From a virus, in IMG/VR virus record IMGVR_UViG_3300031576_000004, positions 99,303 through 163,302 of that record: a DNA stretch of 64,000 bases, one strand, 5' to 3'. Each line of letters begins with the position of its first letter. Within the stretch, counting starts at the first letter, position 1. Below the pieces are notes generated by a model. The model saw only the letters and a list, made by a program, of their open reading frames with translations, was not told the origin of the DNA and made no database searches. Made by a program: the position numbers and the translations under genes. Shown piece after piece: positions 1-64,000 of the stretch.

Positions 1-3000
1 TAGCCATGGTATCGCCGTCGAAGTCAGCGTTGAACCCCTTAACAACGAGAGGGTTCAGGCGTATGGCTTTCCCTTCAACAAGCTTTGGCTGGAACGACAT
101 AATGGAGAACTTGTGCAGAGTCGGAGCCCTGTTTGCCATCACCGGTCTATCCCGCATGGCGATCTCAAGAGCCTTTCGTGCAACAGGAGACTTGTCCTCA
201 AGTTCCTTGCGGGCATCAAGCGGCTTGTAGCCCTGCTGGTGTAGTTCTTTAATCGCGAACGGCCTGTAGATCTTCCAGGCCATGTCCTCAGGAATCCCGA
301 TCTCATCCAGCGTCAGCTGTGGCTCAGGGATAATTGTGGACCTGCCTGAAATCTCTTGTCTGCGACTAATGATCCGGTTCTGGAAGAATCCTTCCTTGTT
401 CCTATTGCCTTTAATGGTCTCAATGAGTCCGCGGTATTCTCTATTGGTTAGGGTATCACCTAGACCAGAGACGCCCTTCATCCCCTGGTAGAGATCCTTC
501 CTCAGATTCTTCAACTCAGAATCAGGAATACCTGCGGCCTTTGAGTCCTTGATCGAGTTATTAACTGCGATCAGATCCTTGTAGAGAGCGTTAACGTCAG
601 AGACAACGAGGTTCCCGTCTTCAAGCGGATAGATCGGACGGAACTTCGGCGGGATAACAGGAACGTTCTTTGTTATGTAAACATTCGGATCCTGCTTGTT
701 ATCCTTCAGGGCCTTAAGGTAGCGGATCTTCTTGTTTGCCTTATCGAGCTCGTCACCAGTCAAACCCTTTGCATCACCAACTGCTCCGGCTAGATCCTTT
801 GTGACGTTAACCTTATCAAGCAGCTTTTTAATGGCGACGCCGCCAGTTACAGATCCAGCTTCATGGGTCGCAGTAAATCCATGCTTCTCTGAGTAGTAAA
901 GCTCACCAGAGATTAACGCGTCGTACTGAGACCCAGTCAGGCCTGTAATCGTTTTAATGGCGTTCTCAAACATCGGGTTAGGGAGAGCCTCTGAGAGCTC
1001 GATGTGGGACCACTTAGACCCAGCATGCCCGCCGGTAATATTGGGATCGAACAAGCCATCCTTCTCTGGCTGTAGGTTCTTTCCCTTGATGATCTTTGGC
1101 TCCTTAATTTCGCCAGAGCTCATCGAGCGCACTTCTTTATCGGTCATGGGAACAAGCTGCATGTTGTTCCCGTCTTTCTTGACATCTACGCCGGTGCCCT
1201 TCACCATCGTTATGAACTTCTCGAATGCGAAGGGGACCTTTGGCGCTGGAAGTGACTGGCCTGTCTGAATGGCGCGCCAGAACTCCTCGTTCTTCTCGCT
1301 CTTGTGCGTAGCCATTTCACGAAGGTTATGTTTTGCTCCGTGGGCAAGCATGGCGTAAAGATCTAGGGTTCCGATGGACTGGCCACCTTCTCCGCCACCT
1401 TGTCCAGGCTGCATATCGGCCGTATAGCCGTCACGATCTCTCGCAGAGAACTTCTTCCTTGTCGGATGGTCAAGCTTCAAGATGTACTGCCTGCCAACAA
1501 GAACAGGCGGAAGCTTCCTGTTGAGTTCTGGATCAAATATAGTTTCTTTGTCCGTAAGGCCAGCGTCCTTGAGGTCTTTCTGAACCTTCTCAAGGTAATT
1601 GTCCTCAGAGAAGTTCCTAACTACATATGGCTTGCCAGTCTTATCAGCAATCTTGCCAGCTACGGTCTCGAGAACCTGCCCAACGTTAACGCGGGACGGA
1701 ATCCCGTGAGGGTTCATTAGGATGTCTATCTTCGTTCCGTCGTTAAGAGTTGGGGTCTCAGCGTCAGATAGGATCTTCCCAATAATGCCCTTGTTTCCGT
1801 GCCGACCAACTAGCTTATCCCCTACTTTGGCTGGCTCTTCCGTAGAGATAAGGACCTCGATCTTTCCACCAGTCTTAACAACGTCGGTAACTGTCCCGAC
1901 GTCATCCTCTTCCCATGTGACGGATCGATTCTTATATGGCTTGATAAACGCCTTGTGCAGCTTGGAAAGGAGCACGTCGTCAGTTGTCTTCTCTTCCTTC
2001 CGCATTAGGGCAATAACGATTTCTCCATAAGCGACCTTTTCGCCCTTCTTAATTACTCCATCGGCATCATATTTTCCAGACTGCGCAACGCTGATGTTCT
2101 CTGGGTAATACGCCTTGAATTTGTCCAGGTTTAGAAGGGCATTCTGATCCAGCTGCGCCGACATGCGATGCATGTGCAATGACGTCAGCTTCTTCGCCGC
2201 ACTCTCGGAGACAACAATGGCGTCTTCGAAATTGTAGCCCTTATATGGGACGTATGCCGTTACAAGGTTAGTCCCTAGGGCGATATGCCCGTCCTTCGTG
2301 TAATTAAGTTCATCAAGAAGCTGGCCCTTGGTTACCTTGTCCCCAACCTTAACCTGTGGGGCAGAGTCCAGATAGACCTTAGAGTTAAGTGGGTAGTGAT
2401 CATAAAGCGGATAACGATTTGTCTTCCCTGATTTCCCCTTAACAAAAACAGCGTCCTCGGTGACCTTTGTGACGGTCCCATCCTCATGGGACTTGCTCGT
2501 GTATCCAGCGCCAATCTTGCTCTCATAGGTGCTGCCCTGTTTATCTTCAACCTGAACAAGCGGGCGCTCTCTATGAAGAAGCGGGAGGGCCTGCTCCATC
2601 ATCTTTGAGGCCATCATGGCCCTGTTACCCTGGTCATTCTGCAGAAACGGGACCATATTTGTCGAAACGTCAAACATCGAGCTCGGTGATGGAATTATAT
2701 ATTGAACCTGTTCTGGCTTTACCTTGGCCACCTCGCCCTTATGAATTGCCTTAACTAATGGATATTTCGTGACGAATTTCCCGCCCTTAAGCTCATCCTG
2801 ATATTGATCCCTAAACCCAACAACGACATCAAATACTTGGTTCGGAGACAGTTCTTCTTTAAGTCCAGTCTTGGCATTAAACAGGGCCGTCTTTAGGCTG
2901 TTACCTACCTTTGAAGCATTAAGCGCTAAGTGCAGAGTGGTTCCGATGGCCCCTGATTCTGGCGAATGAAGCGGGTCCAGGAATCCGATTGAAGAAGGGT

Positions 3001-4117
3001 GAACAGCTCGCGCCTCTGCGGTGACGGCATGCTCATTTCCAATGCCGCCCTCGCCCATGATGGTGACCTTGGTTGTCTCTCCTAGCATATGCAGAGGATT
3101 AGTCTGCTCTGGTGTGTTGGATAGCGTCGTAGAGGTAAAGAAATCCTGGATGGGGGCATTGAGGGTATCAATCCCGATGATGTCCCTAATCCTGTCTTTC
3201 TTATCAATTACAAAGCCAATTCTAGCTTTAATCCTATTAGCGCTTTTTGTAATACGCTCAGCCACAAAGTCGTCTGTGGAATGTATTGTCTTGAACTCCA
3301 GTGAGTCCCTGTCATCAGGGGCTCTTTCGTTCCTGGATACGGTCAGGATGCGCGCAGACGTGCTGAGAAGCATATCTGCCGTCACGCTGGCGAACGCCGT
3401 CCCCAGCGTCATTTTTGTCGTCTCTGGGTCGATCTTGGTGTCGTTGAAATAGTTTGATATCGCGGCGATTGAAGTAGCTAGATCTGGGGCTGCCTTATCG
3501 AAAATAGCCCTATAAAGCTTGGCTATTTCCTTGTCGTAATTACCACCTTTGTTCTGTGCGGCTAGATCATTACCCCAAGCGCCAGCGATCTTGGCCTCTG
3601 TAATCCCAAGGGCCATGAGAGCGTGGTATAGCTTTACGTTGGATGTCCCTACATTTAAATAGAATGTTCCGCTTGTAGGATCAAGGATAATCTTGAAATT
3701 CCTGCCCTTAGCAAGGTTGACCTGAGACTCTAACTCTCCATTATCTTTAATTCTTGTGTAAACTCCTGGCTTTAATCTGAGCTGGTTTGTTACCTGATAT
3801 TCATTTCCCTTAACAATGTAAGAGCCCCTAGGCGTTAGCTTCGGAAGATTGGCAACCTTGATCTTCCTGGCGTGATCTATCGTTTTCCCAGTGGCGTTAT
3901 CCTTTAGGGAGAAGTCTCCGTAGACCTGTGCAGCCCACGACTTCCCCCTAAGTTTGGCGTCCTTCTGCCCAGCGAAATCATGCGCGGCCTGGGTATCCTC
4001 AACCCAGACATTATTAAGGACCAGAGTTTGATTGGTGCCCTTATATGGGAAAAGGGCTGCAACTGACTCTAAGAACCTGCGCTTTATGCTCTCGTATTGC
4101 GCCTGGAAATCAAGCAT
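1..4117 (-). CDS. rpoBC: Fused beta-beta' multisubunit RNA polymerase, 3' end outside window
   Basis: The frame is open from ATG at 4117 (GGAGG just upstream) to the left edge, about 1372 codons without a stop. The first ~940 residues read as bacterial beta: LPKLTPRGSYIVKGNEYQVT, the NDQGNRAMM rif-region motif, PYKGYNFEDAI, GDKLVGRHGNKG and the C-terminal GQSIGTLDLYAMLAHGA clamp segment. Beta' then starts with almost no linker (SSGEIKEPKIIKGKNLQPEK, then DGLFDPNI) and continues through VIPPKFRPIYPLEDG, ISGRSTII and VMANRAPTLHKFS to NADFDGD, the Mg-binding aspartate triad. The beta' N-terminal zinc ribbon is missing: DGLFDPNITGG runs directly into WSHIELSEAL. The rest of beta' lies beyond the window. 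It should transcribe phage genes. Family call is secure; role and partners are inferred. Confidence 0.93.
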   Translation of the reverse strand, partial: MLDFQAQYESIKRRFLESVAALFPYKGTNQTLVLNNVWVEDTQAAHDFAGQKDAKLRGKSWAAQVYGDFSLKDNATGKTIDHARKIKVANLPKLTPRGSYIVKGNEYQVTNQLRLKPGVYTRIKDNGELESQVNLAKGRNFKIILDPTSGTFYLNVGTSNVKLYHALMALGITEAKIAGAWGNDLAAQNKGGNYDKEIAKLYRAIFDKAAPDLATSIAAISNYFNDTKIDPETTKMTLGTAFASVTADMLLSTSARILTVSRNERAPDDRDSLEFKTIHSTDDFVAERITKSANRIKARIGFVIDKKDRIRDIIGIDTLNAPIQDFFTSTTLSNTPEQTNPLHMLGETTKVTIMGEGGIGNEHAVTAEARAVHPSSIGFLDPLHSPESGAIGTTLHLALNASKVGNSLKTALFNAKTGLKEELSPNQVFDVVVGFRDQYQDELKGGKFVTKYPLVKAIHKGEVAKVKPEQVQYIIPSPSSMFDVSTNMVPFLQNDQGNRAMMASKMMEQALPLLHRERPLVQVEDKQGSTYESKIGAGYTSKSHEDGTVTKVTEDAVFVKGKSGKTNRYPLYDHYPLNSKVYLDSAPQVKVGDKVTKGQLLDELNYTKDGHIALGTNLVTAYVPYKGYNFEDAIVVSESAAKKLTSLHMHRMSAQLDQNALLNLDKFKAYYPENISVAQSGKYDADGVIKKGEKVAYGEIVIALMRKEEKTTDDVLLSKLHKAFIKPYKNRSVTWEEDDVGTVTDVVKTGGKIEVLISTEEPAKVGDKLVGRHGNKGIIGKILSDAETPTLNDGTKIDILMNPHGIPSRVNVGQVLETVAGKIADKTGKPYVVRNFSEDNYLEKVQKDLKDAGLTDKETIFDPELNRKLPPVLVGRQYILKLDHPTRKKFSARDRDGYTADMQPGQGGGEGGQSIGTLDLYAMLAHGAKHNLREMATHKSEKNEEFWRAIQTGQSLPAPKVPFAFEKFITMVKGTGVDVKKDGNNMQLVPMTDKEVRSMSSGEIKEPKIIKGKNLQPEKDGLFDPNITGGHAGSKWSHIELSEALPNPMFENAIKTITGLTGSQYDALISGELYYSEKHGFTATHEAGSVTGGVAIKKLLDKVNVTKDLAGAVGDAKGLTGDELDKANKKIRYLKALKDNKQDPNVYITKNVPVIPPKFRPIYPLEDGNLVVSDVNALYKDLIAVNNSIKDSKAAGIPDSELKNLRKDLYQGMKGVSGLGDTLTNREYRGLIETIKGNRNKEGFFQNRIISRRQEISGRSTIIPEPQLTLDEIGIPEDMAWKIYRPFAIKELHQQGYKPLDARKELEDKSPVARKALEIAMRDRPVMANRAPTLHKFSIMSFQPKLVEGKAIRLNPLVVKGFNADFDGDTMA

Positions 4118-4202
4118 TAGGCCTCCAATATAACAGAGATCTTGGACCCAATCAACGCCATAGATGTTACCGTAAGTAGAGTAAGAAAGGGAAGTGGAAC
4201 CT

Positions 4203-4226
4203 TTAATTTTGGGTATAAGAATATGG
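4203..4226 (+). promoter_or_regulatory. Putative phage promoter, GGTATAAGA family, copy 1
   Basis: TTAATTTTGGGTATAAGAAT lies about 60 bases upstream of the lytic transglycosylase start, in the divergent gap next to the RNA polymerase gene. The same T-rich block followed by GGTATAAGA occurs at 27883 and 36359, each time upstream of a plus-strand operon. TATAAG resembles a -10 element, and no -35 is obvious. Promoter function is inferred from recurrence and position. Confidence 0.6.
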
Positions 4227-4280
4227 CAAGGAAAGTCTTAGTTCAGCCAGCCTCAAAAACTGGTGGAAAGGAGATACTCC

Positions 4281-4826
4281 ATGTTCCTGTCACTAAAGGT
4301 TCTGGTGGCATACCCAGCCGTAGGAATCGTAGCTGTAGCTTTGGGAATCATCCCAGAGATACAGACAGAGATGCACGCGAGGGCGCTCGGGTTCGACACG
4401 TCTAAGAAGCTCGAGTTTCTGCCCCTAGAAGAGCGGGCAATGCCTGCTGCGAAGCCGGAAGCATTGATCAACAACAAGTTCGTCAACGCCGTCATAAATG
4501 TGGAGAGCGGCTGGGATCCGAACGCTGTGAGCAGGTGCGGTGCCAGGGGCCTCATGCAAATCATGGAACCAACCTGGAAGGACATGACTGATCGCCCGTG
4601 GGAAGAAGCATTTAACCCGACGACCAATAGGGATGTCGGAACTAAATATCTTCACTGGATCGAGAAGTACATTCAGAAGAACGGGGGGATCCCTACGCGG
4701 AATCTGATCGCAGCCGCATACAATGGCGGAGTCGGAAGACTGAAGAAGTTCGGCTGGGACATCAGCAAGATGCCGACCGAAACAAGGCAATACATCCACA
4801 AAGTCAACGCCGCCTACGACAAGTAG
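4281..4826 (+). CDS. Membrane-anchored lytic transglycosylase (SLT domain)
   Basis: A 181-residue protein with an N-terminal hydrophobic segment (residues ~5-23, rich in Ala, Gly and Val), then an SLT/goose-lysozyme-like domain. Family signatures are visible: VINVESGWDPNAVS with catalytic Glu75, GARGLMQIMEPTW, and AAYNGGVGRL near the C-terminus. It should cleave the MurNAc-GlcNAc bond of peptidoglycan without hydrolysis. The weakly hydrophobic anchor would fit a signal-anchor-release endolysin, or an anchored wall-opening enzyme used at entry. ATG 4281 was chosen because AAAGGAGA sits just upstream; the in-frame GTG at 4263 lacks an RBS. It is first gene of a small plus-strand operon behind the 4203 promoter motif. 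Confidence 0.88.
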   Translation: MFLSLKVLVAYPAVGIVAVALGIIPEIQTEMHARALGFDTSKKLEFLPLEERAMPAAKPEALINNKFVNAVINVESGWDPNAVSRCGARGLMQIMEPTWKDMTDRPWEEAFNPTTNRDVGTKYLHWIEKYIQKNGGIPTRNLIAAAYNGGVGRLKKFGWDISKMPTETRQYIHKVNAAYDK

Positions 4827-4922
4827 GCCGGTGTAGACTATGGGGTGCGATCGCCAGCGACCATGAAAGTGGGCGCGGAATAAGAGAGGCTGTTGTACCA
4901 ACGACGGCAGCTGAAAGGATCG

Positions 4923-4951
4923 GCCCCACCTTTAATAATGCGGTGTGGGGC
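4923..4951 (+). other. Hairpin in the gap after the lysozyme gene
   Basis: GCCCCAC (4923-4929) pairs with GTGGGGC (4945-4951) around a 15-base loop. No U-tract follows, so it is not a standard terminator. It sits just before a consensus AAGGAGGTGA ribosome-binding site and could affect RNA stability or translation. The rest of the 4827-4978 gap shows no gene that I recognise. Confidence 0.3.
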
Positions 4952-4978
4952 ATAAACAAAAAGGAGGTGATATACTAG

Positions 4979-5050
4979 ATGGGAGACTGGCTGATCGGAG
5001 TTTGGAAGGTTCTTAAAGAACTTTCTGAGTCGGCAAAATCATGGCGATGA
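4979..5050 (+). CDS. 23-residue amphipathic peptide
   Basis: A 24-codon frame starting MGDWLIGVWKVLKEL and ending in SWR, behind a perfect AAGGAGGTGA (4961-4970, spacing 8). Hydrophobic residues W, L, I, V, W, V, L recur with helical spacing, and Lys and Glu fall on the other face. It sits between the transglycosylase and a small membrane protein, so an accessory role in lysis is plausible but unproven. Its stop (TGA) lies within the RBS region of the next gene, which suggests coupling. Confidence 0.5.
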   Translation: MGDWLIGVWKVLKELSESAKSWR

Positions 5051-5058
5051 GGTGACAC

Positions 5059-5256
5059 ATGGACCTACTCGCGTACTTGATTCTTCTCTATTGTTGCGTA
5101 GGCGCATACAAAGGGGTCATCGCATCTATTCACGGATTACCAATCCTAAATAGAGATTGCGATGGCAGTCCAGACTTTGAAGACAAAACATGGTTTTTCG
5201 CAACAGTTATGTTTCTAGATATATTTCTTTGGCCACTTCATGAGAGGGGGGGGTAA
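5059..5256 (+). CDS. Small membrane protein, holin-like position
   Basis: A 65-residue protein with an N-terminal hydrophobic stretch (LLAYLILLYCCVGAYKGVIA), a polar middle containing NRDCDGSPDFED, and a second hydrophobic stretch (FFATVMFLDIFLWPL). The polar middle carries acidic Asp-rich sequence. It follows the lytic transglycosylase and the 23-residue peptide in the same operon, and GAGGTGA precedes the start. Two membrane segments and operon position fit a holin or lysis regulator, but sequence alone does not assign it. Confidence 0.6.
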   Translation: MDLLAYLILLYCCVGAYKGVIASIHGLPILNRDCDGSPDFEDKTWFFATVMFLDIFLWPLHERGG

Positions 5257-5263
5257 TGGTGAC

Positions 5264-5680
5264 GTGAGAGTACAACAATCATTTGGGACTGCCTTTGCAA
5301 GCATTCCTGCATTCCAAGAACTGAAAAGGAAGCAGGAAGAGTTCACCAAAGACAGCATCAAAAAGGAACAAGCGGCTGCCCTGGCGCATGTCGAATCCAT
5401 GCGTCAGGAGCGGCTCTCAAAAAAGAACGCAGCTCTTCACAGAGTTCGCGTAGCTTCTATCGACCAGAATATCGAGAACATCAATCCAAACAACTCAACC
5501 GCTCTAGACAACGCGGCAAATCACCTCCTAAGAAGGGGTAGCGTTTGGATCCATGAAGGCTATATCGGCTCCAATCGGGAGCAGATTGCCTTCGAGCTTG
5601 AGATGCAGCTTGTCGGGGTATTGCTCGATGAGCACGAGCTCGAAAACAGAATGAAGCTCCGCTGTGAAGCGGAATTCTAG
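5264..5680 (+). CDS. Coiled-coil-rich hypothetical protein, last gene of lysis-like operon
   Basis: A 138-residue protein that I do not recognise. Residues ~15-60 are Lys/Glu/Gln/Ala-rich and probably helical (ELKRKQEEFTKDSIKKEQ), and the C-terminus is acidic (LLDEHELENRMKLRCEAEF). GTG 5264 is preferred because the in-frame ATG at 5240 lies inside the upstream gene and lacks an RBS, while a G-rich run lies upstream of the GTG. A strong hairpin at 5693 follows the gene. It has no visible membrane segment or signal peptide. Confidence 0.6.
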   Translation: MRVQQSFGTAFASIPAFQELKRKQEEFTKDSIKKEQAAALAHVESMRQERLSKKNAALHRVRVASIDQNIENINPNNSTALDNAANHLLRRGSVWIHEGYIGSNREQIAFELEMQLVGVLLDEHELENRMKLRCEAEF

Positions 5681-5692
5681 TTAGGCGTTGGA

Positions 5693-5732
5693 CAGAGGGA
5701 GTTTTGGCCGGCAACGGCCGAGACTCCCTCTG
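5693..5732. terminator. Strong hairpin between convergent genes
   Basis: CAGAGGGAGT (5693-5702) pairs with ACTCCCTCTG (5723-5732). An inner stem, GGCCG/CGGCC, closes on a GCAA tetraloop. It lies between the plus-strand lysis-like operon and the convergent minus-strand gene ending at 5757. No long U-tract follows on either strand, so termination or 3'-end protection is inferred from position and stability. Confidence 0.5.
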
Positions 5733-5756
5733 CGGGCCGAGGCATTTATTTAGCTA

Positions 5757-6119
5757 TTAAAGTATTTGAGTCTTAGCCTTCTCTAGAGATACCCAGGATC
5801 TACGCGCCTCAAAGTGGTTCTTTAGGGTCTCGTAATGCGTCCTGGCTCCAAGTTCAGCCCCAACAGCATCTGCATACACCTTTATATATTCGCCATACTC
5901 TTTAGAGGCTAAAGCCTCTCTCTCTATCCTGGACTCTGTGACCTTCGTCCCAGTGGTCTCGTAGGTGGCCGAAATCGTGTTCATAAGCTTCGCTAGCATG
6001 GTCTTCCGACCTTCCTCTAGCCTGGTAGACAATTGCTTCACCTTGGCCCATTCCTGACCCGCCTTCTCCTGCTCAGCGATGATGTCTTCCAGGAACCTAA
6101 GGTCTATTTCGACTTCCAT
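5757..6119 (-). CDS. Helical hypothetical phage protein
   Basis: A 120-residue, charged, mostly helical protein beginning MEVEIDLRFLEDIIAEQEK. The C-terminal half (ARTHYETLKNHFEARRSWVS) resembles the short helical proteins that phages often carry, but I cannot name a family. It is the last gene on the minus strand of the fibre array, and a minus-strand terminator at 6131-6174 separates it from the LamG gene. It therefore probably has its own promoter or is read by readthrough. Confidence 0.6.
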   Translation of the reverse strand: MEVEIDLRFLEDIIAEQEKAGQEWAKVKQLSTRLEEGRKTMLAKLMNTISATYETTGTKVTESRIEREALASKEYGEYIKVYADAVGAELGARTHYETLKNHFEARRSWVSLEKAKTQIL

Positions 6120-6130
6120 GTAGACCCCCT

Positions 6131-6174
6131 AAAACAAAGTGGCGACCGAGAGCATGATAGCCCTCGATCGCCAC
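6131..6174 (-). terminator. Minus-strand intrinsic terminator after LamG gene
   Basis: Read on the minus strand, GTGGCGATCGAG pairs with CTCGGTCGCCAC and is followed by TTTGTTTTA. It lies about 25 bases after the stop of the 6200-7294 gene. Hairpin plus T-rich tail on that strand supports a Rho-independent terminator for the fibre gene cluster. Confidence 0.7.
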
Positions 6175-6199
6175 ATTTACAACACTTACTTTACTTATT

Positions 6200-7294
6200 C
6201 TATTCTTCGCGGATATTATGAATGTTGTCTACGTGCATGATCCCGTCCCCAGTACCCTTCATCGTGAACTCCTGCCTGTACCCGAGATCATCCGTGGATT
6301 TGAGAGCAACAACCCTCGTGGCAGTGTAGGTGTTATCAACATACAAATCCTGCACACCGGTTAGAGGATAGTGTTCAACATGGACCTTGTGTTGTCCGGC
6401 TGGCAAGGCAATCGGATCGGGAGTCCAGCCACGGATTCCACGGATGGCCACGACTGGCGGTGCACCAAACAGATTTACCCCAGCCCCACCATTCCAAAGA
6501 TCCGTGATCTCTGTGTTAGACAGAACCCGCTTCCATATGAAGACTTCGTCGATTTTACCTTCGAAAGTAAGCCCGGCTGGACCCACGAGACCATTAAAAT
6601 TGCCGCAGCAGTTGTGGTCGTAATAGTCACCGATGGCGATTTCGCCAAGCTGTTGATAAGATGGGCCATCAAAGCCCTCATCGGAACCAAAGTCCATAAG
6701 AGAATAGACGGTGTGGTTCACATCCCCATCAACAACCAAGTTGCCCTTAATCCCGCTCAGGGGGCCATCCGTGTTGTAATCGTAAGTGACTACGATGTGA
6801 TGATAATTACCGTCCCCAAGGGCGAATGAGCTCACGTCAAAACCGATAAATGTGGCCGGGCCGTTGGTCACCTGCAGCACGAGAGTGCTACCCTGCAAGC
6901 TAATAAGCGCACCACTGCTGCCGGTATTCAAATCGCCGATAGACCACATAACCCCATAACTTTGCGGGGATGGGACTGTTGCTGGATTCACCCAAGCTGA
7001 GATTGACCAAGTCTCCCCGAGATAAGAATTTCCGAACTCAAGATCAGTGCGCTCGATACCGCCCCAATAGAGTCCGTAATGGCCACCCGGAGCTGTGTGG
7101 GTAATGTCACCCGTGACGGCAACAGCACCAGGACCAGTCCCGATCCCAGTGCCGAACTTGCCAACTACTCCATGGGAAGCCCCAACGTTAGTAAGTTCGA
7201 AATCCCCTGAAGTCGGAACCCCTGCAACAGAGGCAAAGTTCCCGGTCAGTTCATTAAACTTCCATCCTGCGATAATATCATCGGTAAGAGCCAT
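6200..7294 (-). CDS. LamG-domain virion adhesin with IRGIRGW C-terminal module
   Basis: A 364-residue protein. Residues ~1-270 read as a LamG/concanavalin-like jelly roll: DDIIAGWKFNELTGN at the start, TWSISAWVNPA, YHHIVVTYD, and GKIDEVFIWKRVLSNTEI then WNGGAG near the end. Such domains bind carbohydrate. Residues ~283-364 form a separate module starting AIRGIRGWTPDPI and ending NIHNIREE, repeated at the C-terminus of the 7634-9880 protein. There is no signal peptide, as expected for a virion protein. A fibre or decoration role is inferred from neighbours. A terminator follows it. Confidence 0.78.
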   Translation of the reverse strand: MALTDDIIAGWKFNELTGNFASVAGVPTSGDFELTNVGASHGVVGKFGTGIGTGPGAVAVTGDITHTAPGGHYGLYWGGIERTDLEFGNSYLGETWSISAWVNPATVPSPQSYGVMWSIGDLNTGSSGALISLQGSTLVLQVTNGPATFIGFDVSSFALGDGNYHHIVVTYDYNTDGPLSGIKGNLVVDGDVNHTVYSLMDFGSDEGFDGPSYQQLGEIAIGDYYDHNCCGNFNGLVGPAGLTFEGKIDEVFIWKRVLSNTEITDLWNGGAGVNLFGAPPVVAIRGIRGWTPDPIALPAGQHKVHVEHYPLTGVQDLYVDNTYTATRVVALKSTDDLGYRQEFTMKGTGDGIMHVDNIHNIREE

Positions 7295-7329
7295 TTATAG
7301 TCCTCCCATGTCTTGTGTATTGATAGGGA

Positions 7330-7608
7330 TTAAGCCGTCTTCTTGAGCCACTTCATGTTCGCGTTAACTGAGCCCGGATGGAACGTGTGGTTACCTTCCG
7401 TGTAAGTCTTCAGCTTGGCTTTAGCCGCGACACCTGTGAGTAGCGTCTTGCTTGCAGCAATCAATGTAGTTATCTGAGTCGCATCGAAATCACCACGGAC
7501 AACTCCAAGAGCGCCAGCAAGATTCTTTCTAACGACGCGATAATTAGGGGCTGTGCTTACATTAACGTCCGGCGTGTCTCCCGAAAATGCAAGTTCTACG
7601 TAGAGCAT
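7330..7608 (-). CDS. Small fibre-cluster protein, paralogue of 11070-11327
   Basis: A 92-residue protein. Its first ~60 residues closely match the 85-residue product at 11070: GDTPDVNVSTAPNYRV versus GDTPDVDVSAAPNYTV, then GDFDATQITTLIAASKTLLT versus GDFDAAQINALIAAPKTLLT. The C-termini differ (this one ends MKWLKKTA). Each copy sits directly beside a large adhesin gene, which suggests a conserved partner or linker role, for example a fibre-associated chaperone or structural piece. No known family was recognised. Confidence 0.68.
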   Translation of the reverse strand: MLYVELAFSGDTPDVNVSTAPNYRVVRKNLAGALGVVRGDFDATQITTLIAASKTLLTGVAAKAKLKTYTEGNHTFHPGSVNANMKWLKKTA

Positions 7609-7633
7609 TATTTAAACTCCTTTAGTTTTGAGC

Positions 7634-9880
7634 TTACTCTTCTCTAACCATATGGATGTTATCAGTATGCATGACACCGTTACCAGTGCCAGCCCTCGTA
7701 AACTCCTGGCGATAGCTCAGGTCATCCGTGGACTTGAGGACTACGATCCTAGTAGCCACGAACACGTTATCCACGTAGAGATCCTGGATGCCAGTAAGCG
7801 GCTGGTGATCAACATGGACCTTGTGCTGGCCTGTGGAGAGGATGATAGGATCAGGCGACCACCCACGAATACCACGAATAGCCGTTACCACATAGGTGAA
7901 TCCGTTCACCAAAGTACCAAACTGAGTATCCGGATTCGTCACACGCACGTTTACGGGACCAACCCCTTGAGCTGGTGTATCACAGAAAATCGTATTTCCA
8001 TCACCAAAGACGACATTGTCTGCCGGTGTGCTTCCGAAAAGAACTGTGCACCCAGACTGGAAATTACCAGGGTTACCATAGATCGTAACAGAAGTTCCTC
8101 CTGCTGTATCTCCAGTGTTCGGCACAACAAGCTGTGGATTAGGAGCCGGGAATGTATAAGTATAACCGTTAACAAGAGTCCCAGACTGCCCGTCAGAGTT
8201 GGTGACAACTACGTTTACCTGACCAGCCGCATGTAGAGGAGCATCGCAGGTTAGCGACCCCTCATTGAGAACCACCACATTTGTCGCAGGTGTTCCACCA
8301 AAGGAAACAGTTGGGGTCGTAAACGTCTGGAAGAATCCAGTCGGGGAATTGATAATAACCCCGAAGTGGAAGTGAGTACCATTAAGCGTTACAGGAGTAC
8401 CGCCAGAGTTTATACCTGTAGCGGGGAATGCAACCGTGACGGTGGGTGCAGCATGGTAAGCAAACACATTGGACGGAGCATTACTACCCTGACCATCTGG
8501 ATTCTGAACGAACAGGTTTACCAGACCGTCAGAGGTTGTTCCGCCTGGGCTCGGCGGCATAACCCCGGTCAGAGTCGTCGAGCTTTGAAATACTAAGCTC
8601 TGGACGTTAACCCCGTTTACTGTCGCAAAGCAACCAGACTGGAATCCGGTACCAGAAATCGTGACAGCCGTTCCGCCGACAGATGGCCCGTAGGCTGGCG
8701 AAATTGGAGCTGGGGTGTTTACCGTCGGAGCCGCATTATAAGTGTAACCGTTAATAAGCGAACCAAACTGGCTGTCTGGATTTGCTACGTTTATGGTAGC
8801 CAAACCAGATGCGTGAGCTGGCATGTTGCAAGTTATTGTGTTTGCATCCACGACGACCACGTTCGTCGCCTCTGTCCCAGGGGGCGCGAAGAATGGCTCG
8901 TCTGCGCCAATCGCAGGGGAAGACAAGCGAACATCGCCATCCATATCCTCTGTCAAACCAGCAATAGCCACACCAGCACCTATAGCTGGAGATCCTGCCA
9001 TCAAGTGCGGATTAGCAAAGCTAGTCAGCAAAGGATCCGCTGTAAACGAATTAGCTTCCTTACCTACTGCCTGGAAATCTGCAAGTGTCACATAGGCAGT
9101 TGGAGGGTCTACGTTGTGGAAGAGTTTAGCATATTGAAGAACTGGAATATTAAAAGTCAAGTTATTGGAAGCACTAAAGTTATCTGCAAGTCCAGTAGGA
9201 GTATTAGCAGAAAGAACATATATAGCGCGGTGACTAGAGTTAGAAACGATAGTGTGATAGATATTGTCCTTAAACATAGTCTTCCAAGCGTTCTCAACGC
9301 TTGAGCTTAGAACGCCAGCATAGTTCCTGACCGTGTTGCCGAAGGCTTTGAAGTTCAATACCGACACGAACGCAACGTCGCCCTCAGAAACGACCCTAGG
9401 ACGGATATAGCAGTTCCTGACTATGATTGGCTCTGTGTTAAAGTCTACACCTTCCATCGCATAGAACGCATAATGCCCGCCGTTAGTCACTACCTCCATC
9501 TGCTCGAAGATAACGTGTCTTAATAGATTAAACCCGCCCTGGAAGGAAGGAAGGGACGGATTACAGTTCTTAGTATTGAACCACTTAATTGTGACCCTGG
9601 CCGTGGAAGAGCCAATGACTCCTATGCCATTGACATTCTGGCCATCAAGAATAGAACGATTGGCATTGCTTTGCCCTCGAACTGTAAGCCTGAAAGCACC
9701 GGTATTAATTCCACCAAAAAACATAACTTCAACATTAGAGCCTGCCTGAGAAAACGTCTCACCACCGTTACAAACGATTTCCCAGTCCTCAGTGAATGGG
9801 GTGTGGTTCAGAACCAAATCAGCGATAGCTGCCTGAATGGTTGTGAACGGCTTATCTGAACCTACCAGCGACATTCCCAT
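7634..9880 (-). CDS. Large fibre adhesin: beta-helix, TIG repeats, IRGIRGW module
   Basis: A 748-residue modular protein. Residues ~1-325 look like a right-handed beta-helix (FTTIQAAIADLVLN, then turns rich in Asn and Val, ending GSPAIGAG). Next comes a half TIG/IPT domain beginning EATNVVVVDANTITCNMP, then three full TIG domains, each with a GGTxVTIxG signature and a GTLVNGYTY-like end. The C-terminal ~82 residues are the IRGIRGW module shared with 6200-7294. TIG chains usually act as rigid spacers presenting a binding domain. ACGGAGGA precedes the ATG. The first TIG lacks its N-terminal half. Confidence 0.82.
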   Translation of the reverse strand: MGMSLVGSDKPFTTIQAAIADLVLNHTPFTEDWEIVCNGGETFSQAGSNVEVMFFGGINTGAFRLTVRGQSNANRSILDGQNVNGIGVIGSSTARVTIKWFNTKNCNPSLPSFQGGFNLLRHVIFEQMEVVTNGGHYAFYAMEGVDFNTEPIIVRNCYIRPRVVSEGDVAFVSVLNFKAFGNTVRNYAGVLSSSVENAWKTMFKDNIYHTIVSNSSHRAIYVLSANTPTGLADNFSASNNLTFNIPVLQYAKLFHNVDPPTAYVTLADFQAVGKEANSFTADPLLTSFANPHLMAGSPAIGAGVAIAGLTEDMDGDVRLSSPAIGADEPFFAPPGTEATNVVVVDANTITCNMPAHASGLATINVANPDSQFGSLINGYTYNAAPTVNTPAPISPAYGPSVGGTAVTISGTGFQSGCFATVNGVNVQSLVFQSSTTLTGVMPPSPGGTTSDGLVNLFVQNPDGQGSNAPSNVFAYHAAPTVTVAFPATGINSGGTPVTLNGTHFHFGVIINSPTGFFQTFTTPTVSFGGTPATNVVVLNEGSLTCDAPLHAAGQVNVVVTNSDGQSGTLVNGYTYTFPAPNPQLVVPNTGDTAGGTSVTIYGNPGNFQSGCTVLFGSTPADNVVFGDGNTIFCDTPAQGVGPVNVRVTNPDTQFGTLVNGFTYVVTAIRGIRGWSPDPIILSTGQHKVHVDHQPLTGIQDLYVDNVFVATRIVVLKSTDDLSYRQEFTRAGTGNGVMHTDNIHMVREE

Positions 9881-9915
9881 TTTCTATTCCTCCGTATTTC
9901 TTACGTTAAATTTAA

Positions 9916-10200
9916 TTAAGGAGCAGGAAGTGGCGCTGGCGGCGGTTGTGGCCGATCCGCAACATTTACGGACAACAGTGCCCCAGTCGTGGCCGCTGAA
10001 TCAATCGCCTTGATAAGCCCCATAAGATCATTAGCATCCTGTGACCCGAGAGTAATGTCTGGACGGTTAATCAAATCAAACAATACCTTCTCATTAACAG
10101 AAAACGATTCCTGAGCCCTCATGGCCACTGTCTTTCTGCAGTTAGCATGGGAGTTAGGAAACCAAGGCCCGGCAATCTTCGCAACCAATAGATAAGCCAT
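9916..10200 (-). CDS. Small fibre-cluster protein with proline-rich tail
   Basis: A 94-residue protein ending in a Pro-rich tail (RPQPPPAPLPAP). The central part (ANDLMGLIKAIDSAATTGAL) is helical, and the overall plan resembles the 85-92-residue proteins at 7330 and 11070 that also stand beside large adhesin genes. Sequence similarity to them is weak. It lies between a LamG gene that ends in half a TIG domain and a beta-helix/TIG gene that begins its TIG chain with the other half. No function is assigned. Confidence 0.62.
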   Translation of the reverse strand: MAYLLVAKIAGPWFPNSHANCRKTVAMRAQESFSVNEKVLFDLINRPDITLGSQDANDLMGLIKAIDSAATTGALLSVNVADRPQPPPAPLPAP

Positions 10201-10240
10201 TTACTTCTCTCCTTGTATTATCGTATTATCGTGCTGTCTT

Positions 10241-11053
10241 TTAGGCTACGAAAACCCTAGCCCCAGCAGCGAAGTTAGCTCCAGCAATTGTTACAGGAGT
10301 CCCACCAGCTACAGGGCCGGAAACCGGGACGATAGTGGCCAACGAAGGAGCTGGAGCAAGAGCCCACAGATTCGTCCCGGCCCCACCGTTCCACAGTCCT
10401 GCTCGTTCCGTTGAAGTAATAACTCTATCCCATGTTATCATCTCATCAATAACCCCATTGAAGAATGCCGAAGCCGCGTAGCTTGATCTGCCTACACGGA
10501 ATGGGGTCGTAAGAACAATCTCATCGATAAGCGATGTACTTACTCCGCTTCCAGCATCTTCCACATTGTCTACATACATTCTAAAACCGCCAGCAACACC
10601 AGCGATGAACGTGATAACTCCAAGGTGGAAGACATTGTCATTGACGGTGGCAGTCGATCCATGGATTAATACTTGATTCGCGCCTTTCTGGAAAACTGTC
10701 CGCAGGACGCCAGTATAAACAGACGCCTGGAACATGCTATCAACCGGAACGCCGAGAGGGTTCCTCTTGGAGAATATCATATCCTCAAAGAATGGATTGC
10801 TTGGTGATGCCGTTTTGAACCAAAAAGAAATAGAGAAGTTCTTCCCAATAGGGATATTCAGATTCGGCGAGCTAGCATTATCTATTGCGGCAAAGCTAGT
10901 AGAGCCATTGAATAAAGCCCCATACCCAACTTTCCCTGCCGCCTGATAGCCAACAGAAGTTGGGACAAGCGCGTGTGCTGCTACCTTTGATATAAAGTTG
11001 CCGGAAGCCTCGTCGAGCTTCCAGGCATCTATGATGTTGTCTGTAATCGGCAT
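10241..11053 (-). CDS. LamG-domain adhesin ending in half a TIG domain
   Basis: A 270-residue protein. Residues ~1-230 are LamG-like: DNIIDAWKLDEASGNF, NFSISFWFKTASPS, FHLGVITFIAG, GVIDEMITWDRVITSTE and WNGGAGTNLW. The last ~38 residues begin a TIG/IPT domain (SGPVAGGTPVTIAGANFAAG) but stop at RVFVA, only about halfway through the fold. The missing half looks like the orphan half-TIG in the 7634-9880 protein. It is either a recombination scar or a short tail that folds with a partner. Likely a virion carbohydrate-binding protein. Confidence 0.78.
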   Translation of the reverse strand: MPITDNIIDAWKLDEASGNFISKVAAHALVPTSVGYQAAGKVGYGALFNGSTSFAAIDNASSPNLNIPIGKNFSISFWFKTASPSNPFFEDMIFSKRNPLGVPVDSMFQASVYTGVLRTVFQKGANQVLIHGSTATVNDNVFHLGVITFIAGVAGGFRMYVDNVEDAGSGVSTSLIDEIVLTTPFRVGRSSYAASAFFNGVIDEMITWDRVITSTERAGLWNGGAGTNLWALAPAPSLATIVPVSGPVAGGTPVTIAGANFAAGARVFVA

Positions 11054-11069
11054 TTTATGCTCCCGTTTA

Positions 11070-11327
11070 TTAGATGCCAGTGATCATAGTCGGGTAGGCG
11101 GCAACCCAAGCATCACCCCAAGCCCTGGCTTGCGCGGTAGCTTGCGCTGCGGTCAGCAGCGTCTTCGGGGCTGCGATTAACGCATTGATCTGAGCAGCGT
11201 CAAAGTCACCGGACACGACCTTCTCTGTCCCGTCAACTTTTGCCGCCCCAACGGTATAATTTGGAGCCGCCGATACATCGACATCCGGCGTATCCCCAGT
11301 AAAGTTTAGCACTGTGAAGATTGACAT
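11070..11327 (-). CDS. Small fibre-cluster protein, paralogue of 7330-7608
   Basis: An 85-residue protein. Residues ~1-60 match the 92-residue product at 7330 at many positions (GDTPDVDVSAAPNY and GDFDAAQINALIAAPKTLL). The C-terminus is different and hydrophobic (AWVAAYPTMITGI). It sits between a LamG gene and a protein with the PKINI N-terminal module. Function is unknown; its repeated pairing with adhesin genes suggests a structural accessory. Confidence 0.66.
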   Translation of the reverse strand: MSIFTVLNFTGDTPDVDVSAAPNYTVGAAKVDGTEKVVSGDFDAAQINALIAAPKTLLTAAQATAQARAWGDAWVAAYPTMITGI

Positions 11328-11338
11328 TGAATTTTCTC

Positions 11339-11962
11339 CTAGGAAGGTGACCCGTCAGAGATGACCAATGCAGCTCCGAATCCGGCAGGAGCGGAGCCGA
11401 CGGAGACCACCAACTCCACACCACTCGGAGCAGCGGGAATGTTGATATTGGTCCCGAACTCCACCCTCTTGATAACGGATTGCTTGATAGCCGTGCACTG
11501 ATGCTCCCAGGAAACCTGAGAGCCAAGGGCAGCGTTGAGAGTAGCCTTGAGAGACTTGGCCCCAATAGCCGTGGTGCCGCCGTCAGAGGCGACGACCAGC
11601 GTCCCGCCCGCAGTGTCCATCGCATTGGCAAACCCGGCCTGGAGAGGAGTCTGACCGACGGTTGCAGTCTCCATATCCACCAGACCAGTTGTCACGTTGT
11701 GCGTTTCGATTGGGTACTGAGGGAACGTCTCGTGACGGGCAACGCCACCGTTGCCATTAATGGCAGCCTGAGCATTCGCAATGCCCTGAGATGTCGTGTT
11801 TGCTGGAAGGTTTACTTCAACAGCGACCAGCTTTCCGTTGACGTCACGGATAATAGTGGAAGCGTTGTTTGGGTGCGCAGCATTAACAGCATTTTGGATC
11901 GCGGTCAGCGTTAAATCGCTTGCCTGAGCCCCAGGATCACAGATTATATTAATCTTCGGCAT
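11339..11962 (-). CDS. Fibre-cluster protein with PxINxxxDP N-terminal module
   Basis: A 207-residue protein. Residues ~1-95 match the start of the 299-residue product at 12139: MPKINIICDPGAQASDLTL versus MPSINVPIDPYSQSSEKTL, and STIIRDVNGKLVAVEVNLP versus AEVIRDVNGKVVEVKVNLP. The remaining ~110 residues are unrelated, beta-rich and Ala/Gly-rich. This common-head, variable-tail pattern is typical of phage fibre modules where the N-terminus attaches and the C-terminus varies. An AAGGGGAG ribosome-binding site precedes the ATG. A strong terminator lies just upstream, so it may rely on readthrough. Confidence 0.7.
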   Translation of the reverse strand: MPKINIICDPGAQASDLTLTAIQNAVNAAHPNNASTIIRDVNGKLVAVEVNLPANTTSQGIANAQAAINGNGGVARHETFPQYPIETHNVTTGLVDMETATVGQTPLQAGFANAMDTAGGTLVVASDGGTTAIGAKSLKATLNAALGSQVSWEHQCTAIKQSVIKRVEFGTNINIPAAPSGVELVVSVGSAPAGFGAALVISDGSPS

Positions 11963-11982
11963 TGTCTACTCCCCTTTCTTTT

Positions 11983-12016
11983 AAAGAAAATGTGGGCGAT
12001 GTCAATATCGCCCACA
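11983..12016 (-). terminator. Minus-strand intrinsic terminator or attenuator
   Basis: On the minus strand, TGTGGGCGAT pairs perfectly with ATCGCCCACA around a six-base loop, followed by TTTTCTTT. It lies 122 bases after the 12139-13038 stop and only about 20 bases before the start of the next gene (11962), leaving little room for a promoter. It may therefore attenuate, rather than end, transcription of the fibre array. Confidence 0.75.
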
Positions 12017-12138
12017 TACTTAACACACTATTTATGTAATGTTGTGTAGTTATTGTTTGTCTTTGCATTTTATAATACGTTTATTACAAGTTCCGGCCGA
12101 GCCATGAACGCGTCTCCTAAATTCTGGCTAACTGCAGC

Positions 12139-13038
12139 CTAAGCAATACGATCCATGATCAGGTTGTCGATGTAGCTCCTCCCAGCCCCAGAAGTTCCGC
12201 TTGGGTAACGCGTGCGAGAGACATACTCCCAGATCGTTCTTGGGCTCAGTGCTCCCATGACAGTTTCCTTCAGAACGCCATCAACCCAGAGAGCGTATGT
12301 TCCAGTCATGAGATCACAATCCATATACGCTGTGTGATGCGCGCCAGCAGACATAGTATATAACGCGGAAGGCGTCCCATCCGGCGTAGTTAGATACACT
12401 CCACGGCCTACTGGAGCAGTCGGCGCGAAACCAACAGGGTAATCATGGAATGTAAGACGCATAGCACCATCCCTATCTCCAACTTCAAGTTCATTTCCGC
12501 TCTCGCTTCCAAGAGCTGGCCAGAAAACACTGTAGCCAATCCTCAGGCGCTTGAATGGCGAAGGTGTCGGAACAAAGGTGCACATCCAGCCATTGCCATC
12601 ATCCGGAGCAGAGACACAGAACTGTTCCAAGCACTTCGTTCCGGTAGCCGGATGATCTAAAGAAACCGTGTTAGAAATCGAAGCTGGGCCACCCTGAGGG
12701 CTAACTACTAGTCCCTGAGTAAGGCCCCAATCGTAAACCTCTTGAGCTAAAGGCGCGCCTTCGAAACCAGTATCTGCGAATAGGGGTACCGGCATGAACG
12801 AGGCCGATGCAGTAGCCACACCAGGATTGGCATTAATCGCAGCGGCAGCAACATCCAGATTCCCCTGTGATACGCCGAACGGAAGATTGACCTTCACCTC
12901 CACAACCTTGCCATTCACGTCACGAATGACTTCGGCGGCAAAGTTAGGATGCGCTGCGGCGGCCGCGGCCCGCACCTCATTGAGTGTCTTCTCGCTAGAC
13001 TGAGAATACGGATCAATCGGGACGTTAATAGATGGCAT
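12139..13038 (-). CDS. Jelly-roll-like adhesin with PxINxxxDP N-terminal module
   Basis: A 299-residue protein. Residues ~1-95 are the module shared with 11339-11962 (VIRDVNGKVVEVKVNLPFGV). Residues ~105-299 look like a lectin-type beta-sandwich (LRIGYSVFWPAL, HTAYMDCDLMTGTYALWVDG, ending RSYIDNLIMDRIA), a pattern seen in carbohydrate-binding or LamG-like domains. It is followed by an unusual ~120-base spacer and a terminator. Virion location is inferred from the surrounding fibre genes. Confidence 0.7.
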   Translation of the reverse strand: MPSINVPIDPYSQSSEKTLNEVRAAAAAAHPNFAAEVIRDVNGKVVEVKVNLPFGVSQGNLDVAAAAINANPGVATASASFMPVPLFADTGFEGAPLAQEVYDWGLTQGLVVSPQGGPASISNTVSLDHPATGTKCLEQFCVSAPDDGNGWMCTFVPTPSPFKRLRIGYSVFWPALGSESGNELEVGDRDGAMRLTFHDYPVGFAPTAPVGRGVYLTTPDGTPSALYTMSAGAHHTAYMDCDLMTGTYALWVDGVLKETVMGALSPRTIWEYVSRTRYPSGTSGAGRSYIDNLIMDRIA

Positions 13039-13053
13039 TCTTTTTCTCCTTTT

Positions 13054-13428
13054 CTACTTTGCTAAGTTGTAATTAACTACTAGCGTATTACCGAGCTGAT
13101 TCGTAAGGATTGTAATGACTTTGCCGCCGGAAACAAAAGAGTAATCCGTGTTCAATGTTAATAGTGCTGTGGCGGCTGGAGCGCCGGTCGCAGTAACGAA
13201 AGCCATTATAGAGTTGATTGACGCCGCATTTGTCTGAAGAGTAAGCGTCCCGCTGACATTGACTCCGGCGAATGTCTCTTGGCAATCTATTAGTAGCGTC
13301 TTCCGATAAGATCTGACGGCAACTGTTTCGACATCTTCTACTACGGCAGCCATTTCATGTCTTCCGACTTTATCGTCAACATCTCTAAGAGCTCCCTTGT
13401 TGTCGAAGTAATATGCTTTGTCTTTCAT
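13054..13428 (-). CDS. Small fibre-cluster protein, beta-rich
   Basis: A 124-residue protein that I do not recognise. It opens MKDKAYYFDNKGALRDVDDK and becomes beta-rich with a C-terminus (DYSFVSGGKVITILTNQLGN) like short Ig-like or fibre-tip domains. GGAG precedes the ATG. It is cotranscribed with the adhesin genes on either side, with gaps of only 15-20 bases. A virion role is inferred from context only. Confidence 0.6.
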   Translation of the reverse strand: MKDKAYYFDNKGALRDVDDKVGRHEMAAVVEDVETVAVRSYRKTLLIDCQETFAGVNVSGTLTLQTNAASINSIMAFVTATGAPAATALLTLNTDYSFVSGGKVITILTNQLGNTLVVNYNLAK

Positions 13429-13448
13429 TTGCCTATATCTCCGTTAAA

Positions 13449-14033
13449 TTAAACAAAGTTTATTTGAGCCGTGTCAACAACAGCAAGGCCAGATGGCGTC
13501 GGGGCGCTAAGTGTTAATGTCACCATCTGCACGACCGAGTCTTTGACTTGAACCGTTGCCTCGCCATTGGTGAATGTTACTGGCTGAGAAGTCACAATCA
13601 CTGCGCTTCCGCTAACAGAGACAGTTACCATGCTTGTATTGTTAAATGGATTTGTCACTCCAAATCCATTCGCAACCCTAACAACGACCGGCGTCAGCGT
13701 GGACCCGTCTGCTGTCCCAGAGAACGGGGAGCCATTCTCGAATAGGACTTGCGCGTCAGTTGATACAATGTAATTCAGAAGCTCGTTAAACTCGGCCTGT
13801 GTTACAGGAGAGTCTGAGTCTTGAGAGAAGCTTATGATCTGGAGTTTGCCAGCTGTAACGAGACGTTGAATTTCTTCGCTGGATGCATATGTATCCGGAA
13901 TTGTTCCGGTGTCTCCCGCAGTCCCAAATGGATTTAATTTTCTCTGAACATCCGGAGTTCCAAGCGGAGCCCCAGCTGCACGTCGTTCGATAAGAACGAT
14001 CTTTCCTGCTGTTAAGTTTTTTACTGTTGCCAT
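13449..14033 (-). CDS. Fibre protein with KNLT/DTGTIPD N-terminal module and Ig-like tail
   Basis: A 194-residue protein. Residues ~1-85 align with the next gene upstream (14043-14537): VKNLTAGKIVLIERRAAG versus VQNLTTGTLALIERRPLG, then GDTGTIPDTYASSEEI and LVTAGKLQIISFS. The collagen-like protein at 21008 starts with a diverged form of the same module. The C-terminal ~90 residues read as a bacterial Ig-like sandwich (VTFTNGEATVQVKDSVVQM). A conserved attachment head with exchangeable tail is the likely design. Confidence 0.7.
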   Translation of the reverse strand: MATVKNLTAGKIVLIERRAAGAPLGTPDVQRKLNPFGTAGDTGTIPDTYASSEEIQRLVTAGKLQIISFSQDSDSPVTQAEFNELLNYIVSTDAQVLFENGSPFSGTADGSTLTPVVVRVANGFGVTNPFNNTSMVTVSVSGSAVIVTSQPVTFTNGEATVQVKDSVVQMVTLTLSAPTPSGLAVVDTAQINFV

Positions 14034-14042
14034 TTTTACTCC

Positions 14043-14537
14043 TTAGGCGATAACGGTATAGCTAAACACTTCAGCGCCAGCCGCCATGCCTGGGGTTGAC
14101 ACAGCAAAGCTAACCCCAGGAACTATGCCGCCAATGCCGGCGAACGCTCCAGGAGGAGTCGAAAGAAGAATGGCCGCAGAAGCGTTCTGCGCAAACAGGA
14201 AGATCTTTGATCCTGCAGCGATGTTAGCCGCTGGGACAACAGACACGGGACCTGGTGTAGCCATAAAAGAACCGCGGATAACAGCCCTGTTAAATTCGTC
14301 CTGGCCGAAATCGCTGTCAGCGGCTGTGCTGTAAGAAAGGATTGCTAGCTTGCCTGCGGTTACAAGATTGGTGATCTCTGTTGAGCGGGCGAAGGAGTCC
14401 GGAATCGTTCCAGTATCTCCTGGCGCTCCAAAAGCAGTAAGCCGAACTTCAACATCAGGAGTTCCAACTGGAGATCCTAGCGGCCTACGCTCGATTAAAG
14501 CCAATGTGCCAGTGGTCAGGTTCTGTACGCTTGCCAT
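14043..14537 (-). CDS. Fibre protein with KNLT/DTGTIPD N-terminal module
   Basis: A 164-residue paralogue of 13449-14033 through residues ~1-85 (LTAFGAPGDTGTIPDSFAR and LVTAGKLAILSYS). Its tail differs: an Ala/Gly-rich beta segment ending in EVFSYTVIA. The upstream gap holds a possible sigma-70-like promoter at 14589-14617, so it may be the first gene of a minus-strand transcript. AAGGGAGG lies before the ATG. Confidence 0.7.
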   Translation of the reverse strand: MASVQNLTTGTLALIERRPLGSPVGTPDVEVRLTAFGAPGDTGTIPDSFARSTEITNLVTAGKLAILSYSTAADSDFGQDEFNRAVIRGSFMATPGPVSVVPAANIAAGSKIFLFAQNASAAILLSTPPGAFAGIGGIVPGVSFAVSTPGMAAGAEVFSYTVIA

Positions 14538-14588
14538 TTAAATCCTCCCTTAAGAAAGAAGTTTATTTTCTGGCTTTTGCCAGACAAC

Positions 14589-14617
14589 AATATACCGGAC
14601 GCTTCAGTTTGACGCAA
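14589..14617 (-). promoter_or_regulatory. Possible minus-strand promoter
   Basis: On the minus strand TTGCGT and TATATT are separated by exactly 17 bases, and CCGG precedes the TATATT. It lies in the 66-base gap before the 14043-14537 gene. The -35 is poor. The CCGGTATA core resembles the plus-strand GGTATAAGA motif but lacks its AAGA end and upstream T-run. Confidence 0.3.
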
Positions 14618-14822
14618 CACCATTCTCCCTGCTAGGAACATCGTCTTCTATGAAAGCCGTGTCTACATAACGAATAATGACGTTAGCCTCGCCGCGGTTG
14701 GTGTGGAATACCTCTTCTTTAAGTATTTTAATAGATGGGTCGTTTACGAGCTTTTCGTACTCGGCTCTGCCAAGGGATGAATCCAGGGACAGCTTTATGA
14801 TCGACTTTTTCCCAATCATCAT
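14604..14822 (-). CDS. Small hypothetical protein coupled to glycosyltransferase
   Basis: A 72-residue protein whose start overlaps the end of the glycosyltransferase gene (ends 14819), so translation is probably coupled. It is polar and mixed alpha/beta (SIIKLSLDSSLGRAEYEKL, then EANVIIRYVDTAFIEDD). No family was recognised. Tight coupling to the glycosyltransferase hints at a related role, but the sequence gives no direct evidence. Confidence 0.6.
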   Translation of the reverse strand: MMIGKKSIIKLSLDSSLGRAEYEKLVNDPSIKILKEEVFHTNRGEANVIIRYVDTAFIEDDVPSRENGVASN

Positions 14823-17803
14823 GTTGTCGTCTCCAGGAATTCCTTTTGGCCAGAGGTCTCAGCATTATAGATGAGAGTGGGCACCATCGTTAGGGCTACC
14901 TTCTCGTTCTTCCACCTGGAGACCATTTCAAAATCATGCGCGTAGCCAACTTCAGTGCGATTCTTCCACCATCCATATTTCTCTATTAGACTCTTCTTAT
15001 GAAGCACCTCTGATGTATCCACCTGGAACTTCTCTGGGGCAGTACAGAACCTAGGCTTGCCATCTACAAGCATGGATGATAATGCGTAGCTTGCTCCCTC
15101 AAATTTCATCTTATCGTGTAGGCATGATAAATGGTCCGACATAACCGTGTTATCGTCATCTACATACGCTATTAAGTTGGCTGACGACAACATGATCCCG
15201 TAATTCCTAGGAATAGCCCCGCCTGCTCCATGGTTATTGGGCAGGTTAAATATGCGGGCCTTTTCGCAGGCATAATCCTGTAATTCTGGACAATTGTCCC
15301 CAACAATAATTATCTCTTTGGAGAAATAGTCCTGCTCCAAGACGGACGCCACGGCCTTCCCTAGAAGCAGGTTCTTCACCCTCTTGTGAGTCGGGATAAT
15401 CACAGAGATCTTCGGGCCTAAATAGAACTCCTTGATCCGCGGATCTGATGGATGAGCATAATTAAGGATCGGATATTCCTTCAGGGTCTCCTCGAAGAGC
15501 TCGCTGTCCGTATCGAATTCCCCACCCAGCTCTCGGTATTGCGCTATGGATTTAATGCGCCTTGTTGCGTCGTGAAACCCCAGGTGGTGAGTTATTAAGG
15601 AATTCTTAAGTACTACGACTCTATTCGATCCGATAAGCTTCTCATGCACAGGGAAGACCCACCTGATATCAGGCTTGTTCCTGTGCATGAACGGCTTCGC
15701 AATATGCTCCTTGCCGTTTGTGTCCACAAGCTTCGCCAGGAAGATGTCGTATTCATCCTGATCAACGAGCTCCCAAATATTCTCCAGCGTGGACTTGTCG
15801 AGGCGCTCGTCCGGATCAAACATAATGATCCAATCACAGCTGAGCGCAAACTTGCCAATGGCATGATTTCTGGCTCTTGAAAAAGCTGTAAACTCATAGT
15901 CCTCTATGATGGCAACGCCATTATTTTTAGCCCATTCGACGGTGCCGTCTGTGGAGCCAGAATCCAATATCGATATATCATTAGTAATCCCTTTGAACTG
16001 TTCAACAAATCCTGGAAGCGCCTCGATCTCATCCTTTGTGATCGCAATGACCTTAATCTTTGGGTGCTTCCTGTGGAATGGAGCCCTGTTCTCCTCTAGG
16101 ATTTTGTTAATATCGAGATCGTTGGCTTTGAAGGTGGCGTGTCCCTCATGGTGGATCCACGCCCGCTCAACTATCTTGCAGATATACCCAGCCTTGCGAA
16201 CTCGAGCGCAGTAATCTGTGTCTTCAAAGTTAACGAACCTCGTGTCGAATCCTCCGAGCTTCTTGAACATGTCTGTCCTGGTCATCATGCAGACACCCAC
16301 TACAGAATCCACGACAAGGCTTCCATGCCTGAAAGCGTCTTCCTTCTGAACGTATCCCTGAGGGGGACAAGCATAGTTTGAGTACGGGCCAACAACCGCT
16401 GTTGCTTGGGAATCATTTAATCCAATAAGAAGCCTGTCTAGAACTCCAGGCTCTACGACTGTGTCGCTGTTAAGGAAACAGATATATGGCGACGTCACTT
16501 CCATCGCCGCCCTATTGCACCCAGCGGCATAGCCGATATTCGCCTCTAGGTTGATGACCTTGGTTGCCGGCCCTTCAACCGGAACTTTGGATCCGTTGTT
16601 AAGAAGGATAACTGGCAGCGTCGGGTAGTGCTTCTTAACTGATTCAAGGCACCGCTTCGTGAGCTCCGGGGTATTCCAATCAAGGACAACAATGGAGATA
16701 CATCCTTCCCGATGTCTCCTGTTATTGAATTCCTCAAACTCATGGCGGTAATTGTTGCGGCCAATCTCAAGGTTATCCTGAATCGCCTTATTCTTTGTAA
16801 ACGTTGTGTTCTGGAAGGCGTCTAGGAAGCGATAGAGGTATAGACATTTGTCCAGGTGGAAACACTTGGACCTAAGGAAAAAGCGAGCATAGAGGTCCCA
16901 ATCGTCTGCGATCGCTAATTGCGGATTGTACCCACCAAGCTCTCTGAATGTCTTAGCTCGGTAAGCTCTGATGTGGTTCGGCCCAACCGTCAGAAACCAA
17001 CCGAACTGCTTGTAGTACTCTGGGCCAAATCTGTCATAGATATTCGGATTAACAGCCTCCATATACTTCTTCCCGTTGTACTCAAACTCCCTATACCTTC
17101 CATCCTTAACCCACTCTGGGAAGGTGTGCGGGGAACCGTCCTGGAAGAAGCTGGCGCAGTTCGTATAAACCATCCCAGCTTCTGGATGCGATTTAAATGC
17201 CGCGGCGACATCATAGACCGCATCACGAGTAAGCATATCGTCATGATCCAACTCGATCAGGTAAACGCCTGTGCATAGGCGTGTGGCCATGTCCTTTAGT
17301 GCGCCAACCTTGCCTATGTGGTTAACCTTGATCGGCCTGACCCTGTGGTCAATTTTAGCGAACTCTAAGAGGCGCTCGTATGTCCCATCGGTAGATCCAT
17401 CGTCAACGACAACCCATTCCCAGTTCGGATACGTTTGATCTCTGAGAGAGTAGTAGGTGTCCAGGATCATGCCGCCAGTGTTAAATGTCGGCGTATAGAC
17501 CGAAACAAGCGGCTGAACATCATCTTCTTTTGGCGCTGTCCAAATATTGTTTATGTAAACGTTCTGGATCGATTGCGCCACAGCTTCTGGAGTGGCTTTA
17601 GGGTCGCTTACATTCATCCACTTTTTCCGCAGATCGTAGCCCGCTGCGTTGAGCTCACCAGGGAAGAATCCAGTGGTAACAATAACATCTGGCCTGAACC
17701 TGGCTATCGCAGGAAGCAGATCCTTAATGTCTGTTACTGTGCAGGATTCGGCAGGGACATCCCACTGCCGCAAGACAAACAGGACTCTTATTCCACTTAT
17801 CAT
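14819..17803 (-). CDS. Glycosyltransferase with four GT-A (family 2-like) domains
   Basis: A 994-residue protein with four successive GT2-like Rossmann units. Unit 1 (~99-330) has VSVYTPTFNTGG, VVVDDGSTDGT and ELDHDD. Unit 2 (~368-555) has ISIVVLDWNTPE, NIGYAAGCNRA and FLNSDT. Unit 3 (~583-740) has IAITKDEIEALPGF, LDSGSTDGT and FDPDER. Unit 4 (~797-994) has ISVIIPTHKR and AYVDDDN. Acidic DxD-like metal and nucleotide-sugar motifs survive in each. It should transfer sugars to a chain or protein; placed inside the fibre cluster, virion glycosylation is a reasonable inference. The extra N-terminal ~95 residues are unassigned. Confidence 0.87.
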   Translation of the reverse strand: MISGIRVLFVLRQWDVPAESCTVTDIKDLLPAIARFRPDVIVTTGFFPGELNAAGYDLRKKWMNVSDPKATPEAVAQSIQNVYINNIWTAPKEDDVQPLVSVYTPTFNTGGMILDTYYSLRDQTYPNWEWVVVDDGSTDGTYERLLEFAKIDHRVRPIKVNHIGKVGALKDMATRLCTGVYLIELDHDDMLTRDAVYDVAAAFKSHPEAGMVYTNCASFFQDGSPHTFPEWVKDGRYREFEYNGKKYMEAVNPNIYDRFGPEYYKQFGWFLTVGPNHIRAYRAKTFRELGGYNPQLAIADDWDLYARFFLRSKCFHLDKCLYLYRFLDAFQNTTFTKNKAIQDNLEIGRNNYRHEFEEFNNRRHREGCISIVVLDWNTPELTKRCLESVKKHYPTLPVILLNNGSKVPVEGPATKVINLEANIGYAAGCNRAAMEVTSPYICFLNSDTVVEPGVLDRLLIGLNDSQATAVVGPYSNYACPPQGYVQKEDAFRHGSLVVDSVVGVCMMTRTDMFKKLGGFDTRFVNFEDTDYCARVRKAGYICKIVERAWIHHEGHATFKANDLDINKILEENRAPFHRKHPKIKVIAITKDEIEALPGFVEQFKGITNDISILDSGSTDGTVEWAKNNGVAIIEDYEFTAFSRARNHAIGKFALSCDWIIMFDPDERLDKSTLENIWELVDQDEYDIFLAKLVDTNGKEHIAKPFMHRNKPDIRWVFPVHEKLIGSNRVVVLKNSLITHHLGFHDATRRIKSIAQYRELGGEFDTDSELFEETLKEYPILNYAHPSDPRIKEFYLGPKISVIIPTHKRVKNLLLGKAVASVLEQDYFSKEIIIVGDNCPELQDYACEKARIFNLPNNHGAGGAIPRNYGIMLSSANLIAYVDDDNTVMSDHLSCLHDKMKFEGASYALSSMLVDGKPRFCTAPEKFQVDTSEVLHKKSLIEKYGWWKNRTEVGYAHDFEMVSRWKNEKVALTMVPTLIYNAETSGQKEFLETTT

Positions 17804-17848
17804 GCTTACACCATAGCATGATCCTGCCTGCGATGGAAGCCTAAAGTC

Positions 17849-18355
17849 CTACCATTCGGCAGCGACTGAAACTCCTGGCGTAGCCAAGAGAAGATCCTCT
17901 CCCTGCCCTGGAGTCATGGTGTCTCTATCGAATCTCTCAATCCCAGGAATGTGGAGGGCGTTCAAAAGCCTCCAAATCAGCTCTGAACAAACAACCCCCT
18001 TTGATATCGGGTTCTTTTTACAAAGCCTAAAAACAAGAACAAACACAAAACCAACTAGCTGAGCGTAGCCATATGGCTCATCCTCAAACTTAAGAACGTA
18101 GGAGAGTGCTTCCTTCTCAGTCTCTGGATTGCAGTCTATTTTGTATATTATTCCGTTTGTTTTTCTGTTTACTAGAGAGCCAAGTTTAGCCCTATGGACT
18201 GTAAACCCAGATGCATGGATGATGGGTACATCTGGGTTGTTGTGTGGATCGCCAAGACACACAAATGTGTGGCTATGCTTTGACTTTGTTATCCGTCTGA
18301 TAAGCCAAGAAAGCAGATTGTATTTCCTGGCTTCAAATCCCACATATGCCGGCAT
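17849..18355 (-). CDS. Permuted NlpC/P60-like (YiiX/YebB-type) papain-fold enzyme
   Basis: A 168-residue protein. The order of features fits a circularly permuted NlpC/P60 fold: an early His in KHSHTFVCLG, then IIHASGFTVHRAKLGS, YGYAQLVGFVF, and a late Cys in GVVCSELIWRLL as the likely nucleophile. Such enzymes are amidases, thioesterases or peptidases. There is no signal peptide. It lies between a tail-like gene and the glycosyltransferase, so it could be a virion-carried wall enzyme or a modifier of structural proteins. Fold call moderate; substrate unknown. Confidence 0.6.
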   Translation of the reverse strand: MPAYVGFEARKYNLLSWLIRRITKSKHSHTFVCLGDPHNNPDVPIIHASGFTVHRAKLGSLVNRKTNGIIYKIDCNPETEKEALSYVLKFEDEPYGYAQLVGFVFVLVFRLCKKNPISKGVVCSELIWRLLNALHIPGIERFDRDTMTPGQGEDLLLATPGVSVAAEW

Positions 18356-18356
18356 G

Positions 18357-19145
18357 TTAGTACAGAACCGCTAGAATTCCCCTTAGGGTTCTAGCTACGC
18401 CAGACACTGGAGTGGCCGTTACCTTTAGAATCATGCCGGCTGGCAGGTAAGACCCGCCAAAGGCTTCTTCGCCTATTTCATAGATTTCAATGGGCTCAAT
18501 AGTGAGGTCGCCCCTAATGAAGTCCACCTGAACCTTCACCGCGTCGCTGGATGCAAAGGCAGCGACAAGCGGGGTATCAAGCGTCACGACTTTCGTTGTT
18601 GTATTTACTGCTTTCACAAGATGCCTGCTTGTGTTTGCAGCAAACGTCAAAAGATACCCAACATCAATATTCGCAACGCTATTAACGGTTACCGTTGTGT
18701 CGTTCTGAGCGGCTGCAGCTGTCAGCACCCCGACTTGGCCAACCATCACCTTTACAGAGAGCTTATCTCCAGATAGAAGATTATTGGCCACGACCTTTCC
18801 AGAAAGCATTTCAACTGGGAACGGGAACGACACATCTAGCGCAACGGGATCTGTGCTATTGGCAGGAAGATCAATATTTATTGGGTAGGTCCAATAATGC
18901 CCCTTAACCGTTTCGGCGGTCTTAAGGAGGGTTACTGGAGTCTCCACAAGCGAGTTCGCAGACGGCTTATAGCTTGCCTCGAACTCAACCTGGTCTGCTC
19001 CGCTGTCCTTAAGAATAGACGTCTCGAATGCTCCGCCTACATCTTGATAGGTGATCACATAAAACGAATCTCGGTCGATATAGCGGACCTTTTTAGCGTT
19101 AGATACTCTCGCCTTAAAGTCAGCCCAAGACAGTGATACGATCAT
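18357..19145 (-). CDS. Beta-rich virion protein, unknown family
   Basis: A 262-residue protein. ATG 19145 is preferred because AAGG lies just upstream and the longer frame would run into the neighbouring gene. It starts MIVSLSWADFKARVSNAKKV and contains a middle stretch rich in Thr, Val and Asp (AAAAQNDTTVTVNSVANIDV) typical of beta-structured tail proteins. The rest reads as Ig-like or jelly-roll segments. Location among fibre genes supports a structural role; no family was identified. Confidence 0.6.
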   Translation of the reverse strand: MIVSLSWADFKARVSNAKKVRYIDRDSFYVITYQDVGGAFETSILKDSGADQVEFEASYKPSANSLVETPVTLLKTAETVKGHYWTYPINIDLPANSTDPVALDVSFPFPVEMLSGKVVANNLLSGDKLSVKVMVGQVGVLTAAAAQNDTTVTVNSVANIDVGYLLTFAANTSRHLVKAVNTTTKVVTLDTPLVAAFASSDAVKVQVDFIRGDLTIEPIEIYEIGEEAFGGSYLPAGMILKVTATPVSGVARTLRGILAVLY

Positions 19146-19155
19146 TTTTTCAACC

Positions 19156-19569
19156 TTAATAAAGTGTGTAGTAGATAATATAGTTCCACAAAGCATTCGT
19201 TCCGGTATTGCTTCTAATTCGAAGCCACAGCTTTTCTACTCCTGTGCTTGCAACGCTAACCGGAGCAAGCCATGTGATGATCCCGCCTAGGTATGTATCA
19301 ACATCTCTCGATTCTCCGCCAGGGACAGAGGTGAACGCCCTAAGCTGCGTATCTGTCGTGTTGCCTGCGCTCTTAGTGGTGAGGTTTGGTCTCAGCTCAA
19401 AAATCAAACTCTTATCTTCTGAAATGAATGTAGAGTACCCAAGCCAAAGATGCTTTCCGCTAGGAATCACTCCGCCTGAGATCTGGGCGGTTACATCATG
19501 CCATGTTTCGCTAGTGACAGACCCGTTCCCAAGCAGCTGCAACTCAAACAGAGGAATAATTACGGCCAT
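19156..19569 (-). CDS. Small virion-type beta protein, paralogue of 19577-19969
   Basis: A 137-residue protein aligned along its whole length with its 130-residue neighbour: IPSGKHLWLGYSTFISEDKSL versus IPTGQRIWIGNAQYTSPDKSI, and STGVEKLWLRIRSNTG versus GTGVEHWWLYLKAKGSAG. Both end in aromatic YIIYYTLY-like or YSINYTNE tails. A tandem duplication of a fibre-tip or decoration protein is the simplest reading. Function is otherwise unknown. Confidence 0.68.
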   Translation of the reverse strand: MAVIIPLFELQLLGNGSVTSETWHDVTAQISGGVIPSGKHLWLGYSTFISEDKSLIFELRPNLTTKSAGNTTDTQLRAFTSVPGGESRDVDTYLGGIITWLAPVSVASTGVEKLWLRIRSNTGTNALWNYIIYYTLY

Positions 19570-19576
19570 TTTTTAC

Positions 19577-19969
19577 CTACTCGTTAGTATAGTTTATTGA
19601 GTAAAGATAAGAACCAGCAGAGCCCTTGGCTTTTAGATATAGCCACCAATGCTCAACCCCTGTCCCGACAACTGTTGCTATATGTAATCTTCCCTTGCGA
19701 TAAAGATCGCGCGTTACCGTCCCACTTCTTGTAGAAACAAAACAGCTATCCAATGACGCCGAAGCGCCAAGTGTCGCAGCGCTTTGCCCAACAAGACTCG
19801 TCCTCAGATTATATGAAATAGACTTGTCTGGAGAGGTATACTGAGCATTCCCAATCCAGATCCTCTGCCCAGTCGGGATAAGCCCGAGATCAACCCACAG
19901 CTCAGTTGCAACCGTGAGGTCCCCTGGAGGTGGCCCGAGTATATTGCTCGTGAACAGATTAACTGCCAT
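19577..19969 (-). CDS. Small virion-type beta protein, paralogue of 19156-19569
   Basis: A 130-residue tandem paralogue of the preceding entry. Shared landmarks are IPTGQRIWIGNAQY, SPDKSISYNLR, and the GTGVEHWWLYL segment. The pair has diverged well beyond simple recent duplication, so both copies are probably selected. There is no signal peptide and no enzymatic motif. It is packed with one-base spacing against the 19970 gene. Confidence 0.68.
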   Translation of the reverse strand: MAVNLFTSNILGPPPGDLTVATELWVDLGLIPTGQRIWIGNAQYTSPDKSISYNLRTSLVGQSAATLGASASLDSCFVSTRSGTVTRDLYRKGRLHIATVVGTGVEHWWLYLKAKGSAGSYLYSINYTNE

Positions 19970-20383
19970 TTATGCCTCTATCCCAGCATATGAACCCCAA
20001 ACGGTTCCTTTAATCAACGATGTTTCTGCGGTGAGCTTGAACACGTCTCCAGCGTCACCAATATAAATCCCATTGCCCATCTCTAGCGGGACTGTTGCCT
20101 GCCCTTGCCCGCCAACAGCGAGCAATATCTTCTGGACAAGATTGAAGGCCCCAGCTCCGCCGGTTTGTTTCTTGAGTCTAATGATTACTGTTGAACCAGA
20201 GTCATAGTTAGCAACAAAGGCTGTAACCGCGAATCTCTTCCCAGCAGCAACGGTGTAGGAAGTGTTCGCGATGTCCATCTCCGTCTTTGCTGATATCACA
20301 AGCTCATTCTGCCTGAGGATATTTGCGCTTATAACGCCGATGCCTGAGTCAGCCGGCTGACGCGGGATTACTTCAAGGCTCAT
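19970..20383 (-). CDS. Virion-type beta-sandwich protein
   Basis: A 137-residue protein with a jelly-roll-like pattern: TSYTVAAGKRFAVTAFVANY, STVIIRLKKQTGG, and VPLEMGNGIYIGDAGDVFKL near the end. This layout (AAGKRF... GDVFKL) is common in small phage tail and head-decoration proteins that carry a CBM-like or TNF-like sandwich. Its end overlaps the start of the 20383-20715 gene at one base. Exact family is not known. Confidence 0.62.
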   Translation of the reverse strand: MSLEVIPRQPADSGIGVISANILRQNELVISAKTEMDIANTSYTVAAGKRFAVTAFVANYDSGSTVIIRLKKQTGGAGAFNLVQKILLAVGGQGQATVPLEMGNGIYIGDAGDVFKLTAETSLIKGTVWGSYAGIEA

Positions 20384-20715
20384 TAGACAACCTCCACGCC
20401 TGACGCGGTCACCACAATCTGGCTTGCTACGCTAGCAAATGATCTAAGCGTTTCTGCTGCGCTTAACACTATCGATCCCGTCAGGCTCACAACACCATTG
20501 GCCGGAACCAACGTGCCGGAAAATATCCTTGTTCCAGCTGCATCAGCGCCAATCGATATCGTTATCGTCCTTGCGACGTTTTCGTTATTCGTAACGATTA
20601 TGTGTCTGACGATTGTAGTTGCTGAGGCCGGCACTGTATAGAGCGTCTGGGCGGTCCCAGATGTTGTCGCCGTTATTAGCGCTGGCCCAGCTAGGCGTTT
20701 GGCTGTATCGGCCAT
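20383..20715 (-). CDS. Virion-type beta protein with TVPASATTIVRHI motif
   Basis: A 110-residue protein with TAQTLYTVPASATTIVRHII, ENVARTITISIGADAAGTRI and LSAAETLRSFASVASQIV. This compact sandwich pattern is frequent in small phage fibre-associated proteins, where it probably forms trimers. No catalytic residues are visible. It is tightly spaced with its neighbours on both sides and probably belongs to the same transcript. Confidence 0.62.
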   Translation of the reverse strand: MADTAKRLAGPALITATTSGTAQTLYTVPASATTIVRHIIVTNNENVARTITISIGADAAGTRIFSGTLVPANGVVSLTGSIVLSAAETLRSFASVASQIVVTASGVEVV

Positions 20716-21000
20716 TTAACTTTCTCCCCACTTCCAAATTGAGACAAATCTGTCAGCCACTTGCAGGCCAGATATTAAACCAGGAGGAATATCATTTACT
20801 CCATCGTTAAGCTTCAACGTAGACACCCCAGGACTAACGGCATTATCAGTGCAATAAGCTATTAAATCTGAAGATCCAGCAATTTCCTCTGGTTCAAGAA
20901 AACCTGATAGCGTCTCGCTCCCAGATCCAGGAATGATTATACCAAGATCCCTGATGAGAACGTTAGATGCTGTGTTGTTAAAGCAAATAATCGTTGCCAC
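20716..21000 (-). CDS. Small fibre-cluster protein, possible relative of the KNLT module
   Basis: A 94-residue protein. The first half (NNTASNVLIRDLGIIIPG, then EPEEIAGSSDLIAY) has the same order of features as the N-terminal module of 13449, 14043 and 21008, but is too diverged to call a match with confidence. The gene lies directly downstream of the collagen-like gene and may supply its attachment or cap domain. This is inference from order only. Confidence 0.58.
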   Translation of the reverse strand: MATIICFNNTASNVLIRDLGIIIPGSGSETLSGFLEPEEIAGSSDLIAYCTDNAVSPGVSTLKLNDGVNDIPPGLISGLQVADRFVSIWKWGES

Positions 21001-21007
21001 AATTCAC

Positions 21008-23326
21008 CTATACAGTCAGTTCTGCCGACACAACTTCGCTATTAAATGTCGAAGGCCCAGACCCGCTCGTTCTAACGATCCTGATACCTATCTCATCCCC
21101 AGCAGCAATAGCTACAGATAGAGAACTACTATAAGCGGATGTCGCTGATACGGCAAGAGCGATAGTCGCCAAGACTGTAGGCGTGCCGGATGAATCCTTT
21201 AATATCTCCATATCGAAAGCTCTCGATGCATCAGCAGCGTTAACTTTAATGCTTCCACCAGTAAGTGTACATGCTCTCGGAATAATTATTCCAGCGGTGG
21301 ACCCAACAACACCATCTTCTGTTGCCATATATAACGTTCCGCCAGCAGGAACACCATTGTTACGACTCATGCCGACAAGGAATCGTCCAGACGTTCCTAT
21401 TATTCCTTGCCAACCCTGATTACCTTGGTTGCCCTGAGGACCCTGAAAACCTTGGACTCCTTGGAATCCCTGATATCCCTGCCAGCCCTGGAAGCCCTGA
21501 TTACCTTGGTTGCCCTGGAATCCAGCATTTCCTTGGTTGCCCTGATTACCTTGGTTCCCCTGGTTTCCTTGAGCTCCCTGAACTCCTTGCCAGCCCTGCC
21601 AACCTTGCCAACCTTGATTACCCTGATTCCCCTGGTTTCCTTGGTTACCCTGGAAGCCCTCGTTGCCTTGGTTACCCTGATTTCCTTGAGCTCCCTGAAC
21701 TCCTTGCCAGCCTTGATTCCCTTGATTGCCCTGGAACCCTTGCCAACCTTGGTTGCCCTGATTTCCCTGATTTCCTTGAGCTCCCTGAACGCCCTGGAAA
21801 CCCTGAGCCCCCTGAACTCCCTGCCAACCTTGGTTGCCTTGCCAACCCTGATTTCCTTGAGCGCCAGTGTCTCCGACATTTCCTTGGTTACCTTGATTTC
21901 CCTGGTTACCTTGCCATCCCTGGTTTCCCTGGAAACCCTGAGGACCCTGGATCCCTTGCCAACCTTGGTTCCCCTGATTTCCCTGCCAGCCCTGGTTTCC
22001 TTGAAAACCATCTGCTCCATCAATGCCGGCATTTCCCTGGTTCCCTTGGTTACCCTGATTTCCTTGGTTGCCTTGGAATCCCTGCCAGCCTTGGTTGCCC
22101 TGGTTGCCTTGATTTCCCTGGTTGCCTTGATTGCCCTGCCATCCCTGGTTCCCCTGGAATCCATCTGTGCCGGCAATTCCTTGGTTTCCTTGATTGCCTT
22201 GGAAACCTTGATTGCCTTGATTGCCCTGATTCCCTTGAGGCCCCTGAATGCCCTGCCAACCTTGATTCCCCTGCCAGCCTTGATTGCCCTGGAAACCCTG
22301 GTTGCCTTGGAAACCCTGATTCCCTTGGTTCCCTTGGTTACCCTGGTTCCCCTGATTGCCCTGTGGGCCTTGTATCCCTTGCCAGCCCTGATTGCCTTGC
22401 CAACCCTGAGGCCCTTGCCATCCCTGATTGCCGTCAATGCCCGCGTTTCCCTGGTTTCCTTGATTGCCTTGATTACCTTGGTTTCCTTGATTGCCTTGAT
22501 TACCCTGAAAGCCCTGAGGTCCAGTAAAACCTTGGTTGCCTTGGTTTCCTTGATTGCCCTGGTTACCTTGATTCCCTTGGTTGCCCTGGCTACCCTGATT
22601 CCCCTGATTACCTTGCGAGCCTTGGAAACCAAGAACAACGTCTGTATCAACCTGGTCGCTATAAGATCTCAGAGGTGCGGGTATAACTGGCTTTGTCGCT
22701 AGGTTGAATACCTGTAGGTATATCCAATCAATATCTACCGTCGCTGGAATCAGTGGGAATGCAAATGTAGTTTCAACTCCTCCGTCAAAAACATAGAAGC
22801 TAAGAGTCCATACGCCAGCTGACTCTGTTAGGCGTCCATAGACCTCGTTACCCATCGAGTCTACGAACGCGTTCTGGTTAAGAGGCTTCCTTAACGGAGC
22901 TCTGTTAAAAGGCAGGGCTGTGACGACGCCCTCTGTTGATACCGTGCCGCCAGGCGTTGCTATTGTGAACTGCGACGAGACGTTAACAGATATTGCGCCG
23001 CCGACGATAGTCGTGGTAAGCGCCTGGACATAGTCGGCTGTCTTAACATCTGTTAAAGGCGTTCCTGGAAATGCCGACAGCTCCGCATGAGTTACGATTG
23101 TGTCAACAAGCGGAGAGAAGCTGACCAGCTCAAGCTTCCCCTGATCGATAAGGTTCCTTATCTCTGACTTATTTATCGGATTCGCTGGGTCGTAACGAGT
23201 CCTGTTCGTCCTCTCCATGAGGATGAAGAAGTCATCGAATTCTTTGCTTATCTCACCAGGGACTAGATGTATCCCAGGCTTGGTGAGATATATGTCTTCA
23301 GTTAATGATATGTTTTTAACTTTCAC
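21008..23326 (-). CDS. Collagen-like fibre protein with G-x-Q triplets
   Basis: A 772-residue protein starting at GTG 23326. Residues ~1-232 hold an attachment head whose first ~90 residues (MKVKNISLTEDIY, then EIRNLIDQGKLELVSFS) are a diverged copy of the module in 13449 and 14043. Residues ~233-644 are about 137 Gly-x-Gln triplets, mostly GNQ and GWQ with GFQ, GPQ, GVQ and GIQ. Residues ~645-772 form a beta-rich C-terminal domain (GIIIPRACTLTGGSIKV) that probably nucleates the trimer. The rod should be a stiff triple-helical fibre. Triplets with Gln in the third position and frequent Trp are unusual. Confidence 0.9.
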   Translation of the reverse strand: MKVKNISLTEDIYLTKPGIHLVPGEISKEFDDFFILMERTNRTRYDPANPINKSEIRNLIDQGKLELVSFSPLVDTIVTHAELSAFPGTPLTDVKTADYVQALTTTIVGGAISVNVSSQFTIATPGGTVSTEGVVTALPFNRAPLRKPLNQNAFVDSMGNEVYGRLTESAGVWTLSFYVFDGGVETTFAFPLIPATVDIDWIYLQVFNLATKPVIPAPLRSYSDQVDTDVVLGFQGSQGNQGNQGSQGNQGNQGNQGNQGNQGNQGFTGPQGFQGNQGNQGNQGNQGNQGNQGNAGIDGNQGWQGPQGWQGNQGWQGIQGPQGNQGNQGNQGNQGNQGFQGNQGFQGNQGWQGNQGWQGIQGPQGNQGNQGNQGFQGNQGNQGIAGTDGFQGNQGWQGNQGNQGNQGNQGNQGWQGFQGNQGNQGNQGNQGNAGIDGADGFQGNQGWQGNQGNQGWQGIQGPQGFQGNQGWQGNQGNQGNQGNVGDTGAQGNQGWQGNQGWQGVQGAQGFQGVQGAQGNQGNQGNQGWQGFQGNQGNQGWQGVQGAQGNQGNQGNEGFQGNQGNQGNQGNQGWQGWQGWQGVQGAQGNQGNQGNQGNQGNAGFQGNQGNQGFQGWQGYQGFQGVQGFQGPQGNQGNQGWQGIIGTSGRFLVGMSRNNGVPAGGTLYMATEDGVVGSTAGIIIPRACTLTGGSIKVNAADASRAFDMEILKDSSGTPTVLATIALAVSATSAYSSSLSVAIAAGDEIGIRIVRTSGSGPSTFNSEVVSAELTV
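21395..22630 (-). repeat. Collagen-like Gly-x-Gln triplet repeat
   Basis: About 137 consecutive nine-base units encoding G-[N/W/F/P/V/I/S]-Q, interrupted by short breaks such as GIDGNQ, GADGFQ and GDTGAQ. The repeat keeps several other frames open on both strands. Mixed synonymous codons show it is not a recent simple-sequence expansion. Confidence 0.92.
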
Positions 23327-23337
23327 AGCTTATTATC

Positions 23338-25260
23338 CTAAATAGGTGAATTCGTCCTACGAGGTGGCTTCTGTTCAGGAAGCGGCCTCATATCAACTGT
23401 GTCTTTTGACATTCTTGTCATAAGTCTCTTAACGAGCGCCGCAACCTGGGGCGTGCTCTGCGCAATCCTAGCTAGAGCCGCTTCCCTTTGATCCGGAGCA
23501 AGACGCATTAGCTGCTGCGCGTATGCCTGAGCGCCCTGGATTGCCTGCTGGTTAGTTTCCTGTCCCTGAGCTTGGGTTGCGGCCTGTGCCTTTGGATCCT
23601 GCTGCGGCTTCTGGGCTGGCTTGCCCTTACCAGGCTTTCCATTCTGCCCGCCATTTGCCTTGGCCTGCTCAGCCTGCATCTGTTCCTGCTTTTGCTGGGC
23701 ATTCATGTTTTCTTCATGAACCTCTGGAGGAGTTGCCGCCTGCTCTGCTTCTGCGGCCTGCATTTGTGCCTGGGCCTGGTACTTCGCAGTGATAAGGGCG
23801 GCCTCTCCCTGGATGTCAGCGATGAGAAGCTGCTTCTTCCGATCGATCTTCTCGCGATCGTCGATCTCTTTCTCCATCTCAGCAATCTCGTGCTCATAAT
23901 CATAACCAAGCTCATTGATAAGCGTCTTGGTTGACATGTCGCCAGAAGCCTTAAGGTTAATGGCGATCTGCTTCTTCTGGATATCCTCGGCCATCTTGAA
24001 GTCCTGAAGGCGAACATTGACCACAGGAAGCCGGAAATACCTGCGTAGATTAGGGACAAGGAAGTCTGATAGGAACTCCTGGATCATCTCCCTATAGCTC
24101 AAGAAGCCGTTCTCAACTACGCGCAAAGACACGCTAGAGCCGCTATAGGACATTCCTCCGTATAGCAACTCCTGCGGGATCCCAAGACCGCCAGCAATCA
24201 TCTGGCCTGATAGTTTGAACTCCTCAACCATCTGCAGCGCCTTGGCGTCTCCACCGATATTCTCGACGCCCATAGGCACTGGGAACACGCTGATATAGTT
24301 CGGGTCCTGACGCCACTTATTGATCTCTTCCTCAACCTTGCCCTTCCATGTCTGCAGGTTGATGTTCACATACGGAGTGACGTCCGCATTCATAGAAGGG
24401 AACACAATCCTGAGAGGCGTGATGTGGTCCATAGCGATGGCCTCTTGGGCCTTGCGTAGGACCTGGTTGTAGAAGAGATCCTTCATGACGGGCATGATCA
24501 AAGGCATGCCCCAGCCCATGTCGTTATCAGCTATCGACGGGCGCTTGAAGTGATATAGGTTGCCCTTATCGATCTCGACATCCCTATTGGAAATGGCCGC
24601 TTCGATGAAGACTTTTGGTGTGGTCTCCATGATGTTCTTCATTCCGGCCAAAACAGAGCGCCGCATCTTAGGTGGTATGCGGTAGGTATAGAACGACTCG
24701 CCAGTGATATCGTTGTAGTCGATGTCTATGTTGAACGGATTCCACCGGACAACGCTGATCTTGGTCCGGTTCTTAACCTTAACGTCATCGATCTCGTGAA
24801 CCGTCCCAGTCTTGCAGTGCGGGCAGATGGCTTCAAACTTGTTGTTCTGCCACTTCCACTTCATCTTGTTCATGAGAGTGGCGGTCTTGCACTGCAGGCA
24901 CTTCAGGTTGCGAACAAACGGGTAGTTAATCGAGATAAGGCAGTTCCCATATACATGGTAGTCCAGCCCAATCTCAATCAATAGCCGCTTAATATGAAGA
25001 GTGTTCTCTAGGAGCTTCTTATAGGTCTGCTTCGCAGGCTCCTCTGCGTCTTCATAGATGAGGCGAGTAATCGGATACTCCGACATCTTATAGATGATCG
25101 GGGAGACGACGGAGTTAGAGTAGTAGAGGTACTTAACCCACTTGAACATCTCTTTGAGAGATGGCGGCACATAAGTTGACGCGATGTCAAAAAAAGGTGA
25201 AGGATAATTCTTGAATCTCCCTAGCCTGTCTCTGCTCGTGTTAAATGTTGAGCCAGCCAT
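23338..25260 (-). CDS. Portal protein with inserted zinc ribbon
   Basis: A 640-residue portal-type protein. The core shows the expected helical stem and wing (DMGWGMPLIMPVMKDLFYNQ, then GGLGIPQELLYGGMSYSGSS) and a long Gln/Lys-rich tail. Residues 121-149 add CxxC...CxxC (Cys121, Cys124, Cys146, Cys149), a zinc-ribbon pattern not usual in portal proteins. Portals form the 12-mer DNA channel at the capsid vertex. The start overlaps the end of 25260-26165 as TAATG. Identification rests on length, the LYGGMSYSGSS region and genome context. Confidence 0.78.
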   Translation of the reverse strand: MAGSTFNTSRDRLGRFKNYPSPFFDIASTYVPPSLKEMFKWVKYLYYSNSVVSPIIYKMSEYPITRLIYEDAEEPAKQTYKKLLENTLHIKRLLIEIGLDYHVYGNCLISINYPFVRNLKCLQCKTATLMNKMKWKWQNNKFEAICPHCKTGTVHEIDDVKVKNRTKISVVRWNPFNIDIDYNDITGESFYTYRIPPKMRRSVLAGMKNIMETTPKVFIEAAISNRDVEIDKGNLYHFKRPSIADNDMGWGMPLIMPVMKDLFYNQVLRKAQEAIAMDHITPLRIVFPSMNADVTPYVNINLQTWKGKVEEEINKWRQDPNYISVFPVPMGVENIGGDAKALQMVEEFKLSGQMIAGGLGIPQELLYGGMSYSGSSVSLRVVENGFLSYREMIQEFLSDFLVPNLRRYFRLPVVNVRLQDFKMAEDIQKKQIAINLKASGDMSTKTLINELGYDYEHEIAEMEKEIDDREKIDRKKQLLIADIQGEAALITAKYQAQAQMQAAEAEQAATPPEVHEENMNAQQKQEQMQAEQAKANGGQNGKPGKGKPAQKPQQDPKAQAATQAQGQETNQQAIQGAQAYAQQLMRLAPDQREAALARIAQSTPQVAALVKRLMTRMSKDTVDMRPLPEQKPPRRTNSPI

Positions 25261-26165
25261 TACGTGATCTCCTTAGCCAGCCGTGCGTCAACGTACAGCT
25301 GAACCGCGTTTAACCTTGCAAAGAGAACGCCTATAGCGTTTTCTTCAAGGGGATCCATAATGAAATTTGGATTCTCGCGATGCATCTGCTCCCATGCTTC
25401 TTTCATCTGTTTGACTTCTTCGGACTCCACTGGCTGAGCAAATGCAAGCTGGCTAGGATAAACTGTAAACCCATTATCAGACATTACAGCACGAACATAA
25501 CTCTTGATCTCGTCCGAGAATGCATTATCTCTTATTCTCTTGGCCATCTCAATACCAAAGGCCAACTGAGCTGGACTTGCTGGCTGGGTCATAGAGAAAT
25601 CTGGGATTTCTCCATTTAAAGCCTGGATACAGTTCTCGAAAACTGGGTATTCCTTCCAGAAGGCGTCAGTTAATAGGAGAGTCTTGATTGCATTAATCGT
25701 GTTCTTTGTTTGTTCGCCTAATGCGCCGCCAAAGTCTTTCTGTATCATTGTCCAGAGCGTCTCAGGCTCCCACTCCAACCAAGCTTTCTTATAGCGCTCG
25801 ATTAGCATGTTCCCAAGGACATCAGGATTCGTGTCTGTCCGAACAAATGGATTCTCCGAGCTCTGCTTTCCCATTAGCGCCAGAGCTATACTTGCCGGCA
25901 TAGACCTTAAAGAGGCTGCTGGTCTTACTGCTGATAAAGGCCTTACGATTGACGTTATCCCAGATGATATTTGCCTGCCACGCATAATGGCATCTTCCCT
26001 TGGGATCACATCCTCAGGAAGCATTTCAACGACCTGCTCTAGCTCTTTCTTCTTAAGTCTGCGCTGCTTTTCGGCTGCAAACTTAGTTGCCGCAGAAAGA
26101 AAGGCTTCCTCTGGCGTTAGTGGCTCGCCACCTGGATGAAGGGGATCTACGTAGATTTCATTCAT
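25260..26165 (-). CDS. Unknown protein between portal and metallopeptidase genes
   Basis: A 301-residue protein, mainly helical, opening MNEIYVDPLHPGGEPLTPEE. It contains a Lys/Glu-rich helix near residue 35 (RRLKKKELEQVV) and acidic patches but no motif I can name. Its end touches the portal start and its start overlaps the HExxH gene by four bases (ATGA), so the three form a translational cluster. A head-assembly role such as a scaffold or head-completion protein is plausible but not shown. Confidence 0.66.
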   Translation of the reverse strand: MNEIYVDPLHPGGEPLTPEEAFLSAATKFAAEKQRRLKKKELEQVVEMLPEDVIPREDAIMRGRQISSGITSIVRPLSAVRPAASLRSMPASIALALMGKQSSENPFVRTDTNPDVLGNMLIERYKKAWLEWEPETLWTMIQKDFGGALGEQTKNTINAIKTLLLTDAFWKEYPVFENCIQALNGEIPDFSMTQPASPAQLAFGIEMAKRIRDNAFSDEIKSYVRAVMSDNGFTVYPSQLAFAQPVESEEVKQMKEAWEQMHRENPNFIMDPLEENAIGVLFARLNAVQLYVDARLAKEIT

Positions 26166-26725
26166 CCGAGCGTCTCCAGGAAGCCAGCCATCATCTCACT
26201 CTTTATAGGACTTATCTTCTTTAGTGTAAGTGGTCTAAGTATAGCAGAAGTGAGAGCCGTTGCGAAATCTTCTCTTGGATCTGTCTTTGAATATTCATAA
26301 ACAAACCCAGGATTCTTGCTGTGTCCCCACTTGCCGCCGGATCGCTCCCACCCAGAAGCGGCAAGCCACCGACGCCAGAACACTGGATTTGAATGCTCAA
26401 CCGTGTGAGCAATCTCGTGTATTACTGACTCAGGAAGCATGTCGCCTTTTGCCCCCTGGTCGTAAATGGTTATCTTGCTCCCAGTGCGCTTTGCGTCACC
26501 AGGCGCTCCTGGCGGGCTCGCTTGCTTGTGTGCCCTAACAAAAGCCTTTAGCTTCGGATTAAACTTAACCAAGCTATCGGGAAGCTTCGAAAGCGTTCTA
26601 TCTAGCTTCTTTAATTCTGCTGGTGCCCAGCTAGCGTCTTCTTTGGCAAGCTGGATATTATGCTTATTCTCAACCTGGCGCTTGAGGGCCTCAGCCGCCA
26701 TTTTCGATGGCCAGACGCATGGCAT
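26162..26725 (-). CDS. HExxH zinc metallopeptidase next to the portal
   Basis: A 187-residue protein with HEIAHTVEH (HExxH plus a third ligand candidate) and downstream EDFATALTSAILRP, a common arrangement in minimal metallopeptidases. Upstream helices resemble those of small M-family phage peptidases. Phages usually keep a maturation protease beside the portal, and this metallopeptidase occupies that slot, so capsid or tail processing is inferred. Alternatively it acts on the host cell wall or host proteins. ATG 26725 is kept as the start; no strong RBS distinguishes it. Confidence 0.74.
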   Translation of the reverse strand: MPCVWPSKMAAEALKRQVENKHNIQLAKEDASWAPAELKKLDRTLSKLPDSLVKFNPKLKAFVRAHKQASPPGAPGDAKRTGSKITIYDQGAKGDMLPESVIHEIAHTVEHSNPVFWRRWLAASGWERSGGKWGHSKNPGFVYEYSKTDPREDFATALTSAILRPLTLKKISPIKSEMMAGFLETLG

Positions 26726-26730
26726 CTAGA

Positions 26731-27786
26731 TTAACCATCGATCAGCGATACTAGCAGCCGCTTGTCTGGATATGGCAGACTAGAGAAAACCGCCATGGCA
26801 TCCTTCTCAAAAGCGCTAATAAAGTTGCTATCGAAATGCTTCTGTAGAACGTCCTTGTTAGACGCTAGGGCAGCCAGCTTCTCTAGGGTGATCGCCTTGC
26901 CGTCAAAATTGACGCTGGTTGCGACCTTTATGTGCTGGAAGGTCACACGGTAGGGATCCGTGATTCCGCGGTCCCAGTAGGCATCTAGGCCGTTCATCTT
27001 ATCGAAGCGCTCTAGAGCTTCGGCAAAGGCGATTGGCTTCAGCGAGGCGCGCTTCTCCATAAGCTGGTCAAGAACCCTATGGGAGTCAGCATCTCCAGGC
27101 AGAGCTTCCTTACGCTGAATAGAAGCGACTTTAATAGCGTTAGAATAAACAGTTGGGTTATATGCGTTAAGATTATGCATCTTAGATACGTCGATATCGA
27201 ACGCGTTCGCCTTAACGCAGATAGCAGATGCCATCTTGGCTCTATAAGCTGGCTCGAAATGCTTGTAATACTCCTCGAAATACTCAGCAGCTTTTTCCGT
27301 ATTCTCTGGTGTATCAATAGGATAGCGACGTTCGTCATTCCTTGTAATTAGAGCGAAGTCAGTATCTGGTTGGATGCCAGCGGTCTTACTGAATACCATG
27401 GGAGCCTCAACCTCATTAATTTCGTTGGACTTTATGCTATTCCTGGCGTTATCCATAACGCAGTCCGGAACGATGAGGTTAAACTTCTGTGACGCCTTCT
27501 TTAGGAAAGTCGCTGCAGTCTGCTTATATACATCTGGCAGCTTAGAAGAGGTCTTTTCGAAATACCACATAGATGCAAGAGTGTCCCCCGCTGTGGTGCA
27601 TGGGAATTTACGGACCAGAGCGCCTGTCTTCGTTAGAACAGACAGGGCGAAATCCGTGTCTTTTGCCTTTTCTAGCTCTTCTCTGCTGGAGACCTTGATG
27701 CTGCCGAGTTTCTGGATATGCCCCTTGATTAGCTCGCCAGACAGATCGTCATAAAGGTCGAGTCTCTTGCCGCCGATGGTCCACAT
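26731..27786 (-). CDS. Unknown protein upstream of the portal cluster
   Basis: A 351-residue protein. ATG 27786 is chosen because AGGAGG lies nine bases upstream on the minus strand; longer in-frame starts lack this. It begins MWTIGGKRLDLYDDLSGELI and is mostly alpha-helical with scattered Lys, ending YPDKRLLVSLIDG. I do not recognise a family. It leads the portal operon, and the 27787-27951 gap to the divergent plus-strand operon holds the promoter region. Confidence 0.68.
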   Translation of the reverse strand: MWTIGGKRLDLYDDLSGELIKGHIQKLGSIKVSSREELEKAKDTDFALSVLTKTGALVRKFPCTTAGDTLASMWYFEKTSSKLPDVYKQTAATFLKKASQKFNLIVPDCVMDNARNSIKSNEINEVEAPMVFSKTAGIQPDTDFALITRNDERRYPIDTPENTEKAAEYFEEYYKHFEPAYRAKMASAICVKANAFDIDVSKMHNLNAYNPTVYSNAIKVASIQRKEALPGDADSHRVLDQLMEKRASLKPIAFAEALERFDKMNGLDAYWDRGITDPYRVTFQHIKVATSVNFDGKAITLEKLAALASNKDVLQKHFDSNFISAFEKDAMAVFSSLPYPDKRLLVSLIDG

Positions 27787-27882
27787 ACGAGGATGCCTCC
27801 TGGTGCTAATTCCACTCATTTTAGTCAGGGACACGCTCCAAGTCAACGTGTTTTGGGGCTGTTTCAAAATGGCTCATTTACC

Positions 27883-27909
27883 TTATATTTTGTGGTATAA
27901 GAATTTGTG
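27883..27909 (+). promoter_or_regulatory. Putative phage promoter, GGTATAAGA family, copy 2
   Basis: TATATTTTGTGGTATAAGAA lies about 50 bases before the GTG start of the first gene of the 27952-36355 operon. It shares ATTTT, then GGTATAAGA, with the sites at 4203 and 36359. On the minus strand the same region offers a weaker TATAAG, so divergent initiation toward the portal cluster is possible. Confidence 0.62.
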
Positions 27910-27951
27910 GTCTAGTGATAACTTCTAATCCTTGAAAGGGGGTGAGTTACA

Positions 27952-28407
27952 GTGACGGAAGAAGAAGAAAACGAGGAAGAGCTTGGTCCAGTCGTGGACG
28001 GAGAGGAGCACAAGGAACCGCCGCCACCGCCAAAGAGACGCGGGCGGCCGCCAGGCAAGACAAAAAAGCCCGTAGTAGAACTGGTTGAAAAACCTGACCG
28101 AGCAACAGAAATGCGCGAAGAAACACCGGAACCAGAGCCAGAGCCAGAGCCAGAGGTGGAAGAGAAGCCAGAAGAAGACGGCGATCTTCGCTTTGAAGAT
28201 CAAACTTTTATGGTGCAGGCTCCGCTCGCGGATCCTGAGGCCGGCGAGATGAACAGCGTTATTTTTACATCAAACTACGACGACCTAATTGAAACAATGA
28301 AAAAGGCCAAGGCCATCGATGGGGTTGATGTCAACGCCGTTCGGATCTTCATTATCGGCCCAGAGGTAAAGGTAAACGGCTACAGGCTGAACCTGGAGTT
28401 GCTGTAG
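27952..28407 (+). CDS. Acidic protein with one AT-hook
   Basis: A 151-residue protein from GTG 27952 (AAGGGGGTGA upstream). An acidic start (EEEENEEELGP) leads to a proline-rich AT-hook, PPPKRRGRPPGK, near residue 30. A Glu-Pro run (PEPEPEPEPEVEEKPEEDG) follows, and a folded C-terminal ~75 residues come after. AT-hooks bind the minor groove of AT-rich DNA. It is the first gene after the GGTATAAGA promoter, so a DNA-binding regulatory or packaging role is possible. The AT-hook itself is clear. Confidence 0.7.
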   Translation: MTEEEENEEELGPVVDGEEHKEPPPPPKRRGRPPGKTKKPVVELVEKPDRATEMREETPEPEPEPEPEVEEKPEEDGDLRFEDQTFMVQAPLADPEAGEMNSVIFTSNYDDLIETMKKAKAIDGVDVNAVRIFIIGPEVKVNGYRLNLELL

Positions 28408-28413
28408 AAATTA

Positions 28414-28617
28414 ATGGGAAAACTAATCTGTACCAACTGCCACAACTCAGACCGATTCGTAGCACTTATCCGACCATCATCACTTGAGCTTGTAATCAAC
28501 TCAGACGGAGATCCTGTTTCAGTATCCGACCAGGATATTGGAGACGATTACGAGGTCATCAAGGTAGCACGCTGTGAAGTGTGCCGGTCCACAGCCATTG
28601 AAGAATCTCTCTGTTGA
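28414..28617 (+). CDS. Small double-CxxC zinc-ribbon protein
   Basis: A 67-residue protein with CTNCHNSDRF near the N-terminus and CEVCRSTAIEESLC near the C-terminus, giving two CxxC knuckles that would hold one zinc. It starts seven bases after the AT-hook gene. Small zinc ribbons of this size often act as adaptors or transcription-associated factors. No enzymatic motif is present. Confidence 0.66.
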   Translation: MGKLICTNCHNSDRFVALIRPSSLELVINSDGDPVSVSDQDIGDDYEVIKVARCEVCRSTAIEESLC

Positions 28618-28679
28618 ATCTAATTTACCTATTTACAGTAGAGTTAATAAAGCAGACGCATTCTGATGGAGTCAACTAG

Positions 28680-29897
28680 ATGCCAGATTTCGAAATAGAT
28701 CTTAATAAAGCCGCAACCGCTGTTAAGGATCCGCCGGTTGAGGCTAAAGAGCCTAAGGGGGTTGTCGCGAAGCTTCGTCTGATCGAGGATGAGCTCAAGG
28801 GGTTCTTCATCGAAAGAAACGAAGTTATCCACGGGGCAATTCTTGCACACGTTGCCAAAGAACACATTCTCATGCTCGGCCCTCCAGGCTGCGCAAAATC
28901 CGATATCGCAGAAAGCCTTTCAGCGGCTTTCAACGGGTCGAAACTTTTCTACTACCTGATGACCAGGTTCACAACGCCAGAGGAAATTTTCGGCCAGCTT
29001 TCTGTTAGGGCTTTGGAACAAGATCGCTTTAACAGAGTGACTGTCGGAAGGCTTCCAGAAGCCAGCGACGTCGTTCTCGATGAGATCTTTAAGTCATCCT
29101 CGTCCATCTTGAACTCGCTCCTAATGGCTATCAACGAGCGTAAGTTCTTCAACGACGGAGTCATGACAAAGCTTCCTTTGCACACTGTCACTGGGACCTC
29201 AAACGAGCTTCCTGAATCGAAGGAGCTCGACGCCCTCTACGACAGGTTTATGCTCAGGTATAATGTCGGCTATATCCGCGAGACATCGGGTCTCAAGCGG
29301 TTGCTGATGGCTCCTGACCATAAATTCAAGACAACTGTCGATTACTCCGAAATCACCAAGGCTCACGAAGAAGCCATGCAGATTCCAGTTCCTGAGGAGT
29401 CTGCAGACATGCTCACAAGGATCGCCTTGAACCTGCGCGAAGAAGGCATCTTCGTATCGGACAGGCGCATCCGTAATTGTCAGCACGTCATTAAGGCTGA
29501 GGCCTTCCTTAGCGGAAAGACAAAGGTTGACGAGGAGTCCATCGAGATCATCCAGCATTGCATGTGGAATGATCCGAAGGAAATTTCAAAGACACGAAGC
29601 GTTATCCTTGGTGTGGCGAACCCTCTTGCTCAACAGGCTCTCGAGAAGTACGAGATGGCCCTTGAGATCAAGAATAACGTCTACGCTATCAAGGAAGATG
29701 ACAAGCGCAAGAAAGCAACCCTTGAGGCCAACGGCAAAATCAAAAAGTTACACGTTGACCTTAAAAAGATTGTCGAGGAAATGAAGGCCAAGGGAAAGCC
29801 GGCTGCTCGGTATGAGGAGATGCAAAACAGGATTACTGTAATGCATAGTGAGATGCTTATGGAATGCCTCGGGATCGATCAGAAGACCTTGGCTTAA
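28680..29897 (+). CDS. MoxR/CobS-like AAA+ ATPase
   Basis: A 405-residue AAA+ ATPase. Walker A is GPPGCAKS (residues 67-74), Walker B is DVVLDEIFK (130-138), sensor 1 is TGTSN (171-175), and the DRF near 188-190 provides the likely arginine finger. The C-terminal helical lid is followed by a coiled segment. MoxR and CobS ATPases work with VWA-domain partners; here the CobT-like VWA gene lies two genes downstream. The pair may remodel a protein complex or load a cofactor. Substrate unknown. GGAG lies nine bases before the ATG. Confidence 0.86.
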   Translation: MPDFEIDLNKAATAVKDPPVEAKEPKGVVAKLRLIEDELKGFFIERNEVIHGAILAHVAKEHILMLGPPGCAKSDIAESLSAAFNGSKLFYYLMTRFTTPEEIFGQLSVRALEQDRFNRVTVGRLPEASDVVLDEIFKSSSSILNSLLMAINERKFFNDGVMTKLPLHTVTGTSNELPESKELDALYDRFMLRYNVGYIRETSGLKRLLMAPDHKFKTTVDYSEITKAHEEAMQIPVPEESADMLTRIALNLREEGIFVSDRRIRNCQHVIKAEAFLSGKTKVDEESIEIIQHCMWNDPKEISKTRSVILGVANPLAQQALEKYEMALEIKNNVYAIKEDDKRKKATLEANGKIKKLHVDLKKIVEEMKAKGKPAARYEEMQNRITVMHSEMLMECLGIDQKTLA

Positions 29898-29951
29898 AAC
29901 CCTATAATCCGTGTGCCAGGCAATCCGGCCTGGCACACGAGGAAAAGGACG

Positions 29952-30275
29952 ATGCCTGAAATAATAAAGGTGCACGTAGAACAAAATTCTATAACTGGTT
30001 GGTATGAGGTTCACAGCCATGGAATGGATAAGCTTGGTCAGCCGGAGATCAGAATAGAGACTCCGGCGTTATTTGTTAAGGCAGCAGCCAACCTTTTAAA
30101 AGACATCGCCATACACTTCAAAGACAACCCAGAGAAGAAGCTCAAGCCAGGGGAGTCTATAGCGCTTGAGATCAATAACAATTGCGAGGTTACTGCCAGG
30201 GTTACCGTAGACCCAGAAAACAAAAACAGGCTTCTAATCTATGGGGAGGATGTTGATTGGGTGAAAATGTGTTAG
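29952..30275 (+). CDS. Small protein between the ATPase and VWA genes
   Basis: A 107-residue protein. ATG 29952 is preferred because GAGGAAAAGGACG precedes it. It begins MPEIIKVHVEQNSITGWYEV and looks like a compact alpha/beta domain. Its end overlaps the next gene by 19 bases. No family is recognised. Conserved placement between a MoxR ATPase and its VWA partner would make it a candidate third component. Confidence 0.62.
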   Translation: MPEIIKVHVEQNSITGWYEVHSHGMDKLGQPEIRIETPALFVKAAANLLKDIAIHFKDNPEKKLKPGESIALEINNNCEVTARVTVDPENKNRLLIYGEDVDWVKMC

Positions 30276-31285
30276 CCGACAACTGGAAAGACTGTGTTAT
30301 TGAGGGCGCGAAGGAAACAATACAAGCGGCCAAAGAAGAGTTTGAAAAATGCGACGCAAAGATAAAAGAGACCGTTAAATCTGAACTAGCCGCCAGCAAC
30401 GAAGAGATCAGCGAGATGAGCGAGGAGATAATCCGCGAACACGGCTGGGCCAAAACTGGTCTTGAGAATGCCATTAATAACCACGAAAAGGTGGATCATC
30501 TAATAAAGAAATTCGATGCTGCCGGAAGGCGATTCGAATTCATTGATGAGCCTCATATGGATGGCTTCTATAACGGGTCTTGGGGAAGGCAATACCCAAG
30601 GATCTCGAGGACGCTTTGCGTCTTTGACAAAAAGGGAACGGCTAAGGCATGGTACAAAGTTCATAGCGCACCAACAGACGGCATTGAAAACGGCTGGCAC
30701 TCGATGAATATCATTAAGAGGAGCAGCTCCTATTGGAGAGTGCCGCCTATTATGCGGAAAGCATTTAGTGCCGCCGCGAAATTACACTTAGCAATGCTTC
30801 CATATGAGGTAAGCCTAAAAACTGCTTACGGGATGATCGGAGAGCACATCGGATATAGGGATAGAATCATGCGCTTCAAAAGAGTTACATATGGCGTTGC
30901 GTATGGTTTCAATCCTGCGTCTGGAGATTCCATCGGCATTGCCTATGGCCTGGCCAACCTAAAGAACAACGCGAGCATAGAAATTACAGGACCTGTCTGG
31001 CACATTGATAATAGACTTTGGGTAAATAATCAAAACGTTGCCGATGGTTCTGGAGAGGAAAAGCGGAAGTGTGGCGGGATCATACAGTTCTATTCATTTC
31101 GCGAGGGGTCGTTGACATCGGCGTATCAAAAGCGTCCGCTGGTCTACACAGACATCGCAAAGAATGAATTGACGAGCAAGATGAAGTCTCCGATCCAGGA
31201 GGCTAGCTATGATTGGCTCAGTCTCCCAAAGGATCAAATCAAAAGGAGAATAAGTGCGATTCGAGAAATACGCAGTAAAAAATGA
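30257..31285 (+). CDS. Unknown 342-residue protein in MoxR-VWA operon
   Basis: The start is TTG 30257, chosen because GGGGAGGA lies six bases upstream; GTG 30269 is the alternative. Residues ~15-75 are coiled and charged, then an aromatic-rich globular part follows (DGFYNGSWGRQYPRIS and SYWRVPPIMRKAF). It overlaps the 29952 gene and runs 32 bases into the VWA gene, so the three are coupled. I cannot assign a family. Gene order suggests it may be the adaptor or substrate of the ATPase. Confidence 0.64.
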   Translation: MGENVLADNWKDCVIEGAKETIQAAKEEFEKCDAKIKETVKSELAASNEEISEMSEEIIREHGWAKTGLENAINNHEKVDHLIKKFDAAGRRFEFIDEPHMDGFYNGSWGRQYPRISRTLCVFDKKGTAKAWYKVHSAPTDGIENGWHSMNIIKRSSSYWRVPPIMRKAFSAAAKLHLAMLPYEVSLKTAYGMIGEHIGYRDRIMRFKRVTYGVAYGFNPASGDSIGIAYGLANLKNNASIEITGPVWHIDNRLWVNNQNVADGSGEEKRKCGGIIQFYSFREGSLTSAYQKRPLVYTDIAKNELTSKMKSPIQEASYDWLSLPKDQIKRRISAIREIRSKK

Positions 31286-32612
31286 CAGCTTCGACCGGAA
31301 AGCCTTTCAGGACATCCGGAAGAACTCTGAGAGTCTAAAGGGTCAATTTGATAGGAATGCAGAGAAGCTTCCAACGTTTGACACGCTCCAACAGGACGTG
31401 TACTCGGCTCTATACAAATATGAGCCAGAATTAGAAAGCGAACGTCGCTTAGATCCTAAGAATAGGGTCCATCTCGATCTAATTAAAAGCATGATGGAGA
31501 TGAAGGAATATAAGGACCTCAGAGGCCAAACGCTACTGGATGAGTTTGCGTCTGCTCTTGCAACCGATGCTATTGCTGAAAAGATCCTGGAATACCTGCC
31601 TCCGAAGGAGGAAGAGGAACAGGAAGGCGATGGCGATGGAGACGGCAAGGGCAAGAAGAAGAGAAAGAAGCCTAACCCAGACGACATAAAGAACGCCATT
31701 AAAAGTGGCCTTAACGACGCAAAATCATCTGTTAACGAAGCGAATGACTGTCTTGCTGGCTGGGGTCTTGAAAAGGGCCAGCTTCACAAGACAGGCTACA
31801 AAGAGAAGGTCCAGCTCGCCCAAAAGATCATGGGCAGCCACAAGCTGAAGGAGCTCGCGAAGATCGCCGGACGGTTCCGCAGGCTAGCCTTGTCTACGCA
31901 AAAGACAAAGGTTACCCGCGGATGCGATGAGATATTCGAGCTCGAGCGCGGAGATAGCCTTGAGCGCGTGCTGCCTCAAGAACTGGCTAACCTGTGCCAC
32001 CCAGTAAGGAAGTTTGATTTCTACAGACGCTTCACTGAGAAAGATCTGATGCAATATCAGGTTAGAGGCAAGATCAAGGAAGCCAAGGGACCAATCATTA
32101 TCGCAATGGACGAATCTGGCTCTATGAGCGGTGAAAGAGAAATCTGGGCAAAGGCTGTCGGACTAGCCCTAATGGAAATCGCCGTATCACAAAAGAGAAC
32201 CTTCGGATGGGTCCATTTCGGATCCTCAGAAGAGATTAAGACCCACGTCTTCAAACACCAAGACGGGCGTCCAGATATCGAACAGATGATTGAGATGGCA
32301 GAGTTCTTCTTTGGTGGAGGAACCGACTTCGAGTCCCCCCTCACAGAGTGCAGGAAAATCATTGATGGCGATCTGCCAAAAGCAGATGTTGTATTCGTCA
32401 CCGACGGCGAATGCGGCGTTAACGATGAGTTCCTTGAGACATTTAAAAAATGGAAGCAAACAAGCGGGGTTAACGTATACGGAGTCCTTATGGGGACCTA
32501 CGGAGACGAACAGCACCCGACAATGGATCAATTCTGCGACACCGTAATAGACGTGGCTGCATTAGAGGATCGCGGGGGCGATCACGCAGTGAACGTCTTC
32601 CAGCAGATCTAA
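31254..32612 (+). CDS. CobT-like VWA-domain protein
   Basis: A 452-residue protein from GTG 31254 with AAAAGGAG upstream. Residues ~115-145 are acidic then basic (EEEEQEGDGDGDGKGK, then KKRKKPNP), a typical CobT-type linker. The C-terminal VWA domain keeps the full MIDAS: DESGS (residues 286-290), Thr357 in GGGTDF, and Asp384 in FVTDGE. Such proteins pair with CobS/MoxR ATPases (cobaltochelatase and RavA-ViaA are known examples). In this phage no cobalamin genes are visible, so a chaperone-like role fits better than pigment synthesis. Confidence 0.84.
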   Translation: MRFEKYAVKNDSFDRKAFQDIRKNSESLKGQFDRNAEKLPTFDTLQQDVYSALYKYEPELESERRLDPKNRVHLDLIKSMMEMKEYKDLRGQTLLDEFASALATDAIAEKILEYLPPKEEEEQEGDGDGDGKGKKKRKKPNPDDIKNAIKSGLNDAKSSVNEANDCLAGWGLEKGQLHKTGYKEKVQLAQKIMGSHKLKELAKIAGRFRRLALSTQKTKVTRGCDEIFELERGDSLERVLPQELANLCHPVRKFDFYRRFTEKDLMQYQVRGKIKEAKGPIIIAMDESGSMSGEREIWAKAVGLALMEIAVSQKRTFGWVHFGSSEEIKTHVFKHQDGRPDIEQMIEMAEFFFGGGTDFESPLTECRKIIDGDLPKADVVFVTDGECGVNDEFLETFKKWKQTSGVNVYGVLMGTYGDEQHPTMDQFCDTVIDVAALEDRGGDHAVNVFQQI

Positions 32613-32621
32613 GGAGATAAA

Positions 32622-33155
32622 ATGCCCGAAATGAGCGCGGGAGAAAGGTTAAAGACTATAGTGGATAACCTCACGCCATACGAATTCGAGGTCAAGGATA
32701 CTGAGGCGCTTAACATCGCCAATAAGATCAAGGCTCTCGATACCGAGGCGGAAACATTCAAGAAAACACAGATCGACAAGCTTCTAAAACAGCTTGCGGT
32801 CCACAAGGCCGAGTTCGATGTCCTTTCGGCTCAACGAGAAGCGCTTAAATGTAAGCTCTTCTTCCAGATTGAAAACACACAGACAGAAGACTGGAACAAG
32901 ATCGGGGAAGACAACGACAGTCATTTCGAACTAAGAGATGACAAGGTCTTCATCGTTAAGGGAAAGAAGAGCAAAGACGATGACGAAGATGCAGAGTCTT
33001 CCAGTGCCGTTATCCATGGCGTAAAGATCGAGCTCCCAAAGTTCGTTGCTGAGCTGCCATCAAAGATGAAAGAAGCGCTCATTAACGACATTAAGGAGCA
33101 CATCGGCCCAAAGGCCATCGAGGCCATTAAGGCCATGAGAAAGAATGCCGGATAA
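32622..33155 (+). CDS. Coiled-coil protein downstream of VWA gene
   Basis: A 177-residue protein with a long charged helix (LNIANKIKALDTEAETFKKT), a beta segment around residue 105 (FELRDDKVFIVKG), and a helical end (PKAIEAIKAMRKNAG). AAGGAGATAAA precedes the ATG. Its plan is like small phage nuclease-inhibitor or assembly proteins, but there is no clear match. Its end overlaps the 33145 gene by 11 bases. Confidence 0.62.
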   Translation: MPEMSAGERLKTIVDNLTPYEFEVKDTEALNIANKIKALDTEAETFKKTQIDKLLKQLAVHKAEFDVLSAQREALKCKLFFQIENTQTEDWNKIGEDNDSHFELRDDKVFIVKGKKSKDDDEDAESSSAVIHGVKIELPKFVAELPSKMKEALINDIKEHIGPKAIEAIKAMRKNAG

Positions 33156-33609
33156 CCGACATTCAGATCTTATCCGCGCGACGCTCCTCGGTGACGTTAT
33201 TGCGGACGTCAGAAAGAGATTCGAATGGAAAGACCTGACAGGCCAATGGCGTCGTGTGAGCCTAAACATAAGCCACTTCACAGCGAAGTTCATGGCTACA
33301 TGTGAAGCCACAGAGAATGGGATGGAGATACTCAAAGAGTACCCATTCTTCGCTGTGCAGCTTGTAATTGGTATTAAAGTAGACGGAATCGATCTCGAGT
33401 CGCACAGAGCAGAATTCTCCAAAAAGTGCTTCTCGGATCCGATCGTCCATGAAGAGATCGTAGAGGGAACCGGCGGAAGCCTGTTCTCTGTAATAGAGCC
33501 AGTAGTCCTCAATGGCTGGTGCAAGAGCTGCGACCGCCCGTACAAATGGTCTCTTGATTTCTCGGTTATTGTTTGCCCAAAATGCGGGGCTCAACCACCA
33601 ATCCTATAG
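33145..33609 (+). CDS. Protein with C-terminal zinc ribbon
   Basis: A 154-residue protein ending in CKSCDRP...CPKCG, two CxxC knuckles that would bind zinc. The N-terminal part is a mixed alpha/beta fold of unknown type. It overlaps the preceding gene by 11 bases and sits five genes after the AAA+ ATPase. With the 28414 protein it makes a second zinc-ribbon protein in the operon, which hints at nucleic-acid or transcription-linked functions. Confidence 0.66.
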   Translation: MPDNRHSDLIRATLLGDVIADVRKRFEWKDLTGQWRRVSLNISHFTAKFMATCEATENGMEILKEYPFFAVQLVIGIKVDGIDLESHRAEFSKKCFSDPIVHEEIVEGTGGSLFSVIEPVVLNGWCKSCDRPYKWSLDFSVIVCPKCGAQPPIL

Positions 33610-33617
33610 GAGGAGTT

Positions 33618-33902
33618 ATGGCTCAGAATCAGGATGTTCCGATCGCTTCGGAGGCATCCTCTCGTACACAGTTAATGGCACATCGGACAGCCATGAGGTG
33701 GCTTGACGATGTCGACTCCAGAGCTTCCAAACTAGTCGAAACGCATCCTCTATTCACAGAGGACAGCATATTCGCCCAGGACTACGTCATCCATGTCAGG
33801 TATTCCACCTCTCAGATGCGATCCAGGGTTGCTTCAAAGATCCAGAGGATTATAGAAGGGGCAAAAATCTCAGAGGATTTAGATGAAACAAATGCCGAAT
33901 AA
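33618..33902 (+). CDS. Small helical protein
   Basis: A 94-residue protein starting MAQNQDVPIASEASSRTQ, with AGGAGG just before the ATG. It is helical, with scattered charges, and ends ISEDLDETNAE. It overlaps the 33883 gene by 20 bases, so the two are probably coupled. No family or motif was recognised. Confidence 0.58.
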   Translation: MAQNQDVPIASEASSRTQLMAHRTAMRWLDDVDSRASKLVETHPLFTEDSIFAQDYVIHVRYSTSQMRSRVASKIQRIIEGAKISEDLDETNAE

Positions 33903-34455
33903 CCCAAAGATCGCCATCGGGCCAAAGCTTCTGGAGCATTATTCTCACATTATCCAGTCAAAGTTCTCTGAGTTCTCTGAAAGACTTAGCGTTGTCACAG
34001 CAAAGCATCGGCTAGTTATCGAGGACGAATTAAAGAAGAAACTTGGTTTTGATAAGGTTAAGGATGCGGCTTCAGCCCTTAACCTTGAAGTCGCAAAGAT
34101 AAACGACAAGATCGTTGCTCTTGAATCTGAAAGGAACGCTAAGGTAAGAAAGTTCCTGTCCGAGCCGAGAGGAAACGATTACGTCGCAATCAAACGGGAA
34201 GATCGAGATTCATACCTAGTCGACGTCGAAACAACGTCTTCATTTGAAGAACTTGTTAATAAGCGCGTTGAGACTGAGGGACCAACAATCAGCGCATCTG
34301 TGCTTAAAAAGCTACAAAAAGACGCCGATGTATGTGTAGCACTCTCCCTGAGTCAGACTGAAGCCGTTGAAACAATTAACAAATTTGACGCAGAGTGCAA
34401 TGAGATTGTTCAATCTGCAAATAAGGAAATCCTTAATGCAAACAGCTCAAGCTAA
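33883..34455 (+). CDS. Coiled-coil protein
   Basis: A 190-residue protein, mostly heptad-patterned (LEVAKINDKIVALESERNAK is a clear stretch), with AGAGGA upstream. It overlaps genes on both sides by about 20 bases. It could serve as a scaffold or clamp in the same complex as its neighbours. No enzyme motif is present. Confidence 0.6.
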   Translation: MKQMPNNPKIAIGPKLLEHYSHIIQSKFSEFSERLSVVTAKHRLVIEDELKKKLGFDKVKDAASALNLEVAKINDKIVALESERNAKVRKFLSEPRGNDYVAIKREDRDSYLVDVETTSSFEELVNKRVETEGPTISASVLKKLQKDADVCVALSLSQTEAVETINKFDAECNEIVQSANKEILNANSSS

Positions 34456-35530
34456 GGCACCTAATCCTTTAGCATCTGTAACCCTTGGAAGCGGGGTTGT
34501 TCCTGTAGTTGAGTTCAATAGGCTCATGGCAGATAGGGCAAAACACTTCGCCGACAAGACTGTGAAGGCCGGAAACCTAATGATGGATAATCAGGGCAAT
34601 ATTGTTCAGGATACTGGCAACGCCCAGGATAGGCCAACGTACCCACTCCAGAAGCACGCTTTAATGCTTCTCGGCGCAAGGCTTGGCATCGGATCCTATA
34701 TTTCAAAATGCCCAGCTGAACCAGAAGAGATTGTCACATCAGACGCCAAAATCACCGCATCGCTCAGAGCGATTAACGTGAATTACTGGCTAAAGAAAAG
34801 GAGCCACAAAGAGCTCCTTATGCGTCTCGACGCTATCTCAGGACAACCAGAAATCAGAGCTGTTCTGTCAAAGCAATATTCCCCAATTGGGAATGACGAG
34901 GTATCCAGAGAACTAACAACTGTTCCTGGAGCGTCCGATCTCTCAGTTCGGTTTGAGTGGACACCTATGTACCTATACGCACATATCATCAGTGATAAGT
35001 GCAAGATGACAACTCCAAATGGAGAGGTTATTCAAGGAGCAATCCACCTTCGCAATAGCGAGGTTGGTCTTTCCAAGATCGTTTTGGAGAGCATGGTCAT
35101 GAAGGAAGCGGCTCCAACTGGGGCCATTCTTCGTGAGTGGAGCGGATTTAATAAGGTCCACAAAATGGATCGCGGAGACCTGTTCAGGGCTTTCAGGGAA
35201 AGTGTCCCTCAGATATTCTCGAATATGAGCGGGGCTCTCCAGAAATACGCCGATCTACAGAAGATCGGTGTTAATGATCCTAATGGCCTTCTTGAGACCA
35301 TTGGGAATGAGCGGGCAAATATGTTCAACGAGGACCAAAAGGAGGCTATTAAAACAGCCTGCAGTCAAGAAGGGGAATTAAAGACGATGTGGAATATCGT
35401 CAATGTTCTCACTCGGGCGGCTGGAGATCAGACACTTCCCCCAATGGACAGGGAGAAGCTGATGAAGTCCGGCGGAAAGATAGTCTACGACATCCGCAAT
35501 TATGGCGTGTGGACTAGACAACAGATTTAA
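34436..35530 (+). CDS. DUF932-like phage protein
   Basis: A 364-residue protein. ATG 34436 is preferred over the upstream in-frame ATG because AAGGAAAT lies just before it. The middle contains VNYWLKKRSHKELLM and IRAVLSKQYSPIGNDEV, close to the RAFLSxRYxxxDN signature of DUF932 proteins found on phages and plasmids. Their function is not settled; some are linked to DNA metabolism and plasmid maintenance. Assignment is moderate because it rests on one motif and length. Confidence 0.5.
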   Translation: MQTAQAKAPNPLASVTLGSGVVPVVEFNRLMADRAKHFADKTVKAGNLMMDNQGNIVQDTGNAQDRPTYPLQKHALMLLGARLGIGSYISKCPAEPEEIVTSDAKITASLRAINVNYWLKKRSHKELLMRLDAISGQPEIRAVLSKQYSPIGNDEVSRELTTVPGASDLSVRFEWTPMYLYAHIISDKCKMTTPNGEVIQGAIHLRNSEVGLSKIVLESMVMKEAAPTGAILREWSGFNKVHKMDRGDLFRAFRESVPQIFSNMSGALQKYADLQKIGVNDPNGLLETIGNERANMFNEDQKEAIKTACSQEGELKTMWNIVNVLTRAAGDQTLPPMDREKLMKSGGKIVYDIRNYGVWTRQQI

Positions 35531-35566
35531 ATAGAGTGATTAAATTCAAGTCCGAAAGGAGCCATT

Positions 35567-36355
35567 ATGGGATCCATAAGATTCCAAGTTAGACTATTGG
35601 CCGAAGACGGAGCGGTGCTAAAGGAATTTGAGCGCGTCTTTGCTCCAAAGGCAATCGACAAAAGGTTCAGTGTAGAAGGCAATAGCCCGATGGACCTTTT
35701 CGAAAAGGTTAAAGAAGCCCTGGCCGCCGCAAGAGAAAAGCAGAACGGACTTAATCTTGCGTGCGCTGTTGCAGATAGGCTTGCAGCATCAGCAATTGAG
35801 GGCGAGCGCTACAAGATCTGGTGTGCCCTTGGAAAGAACCCAGATGAATATGCTGCGTGGACAAAGGAAAACCCAATCCCCATCATCGATGAGGCTTCTC
35901 TTGAAAAGACAGATCTTCCTGTTCTCCAGAGGGTCGGCCCTCCAATCGCTGGGGTTGAACTCGTAGACCCACCAAAGAAGCGCAGAGGACGTCCGGCAAA
36001 GATCAAGACAGAAGAGACGCCTTCAGAAGATCCGGTTCCTGCAGAGGCGACACCACAGGCAGAACCAATCAAGAAGCGCAGAGGTAGACCGCCTAAGAAT
36101 CCAGTTCCTCAGACTGAGCCGGCAGCGGAGCCGGTTAAGAAGCGCCGTGGACGCCCACCGAAGAATCCAGTTCCTGAGGCCGCTGCCGAAGAGCCGGTTA
36201 AGAAGAAGAGGGGTCGCCCACGCAAAAACCCGCTTCCAGAAGGTCAGGCAGAGCCCGCAAAGCGTGGCCCTGGAAGACCGAGGAAGAACCCACTTCCTGC
36301 CACGGAAGAGCCTGTAAAGCGCAAAAGGGGAAGGCCTCGCAAGAACCCAGTATAG
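35567..36355 (+). CDS. Multi-AT-hook, histone-H1-like DNA-binding protein
   Basis: A 262-residue protein with an N-terminal globular ~130 residues and a C-terminal tail of six basic GRP hooks: KKRRGRPAK, two of KKRRGRPPK, KKKRGRPRK, KRGPGRPRK and KRKRGRPRK, separated by PVPE/EPV linkers. Such tails bind AT-rich minor groove and can compact DNA. GAAAGGAG precedes the ATG. It ends the 27952 operon and would suit nucleoid-like packaging or regulation of the phage genome. Confidence 0.8.
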   Translation: MGSIRFQVRLLAEDGAVLKEFERVFAPKAIDKRFSVEGNSPMDLFEKVKEALAAAREKQNGLNLACAVADRLAASAIEGERYKIWCALGKNPDEYAAWTKENPIPIIDEASLEKTDLPVLQRVGPPIAGVELVDPPKKRRGRPAKIKTEETPSEDPVPAEATPQAEPIKKRRGRPPKNPVPQTEPAAEPVKKRRGRPPKNPVPEAAAEEPVKKKRGRPRKNPLPEGQAEPAKRGPGRPRKNPLPATEEPVKRKRGRPRKNPV

Positions 36356-36358
36356 GCC

Positions 36359-36383
36359 TTATTTTCCGGTATAAGAGTATAGA
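36359..36383 (+). promoter_or_regulatory. Putative phage promoter, GGTATAAGA family, copy 3
   Basis: TTATTTTCCGGTATAAGAGT begins three bases after the stop of the AT-hook gene and about 75 bases before the lipoprotein ATG. It shares the T-run and GGTATAAGA core with the sites at 4203 and 27883. Its spacing and position suggest it drives the monocistronic lipoprotein gene. Confidence 0.62.
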
Positions 36384-36454
36384 GGCAAGTGAATAATCTT
36401 ACCTCTCCGGTTTGCCGACCGGCTCTTAACCCTTTTTCAAAAGGAGATGCCACA

Positions 36455-37021
36455 ATGAAAAACTACATGATCGCATTGCTTGCCGCCCTCGCTCTGGTTG
36501 GCTGCGGGACGAAGGCTCAGCCTGTGCCGCCTTCTCCCCTCGAGCAGTTCAACTCTGATCTGATCAAGCGAAACGACGAGTTGGTAAGGCAAATCACCAA
36601 GGCTCAAACGGAAGAGCGTGAAGGGAAAATCACTCCCGCCGTTTACGCTTCCACGGTCGTCCGGCTTGCCGAGACGATGAAGGAAACGAACGCTTCCAAC
36701 GCGATCGCGAAGACCGCTCTGGAGCATGCCGATGAGGATGCTATCCAGAAAGGACTGAAGCCAAGGCCTGCGCCTGAGATGACTCAGGAGCAAAAGGAAC
36801 TGATGCTCGCAAAGCTTCAGCTCAAAATCGCCGAGGTCAAGGCAAGGGAAGCTCAGGCCGAGCGTCCCACGATCATCGAAAGGGTGATCGAAAAGGTTCT
36901 CGTTGTTCCTGCCCCGAAGACCGAAGTCAGGGTCCTCACCGCTGATGCCGGAAGGCCGCAGTGGGAGAGGGTCACCTTGGACGAGTGCAACTGGACTGTG
37001 TATCACGAGCGCACGAAGTGA
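36455..37021 (+). CDS. Phage lipoprotein, possible superinfection-exclusion factor
   Basis: A 188-residue protein with a clear lipoprotein signal: MKNYMIALLAALALVGCG, cleaved before Cys17, with Gly at +2 (not Asp), which favours the outer membrane in a diderm host. A long helix with coiled-coil character follows (TQEQKELMLAKLQLKIAEVK) and the C-terminus is compact. AAAAGGAGATG lies upstream. Codon use is more GC-rich than its neighbours, which may indicate transfer. It has its own promoter and strong terminator, so it may be highly expressed. Phage lipoproteins commonly block superinfection or act in outer-membrane disruption; this is inference. Confidence 0.76.
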   Translation: MKNYMIALLAALALVGCGTKAQPVPPSPLEQFNSDLIKRNDELVRQITKAQTEEREGKITPAVYASTVVRLAETMKETNASNAIAKTALEHADEDAIQKGLKPRPAPEMTQEQKELMLAKLQLKIAEVKAREAQAERPTIIERVIEKVLVVPAPKTEVRVLTADAGRPQWERVTLDECNWTVYHERTK

Positions 37022-37042
37022 GATCGATTCTTCGGTTTCACA

Positions 37043-37080
37043 GGGAGGATGGGGCGGCAACCCCATCCTCCCGTTCTTTT
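37043..37080 (+). terminator. Strong intrinsic terminator after lipoprotein gene
   Basis: GGGAGGATGGGG (37043-37054) pairs with CCCCATCCTCCC (37061-37072) around CGGCAA and is followed by GTTCTTTT. This is a complete 12-bp Rho-independent terminator. It isolates the lipoprotein gene from the RT cassette. Confidence 0.93.
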
Positions 37081-37089
37081 AGGATACAA

Positions 37090-37344
37090 ATGAACACAGT
37101 TGATTTAACATCACAACTTAAGAACGCAAGAGCCTCGGTGGACGAGGCCAAGAGAAAACTAGCAGATATTGCCATGAATGGCGCTAGTGATGAAGACATC
37201 TTCATCCAGAAATGCGCCTATGAAAACTCGGTAGAGCTTGTGAACACTCTTACAGAACGGATTGTAGCAATCCTAAATAACAGGAGTAATAGTGACTCAA
37301 CCGTATTACCTGACAATCCAGGGAAAGAAGAAAACGAAGGCTGA
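37090..37344 (+). CDS. Small helical protein upstream of RT, look-alike of 38595
   Basis: An 84-residue protein with the pattern LTSQLKNARASVDEAKRK, NGASDEDI, then a helix VNTLTERIV. The 38595 product has the same plan (LDAHLKSLALAQATLKRI, NGNSEETI, IASATDKIQQL). The gene overlaps the RT start by 53 bases and follows the lipoprotein terminator. The two small proteins bracket the RT, which suggests partner or toxin/antitoxin-like roles in the RT system. No known family was recognised. Confidence 0.66.
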   Translation: MNTVDLTSQLKNARASVDEAKRKLADIAMNGASDEDIFIQKCAYENSVELVNTLTERIVAILNNRSNSDSTVLPDNPGKEENEG

Positions 37345-38677
37345 ATTTTTTATCTCGAAGGGTAAGCCATCCTGGCTTAACTTCAAACTCCCCGTTGTGA
37401 TCGATGGGGTCACCTATCCTGTGATCTGTTTGGCTTGCAGCAATAGATTTTCCTGCTCTGCTTTGCCGCAGAACTGGAGATCGAGAATGAGCATCGGGAA
37501 GCCTATCCATAAGGATTCCGAGTGCTTCCATTTCAACGTTGCTGATATCTGCAGAAGCTGTTCTTTCACATCCAGCTGCTACAAGCCAACCAGGTCAAAG
37601 TGCATCGCTAGCGGAGGCCCACAGCTAGATGCTCTTCCTAATAGCACTCCAAGAGATGCCACATCCATTAAGGATGGTCGGGAACTCGCCTACAGTATCA
37701 AGACGAAATACAGGGTTATCACGTGGCTCTTAAAGCGCGTGTGCGATCGTGATTCTTCTCTTTATCACACATTCGCGATTAAGAAGCGCGGTCGCAGTGG
37801 CAAGATGAGAACCATTACGGCTCCAGATAAGTATCTCAAGGAAATTCAAAAGAAGATCCTTAAAAATGTTCTCTACCAGTTCCAACCGTTGGACTGTGTG
37901 ACGGCGTTTGTGCCTGGGAAGAATGTCATCAAAAATGCAGCCCAGCACATGGCCGCCACTCCAGGAAGCGTTGATATTAAGGACTTCTTCGATACGATAT
38001 CGTCTCAGCGGGTATATGGACTATTCCGATCGATCGGGTTTAATAAGCGCGTATCTGGAATTATGACTGCGCTTATGACATGGGATGGGAAGGTTCCTCA
38101 GGGAGCTCCAACCAGCCCGTGGATTGCAAACGCCATATTCCACAGAGGGGACAAGAAGATCCTGTCTGCTGCTGGTAAGCTTGGCTTCTCATATACACGA
38201 TACGCCGATGACATTACCTATTCACAGCTTAGCGGATTCTCTAAGGGGAAGAATATCGCCTTCACAGAAATCGTGAAGCGAATCGTAGAGGAAGAGGGTT
38301 TCAAGCCTAACGACGACAAGACAAAGGTTGCCACCAATTACGTTACCGGTCTTAGCGTTTCGGGTGACAAGCCAAACATCCCATACGACAAATTCCACGA
38401 AGTCAGGCAGAGCATTCATAAGGCGTATTGGAACGGGATCGCCTCAGAGGCTTCCTACAACAATGCTCCGGTTGGCTTGTTCACGCAGAGAATCAATGGG
38501 GTACTCCAGTGGTTCACGCAGGTAAACCCTAGCCGTCCTGGGTTATCCAAGATGGTTGAAAAGTGGGAGCTCGCAAAGAAAGGTATAAGACCAAGTGCGA
38601 ACCAATCTAACCAAAGTGGCGCTGGATGCGCACCTCAAGTCGTTGGCGCTGGCACAGGCAACGCTCAAACGAATTGA
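37292..38677 (+). CDS. Retron-type reverse transcriptase with cysteine-rich N-terminus
   Basis: A 461-residue protein from GTG 37292 (CAGGAG upstream). Residues ~130-430 are an RT: NAxxH (NAAQHM, 215-220), motif A VDIKDFF with Asp228, motif B QGAPTSP (270-276), YADD (304-307), and VTG (351-353). NAxxH plus VTG is the retron-RT signature. Residues 46-104 hold eight cysteines in two CX2CX5C units (C46/C49/C55 and C87/C90/C96) plus C78 and C104, a metal-binding module not typical of retron RTs. No msr-msd structure was found near it. It should copy RNA into DNA; the biological role, perhaps defence or counter-defence, is open. Confidence 0.86.
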   Translation: MTQPYYLTIQGKKKTKAEFFISKGKPSWLNFKLPVVIDGVTYPVICLACSNRFSCSALPQNWRSRMSIGKPIHKDSECFHFNVADICRSCSFTSSCYKPTRSKCIASGGPQLDALPNSTPRDATSIKDGRELAYSIKTKYRVITWLLKRVCDRDSSLYHTFAIKKRGRSGKMRTITAPDKYLKEIQKKILKNVLYQFQPLDCVTAFVPGKNVIKNAAQHMAATPGSVDIKDFFDTISSQRVYGLFRSIGFNKRVSGIMTALMTWDGKVPQGAPTSPWIANAIFHRGDKKILSAAGKLGFSYTRYADDITYSQLSGFSKGKNIAFTEIVKRIVEEEGFKPNDDKTKVATNYVTGLSVSGDKPNIPYDKFHEVRQSIHKAYWNGIASEASYNNAPVGLFTQRINGVLQWFTQVNPSRPGLSKMVEKWELAKKGIRPSANQSNQSGAGCAPQVVGAGTGNAQTN

Positions 38678-38876
38678 TGAATCCATCAAGAATGGCAACA
38701 GCGAGGAAACCATTCTTATGTCTAGAGAGGGAACTCTCAAACACATCGCATCAGCTACAGATAAAATCCAACAGCTGGGATCTCACCGCCGAAGCGACTT
38801 TGTAGTTAAGTCGTGCAAGGTGGCACATATGAAACCGGCCATGCACCAGTCGCTTCTGAAGAGAAGCGCAAAATAA
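38595..38876 (+). CDS. Small helical protein downstream of RT, look-alike of 37090
   Basis: A 93-residue protein from GTG 38595, inside the RT 3' end. A GGTATAAGA core without the T-run lies just upstream at 38582. Its helix (LKSLALAQATLKRIDESI) and NGNSEETI segment mirror those in the 84-residue protein at 37090. It ends with a basic tail (HQSLLKRSAK). Overlap with the RT gene suggests translational coupling. Function unknown. Confidence 0.64.
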   Translation: MRTNLTKVALDAHLKSLALAQATLKRIDESIKNGNSEETILMSREGTLKHIASATDKIQQLGSHRRSDFVVKSCKVAHMKPAMHQSLLKRSAK

Positions 38877-38889
38877 AAAGGAGGTGACT

Positions 38890-38907
38890 ATGTACGACTA
38901 TGGTTGA
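38890..38907 (+). other. Five-codon minicistron behind a consensus RBS
   Basis: AAGGAGGTGACT directly precedes ATG 38890, which encodes only MYDYG before a stop at 38907. A short stem (AGGG-ac-TTAAC with GTTAACCCT) follows. An out-of-frame ATG at 38900 opens a 41-codon frame to 39025 that overlaps the 38958 gene. It may be a leader peptide or a chance frame. Confidence 0.3.
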
Positions 38908-38957
38908 TCTTCAGGGACTTAACAGGATAAAACCAGTTAACCCTGAAAGGATAAAAA

Positions 38958-39110
38958 ATGGAAGACAAAGCTACTTCCATATTTCTCGAAGAGACAGCGA
39001 AAATAAACGTGGCAAGATCCATTGAAAATGGACTGCCTATGGCCGCTGCCTGTGTCGCAATTTTTCTTCTTGTAGATCTTGCGGCAAATATTTGCACAGA
39101 TAACAATTAA
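38958..39110 (+). CDS. 50-residue single-span membrane protein
   Basis: A 50-residue protein with a polar N-terminus (MEDKATSIFLEETAK) and one hydrophobic segment (MAAACVAIFLLVDLAANI) near the C-terminus. GAAAGG lies seven bases before the ATG. It is the last gene before the 39122 terminator, downstream of the RT cassette. Small membrane proteins beside RT modules can act as effectors, but nothing here proves that. Confidence 0.56.
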   Translation: MEDKATSIFLEETAKINVARSIENGLPMAAACVAIFLLVDLAANICTDNN

Positions 39111-39121
39111 CTACATCTGTG

Positions 39122-39166
39122 AGGGGAAACAGTCACCAGCAAGGTGATTGTTTCCCTTCTTTTTTA
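39122..39166 (+). terminator. Plus-strand intrinsic terminator closing the RT region
   Basis: GGGGAAACAGTCACC pairs with GGTGATTGTTTCCCTT across a short AGCAA loop, followed by CTTTTTT. It lies just before the convergent minus-strand gene ending at 39168. The paired stem and T-run make a good Rho-independent terminator for the plus strand. Confidence 0.88.
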
Positions 39167-39167
39167 G

Positions 39168-40412
39168 CTATGAAAGAAGCAGGTAGTCTAGAGACGTTGT
39201 TGCAGGAACTGTACCGTGAATGACCTGACCCGCGCCTTTAATCTCTATGGTGACTTCAAGTCCATGCTTGATATCTATCGAGAACTCTCCAAATGCATTC
39301 GTTTGGGCTCTGGCGATTTCAGTGATGGTCTTATTGGTGTATGTTCTCGTGCTGTCTGTATGAAGCACTATAACGGACATTCCAACCGCGGGCTTCCCGC
39401 TCTTCTCTAGGATTCGCCCAAACACACGACACGTGCTGGCAACGTCTGGGGCTTCAGAAGATACAACCTTATCTATTACAAGGAACTCAAATGTATCTGT
39501 CGTTATGTCTAGCCCAACGGTTGACTCGTAGACATATTCCCATGTGCCAAGAACATCAACCTCAGCTATTGGAAACGAGTATGTGAACACGCCAGCAGAA
39601 GCAGGAAGAACAGTCGCTGGAGATCCTAGTTTTTCGAACCCATTAGTATCTAAGACAGACAGCAGTTTGACTGTGGTTGGATTAAACAGAACCCCTGATT
39701 GATTCCTGTACGTAACCGTCAGATCTACCGATTCACCCCTGACAGCCCTAAGCGATGGGTCTGCGCTGGCACTGGAAAGCGTGTTCAAATTGAAATGCGG
39801 AGATTCGGCCTTCTGGAATTCAGAATCCAAGAACTGTGGGCTCATCCTTACACGGGCTGAATACGTCAATGCCTGCGAATCGTCTGCAGCAGCATCCCAC
39901 ACAAAATTAGCTGTCTGCCCCGTCGGACTAGAAGAAATCGCAGACATTGAATCATGCGCAGGATCGCTTGTCCTGAATGCCATCGGTCTTGCGTCCTCAA
40001 ATGTGCCGCTAAGTGAATATTCAGCGCCAACGACGCTTACGATATCGCTCTCATCGTCGTAGATGATGATCGGGATGTCTACAAGTCTAGACCCGTCTAT
40101 CCTCTGGATCGGCTGATTCACTCTTATCCTTGGTGGCCTTGTATAGAACACAGTCCCAAGGACAGCTATTTCTGACTCATTATCGTATTTGTCTTTAAAC
40201 TGTGTATATATCGTCTTCAGTCCGGTAGTGTTGTTCCCACCGAACAAGAACAGATCCCAGTCATATCTCCTGAACTCAAGCGACTCGTAAGGAGAAAATG
40301 TGAGCCCATCGTTTGAAAAGTGCATCTTAGCCGTTGGCTCAAAATCAGCCACAACGGTCAAGTCGACTAGGTGGCTCCTGGTCGCCTTTACTGGGAACGT
40401 TACGCTAGACAT
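39168..40412 (-). CDS. Modular virion protein, Ig-like and carboxypeptidase-regulatory-like domains
   Basis: A 414-residue protein. The N-terminal ~95 residues (KMHFSNDGLTFSPYESLEFR, then YDWDLFLFGGNN) match 45030-46352 (IRFSNDGTTFSPYEPIAQKK and FNWDLSTFGGSS). The middle is Ig-like (RAVRGESVDLTVTYRNQSGV, then VLFNPTTVKLLSVLD). The last ~85 residues resemble a carboxypeptidase-regulatory or transthyretin-like fold (CRVFGRILEKSGKPAVGMSV). The pair is probably a fibre or baseplate-appendage family. It sits next to the 40405 repeat protein. Confidence 0.74.
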   Translation of the reverse strand: MSSVTFPVKATRSHLVDLTVVADFEPTAKMHFSNDGLTFSPYESLEFRRYDWDLFLFGGNNTTGLKTIYTQFKDKYDNESEIAVLGTVFYTRPPRIRVNQPIQRIDGSRLVDIPIIIYDDESDIVSVVGAEYSLSGTFEDARPMAFRTSDPAHDSMSAISSSPTGQTANFVWDAAADDSQALTYSARVRMSPQFLDSEFQKAESPHFNLNTLSSASADPSLRAVRGESVDLTVTYRNQSGVLFNPTTVKLLSVLDTNGFEKLGSPATVLPASAGVFTYSFPIAEVDVLGTWEYVYESTVGLDITTDTFEFLVIDKVVSSEAPDVASTCRVFGRILEKSGKPAVGMSVIVLHTDSTRTYTNKTITEIARAQTNAFGEFSIDIKHGLEVTIEIKGAGQVIHGTVPATTSLDYLLLS

Positions 40413-41121
40413 CTAGCTCACCAAATGTGTTCTTATTGCCATCTCCGAAGTTAACTCCACCAAACCTTAGTCTTGGCGGCTTAAGGTCTATAGTCTCTCT
40501 GCCGATTATAATGTTAGTGTCGTCTGTCCCGTCATTGGCCATTAGCCTGAAATAGATGTCTGTGGGCTCTGTTGGGTTGAAGTCTTCCTGGATGTCCCAC
40601 ATGAACTTGAACGTCGCTCCTGTGGGCGTAAAATCAAGGCCTACGACCCCGCTGTGATCTGGTGACAGGACAAGAGGGGTCATTGTCTCCTGCTCTCCAG
40701 CAAAAGCCCCTGTAAGGCTCCATTCATATATAGTTAAATCATTTAGGTCCCCAACTCCTTCAAAGCCCTTATAAATTATCTTTAGGGACTTCTTGCTTAC
40801 GCTTACGACCTGCTGAGCGCTGAGCAATAACATCCCGTTTGTAATCGTCGTGAAAGTTGCAATTCCGTTGAAGAGCGGCTCAACACTGCCTATAGCCGAA
40901 ATCCCGCTTATAATTGGCGCTGCAGATCCGACAGATGAAATGCCGTCTATTAGTGGGACAGCTGATCCAACTGCAGATATACCAAGGACTGTGGGGACGT
41001 CAGACCCGACTGCAGATATCCCCAAAACCTTTGGGGTGTCTATTGGCGTTAGCAGAAGCAGACCATCAACCTTCGGGGCGTCTGGCGGCGTTAAAAGAGC
41101 GATCCCTCCGCCGGTCGTCAT
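40405..41121 (-). CDS. Repeat-headed virion protein (13-residue repeats)
   Basis: A 238-residue protein. Residues ~17-90 are about five units of a 13-residue repeat centred on VLGISAVGS: VLGISAVGSDVPT, VLGISAVGSAVPL, IDGISSVGSAAPI, ISGISAIGSVEPL, then FNGIATFTT. The C-terminal ~140 residues are beta-rich, with ATFKFMWDIQEDF and an NIIIGRETIDLKPPRLRFGG end. Its ATG overlaps the stop of the LamG-type gene upstream (ATGA), whose own tail carries a matching SVSGISLI unit. Probably a fibre linker. Confidence 0.68.
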   Translation of the reverse strand: MTTGGGIALLTPPDAPKVDGLLLLTPIDTPKVLGISAVGSDVPTVLGISAVGSAVPLIDGISSVGSAAPIISGISAIGSVEPLFNGIATFTTITNGMLLLSAQQVVSVSKKSLKIIYKGFEGVGDLNDLTIYEWSLTGAFAGEQETMTPLVLSPDHSGVVGLDFTPTGATFKFMWDIQEDFNPTEPTDIYFRLMANDGTDDTNIIIGRETIDLKPPRLRFGGVNFGDGNKNTFGELDV

Positions 41122-41894
41122 ATCTTTGGCCCGTCCCCGTCTCTAGACATTATTAATGATATGCCAGAAACAGACGGTGTTGTCTGCAACTCACTAAACG
41201 CCAACCCAGCTCCGCCATTGTAGAGTTGCGTCACCTCTACACTACTCAATGCGCGTTGTGGCCACAAGCGAATACGATCAAGTTTTCCTGTTGTTCCAGC
41301 AGGCCATGGAGCCCCAGGCCCCGCGCCATCCCAGCGAGACCCTATGATAAAAGGTTCTGCATTCGTTAGGCTTCCAATTGCTGCCGTGCTCATCCCCAAT
41401 CCCTGCTCTACAGCATCTTGATACAGATGAACGAGTTGAGCTGCACGATCTACGACAGCCACGATTTGGTGAAGAGCATTGTCAAAGCAAACATCTACGC
41501 CCTGCTTCTGCAGAGAGTTTCCAGGATCGTCTTGCATATAAAAGTGGGTTCTGTTTCCACTACCGAAATCAAAGGTGAAAAAGGACCACCCAGCTAGAGA
41601 GCCCCCATTACGGTGAGCAACAGGAGCGCTCTGAGCAGATGGTGGGCCACATTTCATCCAGAACTCAACTGTCAAGGAACCTGTTCCTACACTTATTCCA
41701 GTTGGAAAATCCTTCTTCGCATAGTCATTTATACCGTCATATTGGCCGCAATTTCCAAATCCTGGGCCAATATTTGCCCCCTGCAGCACTCCAGAGGGAA
41801 TAAGATCATTAATCCCAAGGTCGTCTAGAAAGTTACCACTCGTAGCCTCACATTCGTGAGAGAGGCGCAAATTATTACCGAGGTTATTGGGCAT
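41118..41894 (-). CDS. LamG-domain adhesin
   Basis: A 258-residue protein. ATG 41894 (MPNNLGNNLRLSHECEATSG) is preferred because it overlaps the upstream stop as TAATG. Jelly-roll landmarks: DYAKKDFPTGISVGTGSLTV, EFWMKCGPP, ALHQIVAVVDRAAQLVHLYQ, TGKLDRIRLWPQRALSSVEV, then YNGGAG. The order matches the LamG genes at 6200 and 10241. It ends in one copy of the repeat unit that opens the next gene (TPSVSGISLI). Confidence 0.76.
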   Translation of the reverse strand: MPNNLGNNLRLSHECEATSGNFLDDLGINDLIPSGVLQGANIGPGFGNCGQYDGINDYAKKDFPTGISVGTGSLTVEFWMKCGPPSAQSAPVAHRNGGSLAGWSFFTFDFGSGNRTHFYMQDDPGNSLQKQGVDVCFDNALHQIVAVVDRAAQLVHLYQDAVEQGLGMSTAAIGSLTNAEPFIIGSRWDGAGPGAPWPAGTTGKLDRIRLWPQRALSSVEVTQLYNGGAGLAFSELQTTPSVSGISLIMSRDGDGPKI

Positions 41895-42148
41895 TAGCCA
41901 CCCGCCCCAGGAAGCGGGTAGGTGATACTCCACGCTACCCTCTGTGCATGGGCCTCAGCAAGCGTCTCAAATACATAGCCGACTGGAGGAGCATCCAAGA
42001 CACTCTGTTGAAAGTCGGCTTGACAGAGGCACTGCGTCCCGTCAGGGCTGGCAGAGCAGTGCGGGATAGATGGCGGAGTCACCCCAGGAGTCGCAAGAGC
42101 GGTCAAAGCCGCGCATGGATGAGGACCGAGGAAATAGGCGTTAGGCAT
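41894..42148 (-). CDS. Small Cys-containing fibre-cluster protein
   Basis: An 84-residue protein that overlaps the LamG gene as TAATG, so both are translated together. It has four cysteines (HPCAAL, HCSAS and CLCQAD) and ends in a Pro/Gly tail (YPLPGAGG). No family is recognised. Position suggests an accessory of the adjacent LamG adhesin. Confidence 0.62.
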   Translation of the reverse strand: MPNAYFLGPHPCAALTALATPGVTPPSIPHCSASPDGTQCLCQADFQQSVLDAPPVGYVFETLAEAHAQRVAWSITYPLPGAGG

Positions 42149-42172
42149 GGCTACGGTCCAATCGTCCGGCCG

Positions 42173-43468
42173 CTACGCCTCAACCCCGTCTTGCCTTAAC
42201 GTTAGCCTTACCTGGAAATATCTGCCTCTACCTGTCGGCAAGAATGATACGTTAGAACCTATTTCCATAGAAACCCACGCCGGAGTCAAATCTGTCTGCA
42301 GGAATGTGGTCATTGACGCCCTAATCTCTATTTTCTTCGCGTTTGGTGCGGTGTCTGTATTGTCCGTATCGATAACGTCAGTTGGTTCAGCTTCAAGGGC
42401 GGATAGATCTACATATCCAACTCTGTAAACCTGTCCGGCCCCAAGATCCTTAACGACAGACGCGTATGTCCCTGTCGTTGCTGGCGGGATAAGCTCTATT
42501 CTTCCAGACCCAGATAGTTGCGTATCAACGAATGTGCCGCCAGCCCAATCAACCGGACTAAACGTGTTAGATAGAGCGAACCCTGCAAACGTTCTTCCGC
42601 CTATGTCAGAGCTATTTATTCCAGCGCCAAACAATGGGGACGCTGCCTGAAGCCCAAACAGATTCGCTGTTACATCTATGACTAGCGGGTCAGAATCCAA
42701 AGAACCTGCGTCAGCGCTTGTAGCTGTCTGCCATGCGACAAGTGTCGTGTAATCTGTCCCGCCTCTGTGACCAACATTGGTGTTCCCGAAGAACGAGTTA
42801 TTGGATGCGGTGGAGCCAAGATTGTTATCGATATGCACGCCTGTTGTATTTGAGAGGAATAGCGTGTTGAAAACGTTTGCAGCAGTTCCGCTTGTTCCTC
42901 TTAACCTAACGCCCTTGCCGCAGCCATAGATCGTCACGTTCTTCGTTCTAACAGCAGAGAATCCAGTGCTTCCGCCCCCTGCATATACTCCAGTATCGGA
43001 ACAAGAGTAGATAACAGAATCAAATACCTGGTATGCAGCCCCACCGTCAACGCCGTCTCCGGTATCAACTCCGCGGAACGAGTCGTGAAGGACGCAATTT
43101 CTAACGGTGTGGTTGGTTGTTGTTGTTGGTTGGTTGTTATTTGAGCCTATCCTAATACAAGAAGTTAGGTGGTTCCTCATAACGAAGCCATCAATAATCC
43201 TGTCCATATTCGGTTGGTTTATGGCCTGGAATATAAATCCGAAGCCCCTGGTGTTCTCACCATCAATAACAACATGACCAAATGCCTTGGCAGTTGCTAC
43301 CAGGGCGTTCGGAAATGTAACGGTTTCTTTATATGTTCCCCTGTAAACCTGAACCGTGTCTGCGCCTGTCATAAGCGTTGCGGCTGCCTGGATGGTCTTC
43401 TTTGCAAGCGCCAGCGACAGCCCTGAGTTAGTATCTAGCCCAGACTTTGTTACGAAGTAGGTAGTCAT
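42173..43468 (-). CDS. Parallel beta-helix tailspike, copy 1
   Basis: A 431-residue right-handed beta-helix protein. It begins TYFVTKSGLDTNSGLSLALA (the DxNxG cap typical of pectate-lyase-like and DUF1565 repeats), continues with Asn-rich rungs such as DGENTRGFGF and HTVRNCVLHDSFRGVDTGDG, and ends in a beta domain (YVDLSALEAEPTDVIDTDNT). The next gene (43468-44784) is a paralogue along its full length. Such helices bind or degrade host polysaccharide. No catalytic pair was identified. Confidence 0.82.
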   Translation of the reverse strand: MTTYFVTKSGLDTNSGLSLALAKKTIQAAATLMTGADTVQVYRGTYKETVTFPNALVATAKAFGHVVIDGENTRGFGFIFQAINQPNMDRIIDGFVMRNHLTSCIRIGSNNNQPTTTTNHTVRNCVLHDSFRGVDTGDGVDGGAAYQVFDSVIYSCSDTGVYAGGGSTGFSAVRTKNVTIYGCGKGVRLRGTSGTAANVFNTLFLSNTTGVHIDNNLGSTASNNSFFGNTNVGHRGGTDYTTLVAWQTATSADAGSLDSDPLVIDVTANLFGLQAASPLFGAGINSSDIGGRTFAGFALSNTFSPVDWAGGTFVDTQLSGSGRIELIPPATTGTYASVVKDLGAGQVYRVGYVDLSALEAEPTDVIDTDNTDTAPNAKKIEIRASMTTFLQTDLTPAWVSMEIGSNVSFLPTGRGRYFQVRLTLRQDGVEA

Positions 43469-44784
43469 TAGGCTTCAACTCCATCGTTCCTAAGCGTCAG
43501 CCTGAACTGGATGTACCTTCCCTTAACGGTGGGCAACGTGGTGTTAGAGCCAACCTCAAGAGCTACCCACGCAGGAGATCCAGCCGTTGGAGAGAACGAG
43601 CTTGCGCTCATCCTGACTTCTATCTTCTGCGAGTTTGGAGCCGTGTCTGTGTTGTCTGTATCGACAACGTCTAAAGGATTCAGTTCCGATGCCGCCAACT
43701 CAATCCCAGTGATCTTCTGGAACTGTATGTTCCCGATATCCTTAACAACCGAAGCATATGTCCCTACTGTAGCTGGCGGAACGATTTCGATTTTGCCAAG
43801 CCCACCAATCTGAGTGTCCGTGAATATCCCAGCTGCAAAGTCTGCTGGGGAGAATAGATTGGATAGAGAGAACATGGACTTCCCATGCCCGCCGATATTC
43901 TCTCCGTTCATTCCAGTCCCAACGCACGGAGATGTGCTCTGAAGAGCAAACAGCCTTACTGAAGAGTCTACATGTAGCGGATCAGTACCGATGGATGAGG
44001 CGTCTTTCCCAGTGGCGGTCTTCCACGCGGCGAACGTCGCGTAAAGAGTGCTGCTCATCTTACCAGCGCTCGTATTTCCAAAGTAGTCATTGAAGTCAAG
44101 AGTCCCGCCAATAGAAGAATTGGCATTGAAATTAAGTCCGATTCCGCAACTGGCAAGTATGTTGCTAAATATTGTTCCGCCGGCGTTATTGTTGCGTTCG
44201 TCCCTTAACCCAGCACCACAATTAAATATTGTGTTGCTCTTCATTCTGAGCTGTGGACTAAATCCTCCACCGAGAGAGCTCATGTGTATACCAGCTGCGG
44301 AACAGTCGTAAATTGTGTTAAATTGAGAATCTACAGAGTAGCCAGAGGAAATAAGATCGTTCGATCCGCCGCGGATCCCTATCACGTTATTACGTATAAT
44401 GCAATTTCTTGTAAGAGCCTCCACAAGCGATCCGCTTCCGAAGTTGTTTCCTGTATGCAGGACACCAGCAAATGTGTGATTTATGATCGTGAATCCATCA
44501 ACAGTGGATACATTTGTTCCTGTATTATTGAAAGAGTGTGTAATACCAACACCCCTTAGGTTCTCTCCGTCAATGATTACATTCCCAATCGCTTTTAGAA
44601 TGAACCCAGATGCGCTATTAAACGCTGGCATGCTAACTGACTCTTTGTAAACGCCACGATACACATGCACTTCGTCCCCTGCAGATGAAGCAGACACAGC
44701 GCCTCCGATTGTCTTTTTTGCAAGGGCTAGCGTGAGCCCGCTGTTTGAATCGTTACCTGATTTCGTTACATGCCGTATCGACAT
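43468..44784 (-). CDS. Parallel beta-helix tailspike, copy 2
   Basis: A 438-residue paralogue of copy 1: IRHVTKSGNDSNSGLTLALA, DGENLRGVGITHSF, and the same C-terminal pattern (IELAASELNPLDVVDTDNTD). The rungs between are diverged, as expected for receptor-facing surface. Its start overlaps the 44784 gene as TAATG. Two spikes side by side suggest alternative receptor specificities or a heteromeric spike. Confidence 0.82.
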   Translation of the reverse strand: MSIRHVTKSGNDSNSGLTLALAKKTIGGAVSASSAGDEVHVYRGVYKESVSMPAFNSASGFILKAIGNVIIDGENLRGVGITHSFNNTGTNVSTVDGFTIINHTFAGVLHTGNNFGSGSLVEALTRNCIIRNNVIGIRGGSNDLISSGYSVDSQFNTIYDCSAAGIHMSSLGGGFSPQLRMKSNTIFNCGAGLRDERNNNAGGTIFSNILASCGIGLNFNANSSIGGTLDFNDYFGNTSAGKMSSTLYATFAAWKTATGKDASSIGTDPLHVDSSVRLFALQSTSPCVGTGMNGENIGGHGKSMFSLSNLFSPADFAAGIFTDTQIGGLGKIEIVPPATVGTYASVVKDIGNIQFQKITGIELAASELNPLDVVDTDNTDTAPNSQKIEVRMSASSFSPTAGSPAWVALEVGSNTTLPTVKGRYIQFRLTLRNDGVEA

Positions 44785-45020
44785 TACAGCGCCTCCACCG
44801 ACTCAAGAGCGTCCGATTGCGCGCCCCAGGAGTCGCTAGTCACCGGATTAATAAATACTTTCTGTGAAACGTACTTGTATCCAACCTGTACGCTCTGCCA
44901 CGTTTCAGAGAGCGCCCTCTTGAGGGAGCTGTTTGGGATGTCTTCCTCAACCTTTGAATAAGCTACGTCAGAAGCAGATAAAATCTGCCGCATTAAAGTG
45001 AAGCCTTCTGGTGTTAGCAT
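44784..45020 (-). CDS. Small helical fibre-cluster protein
   Basis: A 78-residue, mostly helical protein (MRQILSASDVAYSKVEED, then LKRALSETWQSV) with AGGA upstream. Its stop overlaps the beta-helix start, which supports expression. It may be a chaperone or attachment helix for the spikes, but no motif confirms this. Confidence 0.6.
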   Translation of the reverse strand: MLTPEGFTLMRQILSASDVAYSKVEEDIPNSSLKRALSETWQSVQVGYKYVSQKVFINPVTSDSWGAQSDALESVEAL

Positions 45021-45029
45021 GTTTTATTC

Positions 45030-46352
45030 CTAAGAGTTCCCAAATGGGTCATGGGTTCTTGTGGGCAACGCAACTTCCAATAGTGTATCAAATTGTGCGG
45101 TCGGTGTATTGGGGATTTTGACGGTGCGCCTGTAATTAACGAGAGGAATAAATACTGTAAATTCTCCACCCTGAATAAGCTCGACTTTGAAATGCCCATT
45201 GGCGTCAGCCTGGGTTGATACCATTGCCGTGGCCGTAATAACAGCGCCTGTTCCGCGACGGCCAGCGCTGTGGAATTCTATGACGACTCCTTTTGGCTCG
45301 CCATTAGGGCCGGTTGTGTCTAGCAGCGGCTGCCCATTTGGGCCAACGATATCGCCTTCTATAACGCACGCTCCAGACACAGACGGGACGCTTACGTTGG
45401 CCACAGGGGCCACAACCTTAAAGAAGAACTCGTGAAGCTTAACTATCGTTCCAACTGTTGATCTGTAGACATAACGCCATTGCCCCAAAGGATCTGTCGC
45501 CAGGACAGAGAATAGATAATCAAATATACCAACAGATGTCGGGACAACCGTTACTGGAGATCCGAGATGGTTTACGCTTACTGGGTCCGTTATTGAGATT
45601 ATCTCGACTAGGGTTGGGTTGAAAAGTGCTCCGGAATCGCTCCGCATTGTTGCGCTTAGCGTTATAGGGTTTCCCCTAATAACTGACTTTCCAGAGACCG
45701 TGGGGATGGTCCTGGTGTCGACGGTAAATGCTGAGCTCTTGTTAAGTGTTCCTGATACGTTAAAGAACTCAGCATTGGCTCTTAACCTTGCTGCAGAACT
45801 GAAGATGCCAGAGCCCAAATCGGATACGGCATCCCAGACTATAACGTGTTCCTTGCCAGCTCTAGTGGCCTTCAGGCTCGCTATATCCGTCTCAATGGAC
45901 GCTGGGAGCTCTTCTCCAGCAAACGCGCCTGTGAGCGAATATTCGATGGTTGGGACAGAAACTGCCACAGTGAAGTCATAGTGCGCCTTCAGGGTAACAT
46001 CTACTGCCGTATTGTCAGCTCGCTGCGCAACGTCAGTGAACTCTATAAACGGCTGGGTTCCAAGGAATATCCTTGATGTCGCAATGACGCTCGCGATAAG
46101 GGCCAGATTCCTTACCTGAACATAGACAGTTTTAAAACCCTGAGCGGAGCTCCCGCCGAATGTTGACAGATCCCAATTGAACTTCTTCTGGGCTATTGGC
46201 TCGTATGGCGAGAACGTTGTCCCGTCATTCGAGAACCTTATTTCCGTTGCGTCCGGAGACGCGTACGTTTCGATGTTTACTATAAGCCCTATGGTCGATA
46301 TAGGGTTACGTTCGCTCGCTGTGAAGATGTGAACATTGAGTATCTGTGGCAT
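45030..46352 (-). CDS. Modular virion protein, paralogue of 39168-40412
   Basis: A 440-residue protein. The N-terminal ~100 residues match 39168 (RFSNDGTTFSPYEPIAQK, then FNWDLSTFGGSSAQGFKTVY). The middle carries an Ig-like part (RGNPITLSATMRSDSGALFN, then PTLVEIISI). The end is carboxypeptidase-regulatory-like (SGACVIEGDIVGPNGQPLLD, then ADANGHFKVEL). The same architecture in two proteins implies an appendage family with related assembly. Confidence 0.74.
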   Translation of the reverse strand: MPQILNVHIFTASERNPISTIGLIVNIETYASPDATEIRFSNDGTTFSPYEPIAQKKFNWDLSTFGGSSAQGFKTVYVQVRNLALIASVIATSRIFLGTQPFIEFTDVAQRADNTAVDVTLKAHYDFTVAVSVPTIEYSLTGAFAGEELPASIETDIASLKATRAGKEHVIVWDAVSDLGSGIFSSAARLRANAEFFNVSGTLNKSSAFTVDTRTIPTVSGKSVIRGNPITLSATMRSDSGALFNPTLVEIISITDPVSVNHLGSPVTVVPTSVGIFDYLFSVLATDPLGQWRYVYRSTVGTIVKLHEFFFKVVAPVANVSVPSVSGACVIEGDIVGPNGQPLLDTTGPNGEPKGVVIEFHSAGRRGTGAVITATAMVSTQADANGHFKVELIQGGEFTVFIPLVNYRRTVKIPNTPTAQFDTLLEVALPTRTHDPFGNS

Positions 46353-46356
46353 GTCA

Positions 46357-46896
46357 TTAGAAAGGGTTGAAGATAGGCTTCCTTACCCCTACCACTCCAA
46401 CAATATCCTTTATATTCAGCGTGGCTTGGTTCGGCACAGCGAACTGAAGCTCAACGCCCATCTTTTGGATCCTGAGTCTAACCAGAGCGCCAATCGGGGT
46501 ATAGATCTCAAACTTCCCAAGATTACTTGTGTTCATAATAAGGTCGTCTTCTGTTAGCCCTGAGCCCTGGACAAATTGGAACGTGTCTGATGGGTCTACA
46601 AAGACCTCCACCAGAGCGTTCTCTTCTGGATTGCCATTAGAGTCGATCACAGTCCCGAACACCTTGCAGGTGTTTGCCGGCGGGGCGAATTGCTGCAGCG
46701 TTCCAGATCTAGGCCCCTCAGTCCCATACTGGTCTACCGCGGCAACCTGATAGAAGTTCGTGATCAGCCCAACGCCGTCTTGATATGACGTGCCTGGGAC
46801 GTTCGTCAGCAAGACAAACGGGCCTACAGACGTCGCAGCTTTATAGACGTTGTAACTGAAAGCGCCTGGAACATCTGCCCATTCAATAACGATCAT
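46357..46896 (-). CDS. Fibronectin-III plus carboxypeptidase-regulatory-like protein
   Basis: A 179-residue protein. Residues ~1-70 read as fibronectin type III (EWADVPGAFSYNVYKAATS, YQVAAVDQYGTEGP). The remainder is a carboxypeptidase-regulatory-like fold (CKVFGTVIDSNGNPEENALV, then GKFEIYTPIGALVRLRI). Its start overlaps the 46893 gene as ATGA. It probably decorates a fibre or the baseplate. Confidence 0.72.
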   Translation of the reverse strand: MIVIEWADVPGAFSYNVYKAATSVGPFVLLTNVPGTSYQDGVGLITNFYQVAAVDQYGTEGPRSGTLQQFAPPANTCKVFGTVIDSNGNPEENALVEVFVDPSDTFQFVQGSGLTEDDLIMNTSNLGKFEIYTPIGALVRLRIQKMGVELQFAVPNQATLNIKDIVGVVGVRKPIFNPF

Positions 46897-47252
46897 TGGT
46901 TCTTAACCTTTGTTATTGATGGAGCCTTAAGCCTTACTGGCTCATACGGCTTTATGCTCTGCCATTCATCAGGGGTTGCCCCAACATAACGAACCGAGTA
47001 GACGGTGTCGATATCTGAATCGTCGTCTATGAAGTAGTTAGAGGTAAGCAGACCGCTGCTGCTTACCCCTAGTTTGATGTGAAGAGGCTCGGCATTCTGA
47101 TGCCACCTCAGGTTTTTCCCCAAAGCGAATGTGTCTGCTTTGCAGTACTTTCTTAGCTCGGCCCAGTCGTAAGCGTATTCGCCATCGTTCTTTAAAACGA
47201 TAAGCGTTACGTTACCACTCAGCCTTACAAGAAAATGCTGATGACACCGCAT
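46893..47252 (-). CDS. Small beta-rich fibre-cluster protein
   Basis: A 119-residue protein with MRCHQHFLVRLSGNVTLIV at the start and a beta-rich body (DTVYSVRYVGATPDEW, ending VRLKAPSITKVKNQ). It overlaps the FN3 gene by four bases. The N-terminal start is the nearest ATG after the holin-like gene stop; the RBS is weak. No family was recognised. Confidence 0.55.
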   Translation of the reverse strand: MRCHQHFLVRLSGNVTLIVLKNDGEYAYDWAELRKYCKADTFALGKNLRWHQNAEPLHIKLGVSSSGLLTSNYFIDDDSDIDTVYSVRYVGATPDEWQSIKPYEPVRLKAPSITKVKNQ

Positions 47253-47262
47253 GCCACTTGGA

Positions 47263-47568
47263 CTACTTCCCCTTCGGGAACCGGCTCTTCACCCAGGCCC
47301 ACATTGGGGATAGGATAGGATCAAGAACCTTGTCGTAGGACAACCCTGCGACAGCGGTTCCAACCACAGCGCTAGAAAGCTGTGTCTGCAGAGATGTTCC
47401 GGCCACAACATGGCCCGTAAAGGCTGCCGCAATGGTCGTGAGAGCACCACCAATGCAAGCAACGGCCTTAGGATCCATCTTCGTGAGAACCCAGTTCTTC
47501 AAAACGAAGGTTAGGACCAGAGCACCTGTTCCAACCGTTGTAGCAAGACCAGCGTTAACATCTACCAT
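47263..47568 (-). CDS. Holin-like membrane protein
   Basis: A 101-residue protein with two or three hydrophobic segments: LVLTFVLKNWVL near residue 18, VACIGGALTTIAAAFTGHVV near 37, and a weaker one around 65 (SSAVVGTAVAGLSY). A basic tail ends it (KSRFPKGK). Size and topology fit a class I or II holin, or a membrane protein at the tail base. GAGGTTCC precedes the start. Confidence 0.66.
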   Translation of the reverse strand: MVDVNAGLATTVGTGALVLTFVLKNWVLTKMDPKAVACIGGALTTIAAAFTGHVVAGTSLQTQLSSAVVGTAVAGLSYDKVLDPILSPMWAWVKSRFPKGK

Positions 47569-47613
47569 TTCGGGAACCTCCTTAAATTGGGACTAAATAC
47601 GCCTAATATTCTA

Positions 47614-48567
47614 TCAAGGACCGACTTCGTAGTCAATCTCAAGGTAGTCCTGAACTGACGAGTCTGGGAACTGTTCCGACTCGACAAGCAGCGTAAATGT
47701 GGTCGTGCTTGTCTTGTCCACCAACGAGTCCCTTAGTTTAATGCCGTTCAAGTAAACCTTTAGACTTCCGGTTACGTATGAGTCTCCGCCAGGAAGCGTG
47801 AACAGCGCATTTAGGCCGTTTTGAGCCCCCACTGGCGTGGCGTTGTATTCGTGGTCATGGGCGAGACCTTCGAGCGTTGAAACCCTGTTATCGAGGCCCA
47901 CAAGGTCCCTGGTGTTCGGAACGGCAACGTCAAAGGCTGTGCCTTTAATATCAGCCAGGATGGCGGCAACGTCGGCTTCAATTTCTCCGACGGCGATTCC
48001 TTCAGAAAGAAGCGTCTTAATGGGCAGCTCGCCTAGAGTGCTCTGCAGGCCGTACTTCACCTTTATCTGGACGCCTGGCGGCGCACTAAACTGTATGTAC
48101 GGGTTAAGCGCCCAGGTATTCCCAACAACGGTCGTCGTGCCCGCAGAGTCTGATGTCACGTCGGTAACGATCTCGAGCTCAAAATCATCCGATGCCCTGA
48201 ATATCCCTATAAATGTTTCTACAGCTTCCAGCGGCACTATCCCGACGTAAATTGGCGTCAGAGACGTTACCTGATAATAAGACGTCGCCACAACACCAGC
48301 AGATGTCTCCTGCGCTGGAATCGCCATCGGCTTAAGGTTGAACTCGTCTAGGGCGTCCTGAACAGTGGTCGTCGACAGGGCTGATGCCGTTGGGTCAAAA
48401 AGGATATCAACAGCCGGATGCGCCTTGGCTGGATACGCCGAGTTAACTATGTGAGCTTCTAGCTCTGCCGTTGTGAACGATATCCCGATAAGCGCTTGGA
48501 TATCATCCGTAACATAGAAGATGTTCGGATCGAGCTGTTTCCTAGGTATTCTGTGAAAATCAACCAT
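47614..48567 (-). CDS. Tail-appendage structural protein
   Basis: A 317-residue protein. The N-terminus (VDFHRIPRKQLDPNIFYVTD) is attachment-like and a helical middle (GEIEADVAAILADIKGTAFD) links to a C-terminal module. That module (GSLKVYLNGIKLRDSLVDKT, then FTLLVESEQF) contains the VYLNGI-x-Ly segment also seen in 52645 and 54729. The common module suggests shared assembly among these three appendage proteins. No receptor or enzymatic motif is seen. Confidence 0.68.
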   Translation of the reverse strand: MVDFHRIPRKQLDPNIFYVTDDIQALIGISFTTAELEAHIVNSAYPAKAHPAVDILFDPTASALSTTTVQDALDEFNLKPMAIPAQETSAGVVATSYYQVTSLTPIYVGIVPLEAVETFIGIFRASDDFELEIVTDVTSDSAGTTTVVGNTWALNPYIQFSAPPGVQIKVKYGLQSTLGELPIKTLLSEGIAVGEIEADVAAILADIKGTAFDVAVPNTRDLVGLDNRVSTLEGLAHDHEYNATPVGAQNGLNALFTLPGGDSYVTGSLKVYLNGIKLRDSLVDKTSTTTFTLLVESEQFPDSSVQDYLEIDYEVGP

Positions 48568-48593
48568 GTCTATTTATTCCTAGCGCCTTTGCG

Positions 48594-49088
48594 TCACTGC
48601 GCGCAAAACCCACCATTTTGATTGTCAGTCGAGAACGCCTTCTTAACAGCATCGATTACGGTAGCCATTCTAAATGGCTTCCGTATAAATTCCACCCCAT
48701 ATTTAAGTGAGATGTCGTGCAATTCGCTATCTGGCTGTGCAGAGATTACTATCGTCTTGAATTTGGCTTTCTGGATTAGCTCTAGGACTTGCTTCCCGTT
48801 CAGCTTCGGCATCCCGATATCAAGAAGAACAAGTCCTATATCGTTCTCAGCTATCTTCCGAACGCAGTCATCTCCGTTAGAAGCTTCTGTAACTTCGTAT
48901 CCAAGCCCCTCGAGAGAATGCCTTATTATATAGCGTATATTTTCGTCGTCATCACAGACCATAACTCTGGCCCCGCGCTTACTAAGCTTTGATCTGAGTA
49001 AGCCGTCAAGATCGGCTATGCTTGCCAAGACCTCTGCGCAATCGTCTTGGACATCAGAGAACGCCTTTTGAACTTCTTGAGTTCTCAT
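48594..49088 (-). CDS. Stand-alone response-regulator receiver domain (CheY-like)
   Basis: A 164-residue protein. Residues ~1-40 form a helical lead (QKAFSDVQDDCAEVLASIAD), then a complete receiver: VMVCDDDENIRYIIRHSLEG with acidic Asp46-48, LLDIGMP with phospho-acceptor Asp90, VISA with Ser116, and RKPF with Lys137. No output domain follows, so it would act like CheY or Spo0F. There is no histidine kinase in the window. A phage receiver could divert or buffer a host two-component signal. It sits unexpectedly inside the adhesin cluster. Confidence 0.85.
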   Translation of the reverse strand: MRTQEVQKAFSDVQDDCAEVLASIADLDGLLRSKLSKRGARVMVCDDDENIRYIIRHSLEGLGYEVTEASNGDDCVRKIAENDIGLVLLDIGMPKLNGKQVLELIQKAKFKTIVISAQPDSELHDISLKYGVEFIRKPFRMATVIDAVKKAFSTDNQNGGFCAQ

Positions 49089-49098
49089 TGCTGTTCTC

Positions 49099-49461
49099 CT
49101 AGAGAAACTTCAGAAGCGTTAAAGCCAAAGCAACCACCGCCTGTATTCCAATCCCAATTCCTGTCCAAAGGGCAATCTTTCCCCTGATCTCTTTCAATTC
49201 CTCTGTATTGTCTTTTGCGTTGTCTTTAATGTCTTCGACCTTCGGTTTATAGATCTCGTCTTTGAATGTCTTAAAGTCGTCCTTGCTGAGCCTAGATTTG
49301 AACAGATCTGTTATGTTTACCTTTATCTCATCAATGTCCTTTGCGCACCTTTTCCCAGTCTCTGCGAGAGTCGCTACTGATCCTCCAAGTTTTACAACAG
49401 ACTCGCTGACCTTGCCAAGCCTGGCGAGAATTTCCTTAATATCGTTATCATCAAATGGCAT
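49099..49461 (-). CDS. Coiled-coil protein with C-terminal membrane anchor
   Basis: A 120-residue protein. Residues ~5-90 are coiled coil (VKLGGSVATLAETGKRCAKD, then IDEIKVNITDLFK), and the C-terminus is one membrane segment (WTGIGIGIQAVVALALTLL). The layout matches XhlA-type hemolysin and phage lysis accessory proteins. It lies two genes upstream of the holin-like protein and could work with it; alternatively it is a tail-anchored appendage. Confidence 0.62.
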   Translation of the reverse strand: MPFDDNDIKEILARLGKVSESVVKLGGSVATLAETGKRCAKDIDEIKVNITDLFKSRLSKDDFKTFKDEIYKPKVEDIKDNAKDNTEELKEIRGKIALWTGIGIGIQAVVALALTLLKFL

Positions 49462-49501
49462 ACAGAATTCCTTATATTACGTAGACCAGCCATTGTTTAA
49501 C

Positions 49502-49771
49502 CTACGGCAGGTCGCCCTTTGCTTTAAAGTATCGCACGAGTTCTACCAACGTGATCGTCTCGTTTTCTATTTTCGCCTTTAGAGGATCCATAACGGAGCT
49601 AGAAGCTGTTGCCCTAGATCCGGCAGCGACAGCACACTCCGCAACACAATCGGGATCGACATCATCATACTCCTCTATAGACTGCCCTATAGTGGGAGTA
49701 AAGTTAGTGAATCCACTAGAAACAATCTTCCCGTCTGCTCCGCGAAGAACTCTCCATTTTGGATTAGCCAT
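49502..49771 (-). CDS. Small tail-cluster protein
   Basis: An 89-residue protein starting MANPKWRVLRGADGKIVSSG, with an acidic middle (EEYDDVDPDCVAECAVAAGS). Its start overlaps the next gene as TAATG, which supports expression. It is a probable accessory to the 49771-52630 fibre trio. No family was recognised. Confidence 0.58.
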   Translation of the reverse strand: MANPKWRVLRGADGKIVSSGFTNFTPTIGQSIEEYDDVDPDCVAECAVAAGSRATASSSVMDPLKAKIENETITLVELVRYFKAKGDLP

Positions 49772-50622
49772 TAGTCTAGATCCTCCATGAACCCGCCAAC
49801 GTCGATGTACATGTTTCCGCTCTGAACCTTATAATCTATAGATTGTGCTGAATCTGTCGGCACCCAGCGCCAAGCGCTTCTTCCAGAATCTGATGCGCCA
49901 ATATTTCGCAGTCCATCTCCTGGCCCGCCTGTCGGACGAACAAAGTGGTCGGATGGGTCCGCGCTCGCGCTTATGCGCACGGCGACATACCCCATTCGGC
50001 TTGTTGGCGCTACTCTTGTAGCAAGAGAGATTGGAGAGAAAGTTGTAGATGTGCCGCTGGTAAGCACATTCAAATGGTCTCCATAAATAAGCATCTTCTG
50101 CCACAAGAAGAACGGAAGCAGGTTCCCAGCACCATCCGTTCTCCGCATTCCAAGATAACGCCAGTAATCACCCGCAATGAACTTATATTGCTTTCTTCCG
50201 TCTGTGAACCCATTAACATCCGCATCTGTCGGATTTGCTGTTGTAAGCTTTATCGTCCCGTCTGCCTTAGTTAGTGCAGCAACATATTGGTTCGCGGCAG
50301 GAGATCCAGACACATAGTTCGCACCCATCGTTACGTCAATGGTGCTGTTTGCTGTCTTGGTAACCGTGAACGCGCCTAGGTTTGTCCGTCCAGCTGTTAT
50401 CAATAGGCTTGATGCTGAGCTGTATTCAGCTTGCATTCCGCTCCTGGCGTGTTCTGACCCAGACCCAGTTGCTCCGCTAATAGACACGAAAGACACGCCG
50501 TTATAGAAGTACAGGATGTTCTGGTCCGTTCTTAGGAACAACAACCCATTAAACAACCCTGTTACAGGGAATGCAGTTCCTGAGAAATTCGCGCGCTGGG
50601 ATAAGACTTTTGTTTCAGCCAT
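49771..50622 (-). CDS. Fibre protein of the SGTAFP trio, copy 1
   Basis: A 283-residue protein. Its first ~45 residues (ANFSGTAFPVTGLFNGLLFL then RTDQNILYFYNGVSFV) are shared with the two following genes. The body is beta-rich with a DHFVRPTGGPGDGLRNIGAS-like C-terminal part. The trio has one shared head and three different tails, so it looks like a receptor-binding protein set or tail-tip complex. Confidence 0.74.
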   Translation of the reverse strand: MAETKVLSQRANFSGTAFPVTGLFNGLLFLRTDQNILYFYNGVSFVSISGATGSGSEHARSGMQAEYSSASSLLITAGRTNLGAFTVTKTANSTIDVTMGANYVSGSPAANQYVAALTKADGTIKLTTANPTDADVNGFTDGRKQYKFIAGDYWRYLGMRRTDGAGNLLPFFLWQKMLIYGDHLNVLTSGTSTTFSPISLATRVAPTSRMGYVAVRISASADPSDHFVRPTGGPGDGLRNIGASDSGRSAWRWVPTDSAQSIDYKVQSGNMYIDVGGFMEDLD

Positions 50623-50633
50623 TTAGATCTCCA

Positions 50634-51644
50634 TTAGACAAGCCTTCTGGCAGGCGTGGAATTGAAGCCTTTATCTGTAGCAAAAAATGCTTGCCCTGAA
50701 TTCGCACCTCTAACTGCTCTGTATAGAGCAGAAACAGTTGTTGGATTTGCCGTGAGCGTTGTGACGTTTTCGCCAACACCTTGGAAAGTATCAAACCCAG
50801 ACGAATCAACAAGAACTGCCGGAGCAACTGAGAACGCTCCGTTCCATGTAATCGTTCCAGTGGTCGCAGTGCTGTAGAAAAACCCTGCCTCAAATTTGTG
50901 ACCGGCTTTAAACGACCCAGAGCCAGTTGAGGTTGGGTTATTGCTGTTCTGGCCAGCGCCTGTTGATTCAATTGCCATAACTGTAATTCCGTACCCAGAC
51001 GCGTTATTTGAATGCCAGGCAATCGCGTGAGTCCCGTGCCTATCGACATCAGACGTCGACGGAGTCCCAGAGAAGTTTAGCCCAGGCTTTTGACCTCCTG
51101 GATCAGCTGTCGCAACCTGGGAATTCCCGAACATTGCGGGGGTTCTTAGGAATGTCCGAGGGAATTGAATCCCGTCTGAGTTGTGTGAGTTCATTGTGGT
51201 TATTTCCTGGAACGTGTGCAGCAATACGCTGCTGTTTATCATCCAGCTTCCAGGGGTACATGAAAAATAATGAATTGCGTGCGATGATCCGGAGCTCGAC
51301 CGAACTTCGAACGCTGTTTTCGTGACGTTCCTAAACCTAAGAACAGCAGATGCGTCCCCCTCTTCAAGGCTAACGGCAACAAACGGATATTCAGTAAACG
51401 TTCCGCCGAACGGGATTGATGTCCAACCCGCGTTGCTCACGCCAGTAGTTCTGTTGGCATCCCACTGGAATGTCGCGATTGTTCCGCCAGTTCCTCCGGC
51501 AAGCTCCGCGAAAGACGCTCCATTGTAGTAATACAAAATCCCAAGGTCTGTTCTAAAAAACATCAGGCCAGCAAACAGTCCTACAGTAGGGAATGCGGTT
51601 CCTGACCAGTTAGATCTCTGTGGCGAGGTAAATGTTTCGACCAT
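50634..51644 (-). CDS. Fibre protein of the SGTAFP trio, copy 2
   Basis: A 336-residue protein. ATG 51644 (MVETFTSPQRSN) is preferred because it overlaps the previous stop as TAATG. The head (NWSGTAFPTVGLFAGLMFFR then LGILYYYNGASFAE) matches copies 1 and 3. The body includes WMINSSVLLHTFQEITTMNS and FSVAPAVLVDSSGFDTFQ. It is closest to copy 3 in its central part (FACTPGVWIVNDFLVWAFSA is the copy 3 counterpart). Confidence 0.75.
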   Translation of the reverse strand: MVETFTSPQRSNWSGTAFPTVGLFAGLMFFRTDLGILYYYNGASFAELAGGTGGTIATFQWDANRTTGVSNAGWTSIPFGGTFTEYPFVAVSLEEGDASAVLRFRNVTKTAFEVRSSSGSSHAIHYFSCTPGSWMINSSVLLHTFQEITTMNSHNSDGIQFPRTFLRTPAMFGNSQVATADPGGQKPGLNFSGTPSTSDVDRHGTHAIAWHSNNASGYGITVMAIESTGAGQNSNNPTSTGSGSFKAGHKFEAGFFYSTATTGTITWNGAFSVAPAVLVDSSGFDTFQGVGENVTTLTANPTTVSALYRAVRGANSGQAFFATDKGFNSTPARRLV

Positions 51645-52630
51645 TAGATCAGCCTCCTGGCAGTCACAGAGTTGTGCCCAGATGTCATTGCCATCCACGT
51701 AATAAAGTTTGAAGTTCCGCCAGCGGTAATCTCAATTGTCATGCTGCCAACAAGAGGGTTGGCTGTTATATTCCTGTGCATAACTGCGCCGCCAGTCACG
51801 TTTCCGGCTCCAAGCATTCCAACTGGCGCGGCTCCAAATGGCGTGTTGAAGGTTATTGTGGATGCATTCGCAGCACCATTCCGGAAGAAACCACACTCAA
51901 TTTGATGGCCAGCCTTCCAAGATCCCATTCCTGCAGAGGTGATGCTATTGCCACTTTGGGCTGCTCCAGTCGGCTCTATTAGAATCGCATGGAATGGTGT
52001 TTGCCCAGCATTCGGCTCGAACTCTGTATGTTGTCCAGCATCAAGGTCCGCGAGATCGTCCTGGAGGCCAGCGTGAAGCGTAACGCTTCCGTCGCCGAGG
52101 TCTGCCTCGGATGTCTTTTTGTTGGATGCAAATACTGCTGGAGTCCTGCTAAACGGACGTGGCCATGGGGCCATCCAGCCAGTTGCCGCGTCTGTCATTT
52201 GTGCAGAGAACGCCCATACCAGAAAGTCATTTACGATCCACACGCCAGGGGTGCAGGCAAAATAAGAAATGGCAGCAGTTGTTCCGCCCGCAGTCGTAAG
52301 TCTAAACCCAGTCTTTGAAACCCTGCGAACGCTCCCGCCTGATCCGGCAGTAGCAGCGTTGATCTGTGATGTGTGTGTAAGAATCGGATAACTTGTGAAC
52401 GAAGATATGAATGGAACCGCGGTCTCTGTTGTGAAATCTCCAGCAACTCGTTGAGTTTCCCACTCAAACGTTGCTAAGGATCCAGCGCTCTCGATTTCAG
52501 CAAATGTTGCACCAGTGTAGTAATATAGCTTTGCTAGATCAGTCCTGAAAAAAAGCATCCCAGTGAACAGCCCATCAAATGGGAAGGCTGTTCCAGACTG
52601 ATTAACCTGATGTGGCCCAAGTCTTTTCAT
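51644..52630 (-). CDS. Fibre protein of the SGTAFP trio, copy 3
   Basis: A 328-residue protein with the same head (VNQSGTAFPFDGLFTGMLFF then LAKLYYYTGATFAE) and a body partly alike copy 2 (FACTPGVWIVNDFLVW, GSWKAGHQIECGFFRNGA). The tail is beta-rich and ends FITWMAMTSGHNSVTARRLI. Together with the other copies it supports gene duplication followed by exchange of receptor-facing parts. Confidence 0.75.
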   Translation of the reverse strand: MKRLGPHQVNQSGTAFPFDGLFTGMLFFRTDLAKLYYYTGATFAEIESAGSLATFEWETQRVAGDFTTETAVPFISSFTSYPILTHTSQINAATAGSGGSVRRVSKTGFRLTTAGGTTAAISYFACTPGVWIVNDFLVWAFSAQMTDAATGWMAPWPRPFSRTPAVFASNKKTSEADLGDGSVTLHAGLQDDLADLDAGQHTEFEPNAGQTPFHAILIEPTGAAQSGNSITSAGMGSWKAGHQIECGFFRNGAANASTITFNTPFGAAPVGMLGAGNVTGGAVMHRNITANPLVGSMTIEITAGGTSNFITWMAMTSGHNSVTARRLI

Positions 52631-52644
52631 AGTCTATAACTCCG

Positions 52645-54201
52645 TTAATCAGTTGGGTGCTTGACAACTTTGATTGAATCGCCAAGTGCTGCGCCCACAG
52701 TTAGCGTGATCGAGGACGTGCTCGTCTCTGTGTAGTCCACAGTAATATCCTGAAGAAGCCCGTTCTGGAATACCATGATCTGCTTTGCGCCGGTGGTGTA
52801 TGTGAAAAGCGTGAGCGTAAATAACAGCTGCCCTGCTGTCGCAGAGAATATCTGCTCGTTTGCAGCATTCATCGCCCCAGTAGAATCTCCGACTTTCCAG
52901 ATGGTTACTTTCTCGCCCAATGGTCTTCCAACACCGAATGTAATTGATGTAGAAGACGTCTCTGTGTAATCGTCTCCTGACGTCATGTAGACGCCGCCAG
53001 AGAACACAAGGATCTCGTCTTGGCCAGTTGTGTATGAGAATGTCGTCGGATAAACCGTCTGTCCAGACGTTGAAGTTATCGTTGTGCGGAGAGGCTGGAT
53101 CCCCCCAATGATCGGTGTGACCGTGGGTCCAACCTTCCAAATTGTTACAGATTCACCAACGACGCGTCCGGATAGGAACGTAATTGACGTTGTGGTTGTT
53201 TCTGTATAGTCGGATCCAAGCGTCATGAAGACGCCGCTAGCGAACACTAGAAGTTCATTCTCTCCAATGTCATAAGAGAACGGAGTTGTAAATACAGTCT
53301 GCCCACCAGATGCCGTCTGAACGCTTAGCTGAGGCTGAGTTGTTGATCCAGACCCACCACCAAGGTTCAGGAAGAATCTGACGTCTGTAATGTCAGAATC
53401 AGCGATAAGAACCGCGCCTGTCTCGTCGATCAGAACTTCCGCGATTACCTGTTTGTCGCTTGGGTACGTTGGAACGGTTGGAACCAGAGCCTGGACTCCA
53501 ACCTGAACCCCAAGAACGGCTAGATCATCAATAGTTAGAAGGTCAATCCGGCTTTCGCCAACGATAGTTACTGGGGCAAAAGCTGGGCTTGATCCGCCAG
53601 CAAACAAAACGCTTCCAGTTCCGTCAGACTTAACGAACCTTCCTGTTTCAACGAAGACCGTGTTGGCGATTACAGTCTCTTCGTGTGGGCGCAGCATATC
53701 CAGGCCAGCCTGCGTTATGAACGACCCGAATGGGTTACCCAGAGATATCGCGCTAACGTTCGTTATGTTTGCATTAACGATGAACGTTACGGCGGCCCCA
53801 ACAAACACAGTCGCAAGCAGGATCTGGTTTGCTGCTGGAGTTGGGGCTATTGGGGATGCCGCTGGGGTTCCTGCAACAGCGATATAAACAGCTGGGTTAT
53901 TCAGGTTTGAGAACGTGTGCTGCGCAACAATGATGTCTTTTCGAGGGAGCGTAGCATGTGCCGCCGCCAATGTAACAGCGGACGATAGAGTTAAGCTTTC
54001 AGCAATCCTGACGTTTTCGTTTGTTAGAAGTACGCTCTCCGTGGCTCCATTGAGCTCGATATTGAGACTCATGCTCGGAACAAATGTCTGCTGGACGAAG
54101 AAGCCCTTGTAAACACCGGCGGGCAGGATGCCCTTGTAATGTGTATTTAAAAGGCTACTGCGCCTTGGAGCTCCGAAGTCTAAAATTCTGCTCTGGGTCA
54201 T
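52645..54201 (-). CDS. Fibre protein with three DYTETS repeats
   Basis: A 518-residue protein. Residues ~305-518 hold three copies of a ~70-residue unit: TPFSYDIGENELLVFASGVF, then DYTETTTTSITFLSGR; TTFSYTTGQDEILVFSGGVY, then DYTETSSTSITFGVGR; and TLFTYTTGAKQIMVFQNGLL, then DYTETSTSSITLTVGA. Each ends in a WKVG or VKHP stretch. The N-terminal part (RILDFGAPRRSSLLNTHYKG) is attachment-like. Long tail or side fibre with stacked beta domains. Confidence 0.78.
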   Translation of the reverse strand: MTQSRILDFGAPRRSSLLNTHYKGILPAGVYKGFFVQQTFVPSMSLNIELNGATESVLLTNENVRIAESLTLSSAVTLAAAHATLPRKDIIVAQHTFSNLNNPAVYIAVAGTPAASPIAPTPAANQILLATVFVGAAVTFIVNANITNVSAISLGNPFGSFITQAGLDMLRPHEETVIANTVFVETGRFVKSDGTGSVLFAGGSSPAFAPVTIVGESRIDLLTIDDLAVLGVQVGVQALVPTVPTYPSDKQVIAEVLIDETGAVLIADSDITDVRFFLNLGGGSGSTTQPQLSVQTASGGQTVFTTPFSYDIGENELLVFASGVFMTLGSDYTETTTTSITFLSGRVVGESVTIWKVGPTVTPIIGGIQPLRTTITSTSGQTVYPTTFSYTTGQDEILVFSGGVYMTSGDDYTETSSTSITFGVGRPLGEKVTIWKVGDSTGAMNAANEQIFSATAGQLLFTLTLFTYTTGAKQIMVFQNGLLQDITVDYTETSTSSITLTVGAALGDSIKVVKHPTD

Positions 54202-54210
54202 CAGTTACTC

Positions 54211-54675
54211 CTAGAAGAACACTTCCCAGTCGACGATCAGGCTGTTCGCTGCAGTCTTGATTACTTTACTAAATGTCACACGGGCAACCATTATATCGCT
54301 AGTAGAGAATAACCCAGCCTCTGTTAAATCGCCATTAGATTCAATTGGCAGAAACGTCGCTGTGAACTTAACCTTCTTGGCAATCGGGAATGTAATGGCA
54401 TCGATGTTTTTTGCTAGTCCAAGCTGGGCCTCTAAAGCCACGTCAGCAGGCAGAGGAACCACTGGGGTGAACGGATCTCCCACGACATGGCCTCCGGTCC
54501 CAACCGCGATCTTTGAGATGATGTCGGTGAAATCCTGGCCGGCAAGCTTGATAGAGACGTCCTGATAACCGTTGACAGCCAAATTGCTGGCGCGGAACTC
54601 AGAAACGATGTTGCCATCGCTCACAAGTGCTATCCGCACATTGCCTTTCGGCATTGGTAGTTTGTCGCTATACAT
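54211..54675 (-). CDS. Tail-collar-like protein
   Basis: A 154-residue protein with NVRIALVSDGNIVSEFRASN, then AVGTGGHVVGDPFTPVVPL, and TAANSLIVDWEVFF at the end. This AVGTG...P....ALE pattern is common in small phage tail and fibre-collar proteins. It sits between the fibre cluster and the large tail protein at 54729. It probably caps or joins appendages to the baseplate; the family call is tentative. Confidence 0.6.
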   Translation of the reverse strand: MYSDKLPMPKGNVRIALVSDGNIVSEFRASNLAVNGYQDVSIKLAGQDFTDIISKIAVGTGGHVVGDPFTPVVPLPADVALEAQLGLAKNIDAITFPIAKKVKFTATFLPIESNGDLTEAGLFSTSDIMVARVTFSKVIKTAANSLIVDWEVFF

Positions 54676-54728
54676 TGCCGTTTCCAGATTTTACCAGTTC
54701 CATTTCACCCAGTCAATCTATGAGAAAT

Positions 54729-56615
54729 CTAGACGAGAGTCAGAGTCACTGAATCCCCTGGCATCGGAAGCACATCGGACGGCACCATGAACCCAACAAG
54801 CATATAGTCAGTATAGGCTGGTTTAATAGCGTCGAGGAAGCTTGTTATGTCGCTAATTACGGATTCTGAATTAAGAAGATCCATTGCCACCTTAACCAGA
54901 AACACGTGGTGCTTTAAGTACCTATAGAACAAGATGTTAATCTCGTCTGCCTCGCCAGACGTTAGGAACAGAAAGTCATCGAATATCCCGCCGTCATCAA
55001 GGAACCCGCCGTCATCGAAATATCCTGAATATTGGAAGTCTGGATCAACGGCAAATTGGGCGACCAGGCGGAATAGGGACGGGAACTGCTTGTACCAGTC
55101 AGGCGTGTTTACATCGTCAATTACATCAACGCCATCGCTTATTGCTGCAAATCTTGATAGCTGGTCCCCAGCAGAAACTATTGGGCTTCTTGGTTGATTT
55201 ACTACAAAGACCTGGCCATCAGATAGTGTTATCTCATAAGAGGCCGGAACCAATCCATCGTTCGTGATGGATGCTACAGACGTTGGCGTAAGAGCGAATG
55301 GAAGCCCAAGAAGGATCTTTAGGCCTGTCTCTATGTTTGATACTGTTGGCCCGTTCCATAGGACGTACCACAGCCCCTGAACCTGTCTCCTATACAAGTC
55401 GCTATTGGGCCTAACAAGCCCAACGATCTCTCCGAAATTCCTTTGGACCGTACGCTCGTTCACAAATAGGTCTGGGAACCAAGCGTCCTCAAATTGGACA
55501 TTCGTGAATAGGAACCCAGACCTAATGGTGAATTCCGCTGGGTTTGTGAGTTTAATCCCAGGAATCTCGACGTAGTCCTGCATTACTGGGGCATCGATAA
55601 TGTCCGGATCCAGCTCGTGTCTGTAGAGGTATTCGAAGTAGTGGTATTCAACCTCTACGATATCCTGCTGCACAAGCGTCTGGTTAAACAGAATGATGTC
55701 GCTGTTAATCCCGACTACCTTATAGTCGATGTCTCGTGTCAGAAGGACCCCGTTCAGGAACACGGACTCCGCGTATTTAAGAGTGTCGAATCCAAGGCTG
55801 TCTCCAGTGACAGTGGCAACTGTGACCTTAACCGCCGTGCTAACCTCATTCATTATCTTTGTAAATCTGAAATGCTTGTGGACCTCGTTCTCATTATCCC
55901 TTGTCCACCTTAGCTCTATTTTGTCTCCAACAAGCAGGCCGACACCAAGAATTAACGTTACGCTGTTAAACTCCGTGTAGAACGATTGGTCCTGCTTTGC
56001 ACCGTTTACAAACACCTCAATTGGGTTGTCGGCGTCTCCGAATTGATACGGCCCTTGCCCCAGTGGATCAAAGGCATCTCCAGCAGCTCCGGTCCATGTT
56101 GCCTTCGGCGCTGTTAAGAGTTCGGCGAACCTAAGATGCCTGTGCTCTTCGGGGATCTCGTATCTGTACCAGACAACATAAACAACGTCTCCGGACGCTA
56201 GAGGCTGAACGAAATAAACCTTTGTCGCGTCAGCTATGTTGTATGTGTAATCAGTATCTCTAGTCATGTAAACGCCGTTCAGGAATACTGCGAGATTAAC
56301 CTCTTCCTCTGGTGGAGATGCAGCAGGAACTAGCGTAACAAAGGTTTCTCCGCCAGTTGCCGTAAACTCGAACGCAAAGTGGTCATGAGGAACCTTGTTA
56401 TCTATGTAAGCGTCGAACTGAATATTCACCCACTGCTTGTGCCATCTAACAGGAACAGTCAGAACTGATTTCGACAGGTCAGCCTGATAAACCTGAAGGT
56501 ACTCGTTATCCCAAACGGTTGTCAGCCCCTGCCAAAACTTGGAGAGCTGGCTACGCTGTTGATAGCTCTTCCAGAAGTCTGAAAGGACTGAGTAGAACAG
56601 ATCTGATTCGGGCAT
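54729..56615 (-). CDS. Large tail-baseplate structural protein with FLNGVxLTRD modules
   Basis: A 628-residue protein. It starts with a helical part (SDFWKSYQQRSQLSKFWQGL), then repeats modules of the type VFLNGVYMTRDTDY, VFVNGAKQDQSFY and VFLNGVLLTRDIDY, each joined to a beta segment. A C-terminal helical region (TSFLDAIKPAYTDYMLVGFM) ends in DVLPMPGDSVTLTLV. The same module recurs at 47614 and 52645. Its end-to-start contact with the J-like gene (56615) places it at the baseplate. Exact function is unassigned. Confidence 0.72.
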   Translation of the reverse strand: MPESDLFYSVLSDFWKSYQQRSQLSKFWQGLTTVWDNEYLQVYQADLSKSVLTVPVRWHKQWVNIQFDAYIDNKVPHDHFAFEFTATGGETFVTLVPAASPPEEEVNLAVFLNGVYMTRDTDYTYNIADATKVYFVQPLASGDVVYVVWYRYEIPEEHRHLRFAELLTAPKATWTGAAGDAFDPLGQGPYQFGDADNPIEVFVNGAKQDQSFYTEFNSVTLILGVGLLVGDKIELRWTRDNENEVHKHFRFTKIMNEVSTAVKVTVATVTGDSLGFDTLKYAESVFLNGVLLTRDIDYKVVGINSDIILFNQTLVQQDIVEVEYHYFEYLYRHELDPDIIDAPVMQDYVEIPGIKLTNPAEFTIRSGFLFTNVQFEDAWFPDLFVNERTVQRNFGEIVGLVRPNSDLYRRQVQGLWYVLWNGPTVSNIETGLKILLGLPFALTPTSVASITNDGLVPASYEITLSDGQVFVVNQPRSPIVSAGDQLSRFAAISDGVDVIDDVNTPDWYKQFPSLFRLVAQFAVDPDFQYSGYFDDGGFLDDGGIFDDFLFLTSGEADEINILFYRYLKHHVFLVKVAMDLLNSESVISDITSFLDAIKPAYTDYMLVGFMVPSDVLPMPGDSVTLTLV

Positions 56616-58342
56616 TAGAGTTTCGTCACGTTAATCGTCTTTGGGATAAACCTCGAGTTCCTTGGGATCGTTATTGTGTCGCTTGTCGTGACAACAACTG
56701 AAGATCCATCTGCATTTCTGGTTGTCGCTGTCGCTGATAGAAGCGATAGAGGAATGCTCGTTACTCCAAGGAAATACAGCGATGCAACAAAGTCGGATAT
56801 CTCAAACATGTCGCCGGCCCTCAAGTCGTCAATGTACTGGCGTATCGATTCTTCCAGGGCATCCGCGGTTGCGTCTCCGCCGTAGGTCATCGTAATATCG
56901 AGGAAGGTAGGGACGTCGCTCTTAACAAGCAGATTTGCGGTCACAACCCTGTCTAGGTCGGACTCAACAAATTCCTGAACTGATCCGACTGTGGAATCAG
57001 TGTAATACTCAACCTTTATTGTGGCTCCTATGAAGTACCTTGGTGCTATTGGGTTTGTCTCAAGAAGCCTTATCAAAACTGTTTCTTTTGACGAATACCT
57101 CGTGGTCACGTCTGTTGAAATAAGAGCATAATCGCTTCCCTCAACAAAGTCTGATGCGACCTGCTCGCCAGTTACAGGATCTATCTGGTAGATTCTAGAC
57201 ACCCCAATGAACGGAAGGACAAAAGCCCCGCCGTTGCTGTAATATGGCTGCGTTTCATCCTTGACCTCTATATCCTCTGGGGCCGGAGCTATGATGAGAG
57301 AGTCTATCACGAGCGTTGTTGTGTTCAGGTGGATATCGACCTTACCACCAATATGGAAGTCTGCCTTCTCATATATCCCGAATATATGATATTGAACGCC
57401 AGCCTGAGTCACTGGGAATACGGGGCTAACGGTTAGCACAGTAGGCGTTACCGCCGTGATCACGTAATTGCTTTCGTTTGGACCGACTTCAACAATAACC
57501 CTTGCCCCTGGCAGGACGCCAGCAAGGATGAAGTTTGTGGTCGTGTCTGTGAACTGAGGAAGTCCTCCAGTGACAGACCCAGTTAGCGCCGTAGGGATTA
57601 GCTCCAGATAATTCAAGGCTATCCCGACAATATCCCTATTCATCTCCGGATCGCCAAACCCAACCGTGATGATGTCTTCAACCTGTTGGAATTTCTCCAA
57701 GATCACGGTATTAATGGATCTGCGCGTTACTAGGTCTCTAGTCCCGATTGATTCTTTTGTTCTTGAGAACAGCCGAGTGTTTGTCTCTCCGCTAGATCCG
57801 CCAGTGAAATCTTCTGCGTTGTTAACTCTGATGACTCCGCTAGGCGCTCCGGTTGTGAACACGATCCTTCCGGCGTCGACGTTTCCTGTTTCTCCAGAGT
57901 TGACGGCAATGCAATTAACATCGATGAAAAACATCACGCCGTCAGTGTTTAGGCGCATTGCTTCGCTTGTGGTCGTTGTCTGATTGATCGGACGAAATTG
58001 AATCTGGTCATCAGTAAGGAATAGAACGTCCTGGTCTATCGTGACGTCCCTAGGGCTTGAGAAAAACACTCTTACCGAGCCAACCGAAGGAGTCCCGCCC
58101 TTCCTATCAACGAACACATTTGCTACCAGGGAGTCAAGCTCCTCATCGAACATTGTGTCGAAGTTCAGAAGAGACATATTTCTCTTAATGATGTTCGCCT
58201 GATCTCGATACGGCTGAAGGATCAGGGCTGTCGGCTTGATAAGCATATCTCTGTAGGCCGTTCCCTCACGGAGATCAAAGTCTGGGAAATTCTCCTTCAG
58301 GAGAGTTTCTATGAATTTAATCGCTGGAAGATCGAATGCCAT
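56615..58342 (-). CDS. Baseplate J-like (gp6/gp47-type) protein
   Basis: A 575-residue protein with the marks of the baseplate J family: DLREGTAYRDMLIKPTALIL near residue 20, ELDSLVANVFVDRKGGTPSV, SVRVFFSSPRDVTIDQDVLF, then a C-terminal LDITMTYGGDATADALEESI and IRQYIDDLRAGDMFEISDFV. This protein joins wedge segments in contractile-tail baseplates. It lies directly beside the gp25-like gene, as in many myoviruses. Length fits the family. Confidence 0.82.
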   Translation of the reverse strand: MAFDLPAIKFIETLLKENFPDFDLREGTAYRDMLIKPTALILQPYRDQANIIKRNMSLLNFDTMFDEELDSLVANVFVDRKGGTPSVGSVRVFFSSPRDVTIDQDVLFLTDDQIQFRPINQTTTTSEAMRLNTDGVMFFIDVNCIAVNSGETGNVDAGRIVFTTGAPSGVIRVNNAEDFTGGSSGETNTRLFSRTKESIGTRDLVTRRSINTVILEKFQQVEDIITVGFGDPEMNRDIVGIALNYLELIPTALTGSVTGGLPQFTDTTTNFILAGVLPGARVIVEVGPNESNYVITAVTPTVLTVSPVFPVTQAGVQYHIFGIYEKADFHIGGKVDIHLNTTTLVIDSLIIAPAPEDIEVKDETQPYYSNGGAFVLPFIGVSRIYQIDPVTGEQVASDFVEGSDYALISTDVTTRYSSKETVLIRLLETNPIAPRYFIGATIKVEYYTDSTVGSVQEFVESDLDRVVTANLLVKSDVPTFLDITMTYGGDATADALEESIRQYIDDLRAGDMFEISDFVASLYFLGVTSIPLSLLSATATTRNADGSSVVVTTSDTITIPRNSRFIPKTINVTKL

Positions 58343-58351
58343 TTAAGCCTC

Positions 58352-58801
58352 CTAACCAGTGATAGCCAAGCCATTAATATCAAGACCGACAATCGCAGTA
58401 ATCCCAGCTCTAGAAGTAACAGACAACTCAAGACTCCACAGCGCTTGCTCTATATCAAATTCAAGCGATACCACGCCAAGGGAATCAAGGGCTTCGTCAG
58501 CAGTTAGCTGATCCTTGCTTACAGATTGAAGCCTCTTGATGTCTTCCTCTGCCTTCATAATAGCGATAGACACGTCAGAGCGAACAGATTGCTCGCTTTT
58601 CCTGTTGGCAGCAGATGGGAGTATCGCGGCAATGCCTGCGCCATACTGAGGATTAAAGATGTCGTTTCCAGGTGTAGTGAGAAGGCTCTTGTAAATAATC
58701 TGAATAAGCTCACCAAGTCCACCGATCGCCAATGGGAAATTGGTGCTGGTTGGAATGATGAAGTTGTGCCTGTTTGGTACTGTTACTCTAATATCTGGCA
58801 T
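58352..58801 (-). CDS. gp25/GPW-like baseplate wedge protein
   Basis: A 149-residue protein with NFPLAIGGLGELIQIIYKSL, the TTPGNDIFNPQYGAGI motif characteristic of the GPW/gp25 family, and a C-terminal beta segment (SLEFDIEQALWSLELSVTSR). It is a baseplate wedge component of contractile tails. Position next to the J-like gene supports the call. The typical family length is about 100-150 residues, matching well. Confidence 0.86.
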   Translation of the reverse strand: MPDIRVTVPNRHNFIIPTSTNFPLAIGGLGELIQIIYKSLLTTPGNDIFNPQYGAGIAAILPSAANRKSEQSVRSDVSIAIMKAEEDIKRLQSVSKDQLTADEALDSLGVVSLEFDIEQALWSLELSVTSRAGITAIVGLDINGLAITG

Positions 58802-58805
58802 TTTG

Positions 58806-60767
58806 TCACGCTGTTAATTCCAGAGACTCTGCAGATTCTAATATATTCTGGATTTCAATCAACTTAGGTTTAAATGCAAGCTGGATAGCCGACCTATCAA
58901 ATCCGGAGTTCACAGCAGCAGAAAGCTGTTCCGACCTCTGCCTATTCTTGATAACCCTCAATATTGCGTCCTGAGCCTTTAGCTTTGACGCTCCGCCACC
59001 TTGGCGAACGAGCGCCATTGCGCTTGTTAGTGTGCTCGCGAATGATCCGGTTGAGGTGGCCGTGTCTGCCGTCGTTTTCCAGAACTCGTTCCAGTCTCCG
59101 TTCCTTGCTATCTTTGCAAGCCTGTCTAGCCCAAGGTCCTCTATAACCGCGAGAGCTCCAGCGACCATAGAGACTGCCGGACCAGCAAACCCAGAGAACG
59201 CGTTTGTAAGACTATCGTTGTTTGCGCGTTCCGCGGCAGTCAAAGAGTGGATCTGCGATACAAGGTTTGCGATATTAGGAAGACTTGTATCATTAACAAG
59301 CTTCTCCTCAGCCGCCTGCTTGAAAGCTTTTAGCGTATGTATAAGCTGAGTGAAGTCTGGAAACGATATCAGCTTGCTCGTGTCGGCTCTAAACTGGAAG
59401 TCTGTTTTGTACCCGTCTGGGTCGTTAGATAGGTAATCATCCACCACGCCACCAGTGAATCTTGTTGTCTCTAGGACGATCCCAAGCTGAATACACCAAA
59501 TCTTGGTATCAATTATGAATCGAATCTCGCTATTCTTTTCGATGTCTGCATCCATTGACGCAATGATGCTGCGGATCTCTTCCTGAAGCATCTCAAGCAT
59601 CCCAGCACCAACGTTATTCAGCCTTTTCGCAACTGTTCCGCCAAGCGGCTCTCCTCCGGCAAACTGGAAGTTCGGGATGAACTCTTCCATCGCTTTCTTG
59701 GCATTGTCGATGAACCGCTGCTTCTTCTCTAGAAGAAGTATCTTGGTGTTTAGATATTCTAGGAGGGCCAGTATCTCTACCGCCTGGACGATTTGAGCTC
59801 CAGGGAATATGCGCTCGTAGATAGCCTTGAAGTTGCAGACTATATCCTTTGCGTCATGTATGTCTGTCTTCGCGGCGTCGAATGTTTCTTCCTGGAAAGA
59901 CCCCGTGTTTATGACGGCGCTCTTAACAGTCGTGAGCCTTACGTCGGCGTCGTGTAGCTTGTTTCTCGCATCAACGATCTCTTGCCTTCTGCTGAATCCA
60001 TACCAATCTGGCCCAATAACGGCCAGCCGGCTGTAGATGTCATCAACTATCTGATCAATGTCGTCCAGGATCTTATTCTTGTCTGCGAGAAGCGCGATAA
60101 GATTAACTATCCCGCTTTTCCCTATATGAAATACACCGGCTGGGTCGGCATTTATGGCGTACCCCATAAGACCAAAAGCCTTACTAAGCTTGGCTTCGGC
60201 AACAGATACGAACGTAGCTGGGATAGACTTGATACCAGAGAAGTCTCCACGCAAAACATCTGTAACCCTGACGTTTCCTACGTTCTCTTTCCCAAGACCG
60301 ATCAAAATAGACCCACCAGCCTTTTGGCTCGTAAGGTCCCCTATTAGGTCCTTTGAGCCTCTTGTGATGAGATCTGAATATCCAGTTATATTTATCGTCC
60401 CAACAATTTTTGCAATCGAGTTTTTAACGAGCTCTGGAATGCTTTCTGTTTCCCCTGTTAAAGACGTGATCGCACTTAGTTCAGGATCAATCCCAGAGAT
60501 TACCTTTGTTTTGAGCCCGTCTGTTAATGCCGACTCAGAACTCGCAAATGAATCAAGAAACTTCGCGTTCTCAACGACGTCAGAGGCCACCCTTGAAGCC
60601 AGATCAACGGCGTGGTCTCTAACCTCATTTTTAGTCACGGTTGCGTTCGGGTTTGTAAGCAAAGGAACCATGTCCCTGGATGCTTCTGCAGGAACGCTGG
60701 CCGATGCGGAACCTATAAGGGTTCCGAGGCTTGCCTTCTTTATTGGGAAGCCAGTCTCGTTAGCCAC
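58806..60767 (-). CDS. Large helical tail-baseplate protein
   Basis: A 653-residue protein, mostly alpha-helical, with long heptad stretches (EYLNTKILLLEKKQRFIDNA and SIIASMDADIEKNSEIRFII) and an Ala/Val-rich segment (FSGFAGPAVSMVAGALAVIE). I do not recognise a family. It lies between sigma factor and gp25-like genes, in a position where tail-tube initiators and tape-measure-associated proteins occur. A structural or ejection role is inferred from place only. Confidence 0.66.
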   Translation of the reverse strand: MANETGFPIKKASLGTLIGSASASVPAEASRDMVPLLTNPNATVTKNEVRDHAVDLASRVASDVVENAKFLDSFASSESALTDGLKTKVISGIDPELSAITSLTGETESIPELVKNSIAKIVGTINITGYSDLITRGSKDLIGDLTSQKAGGSILIGLGKENVGNVRVTDVLRGDFSGIKSIPATFVSVAEAKLSKAFGLMGYAINADPAGVFHIGKSGIVNLIALLADKNKILDDIDQIVDDIYSRLAVIGPDWYGFSRRQEIVDARNKLHDADVRLTTVKSAVINTGSFQEETFDAAKTDIHDAKDIVCNFKAIYERIFPGAQIVQAVEILALLEYLNTKILLLEKKQRFIDNAKKAMEEFIPNFQFAGGEPLGGTVAKRLNNVGAGMLEMLQEEIRSIIASMDADIEKNSEIRFIIDTKIWCIQLGIVLETTRFTGGVVDDYLSNDPDGYKTDFQFRADTSKLISFPDFTQLIHTLKAFKQAAEEKLVNDTSLPNIANLVSQIHSLTAAERANNDSLTNAFSGFAGPAVSMVAGALAVIEDLGLDRLAKIARNGDWNEFWKTTADTATSTGSFASTLTSAMALVRQGGGASKLKAQDAILRVIKNRQRSEQLSAAVNSGFDRSAIQLAFKPKLIEIQNILESAESLELTA

Positions 60768-60768
60768 G

Positions 60769-61467
60769 CTACATGCGTTCCTTGATTCTATTTGTTATCT
60801 CTGATCTAGCCTTAATAACGTCCTCTTCAGTCATCTTTAGGCGAGTGGCGATCTGAGAGATAGAAAGCTTTTCCTTGCCGTTAGCACCAACGCCGTAATC
60901 AAATATAAGTTTCTGCTTCGGTGTGAGCTCATAGTACGCGAAGTTAATCGTTTCGTTTGTCCTATCGAAGTCTACAAATCTGGTGTCTCCAAATGACCCA
61001 AAATGTGATAGGTCTTTTCTGAGTTCTGTTTGTATGCGCGAAACTTCATTAGGGCTCCACCCAAGCTCGTCTGAAAGCTCATCTATGGTGGGCTCGCGGC
61101 CCTTCGACGATTCCATGCTTGCCTTAACATTCTTGAATGTCTGAATCTTCATGGTCCGATGCTCTGGGATCCTTGCGACGTTCTGAAGGCCAGAGACATA
61201 ACGATAGACCTTCTGGAGGTAGTTCCCGACGTGCGTATTCAGCTGTGTCCCTCTATTCGGGTCATACGTTTGAAATGCTTTAAGAGCAAGCTTCTTCGCT
61301 TCGGCCTCGATTGCTGACCTTGGAACCGGCGCTGCCTCAAAGGCGTTAACGCGCTTTTGAATCATGGGGTTCATCGACTTTAGAAGATCACTGAGAGCGC
61401 CGTGGTCCTTGGTTTTGTTCCACTGCTTCCAAAGATCCTGGTCCTGCTTTTTAATATCTTCTGCCAC
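60769..61467 (-). CDS. Sigma-70-family RNA polymerase sigma factor
   Basis: A 232-residue protein. Region 2 is visible at ~55-95: KLALKAFQTYDPNRGTQLN, then THVGNYLQKVYRYV. Region 3 follows (VARIPEHRTMKIQTFKNVK, then PTIDELSDELGWSPNEVSRI). Region 4 lies at ~178-232 (YELTPKQKLIFDYGV, then LSISQIATRLKMTEEDVIKA, the HTH). The order fits group 3-4 sigma factors, with a shortened region 2 start. It should direct an RNA polymerase to phage promoters. It lies between tail genes, so it may be made late or be packaged. The fused polymerase elsewhere is an obvious partner. Confidence 0.88.
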   Translation of the reverse strand: MAEDIKKQDQDLWKQWNKTKDHGALSDLLKSMNPMIQKRVNAFEAAPVPRSAIEAEAKKLALKAFQTYDPNRGTQLNTHVGNYLQKVYRYVSGLQNVARIPEHRTMKIQTFKNVKASMESSKGREPTIDELSDELGWSPNEVSRIQTELRKDLSHFGSFGDTRFVDFDRTNETINFAYYELTPKQKLIFDYGVGANGKEKLSISQIATRLKMTEEDVIKARSEITNRIKERM

Positions 61468-61468
61468 G

Positions 61469-63682
61469 CTACCCTCTCAAAGCTAATTGCTTTATTTCTT
61501 CAACATACGCCTTCACAACAACCTGTTTATGCCTATCGCTAGTAATGATTTTTCTATTGCCGCTTCTTAGAGTAGACTGCCCCTCTATCTGCTTTTTAAG
61601 GCTATAGTCAAACGGGCCGCCTCCACCTTCCTTGGTCCACTCAGAAGCCGATCTATCTCTAGTATTCACGTCTCCACCTGGAGACAGACCATAGTGATCC
61701 ACAAAAACCTGGTTCATGGTCGCGATTCCTTCTCTACGCCTATACTTATCAGCATACTGATACTTATCCTCTGCCTGGTCCCATTCTGACGTGCCTGTAT
61801 CCTTGCTCTTGTCTAACGCGTAAATCCTATTCGCCAATTTTGCAAAGTTGTAGACCTTGTTATTCCTTACTGCAGCCTTCTTTGCAGCGCTTGTCTCTGG
61901 GGGCTTTTCAACGCCTGAAAGATTTGATGTCGCATTTGGAATGTCAACAATGTCGGCCGTAAGCATTAATGGCTTGTCTTCCTTTTCCTTCTGCGTTATT
62001 AAAGCAATCCCAACGTCTTTATTCGTTTTCCCGTCTGCAGCGCTTTCGCTGGTCTGAAGAGACCCACAGCCGAGTAGCTTCCTATAGGTTAGCTCCGCTG
62101 TGTCCGGAAGGTAGCTTTCGCTAATCCATGCAGGAAGAACAGGAAGATCCTCTGTGTTGTCCGCGTCCAGCTCGCGTGTGTGTGTTCCGGATATCTGTGT
62201 CTGACTTCCTCCAGATCCACTTATGGTGTGCATAATGCTAGATACGTTGAACAGATAGCTCCTTGGGGCAGAGAATGCTATGGCGGGGAAATCTGCCACG
62301 ACATGCGGATTGAACTCACCAACAATGTTTATCGACCGGCTTTCGTACTTCATAAGCAAGTATGAATACTCAGCCACTCTAGCAAGATTCCTGTGCGGCT
62401 CGCCCTCCGCGGCGCTTGTTGCGTTGTATCTTCCATACGCGAGTGGAGCATCTATAGAAAGGACTCCCTTTTCTAGCTCTTCCTCGGTAATCATAAAGAA
62501 CCTTGGCTTTACACTGTCAGCGCTAGAACTCGTTGTGTCCACATCATCTCTTCTTAAGCCAATAACCTCAGAACTCTTGATCGTTGAAACGCCCAATGTG
62601 TCTAGTACGGCCCCGAGTTCCGCTGGAGCGAAATAAAGTGGCTGAAGGTTTTCTGATTGGCCCTCTGGAGTATTGACCGCGTACGGATGCGCTTTTAGTT
62701 TAAGTCTTGTTGGTTCGCTAATATACGAGCGAGAATAGTTTATCCCGCTGATGACGTCTGGGAACATGACATTGCACATCGGCGGAATTGTAAAGTGCGT
62801 TGTTGGCTTAAATATAAAGCTCCTATAATAGTTTGAACGAGTAAACTTTCTAGGAGTCCCAGTCTCAACGCGCTGTGGCTCCTCTTGCTTTATATCGTCT
62901 TTTCTTGTGCCGTCTGTTGGAGCTTCTGCAAATGTCTTTATCGCGACCTCTTCAGGCTTGCTCTCAAATACTGGCGGTCCGACATTTACGTGGGAGTAGT
63001 AAATAACCCCCTTGATCGAATTAACAATATCTAGAATCGTTGCGTTTCCGCCCAAGTGCCCCATGCTCTGGTCAACAAGGTCTTCTATTGTCCTTGCTTC
63101 AATAAGCTTCGCGACTGCTTCGTCTGGAGCCGCGTCAATCTTAGCATTAAGATTTACACGAGAATTAACATCGCTGTAGAAGACAAGCCTGTCAGTGAAG
63201 TCCCTAAGCATCGTTAGGACTGAGTCTAGAATAGACACCCCTGGCCCGAAATACCTTGAGTAGAATGTGGATAGCTTGCCGTCCACGGTGACCTCGACTT
63301 GTTTCAGGCCAAGAAAGGCTACTATCTTCCCACCCTCTCCAAAATCTTCCGCATTCATGAAGTACTGCTTCGTGTGCGCCCAATATCCAGACAAATCGAT
63401 ACACTGAGCGATAGCGCTCCTGCTTCCTCCGGCCTGTTGGGAGTAACCTATCCCTATAATTTCACCTTCCCAAAGAAGCCGCCACTCTATCTTGTTATCA
63501 AAATCATCCATGTAAAAAACGTGCACAAGCGATCTCGGCCTTAGTTTGAATGCTCCGTTTGACGGGATAAGAGATATGTTTGCTGACGTTGGAGCGTTTG
63601 GGAAAATCGAAATTGTGCACTCACTAAACGGGACCTCGATCCCCTCGATGTAAACCTTAAATGAAAGATTCTTAGATGGCAT
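61469..63682 (-). CDS. Baseplate-hub-like tail protein
   Basis: A 737-residue protein; ATG 63682 is preferred because it lies just past the upstream stop at 63684. The N-terminus has SFKVYIEGIEVPFSECTISI and RLLWEGEIIGIGYSQQAGGS, patterns found in tail hub or gp27/gpD-like proteins. The middle is beta-rich with long loops, and the C-terminus is a charged helical stretch (DKYRRREGIATMNQVFVDHY) ending in KQLALRG. Role as a hub is tentative; size and neighbours support a baseplate location. Confidence 0.62.
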   Translation of the reverse strand: MPSKNLSFKVYIEGIEVPFSECTISIFPNAPTSANISLIPSNGAFKLRPRSLVHVFYMDDFDNKIEWRLLWEGEIIGIGYSQQAGGSRSAIAQCIDLSGYWAHTKQYFMNAEDFGEGGKIVAFLGLKQVEVTVDGKLSTFYSRYFGPGVSILDSVLTMLRDFTDRLVFYSDVNSRVNLNAKIDAAPDEAVAKLIEARTIEDLVDQSMGHLGGNATILDIVNSIKGVIYYSHVNVGPPVFESKPEEVAIKTFAEAPTDGTRKDDIKQEEPQRVETGTPRKFTRSNYYRSFIFKPTTHFTIPPMCNVMFPDVISGINYSRSYISEPTRLKLKAHPYAVNTPEGQSENLQPLYFAPAELGAVLDTLGVSTIKSSEVIGLRRDDVDTTSSSADSVKPRFFMITEEELEKGVLSIDAPLAYGRYNATSAAEGEPHRNLARVAEYSYLLMKYESRSINIVGEFNPHVVADFPAIAFSAPRSYLFNVSSIMHTISGSGGSQTQISGTHTRELDADNTEDLPVLPAWISESYLPDTAELTYRKLLGCGSLQTSESAADGKTNKDVGIALITQKEKEDKPLMLTADIVDIPNATSNLSGVEKPPETSAAKKAAVRNNKVYNFAKLANRIYALDKSKDTGTSEWDQAEDKYQYADKYRRREGIATMNQVFVDHYGLSPGGDVNTRDRSASEWTKEGGGGPFDYSLKKQIEGQSTLRSGNRKIITSDRHKQVVVKAYVEEIKQLALRG

Positions 63683-63683
63683 A

Positions 63684-64000
63684 TTAAATCGAGTCGATCT
63701 TTTCTTGTGCGCGAGCCTCGAGGTCAGCCGGAAGCGCGTTTGCGTTCTCAAGAAGAGTTTTTGCGTCTTTCAATAGCGCCTCTCTACCTTGCACATTCAC
63801 CTCTCTAGTGACATACATCTGGAATGACAGCGACACCATGTTGATCGGATTCTGCGTCTGGCTCATGGCCATATTAGTAATGAATCCTTCTTTTATCGTG
63901 AAGTCGTAGGACAGGTATGCCCGTGCTCTTGTCTCTACACACTTTGTTCCGCGCAAGAAGTTTTCGTATGCCGTCTTCCAGCTGTCTCTCCACAGATAGT
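63684..64000 (-). CDS. Partial tail protein, 5' end outside window
   Basis: The minus-strand frame is open at the right edge and reads inward as YLWRDSWKTAYENFLRGTKC, then VETRARAYLSYDFTIKEGFI, QNPINMVSLSFQMYVTR, and ends DLEARAQEKIDSI. The first part (DFTIKEGFITNMAMSQTQNP) is like conserved regions of phage tail and baseplate proteins. The N-terminus lies beyond base 64000, so length and start are unknown. Its stop is two bases before the hub-like gene. Confidence 0.66.
   Translation of the reverse strand, partial: YLWRDSWKTAYENFLRGTKCVETRARAYLSYDFTIKEGFITNMAMSQTQNPINMVSLSFQMYVTREVNVQGREALLKDAKTLLENANALPADLEARAQEKIDSI

Follow-up and report, generated by a model that had tools for sequence, protein, structure and literature searches.

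A phage retron-type reverse transcriptase with a conserved eight-cysteine region and a distant array of putative template RNAs

A phage record carries a retron-type reverse transcriptase (RT) with a conserved eight-cysteine N-terminal region and, far from it on the same record, ten tandem retron-type ncRNA units followed by an eleventh. This is probably a phage retron of new layout, in which the one eight-cysteine RT serves eleven or more ncRNAs, each with a template of its own. We lean towards reading it as a viral multiplex retron, in which one RT draws on a tandem ncRNA array that is diversifying and writes from it no fewer than eleven different msDNAs.

Results

The RT gene lies on the + strand at 37292..38677 of the window, by which we mean the whole stretch of 64,000 nucleotides analyzed (positions 99,303–163,302 of record IMGVR_UViG_3300031576_000004; the entire 163302-base record is referred to as G000). 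The 461-aa ORF opens with a GTG start immediately downstream of a GGAG ribosome-binding site, has its RT domain at approximately residues 120–435, and matches Pfam RVT_1 (E 1.5e-17), the only RVT_1 match across the whole of G000. A preliminary description had assigned the protein to the retron clade from its NAxxH, YADD, and VTG motifs, and all three are found in the ORF (N215-A-A-Q-H219, Y304-A-D-D307, and V351-T-G). The assignment is borne out by the closest solved protein in both sequence and predicted fold, the RT of retron Ec86 (Eco1; type II-A; 7v9u, 7v9x), which is the top PDB and Foldseek match (Foldseek E 1.2e-20, phmmer 2.7e-37), and by PADLOC retron RT models matching at 1e-65. The best-scoring PADLOC models are types III-A and XIII (219 and 218 bits); several retron RT types fall within a few bits of the 219-bit maximum with their partners unmatched, no partner gene specific to types III-A or XIII was found in the phage, and no one type stands out clearly. 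Against the group II intron RT model NCBIfam TIGR04416 the protein scored 41 bits, below the cut-off of 300. In the RT tree the eight-cysteine RTs sit within an all-viral group (SH-aLRT 95). AlphaFold with 79 sequences resolved the RT domain only: pLDDT is about 96 over most of that domain and stays under 50 along most of the N-terminus. An input of three sequences gave a useless model.

The roughly 130 extra N-terminal residues with two CX2CX5C modules that had been reported for this RT are indeed present, and their eight cysteines can be placed within residues 46–104 (window 37427..37603, + strand). They form C46-C49-C55 with C78 and C87-C90-C96 with C104, each module being followed by one further cysteine (CX2CX5C-X22-C and CX2CX5C-X7-C). 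When IMG/VR was scanned by alignment, this RT N-terminus was met in two phage contigs, L013 and L014, with RTs 39 and 37 per cent identical to that of the window. Given that none of the eight module cysteines varies among these three proteins, though the RTs are only 37–39 per cent identical, the pattern is not a matter of chance. Pfam searches of the N-termini gave no known metal or Fe-S family, returning no family for the window RT or L014 and chance-level matches only for L013. The earlier suggestion of a new RT architecture is supported to the extent that a retron-type RT carries a new, conserved eight-cysteine domain with no Pfam match. This domain probably has a metal or Fe-S fold. The CX2CX5C spacing is known in some [4Fe-4S] proteins (Cas4/AddB, SPASM domains), which offers no more than a lead. 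A search for the N-terminal domain in phages found none, and a phage-lineage scan by way of a neighboring gene recovered only the two contigs already known.

The RT stands in a small cluster bordered on the left and right by intrinsic terminator-like hairpins of 12 bp (window 37043..37072) and 17 bp (39121..39159), all of its features being on the + strand. ORF1 (37091..37344; 84 aa, helical by appearance) overlaps the RT start and ORF2 (38595..38876; 93 aa) overlaps the RT end; the two proteins are weakly similar (pairwise E 0.028). ORF3 (38958..39110; 50 aa) has one hydrophobic segment with a mean Kyte–Doolittle value of 2.2 over 19 residues. ORF1 was not seen 5' of the RT in L013 or L014. 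Small ORFs occupy the position of ORF2 (L013 5173–5529, L014 5152–5436) and small ORFs with a hydrophobic segment that of ORF3 (L013 5578–5766, L014 5433–5696), and the order of RT, small ORF, and hydrophobic-segment ORF is common to all three phages with weak similarity among the small proteins. The context of L013 and L014 also shares a homologous gene farther upstream and a similar-looking tail-side gene downstream on the opposite strand. Pfam and PADLOC found no known effector or toxin domain beside the RT, where the small ORFs are conserved by place.

Elsewhere in the window there are a protein of 262 aa whose C-terminal half contains several AT-hook repeats of the KRGRPxKN type (35567–36355), an ATPase near a CoxE/VWA-domain protein that may form a MoxR-VWA-like pair (28680–29897 and 31254–32612), a 994-aa protein with several glycosyltransferase matches (14819–17803), and a collagen-repeat tail fiber (21008–23326).

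The preliminary description had seen no msr-msd near the RT, which implied that the element lacked one. Upstream of the RT this stands: an Rfam search near the RT returned nothing, the msr models R1 and R2 gave no score above chance on the upstream region, and the msr of L014 and L013 was not found in the window. Hairpins in the ORF1 region (37085–37300, z −2.6) were considered as an ncRNA but not favored, as a search there gave no good a1/a2 pair and ORF1 resembles ORF2. Just downstream there is a candidate retron ncRNA (38805..38923, + strand), unproven and overlapping the end of ORF2, with an 8-bp a1/a2 pair and the order a1 GTTAAGTC, a G, hairpins including CGCTTCTgaagAGAAGCG, a G, and a2 GACTTAAC. 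Its fold is more stable than all of 200 shuffles (z −3.83), and its MFE and centroid structures agree. The implied lack of templates does not hold for the record as a whole, which carries at least eleven units in trans.

A retron-grammar scan across all 163302 bases of G000 led to the array. Ten units lie in tandem at G000 8388–9901, between RusA-like and MazG-like genes, and the eleventh lies 2 kb beyond them (11929–12053). Retron ncRNAs usually adjoin the RT, as they do in L013 and L014, whereas the array is about 128 kb from the RT of G000 on the same linear record, which was assembled from a metagenome and might therefore contain a joining error. Every one of the eleven units has an a1/a2 duplex of 7–13 bp with a G after a1 and another before a2, and between them an msr hairpin and then an msd hairpin that differs from unit to unit. 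The G after a1 was a criterion of the search, so its presence in 11/11 units is not independent; the G before a2, likewise in 11/11, was not used when the units were first found. The 1.6 kb of the array hold 14 a1-G..a2 pairs with a length of 8 nt or more, against a Markov mean of 0.9 (maximum 5 in 500 runs). The strict grammar gives 14 matches on the whole strand, 11 of them in the array, against a null of 3.1 per strand and at most two per 1.7 kb. All eleven units have retron-shaped folds (mean z about −2.7), and the msr covaries across the array (92.9 per cent paired vs 64 per cent when shuffled), with a score matched by none of 500 shuffles. The eleventh unit was recovered by R1, an msr-only model, at E 0.043, and its own a2, which is absent from the model, is present at the right place.

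Similarity between units is mostly limited to the msr and the stretch before a2, and the msd hairpins share nothing clear, so that the frame is kept while the templates differ. Against the rest of the record the units give only short chance-level matches, with no second copy of any unit, and the array DNA has no match in the phage collection. A terminator scan of the array region came out near shuffles. The same record carries 33 tRNA genes and a tmRNA (G000 82775–87421 and 89105–89495; L265), and at G000 40168–41826 (L263) long ORF-poor stretches with irregular repeats around an AGCAGC core; both lie outside the window.

In L013 and L014 the ORF-poor DNA 5' of the RT contains several retron-type units, ordered as a1, G, a GTA-like run, a small hairpin r-GGCGnnnCGCC-y, a long hairpin, G, and a2. 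Units with this recurrent msr hairpin occur directly 5' of the RT in four and three copies in the two relatives, and the hairpin covaries over the seven copies (100 per cent paired vs 87 per cent shuffled). The final a2 touches the RT start in both, and the last unit folds with z −5.05 in L014 and −2.15 in L013. L014 has one msr followed by about eight different hairpin msd-a2 modules, each closed by GGAAAGGTAGGC, a motif present there in nine copies within one mismatch and nowhere else in its genome. Beyond L014, the pattern was met in two IMG/VR contigs only, both pentapeptide-repeat coding DNA, and was discarded. L013 and L014 are not distinct among 154 retron loci when judged only by strict rules of exact a1/a2 pairing; the claim of multiple copies in them is founded on the recurrent hairpin and the a2 motif. 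A perfect 12-nt a1/a2-like pair at L013 3138–3429 (TCTACCGGCTGG / CCAGCCGGTAGA) may mark a further unit. The msr of G000 has no match in G001 or G002 on the RT-sense strand; hits of R1 in G001 and G002 and of R2 in G000 ran opposite to the grammar, by way of a near-symmetrical hairpin, and were not counted.

Among the 154 retron loci compared, zero to two units upstream of the RT are the rule, and the array count is far above this. R1 and R2 were applied to 45 records of phages that carry a retron RT and found arrays only in those with eight-cysteine RTs; R2 recovered its own four and three units and elsewhere gave weak single matches. Apparent arrays in L142, L120, and L141 were judged to reflect base composition (loci of 68–72 per cent GC), and an Rfam search of the L173 and L174 loci gave nothing convincing. 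Two retron-type a1/a2 units lie near one RT in L171 (1781 and 3231; a Beggiatoa MAG) and in L278 (4585 and 4832), so that bacteria and other phages, too, may have RTs with two templates.

Discussion

Retrons described in the literature examined have one template RNA per RT. The literature searched, in which subscription papers are poorly covered, yielded no report of retron templates in tandem, so that priority is not assured. Ec86 has one ncRNA beside its RT and a nucleoside deoxyribosyltransferase-like partner. The order of its ncRNA (a1, branch G, msr, msd, a2) is that of the array units, and its RT has a similar fold; its RT chains, at 309–349 residues, are without the cysteine domain that the window RT has. 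The PADLOC type XIII model has about 110 positions ahead of its matched part, and the window RT N-terminus is unmatched. Diversity-generating retroelements are likewise phage-associated and pair an RT with a template RNA, but their RT matches less well in structure (8ub7, E 2.4e-9), and the phage system has retron motifs and a1/a2 grammar. Since no unit has a second copy in the genome, none of them belongs to a template/variable repeat pair.

There is reason to think that such a system could work in trans. Because the array does not adjoin the RT in G000, the link between the two is drawn from the single RT on the record and from the two relatives, and from these we infer that this RT copies the array units. 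Other retrons are known to prime from the 2'-OH of a conserved guanosine beside a1/a2, and Eco1 remains functional, at a lower level, when msr and msd are made from two promoters (PMC8989520), which makes templates in trans with a common msr plausible. The array would be transcribed, and each unit would fold with its own a1/a2 and the common small msr hairpin, as the predicted folds and covariation indicate, to be recognized by the RT through the msr. The RT would then use the 2'-OH of the G that follows a1 as its primer and copy the msd, giving about eleven different hairpin msDNAs by the known retron mechanism (PMC8989520). The cysteine domain may bind nucleic acid or a partner, and the small partner proteins, one of them probably membrane-spanning, may be the output. 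The template set could grow in the manner of a cassette array, as the single msr and its succession of msd-a2 modules in L014 suggest.

The RT might instead use only the adjoining ncRNA at 38805–38923, like an ordinary retron, with the distant array serving something else. The candidate does sit beside the RT with an 8-bp a1/a2 pair, a flanking G on both sides, and a stable fold, but it fits neither R1 nor R2, overlaps ORF2, and is one of three strict-grammar matches outside the array, where chance gives about three per 163-kb strand. For the 2.1-kb cluster alone chance would give about 0.04, so the candidate may itself be genuine. The units of the relatives are upstream of the RT, moreover, and the record offers no other RT match that might use the array, and we regard this alternative as unlikely. 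Still a little less likely is that the array consists of structured RNAs or DNA hairpins with no role in reverse transcription, such as sites of protein binding or signals for processing or termination. In its favor, intergenic phage DNA often contains hairpins as such, and the array is far from the RT. Such elements would not be expected to repeat the full retron grammar (a1/a2, both Gs, msr and then msd) in every unit, nor would one predicted from its msr be confirmed by its a2; the terminator scan does not favor termination signals, and homologous RTs have arrays of units upstream.

The reading of the array as a template set for this one RT leaves two views of function, with both of which it is compatible. 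The most likely role is a multi-msDNA decoy or sensor set in phage–host or phage–phage conflict, where many different msDNAs would allow a wider choice of proteins to be bound or sensed. The element may be a phage-borne defense against competing phages, each msDNA acting as a sensor that guards a toxic small membrane protein, ORF3; this concerns the function of the element and not its identity, and we put it forward tentatively. This view is in keeping with the small ORFs found after the RT in each of the three phages, the second of which has a hydrophobic segment, and with bacterial retrons, which are defense systems made up of an RT, an ncRNA, and a toxic effector (PMC12548924), but no known effector domain was found and the toxicity of ORF3 is putative. 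With the same reserve, the msDNAs might instead serve counter-defense as decoys, keeping the retrons or the DNA-sensing proteins of the host occupied. Diverse templates joined to a constant RT-binding part suit a decoy set, as does the lack of a recognizable toxin domain by the RT; against this, no target emerged from the record, where the units' matches are at chance level, or from the phage collection, where the array DNA is unmatched.

If the multiplex reading is true, an array of templates acting in trans, carried by a phage and not by its host, would reveal how selection varies the sequence of msDNA, and the purpose of that sequence would become directly testable, unit by unit. It would also provide single-stranded DNA from a source that is multiplex by nature, together with a new RT accessory domain.

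Follow-up and report, generated by a model that had tools for sequence, protein, structure and literature searches.

What is a gene for a sigma-70-family factor doing among the baseplate genes of a tailed phage, and which RNA polymerase does its product serve? The gene (Table 1) lies in a window of 64,000 nucleotides, which covers positions 99303-163302 of a 163,302-base IMG/VR record; the record is linear and may represent an incomplete phage genome. Its minus strand carries most structural genes and its plus strand most of the small genes, and, judged by gene content, this non-structural plus strand would be the one transcribed early. The reading that we favor, with a probability of about 0.64, is that the factor acts as the promoter-recognition subunit of a virion polymerase, which is packaged, injected and starts early transcription.

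Table 1. Features of the window; coordinates are window positions unless marked as genome.
Feature	Position	Strand	Remarks
beta-beta' RNA polymerase, 5' part	2..4117	-	whole ORF at genome 97060-103419, 2119 aa
Early-type promoter motif GGTATAAG	4212..4219	+	
Host sigma70-like promoter TTGACA-16-TAAAAG	11978..12005	-	structural strand
Host sigma70-like promoter TTGACT-17-TAAAAT	27818..27846	-	structural strand
Early-type promoter motif GGTATAAG	27894..27901	+	head of MoxR-vWA operon
Early-type promoter motif GGTATAAG	36368..36375	+	upstream of reverse transcriptase region
Early-type motif GGTATAAG	38582..38589	+	inside end of reverse transcriptase gene
Host sigma70-like promoter TTGACT-17-TAAAAT	54688..54716	-	structural strand
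gp10-like baseplate/tail fibre protein	54729..56615	-	
Baseplate J-like protein	56615..58342	-	Pfam 9.3e-15
gp25-like baseplate wedge protein	58352..58801	-	
Large virion-cluster protein	58806..60767	-	653 aa; directly downstream of sigma
Sigma-70-family factor (proposed virion sigma)	60769..61467	-	232 aa; GTG start
Hub-type virion gene	61469..63751	-	760-aa ORF; directly upstream of sigma

The product is a sigma-70-family protein with regions 2 to 4. Its GTG start is preceded by a GAGAGG ribosome-binding site and abuts the stop of the upstream gene, in an operon with almost gapless neighbors. As a single sequence, it matches the Pfam family Sigma70_r3 above the cut-off (4.8e-8) and Sigma70_r4 below it (0.0027), while region 2 is missed; PF04545 alone, searched over the phage's own genome, gave no match. 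PHROG 351 (“RNA polymerase sigma factor”) matches at 1.9e-10, and in the PDB the single sequence finds HrdB, SigA and RpoS (E ~1e-7). A family profile of the sigma and 12 aligned homologues matches regions 2, 3 and 4 of RpoS/SigA collinearly (E 1e-18), which bears out an earlier reading made from the sequence alone (the sequence-only reading), in which these regions were called recognizable. For the AlphaFold2 model (pLDDT 81, with a disordered stretch at 151-168), the top Foldseek matches are exclusively sigma factors (E 3e-8); the global TM is low (0.35), because the placement of the domains is not fixed. Regions 2 and 4 are present but divergent: the canonical GNxGL of region 2.2 and the WW residues of region 2.3, which are typical of the sigma-70 family though not strictly defining, are replaced in the 12 aligned homologues.

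The sequence-only reading had placed the gene between a tail hub-like gene and a large tail protein on the virion strand, and both neighbors are indeed virion genes; orthologues of the hub-type protein carry lysozyme or SLT domains. Also among the structural genes lies a 994-aa protein with four glycosyltransferase family 2 stretches (window 14819-17803, minus strand). The place of the sigma gene is conserved. Homologues occur in Salmonella phage Arash (Gp10) and in the Vibrio phages D69, D148 and D181, and at 13 loci of IMG/VR, which were found by an alignment search, whereas a single-protein pattern search of IMG/VR for relatives found none. In 15 of 15 relatives (Arash, D69 and the 13 IMG/VR loci), the sigma gene follows a hub-type gene in a virion cluster, immediately or with one short gene between; one locus (L045) starts just past the hub, and in three (L036, L040, L043) the hub similarity lies one gene further upstream.

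A “fused polymerase” had been noted as well, and it is real: a single ORF of 2119 aa encodes beta and beta' in full as one fused chain, which includes the catalytic motif NADFDGD. Like the capsid and terminase of this genome, it is homologous to its Arash counterpart. In one relative (G002), the polymerase is read as a pair of ORFs (815 and 1302 aa) separated by 6 bases (L029:11563-14010 and 14017-17925); the break falls within the beta part and is either genuine or caused by a sequencing error. For the alpha subunit (PF01193), no match was found in this genome (G000), Arash, D69, G006 and G010, and one match below the cut-off in G009 (E 0.04). In cellular enzymes, regions 2 and 4 of sigma dock on the beta' clamp helices and the beta flap tip, respectively. 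Both elements, i.e., the clamp-helix hairpin and the flap tip, align gap-free between the phage polymerase and cellular RNAPs.

Sigma and polymerase occur together. When the search starts from the polymerase, 9 of the 10 contigs that bear it and reach 150 kb or more also have the sigma, the exception being a 150-kb contig; when it starts from the sigma, the polymerase is present in 12 of 14, and the two contigs lacking it measure 17 and 109 kb. Among 50,697 phage records, the sigma (at E 1e-12 or better) and a relative covering 99% of the phage polymerase were found in the same four. Moreover, the genes are linked: in two relatives (G001, G002), the order hub, sigma, large protein, polymerase is found on a single strand, with sigma and polymerase two genes apart.

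Virion proteomics of Arash identified the polymerase Gp206 as the most detected virion protein and also detected Gp216 (the beta' C-terminal part) and the sigma Gp10, with 128, 40 and 24 unique peptides, respectively (PMC10585845). When the published counts (PMC10585845) are divided by protein length, the three are nearly equal in spectra per residue (Gp206 2.31, Gp216 2.00, Gp10 2.00), spectral counts being a rough measure only; unique peptides per 100 aa amount to 8.4 for Gp206, 6.6 for Gp216 and 10.3 for Gp10. The Arash proteome includes enzymes that were possibly carried over, and its authors allow the same origin for the polymerase (PMC10585845); likely carry-over proteins (e.g., primase or ligase) reach 0.2-1.4 peptides per 100 aa in these virions. 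The other, different sigma of Arash, Gp196, is absent from the virion protein table (PMC10585845). Since Arash particles contain both sigma and polymerase, the injection of a ready-made transcription machine is probable in the present phage as well, where packaging of the two proteins would follow by analogy.

The resulting hypothesis is that sigma and single-chain polymerase are synthesized late from genes of the structural strand, enter the virion together and are then injected with the DNA. The two would form a holoenzyme, and the divergent region 2.2 could be an adaptation to the phage core. Once injected, this enzyme would work without alpha and probably without the host polymerase. Its start sites on the non-structural strand would be promoters that consist of a -10 element only, with G[GT][TC]ATAAG as the core; in this phage, the form is GGTATAAG. 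A phage-owned holoenzyme had been predicted in the sequence-only reading, and co-occurrence, linkage, intact docking elements and co-packaging in Arash support it; of late expression and packaging, which had both been left open, the evidence favors both.

The promoter class includes three motif regions (4203, 27883 and 36359) that had been pointed out earlier, each of which holds an exact copy of GGTATAAGA. They do represent a promoter-like class, which extends genome-wide and lies on the strand opposite to the structural genes: GGTATAAG occurs 15 times in the whole genome, 15:0 in favor of the plus strand, and most copies are located just 5' of genes. The signal resides in exact copies genome-wide, as GGTATAAGA with one mismatch, counted in the window only, is at chance level. 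The class emerged from k-mer counts, while an EM motif search on upstream regions returned mostly ribosome-binding sites. In Arash, GGTATAAGTA is the most over-represented 10-mer, and GGTATAAG is distributed 30:1 toward the non-structural strand; variants are GTTATAAG in D69 and G010 and GGCATAAG in G005. In regions 5' of genes on the non-structural strand, motif counts stand well above shuffles in G000, Arash, D69, G005, G006, G009 and G010 (motif-bearing regions in five genomes: 8/64, with 0.5 in shuffles, 20/100, 23/101, 18/98 and 17/39), and none was found in the upstream regions of the structural strand of these genomes. In nine further sigma-bearing contigs that had been kept out of motif discovery, G[GT][TC]ATAAG is biased 167:41 toward the strand opposite the sigma gene (p 3e-19), whereas the reversed pattern, as a control, is split 57:62. 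Motifs of this kind thus mark the non-structural strand in most relatives; in G004, G008, G016, G017 and G025, they are weak or missing.

The site at 27894 stands at the head of MoxR-vWA-type genes encoding MoxR ATPase and VWA proteins (window 28680-32612, plus strand), and downstream of the site at 36368 lies a reverse transcriptase (window 37487-38677, plus strand; Pfam RVT_1 1e-17), which is possibly part of a diversity-generating retroelement. Outside the window, in a stretch with hardly any called genes (genome 82775-89495), the plus strand bears 33 tRNA genes as well as a tmRNA (L008:2775-7421 and 9105-9495); a GGTATAAG site lies 0.5 kb ahead of the tmRNA.

Which factor reads the motif is a separate matter. 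The virion sigma is probably the one, but a second sigma or the host sigma could read the GGTATAAG class instead, with the virion sigma recognizing some other sequence. Most relatives carry a second sigma, which in Arash (Gp196) retains the canonical GNxGL and WW residues, and TATAAG is similar to the sigma70 -10 element. However, the 15:0 bias is seen in a genome in which neither PHROG 351 nor a profile of six second sigmas detects a second sigma (best E 0.026). For the host factor, the expected features differ: a clear or conserved -35 element was not seen at the motif sites of this genome and of Arash, where a short downstream element is found, and the G at the last position of the -10 element is invariant, unlike in sigma70. 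Moreover, the non-structural strand of this genome has no excess of sigma70-like sites over background (8 vs. 6.5 in shuffles), and on this ground host sigma70 was rejected as the reader of the early class in this genome. Taken as a whole, assignment of the motif to another factor is unlikely, if worth serious attention. Two further details concern the relatives: motif sites in D69 have a weak TTCAAT-like element upstream, and the annotated start of Gp196 (L034:35657-36694) seems to be about 59 codons too early.

The location of the sigma gene in a structural cluster, on the structural strand, also invites the idea of a late sigma, which directs the polymerase to late promoters and is present in virions incidentally. 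The model would be gp55 of T4, likewise a divergent phage sigma; gp55 works with the host polymerase, and T4 encodes none of its own. In Arash-type phages, the structural strand indeed has promoters of a second class, TAAAATA, which resembles the T4 late TATAAATA. Yet TAAAATA is not enriched on the structural strand of the present genome, in which the sigma is present (4:3 by strand; 0 of 36 regions), nor is TATAAATA, and in Arash, TAAAATA is more plausibly assigned to Gp196. The abundance of Gp10 per residue in Arash particles, moreover, equals that of the polymerase chains. A purely late role is thus distinctly unlikely. TAAAATA is found on the structural strand of relatives with an Arash-type second sigma, and pairing of the two fits Arash, D69, G006, G009 and G010; as a simple rule it is broken by G004, which has a second sigma without the motif, and the tie, confounded by kinship, is only a lead. 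What the structural strand of this genome does show is an excess of sigma70-like sites (Table 1), in 11 of 36 regions compared to a mean of 2.4 and a maximum of 6 in shuffles. The division suggested in this phage would resemble that of N4, in which the virion polymerase transcribes early and the host polymerase late.

A third possibility is that the sigma, injected or newly made, redirects the core of the host RNA polymerase rather than joining the phage polymerase. Most described phage sigma factors act with the host core, and according to reviews, jumbo phages that encode sigma factors are without their own polymerase and use the host enzyme, while those that encode a polymerase have no sigma homologues (reviews of 2020 and 2026: PMC7598289, PMC13282480). 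In the present family, however, the sigma tightly co-occurs and is linked with a phage polymerase, with which it is co-packaged in Arash, and the main core-binding region, 2.2, has lost the GNxGL that the second sigma kept, as expected if the two have different partners. This makes action on the host core improbable, and a family with both sigma and polymerase breaks the rule given in the reviews. D69 carries a gene annotated as Srd anti-sigma factor (L002:23371-23910) and may act on the host polymerase, too. Finally, reuse of the sigma fold as a structural part of the tail, without a role in transcription, could be imagined from the place between virion genes and from the divergence of regions 2 and 4, but is highly improbable given collinear regions 2-4, co-occurrence with the polymerase and the absence of an added structural domain.

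How does a sigma-guided virion polymerase compare to known systems? In N4, in crAss-like phages (virion RNAP) and in P23-45 (tail-tape RNAP), an injected polymerase has been proposed or shown to begin early transcription, but these polymerases are of other types than the one described here. None of the three is known to carry a sigma factor. The P23-45 comparison draws on PMC10770324. Closer in type are phiKZ and AR9, with bacterial-type beta/beta' polymerases, which lack alpha and use a -10-like early motif, and which are carried in the virion in phiKZ (PMC7598289, PMC13282480). Their polymerases are made of several chains as opposed to the single ORF found here, and they have no sigma recognizable by sequence: the promoter factors gp68 and gp226 are without sequence similarity to sigma (PMC7598289, PMC13282480). 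RNAP-encoding Caudovirales (mReC) are likewise tailed and have beta/beta' homologues that are near enough to cellular ones for phylogeny (PMC7481178); the words sigma, promoter and virion are absent from the text of that paper (PMC7481178). The closest match is Arash, with an orthologous sigma in the equivalent gene position, an orthologous polymerase and a shared GGTATAAG motif. It differs in that its polymerase consists of two chains, its sigma is only about 28% identical, and it has a second sigma and the TAAAATA class. The Arash paper lists the proteins without promoter analysis or holoenzyme interpretation (PMC10585845), and this listing is all that a literature search for earlier descriptions of a sigma packaged alongside a phage-encoded polymerase returned. 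The component parts are of known kinds, and their combination is new.

Such an enzyme, with one core chain and a sigma, would be a natural minimal sigma-dependent polymerase, for which a candidate promoter factor and a concrete promoter sequence are now at hand; the cultured relative Arash makes testing practical. More tentatively, and with slightly less than even odds, we suggest that a large family of tailed phages packages a complete two-chain, alpha-less, sigma-dependent polymerase of bacterial type, with about one sigma per core and its own -10-only promoters. In the present phage, the structural genes seem to be transcribed by the host sigma70 polymerase, while a second sigma, with a TAAAATA late class, would have been gained by other members of the family.

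Two observations concern motifs in individual relatives. In the Arash group, the lone GGTATAAG on the structural strand lies in a 13-base gap before the gp9-gp10 pair, of which gp10 is the sigma, in every copy examined (L001:11588 in Arash, L041:8697, L042:8697, L044:2731, L045:102, L046:8696 and L182:1194); in L182, it is about 300 bases ahead of the sigma. The virion sigma of this group may thus be autoregulated. In G005, a second strong repeated motif, ACACTGTGATAATT, occurs 5' of genes on both strands and is perhaps an operator.
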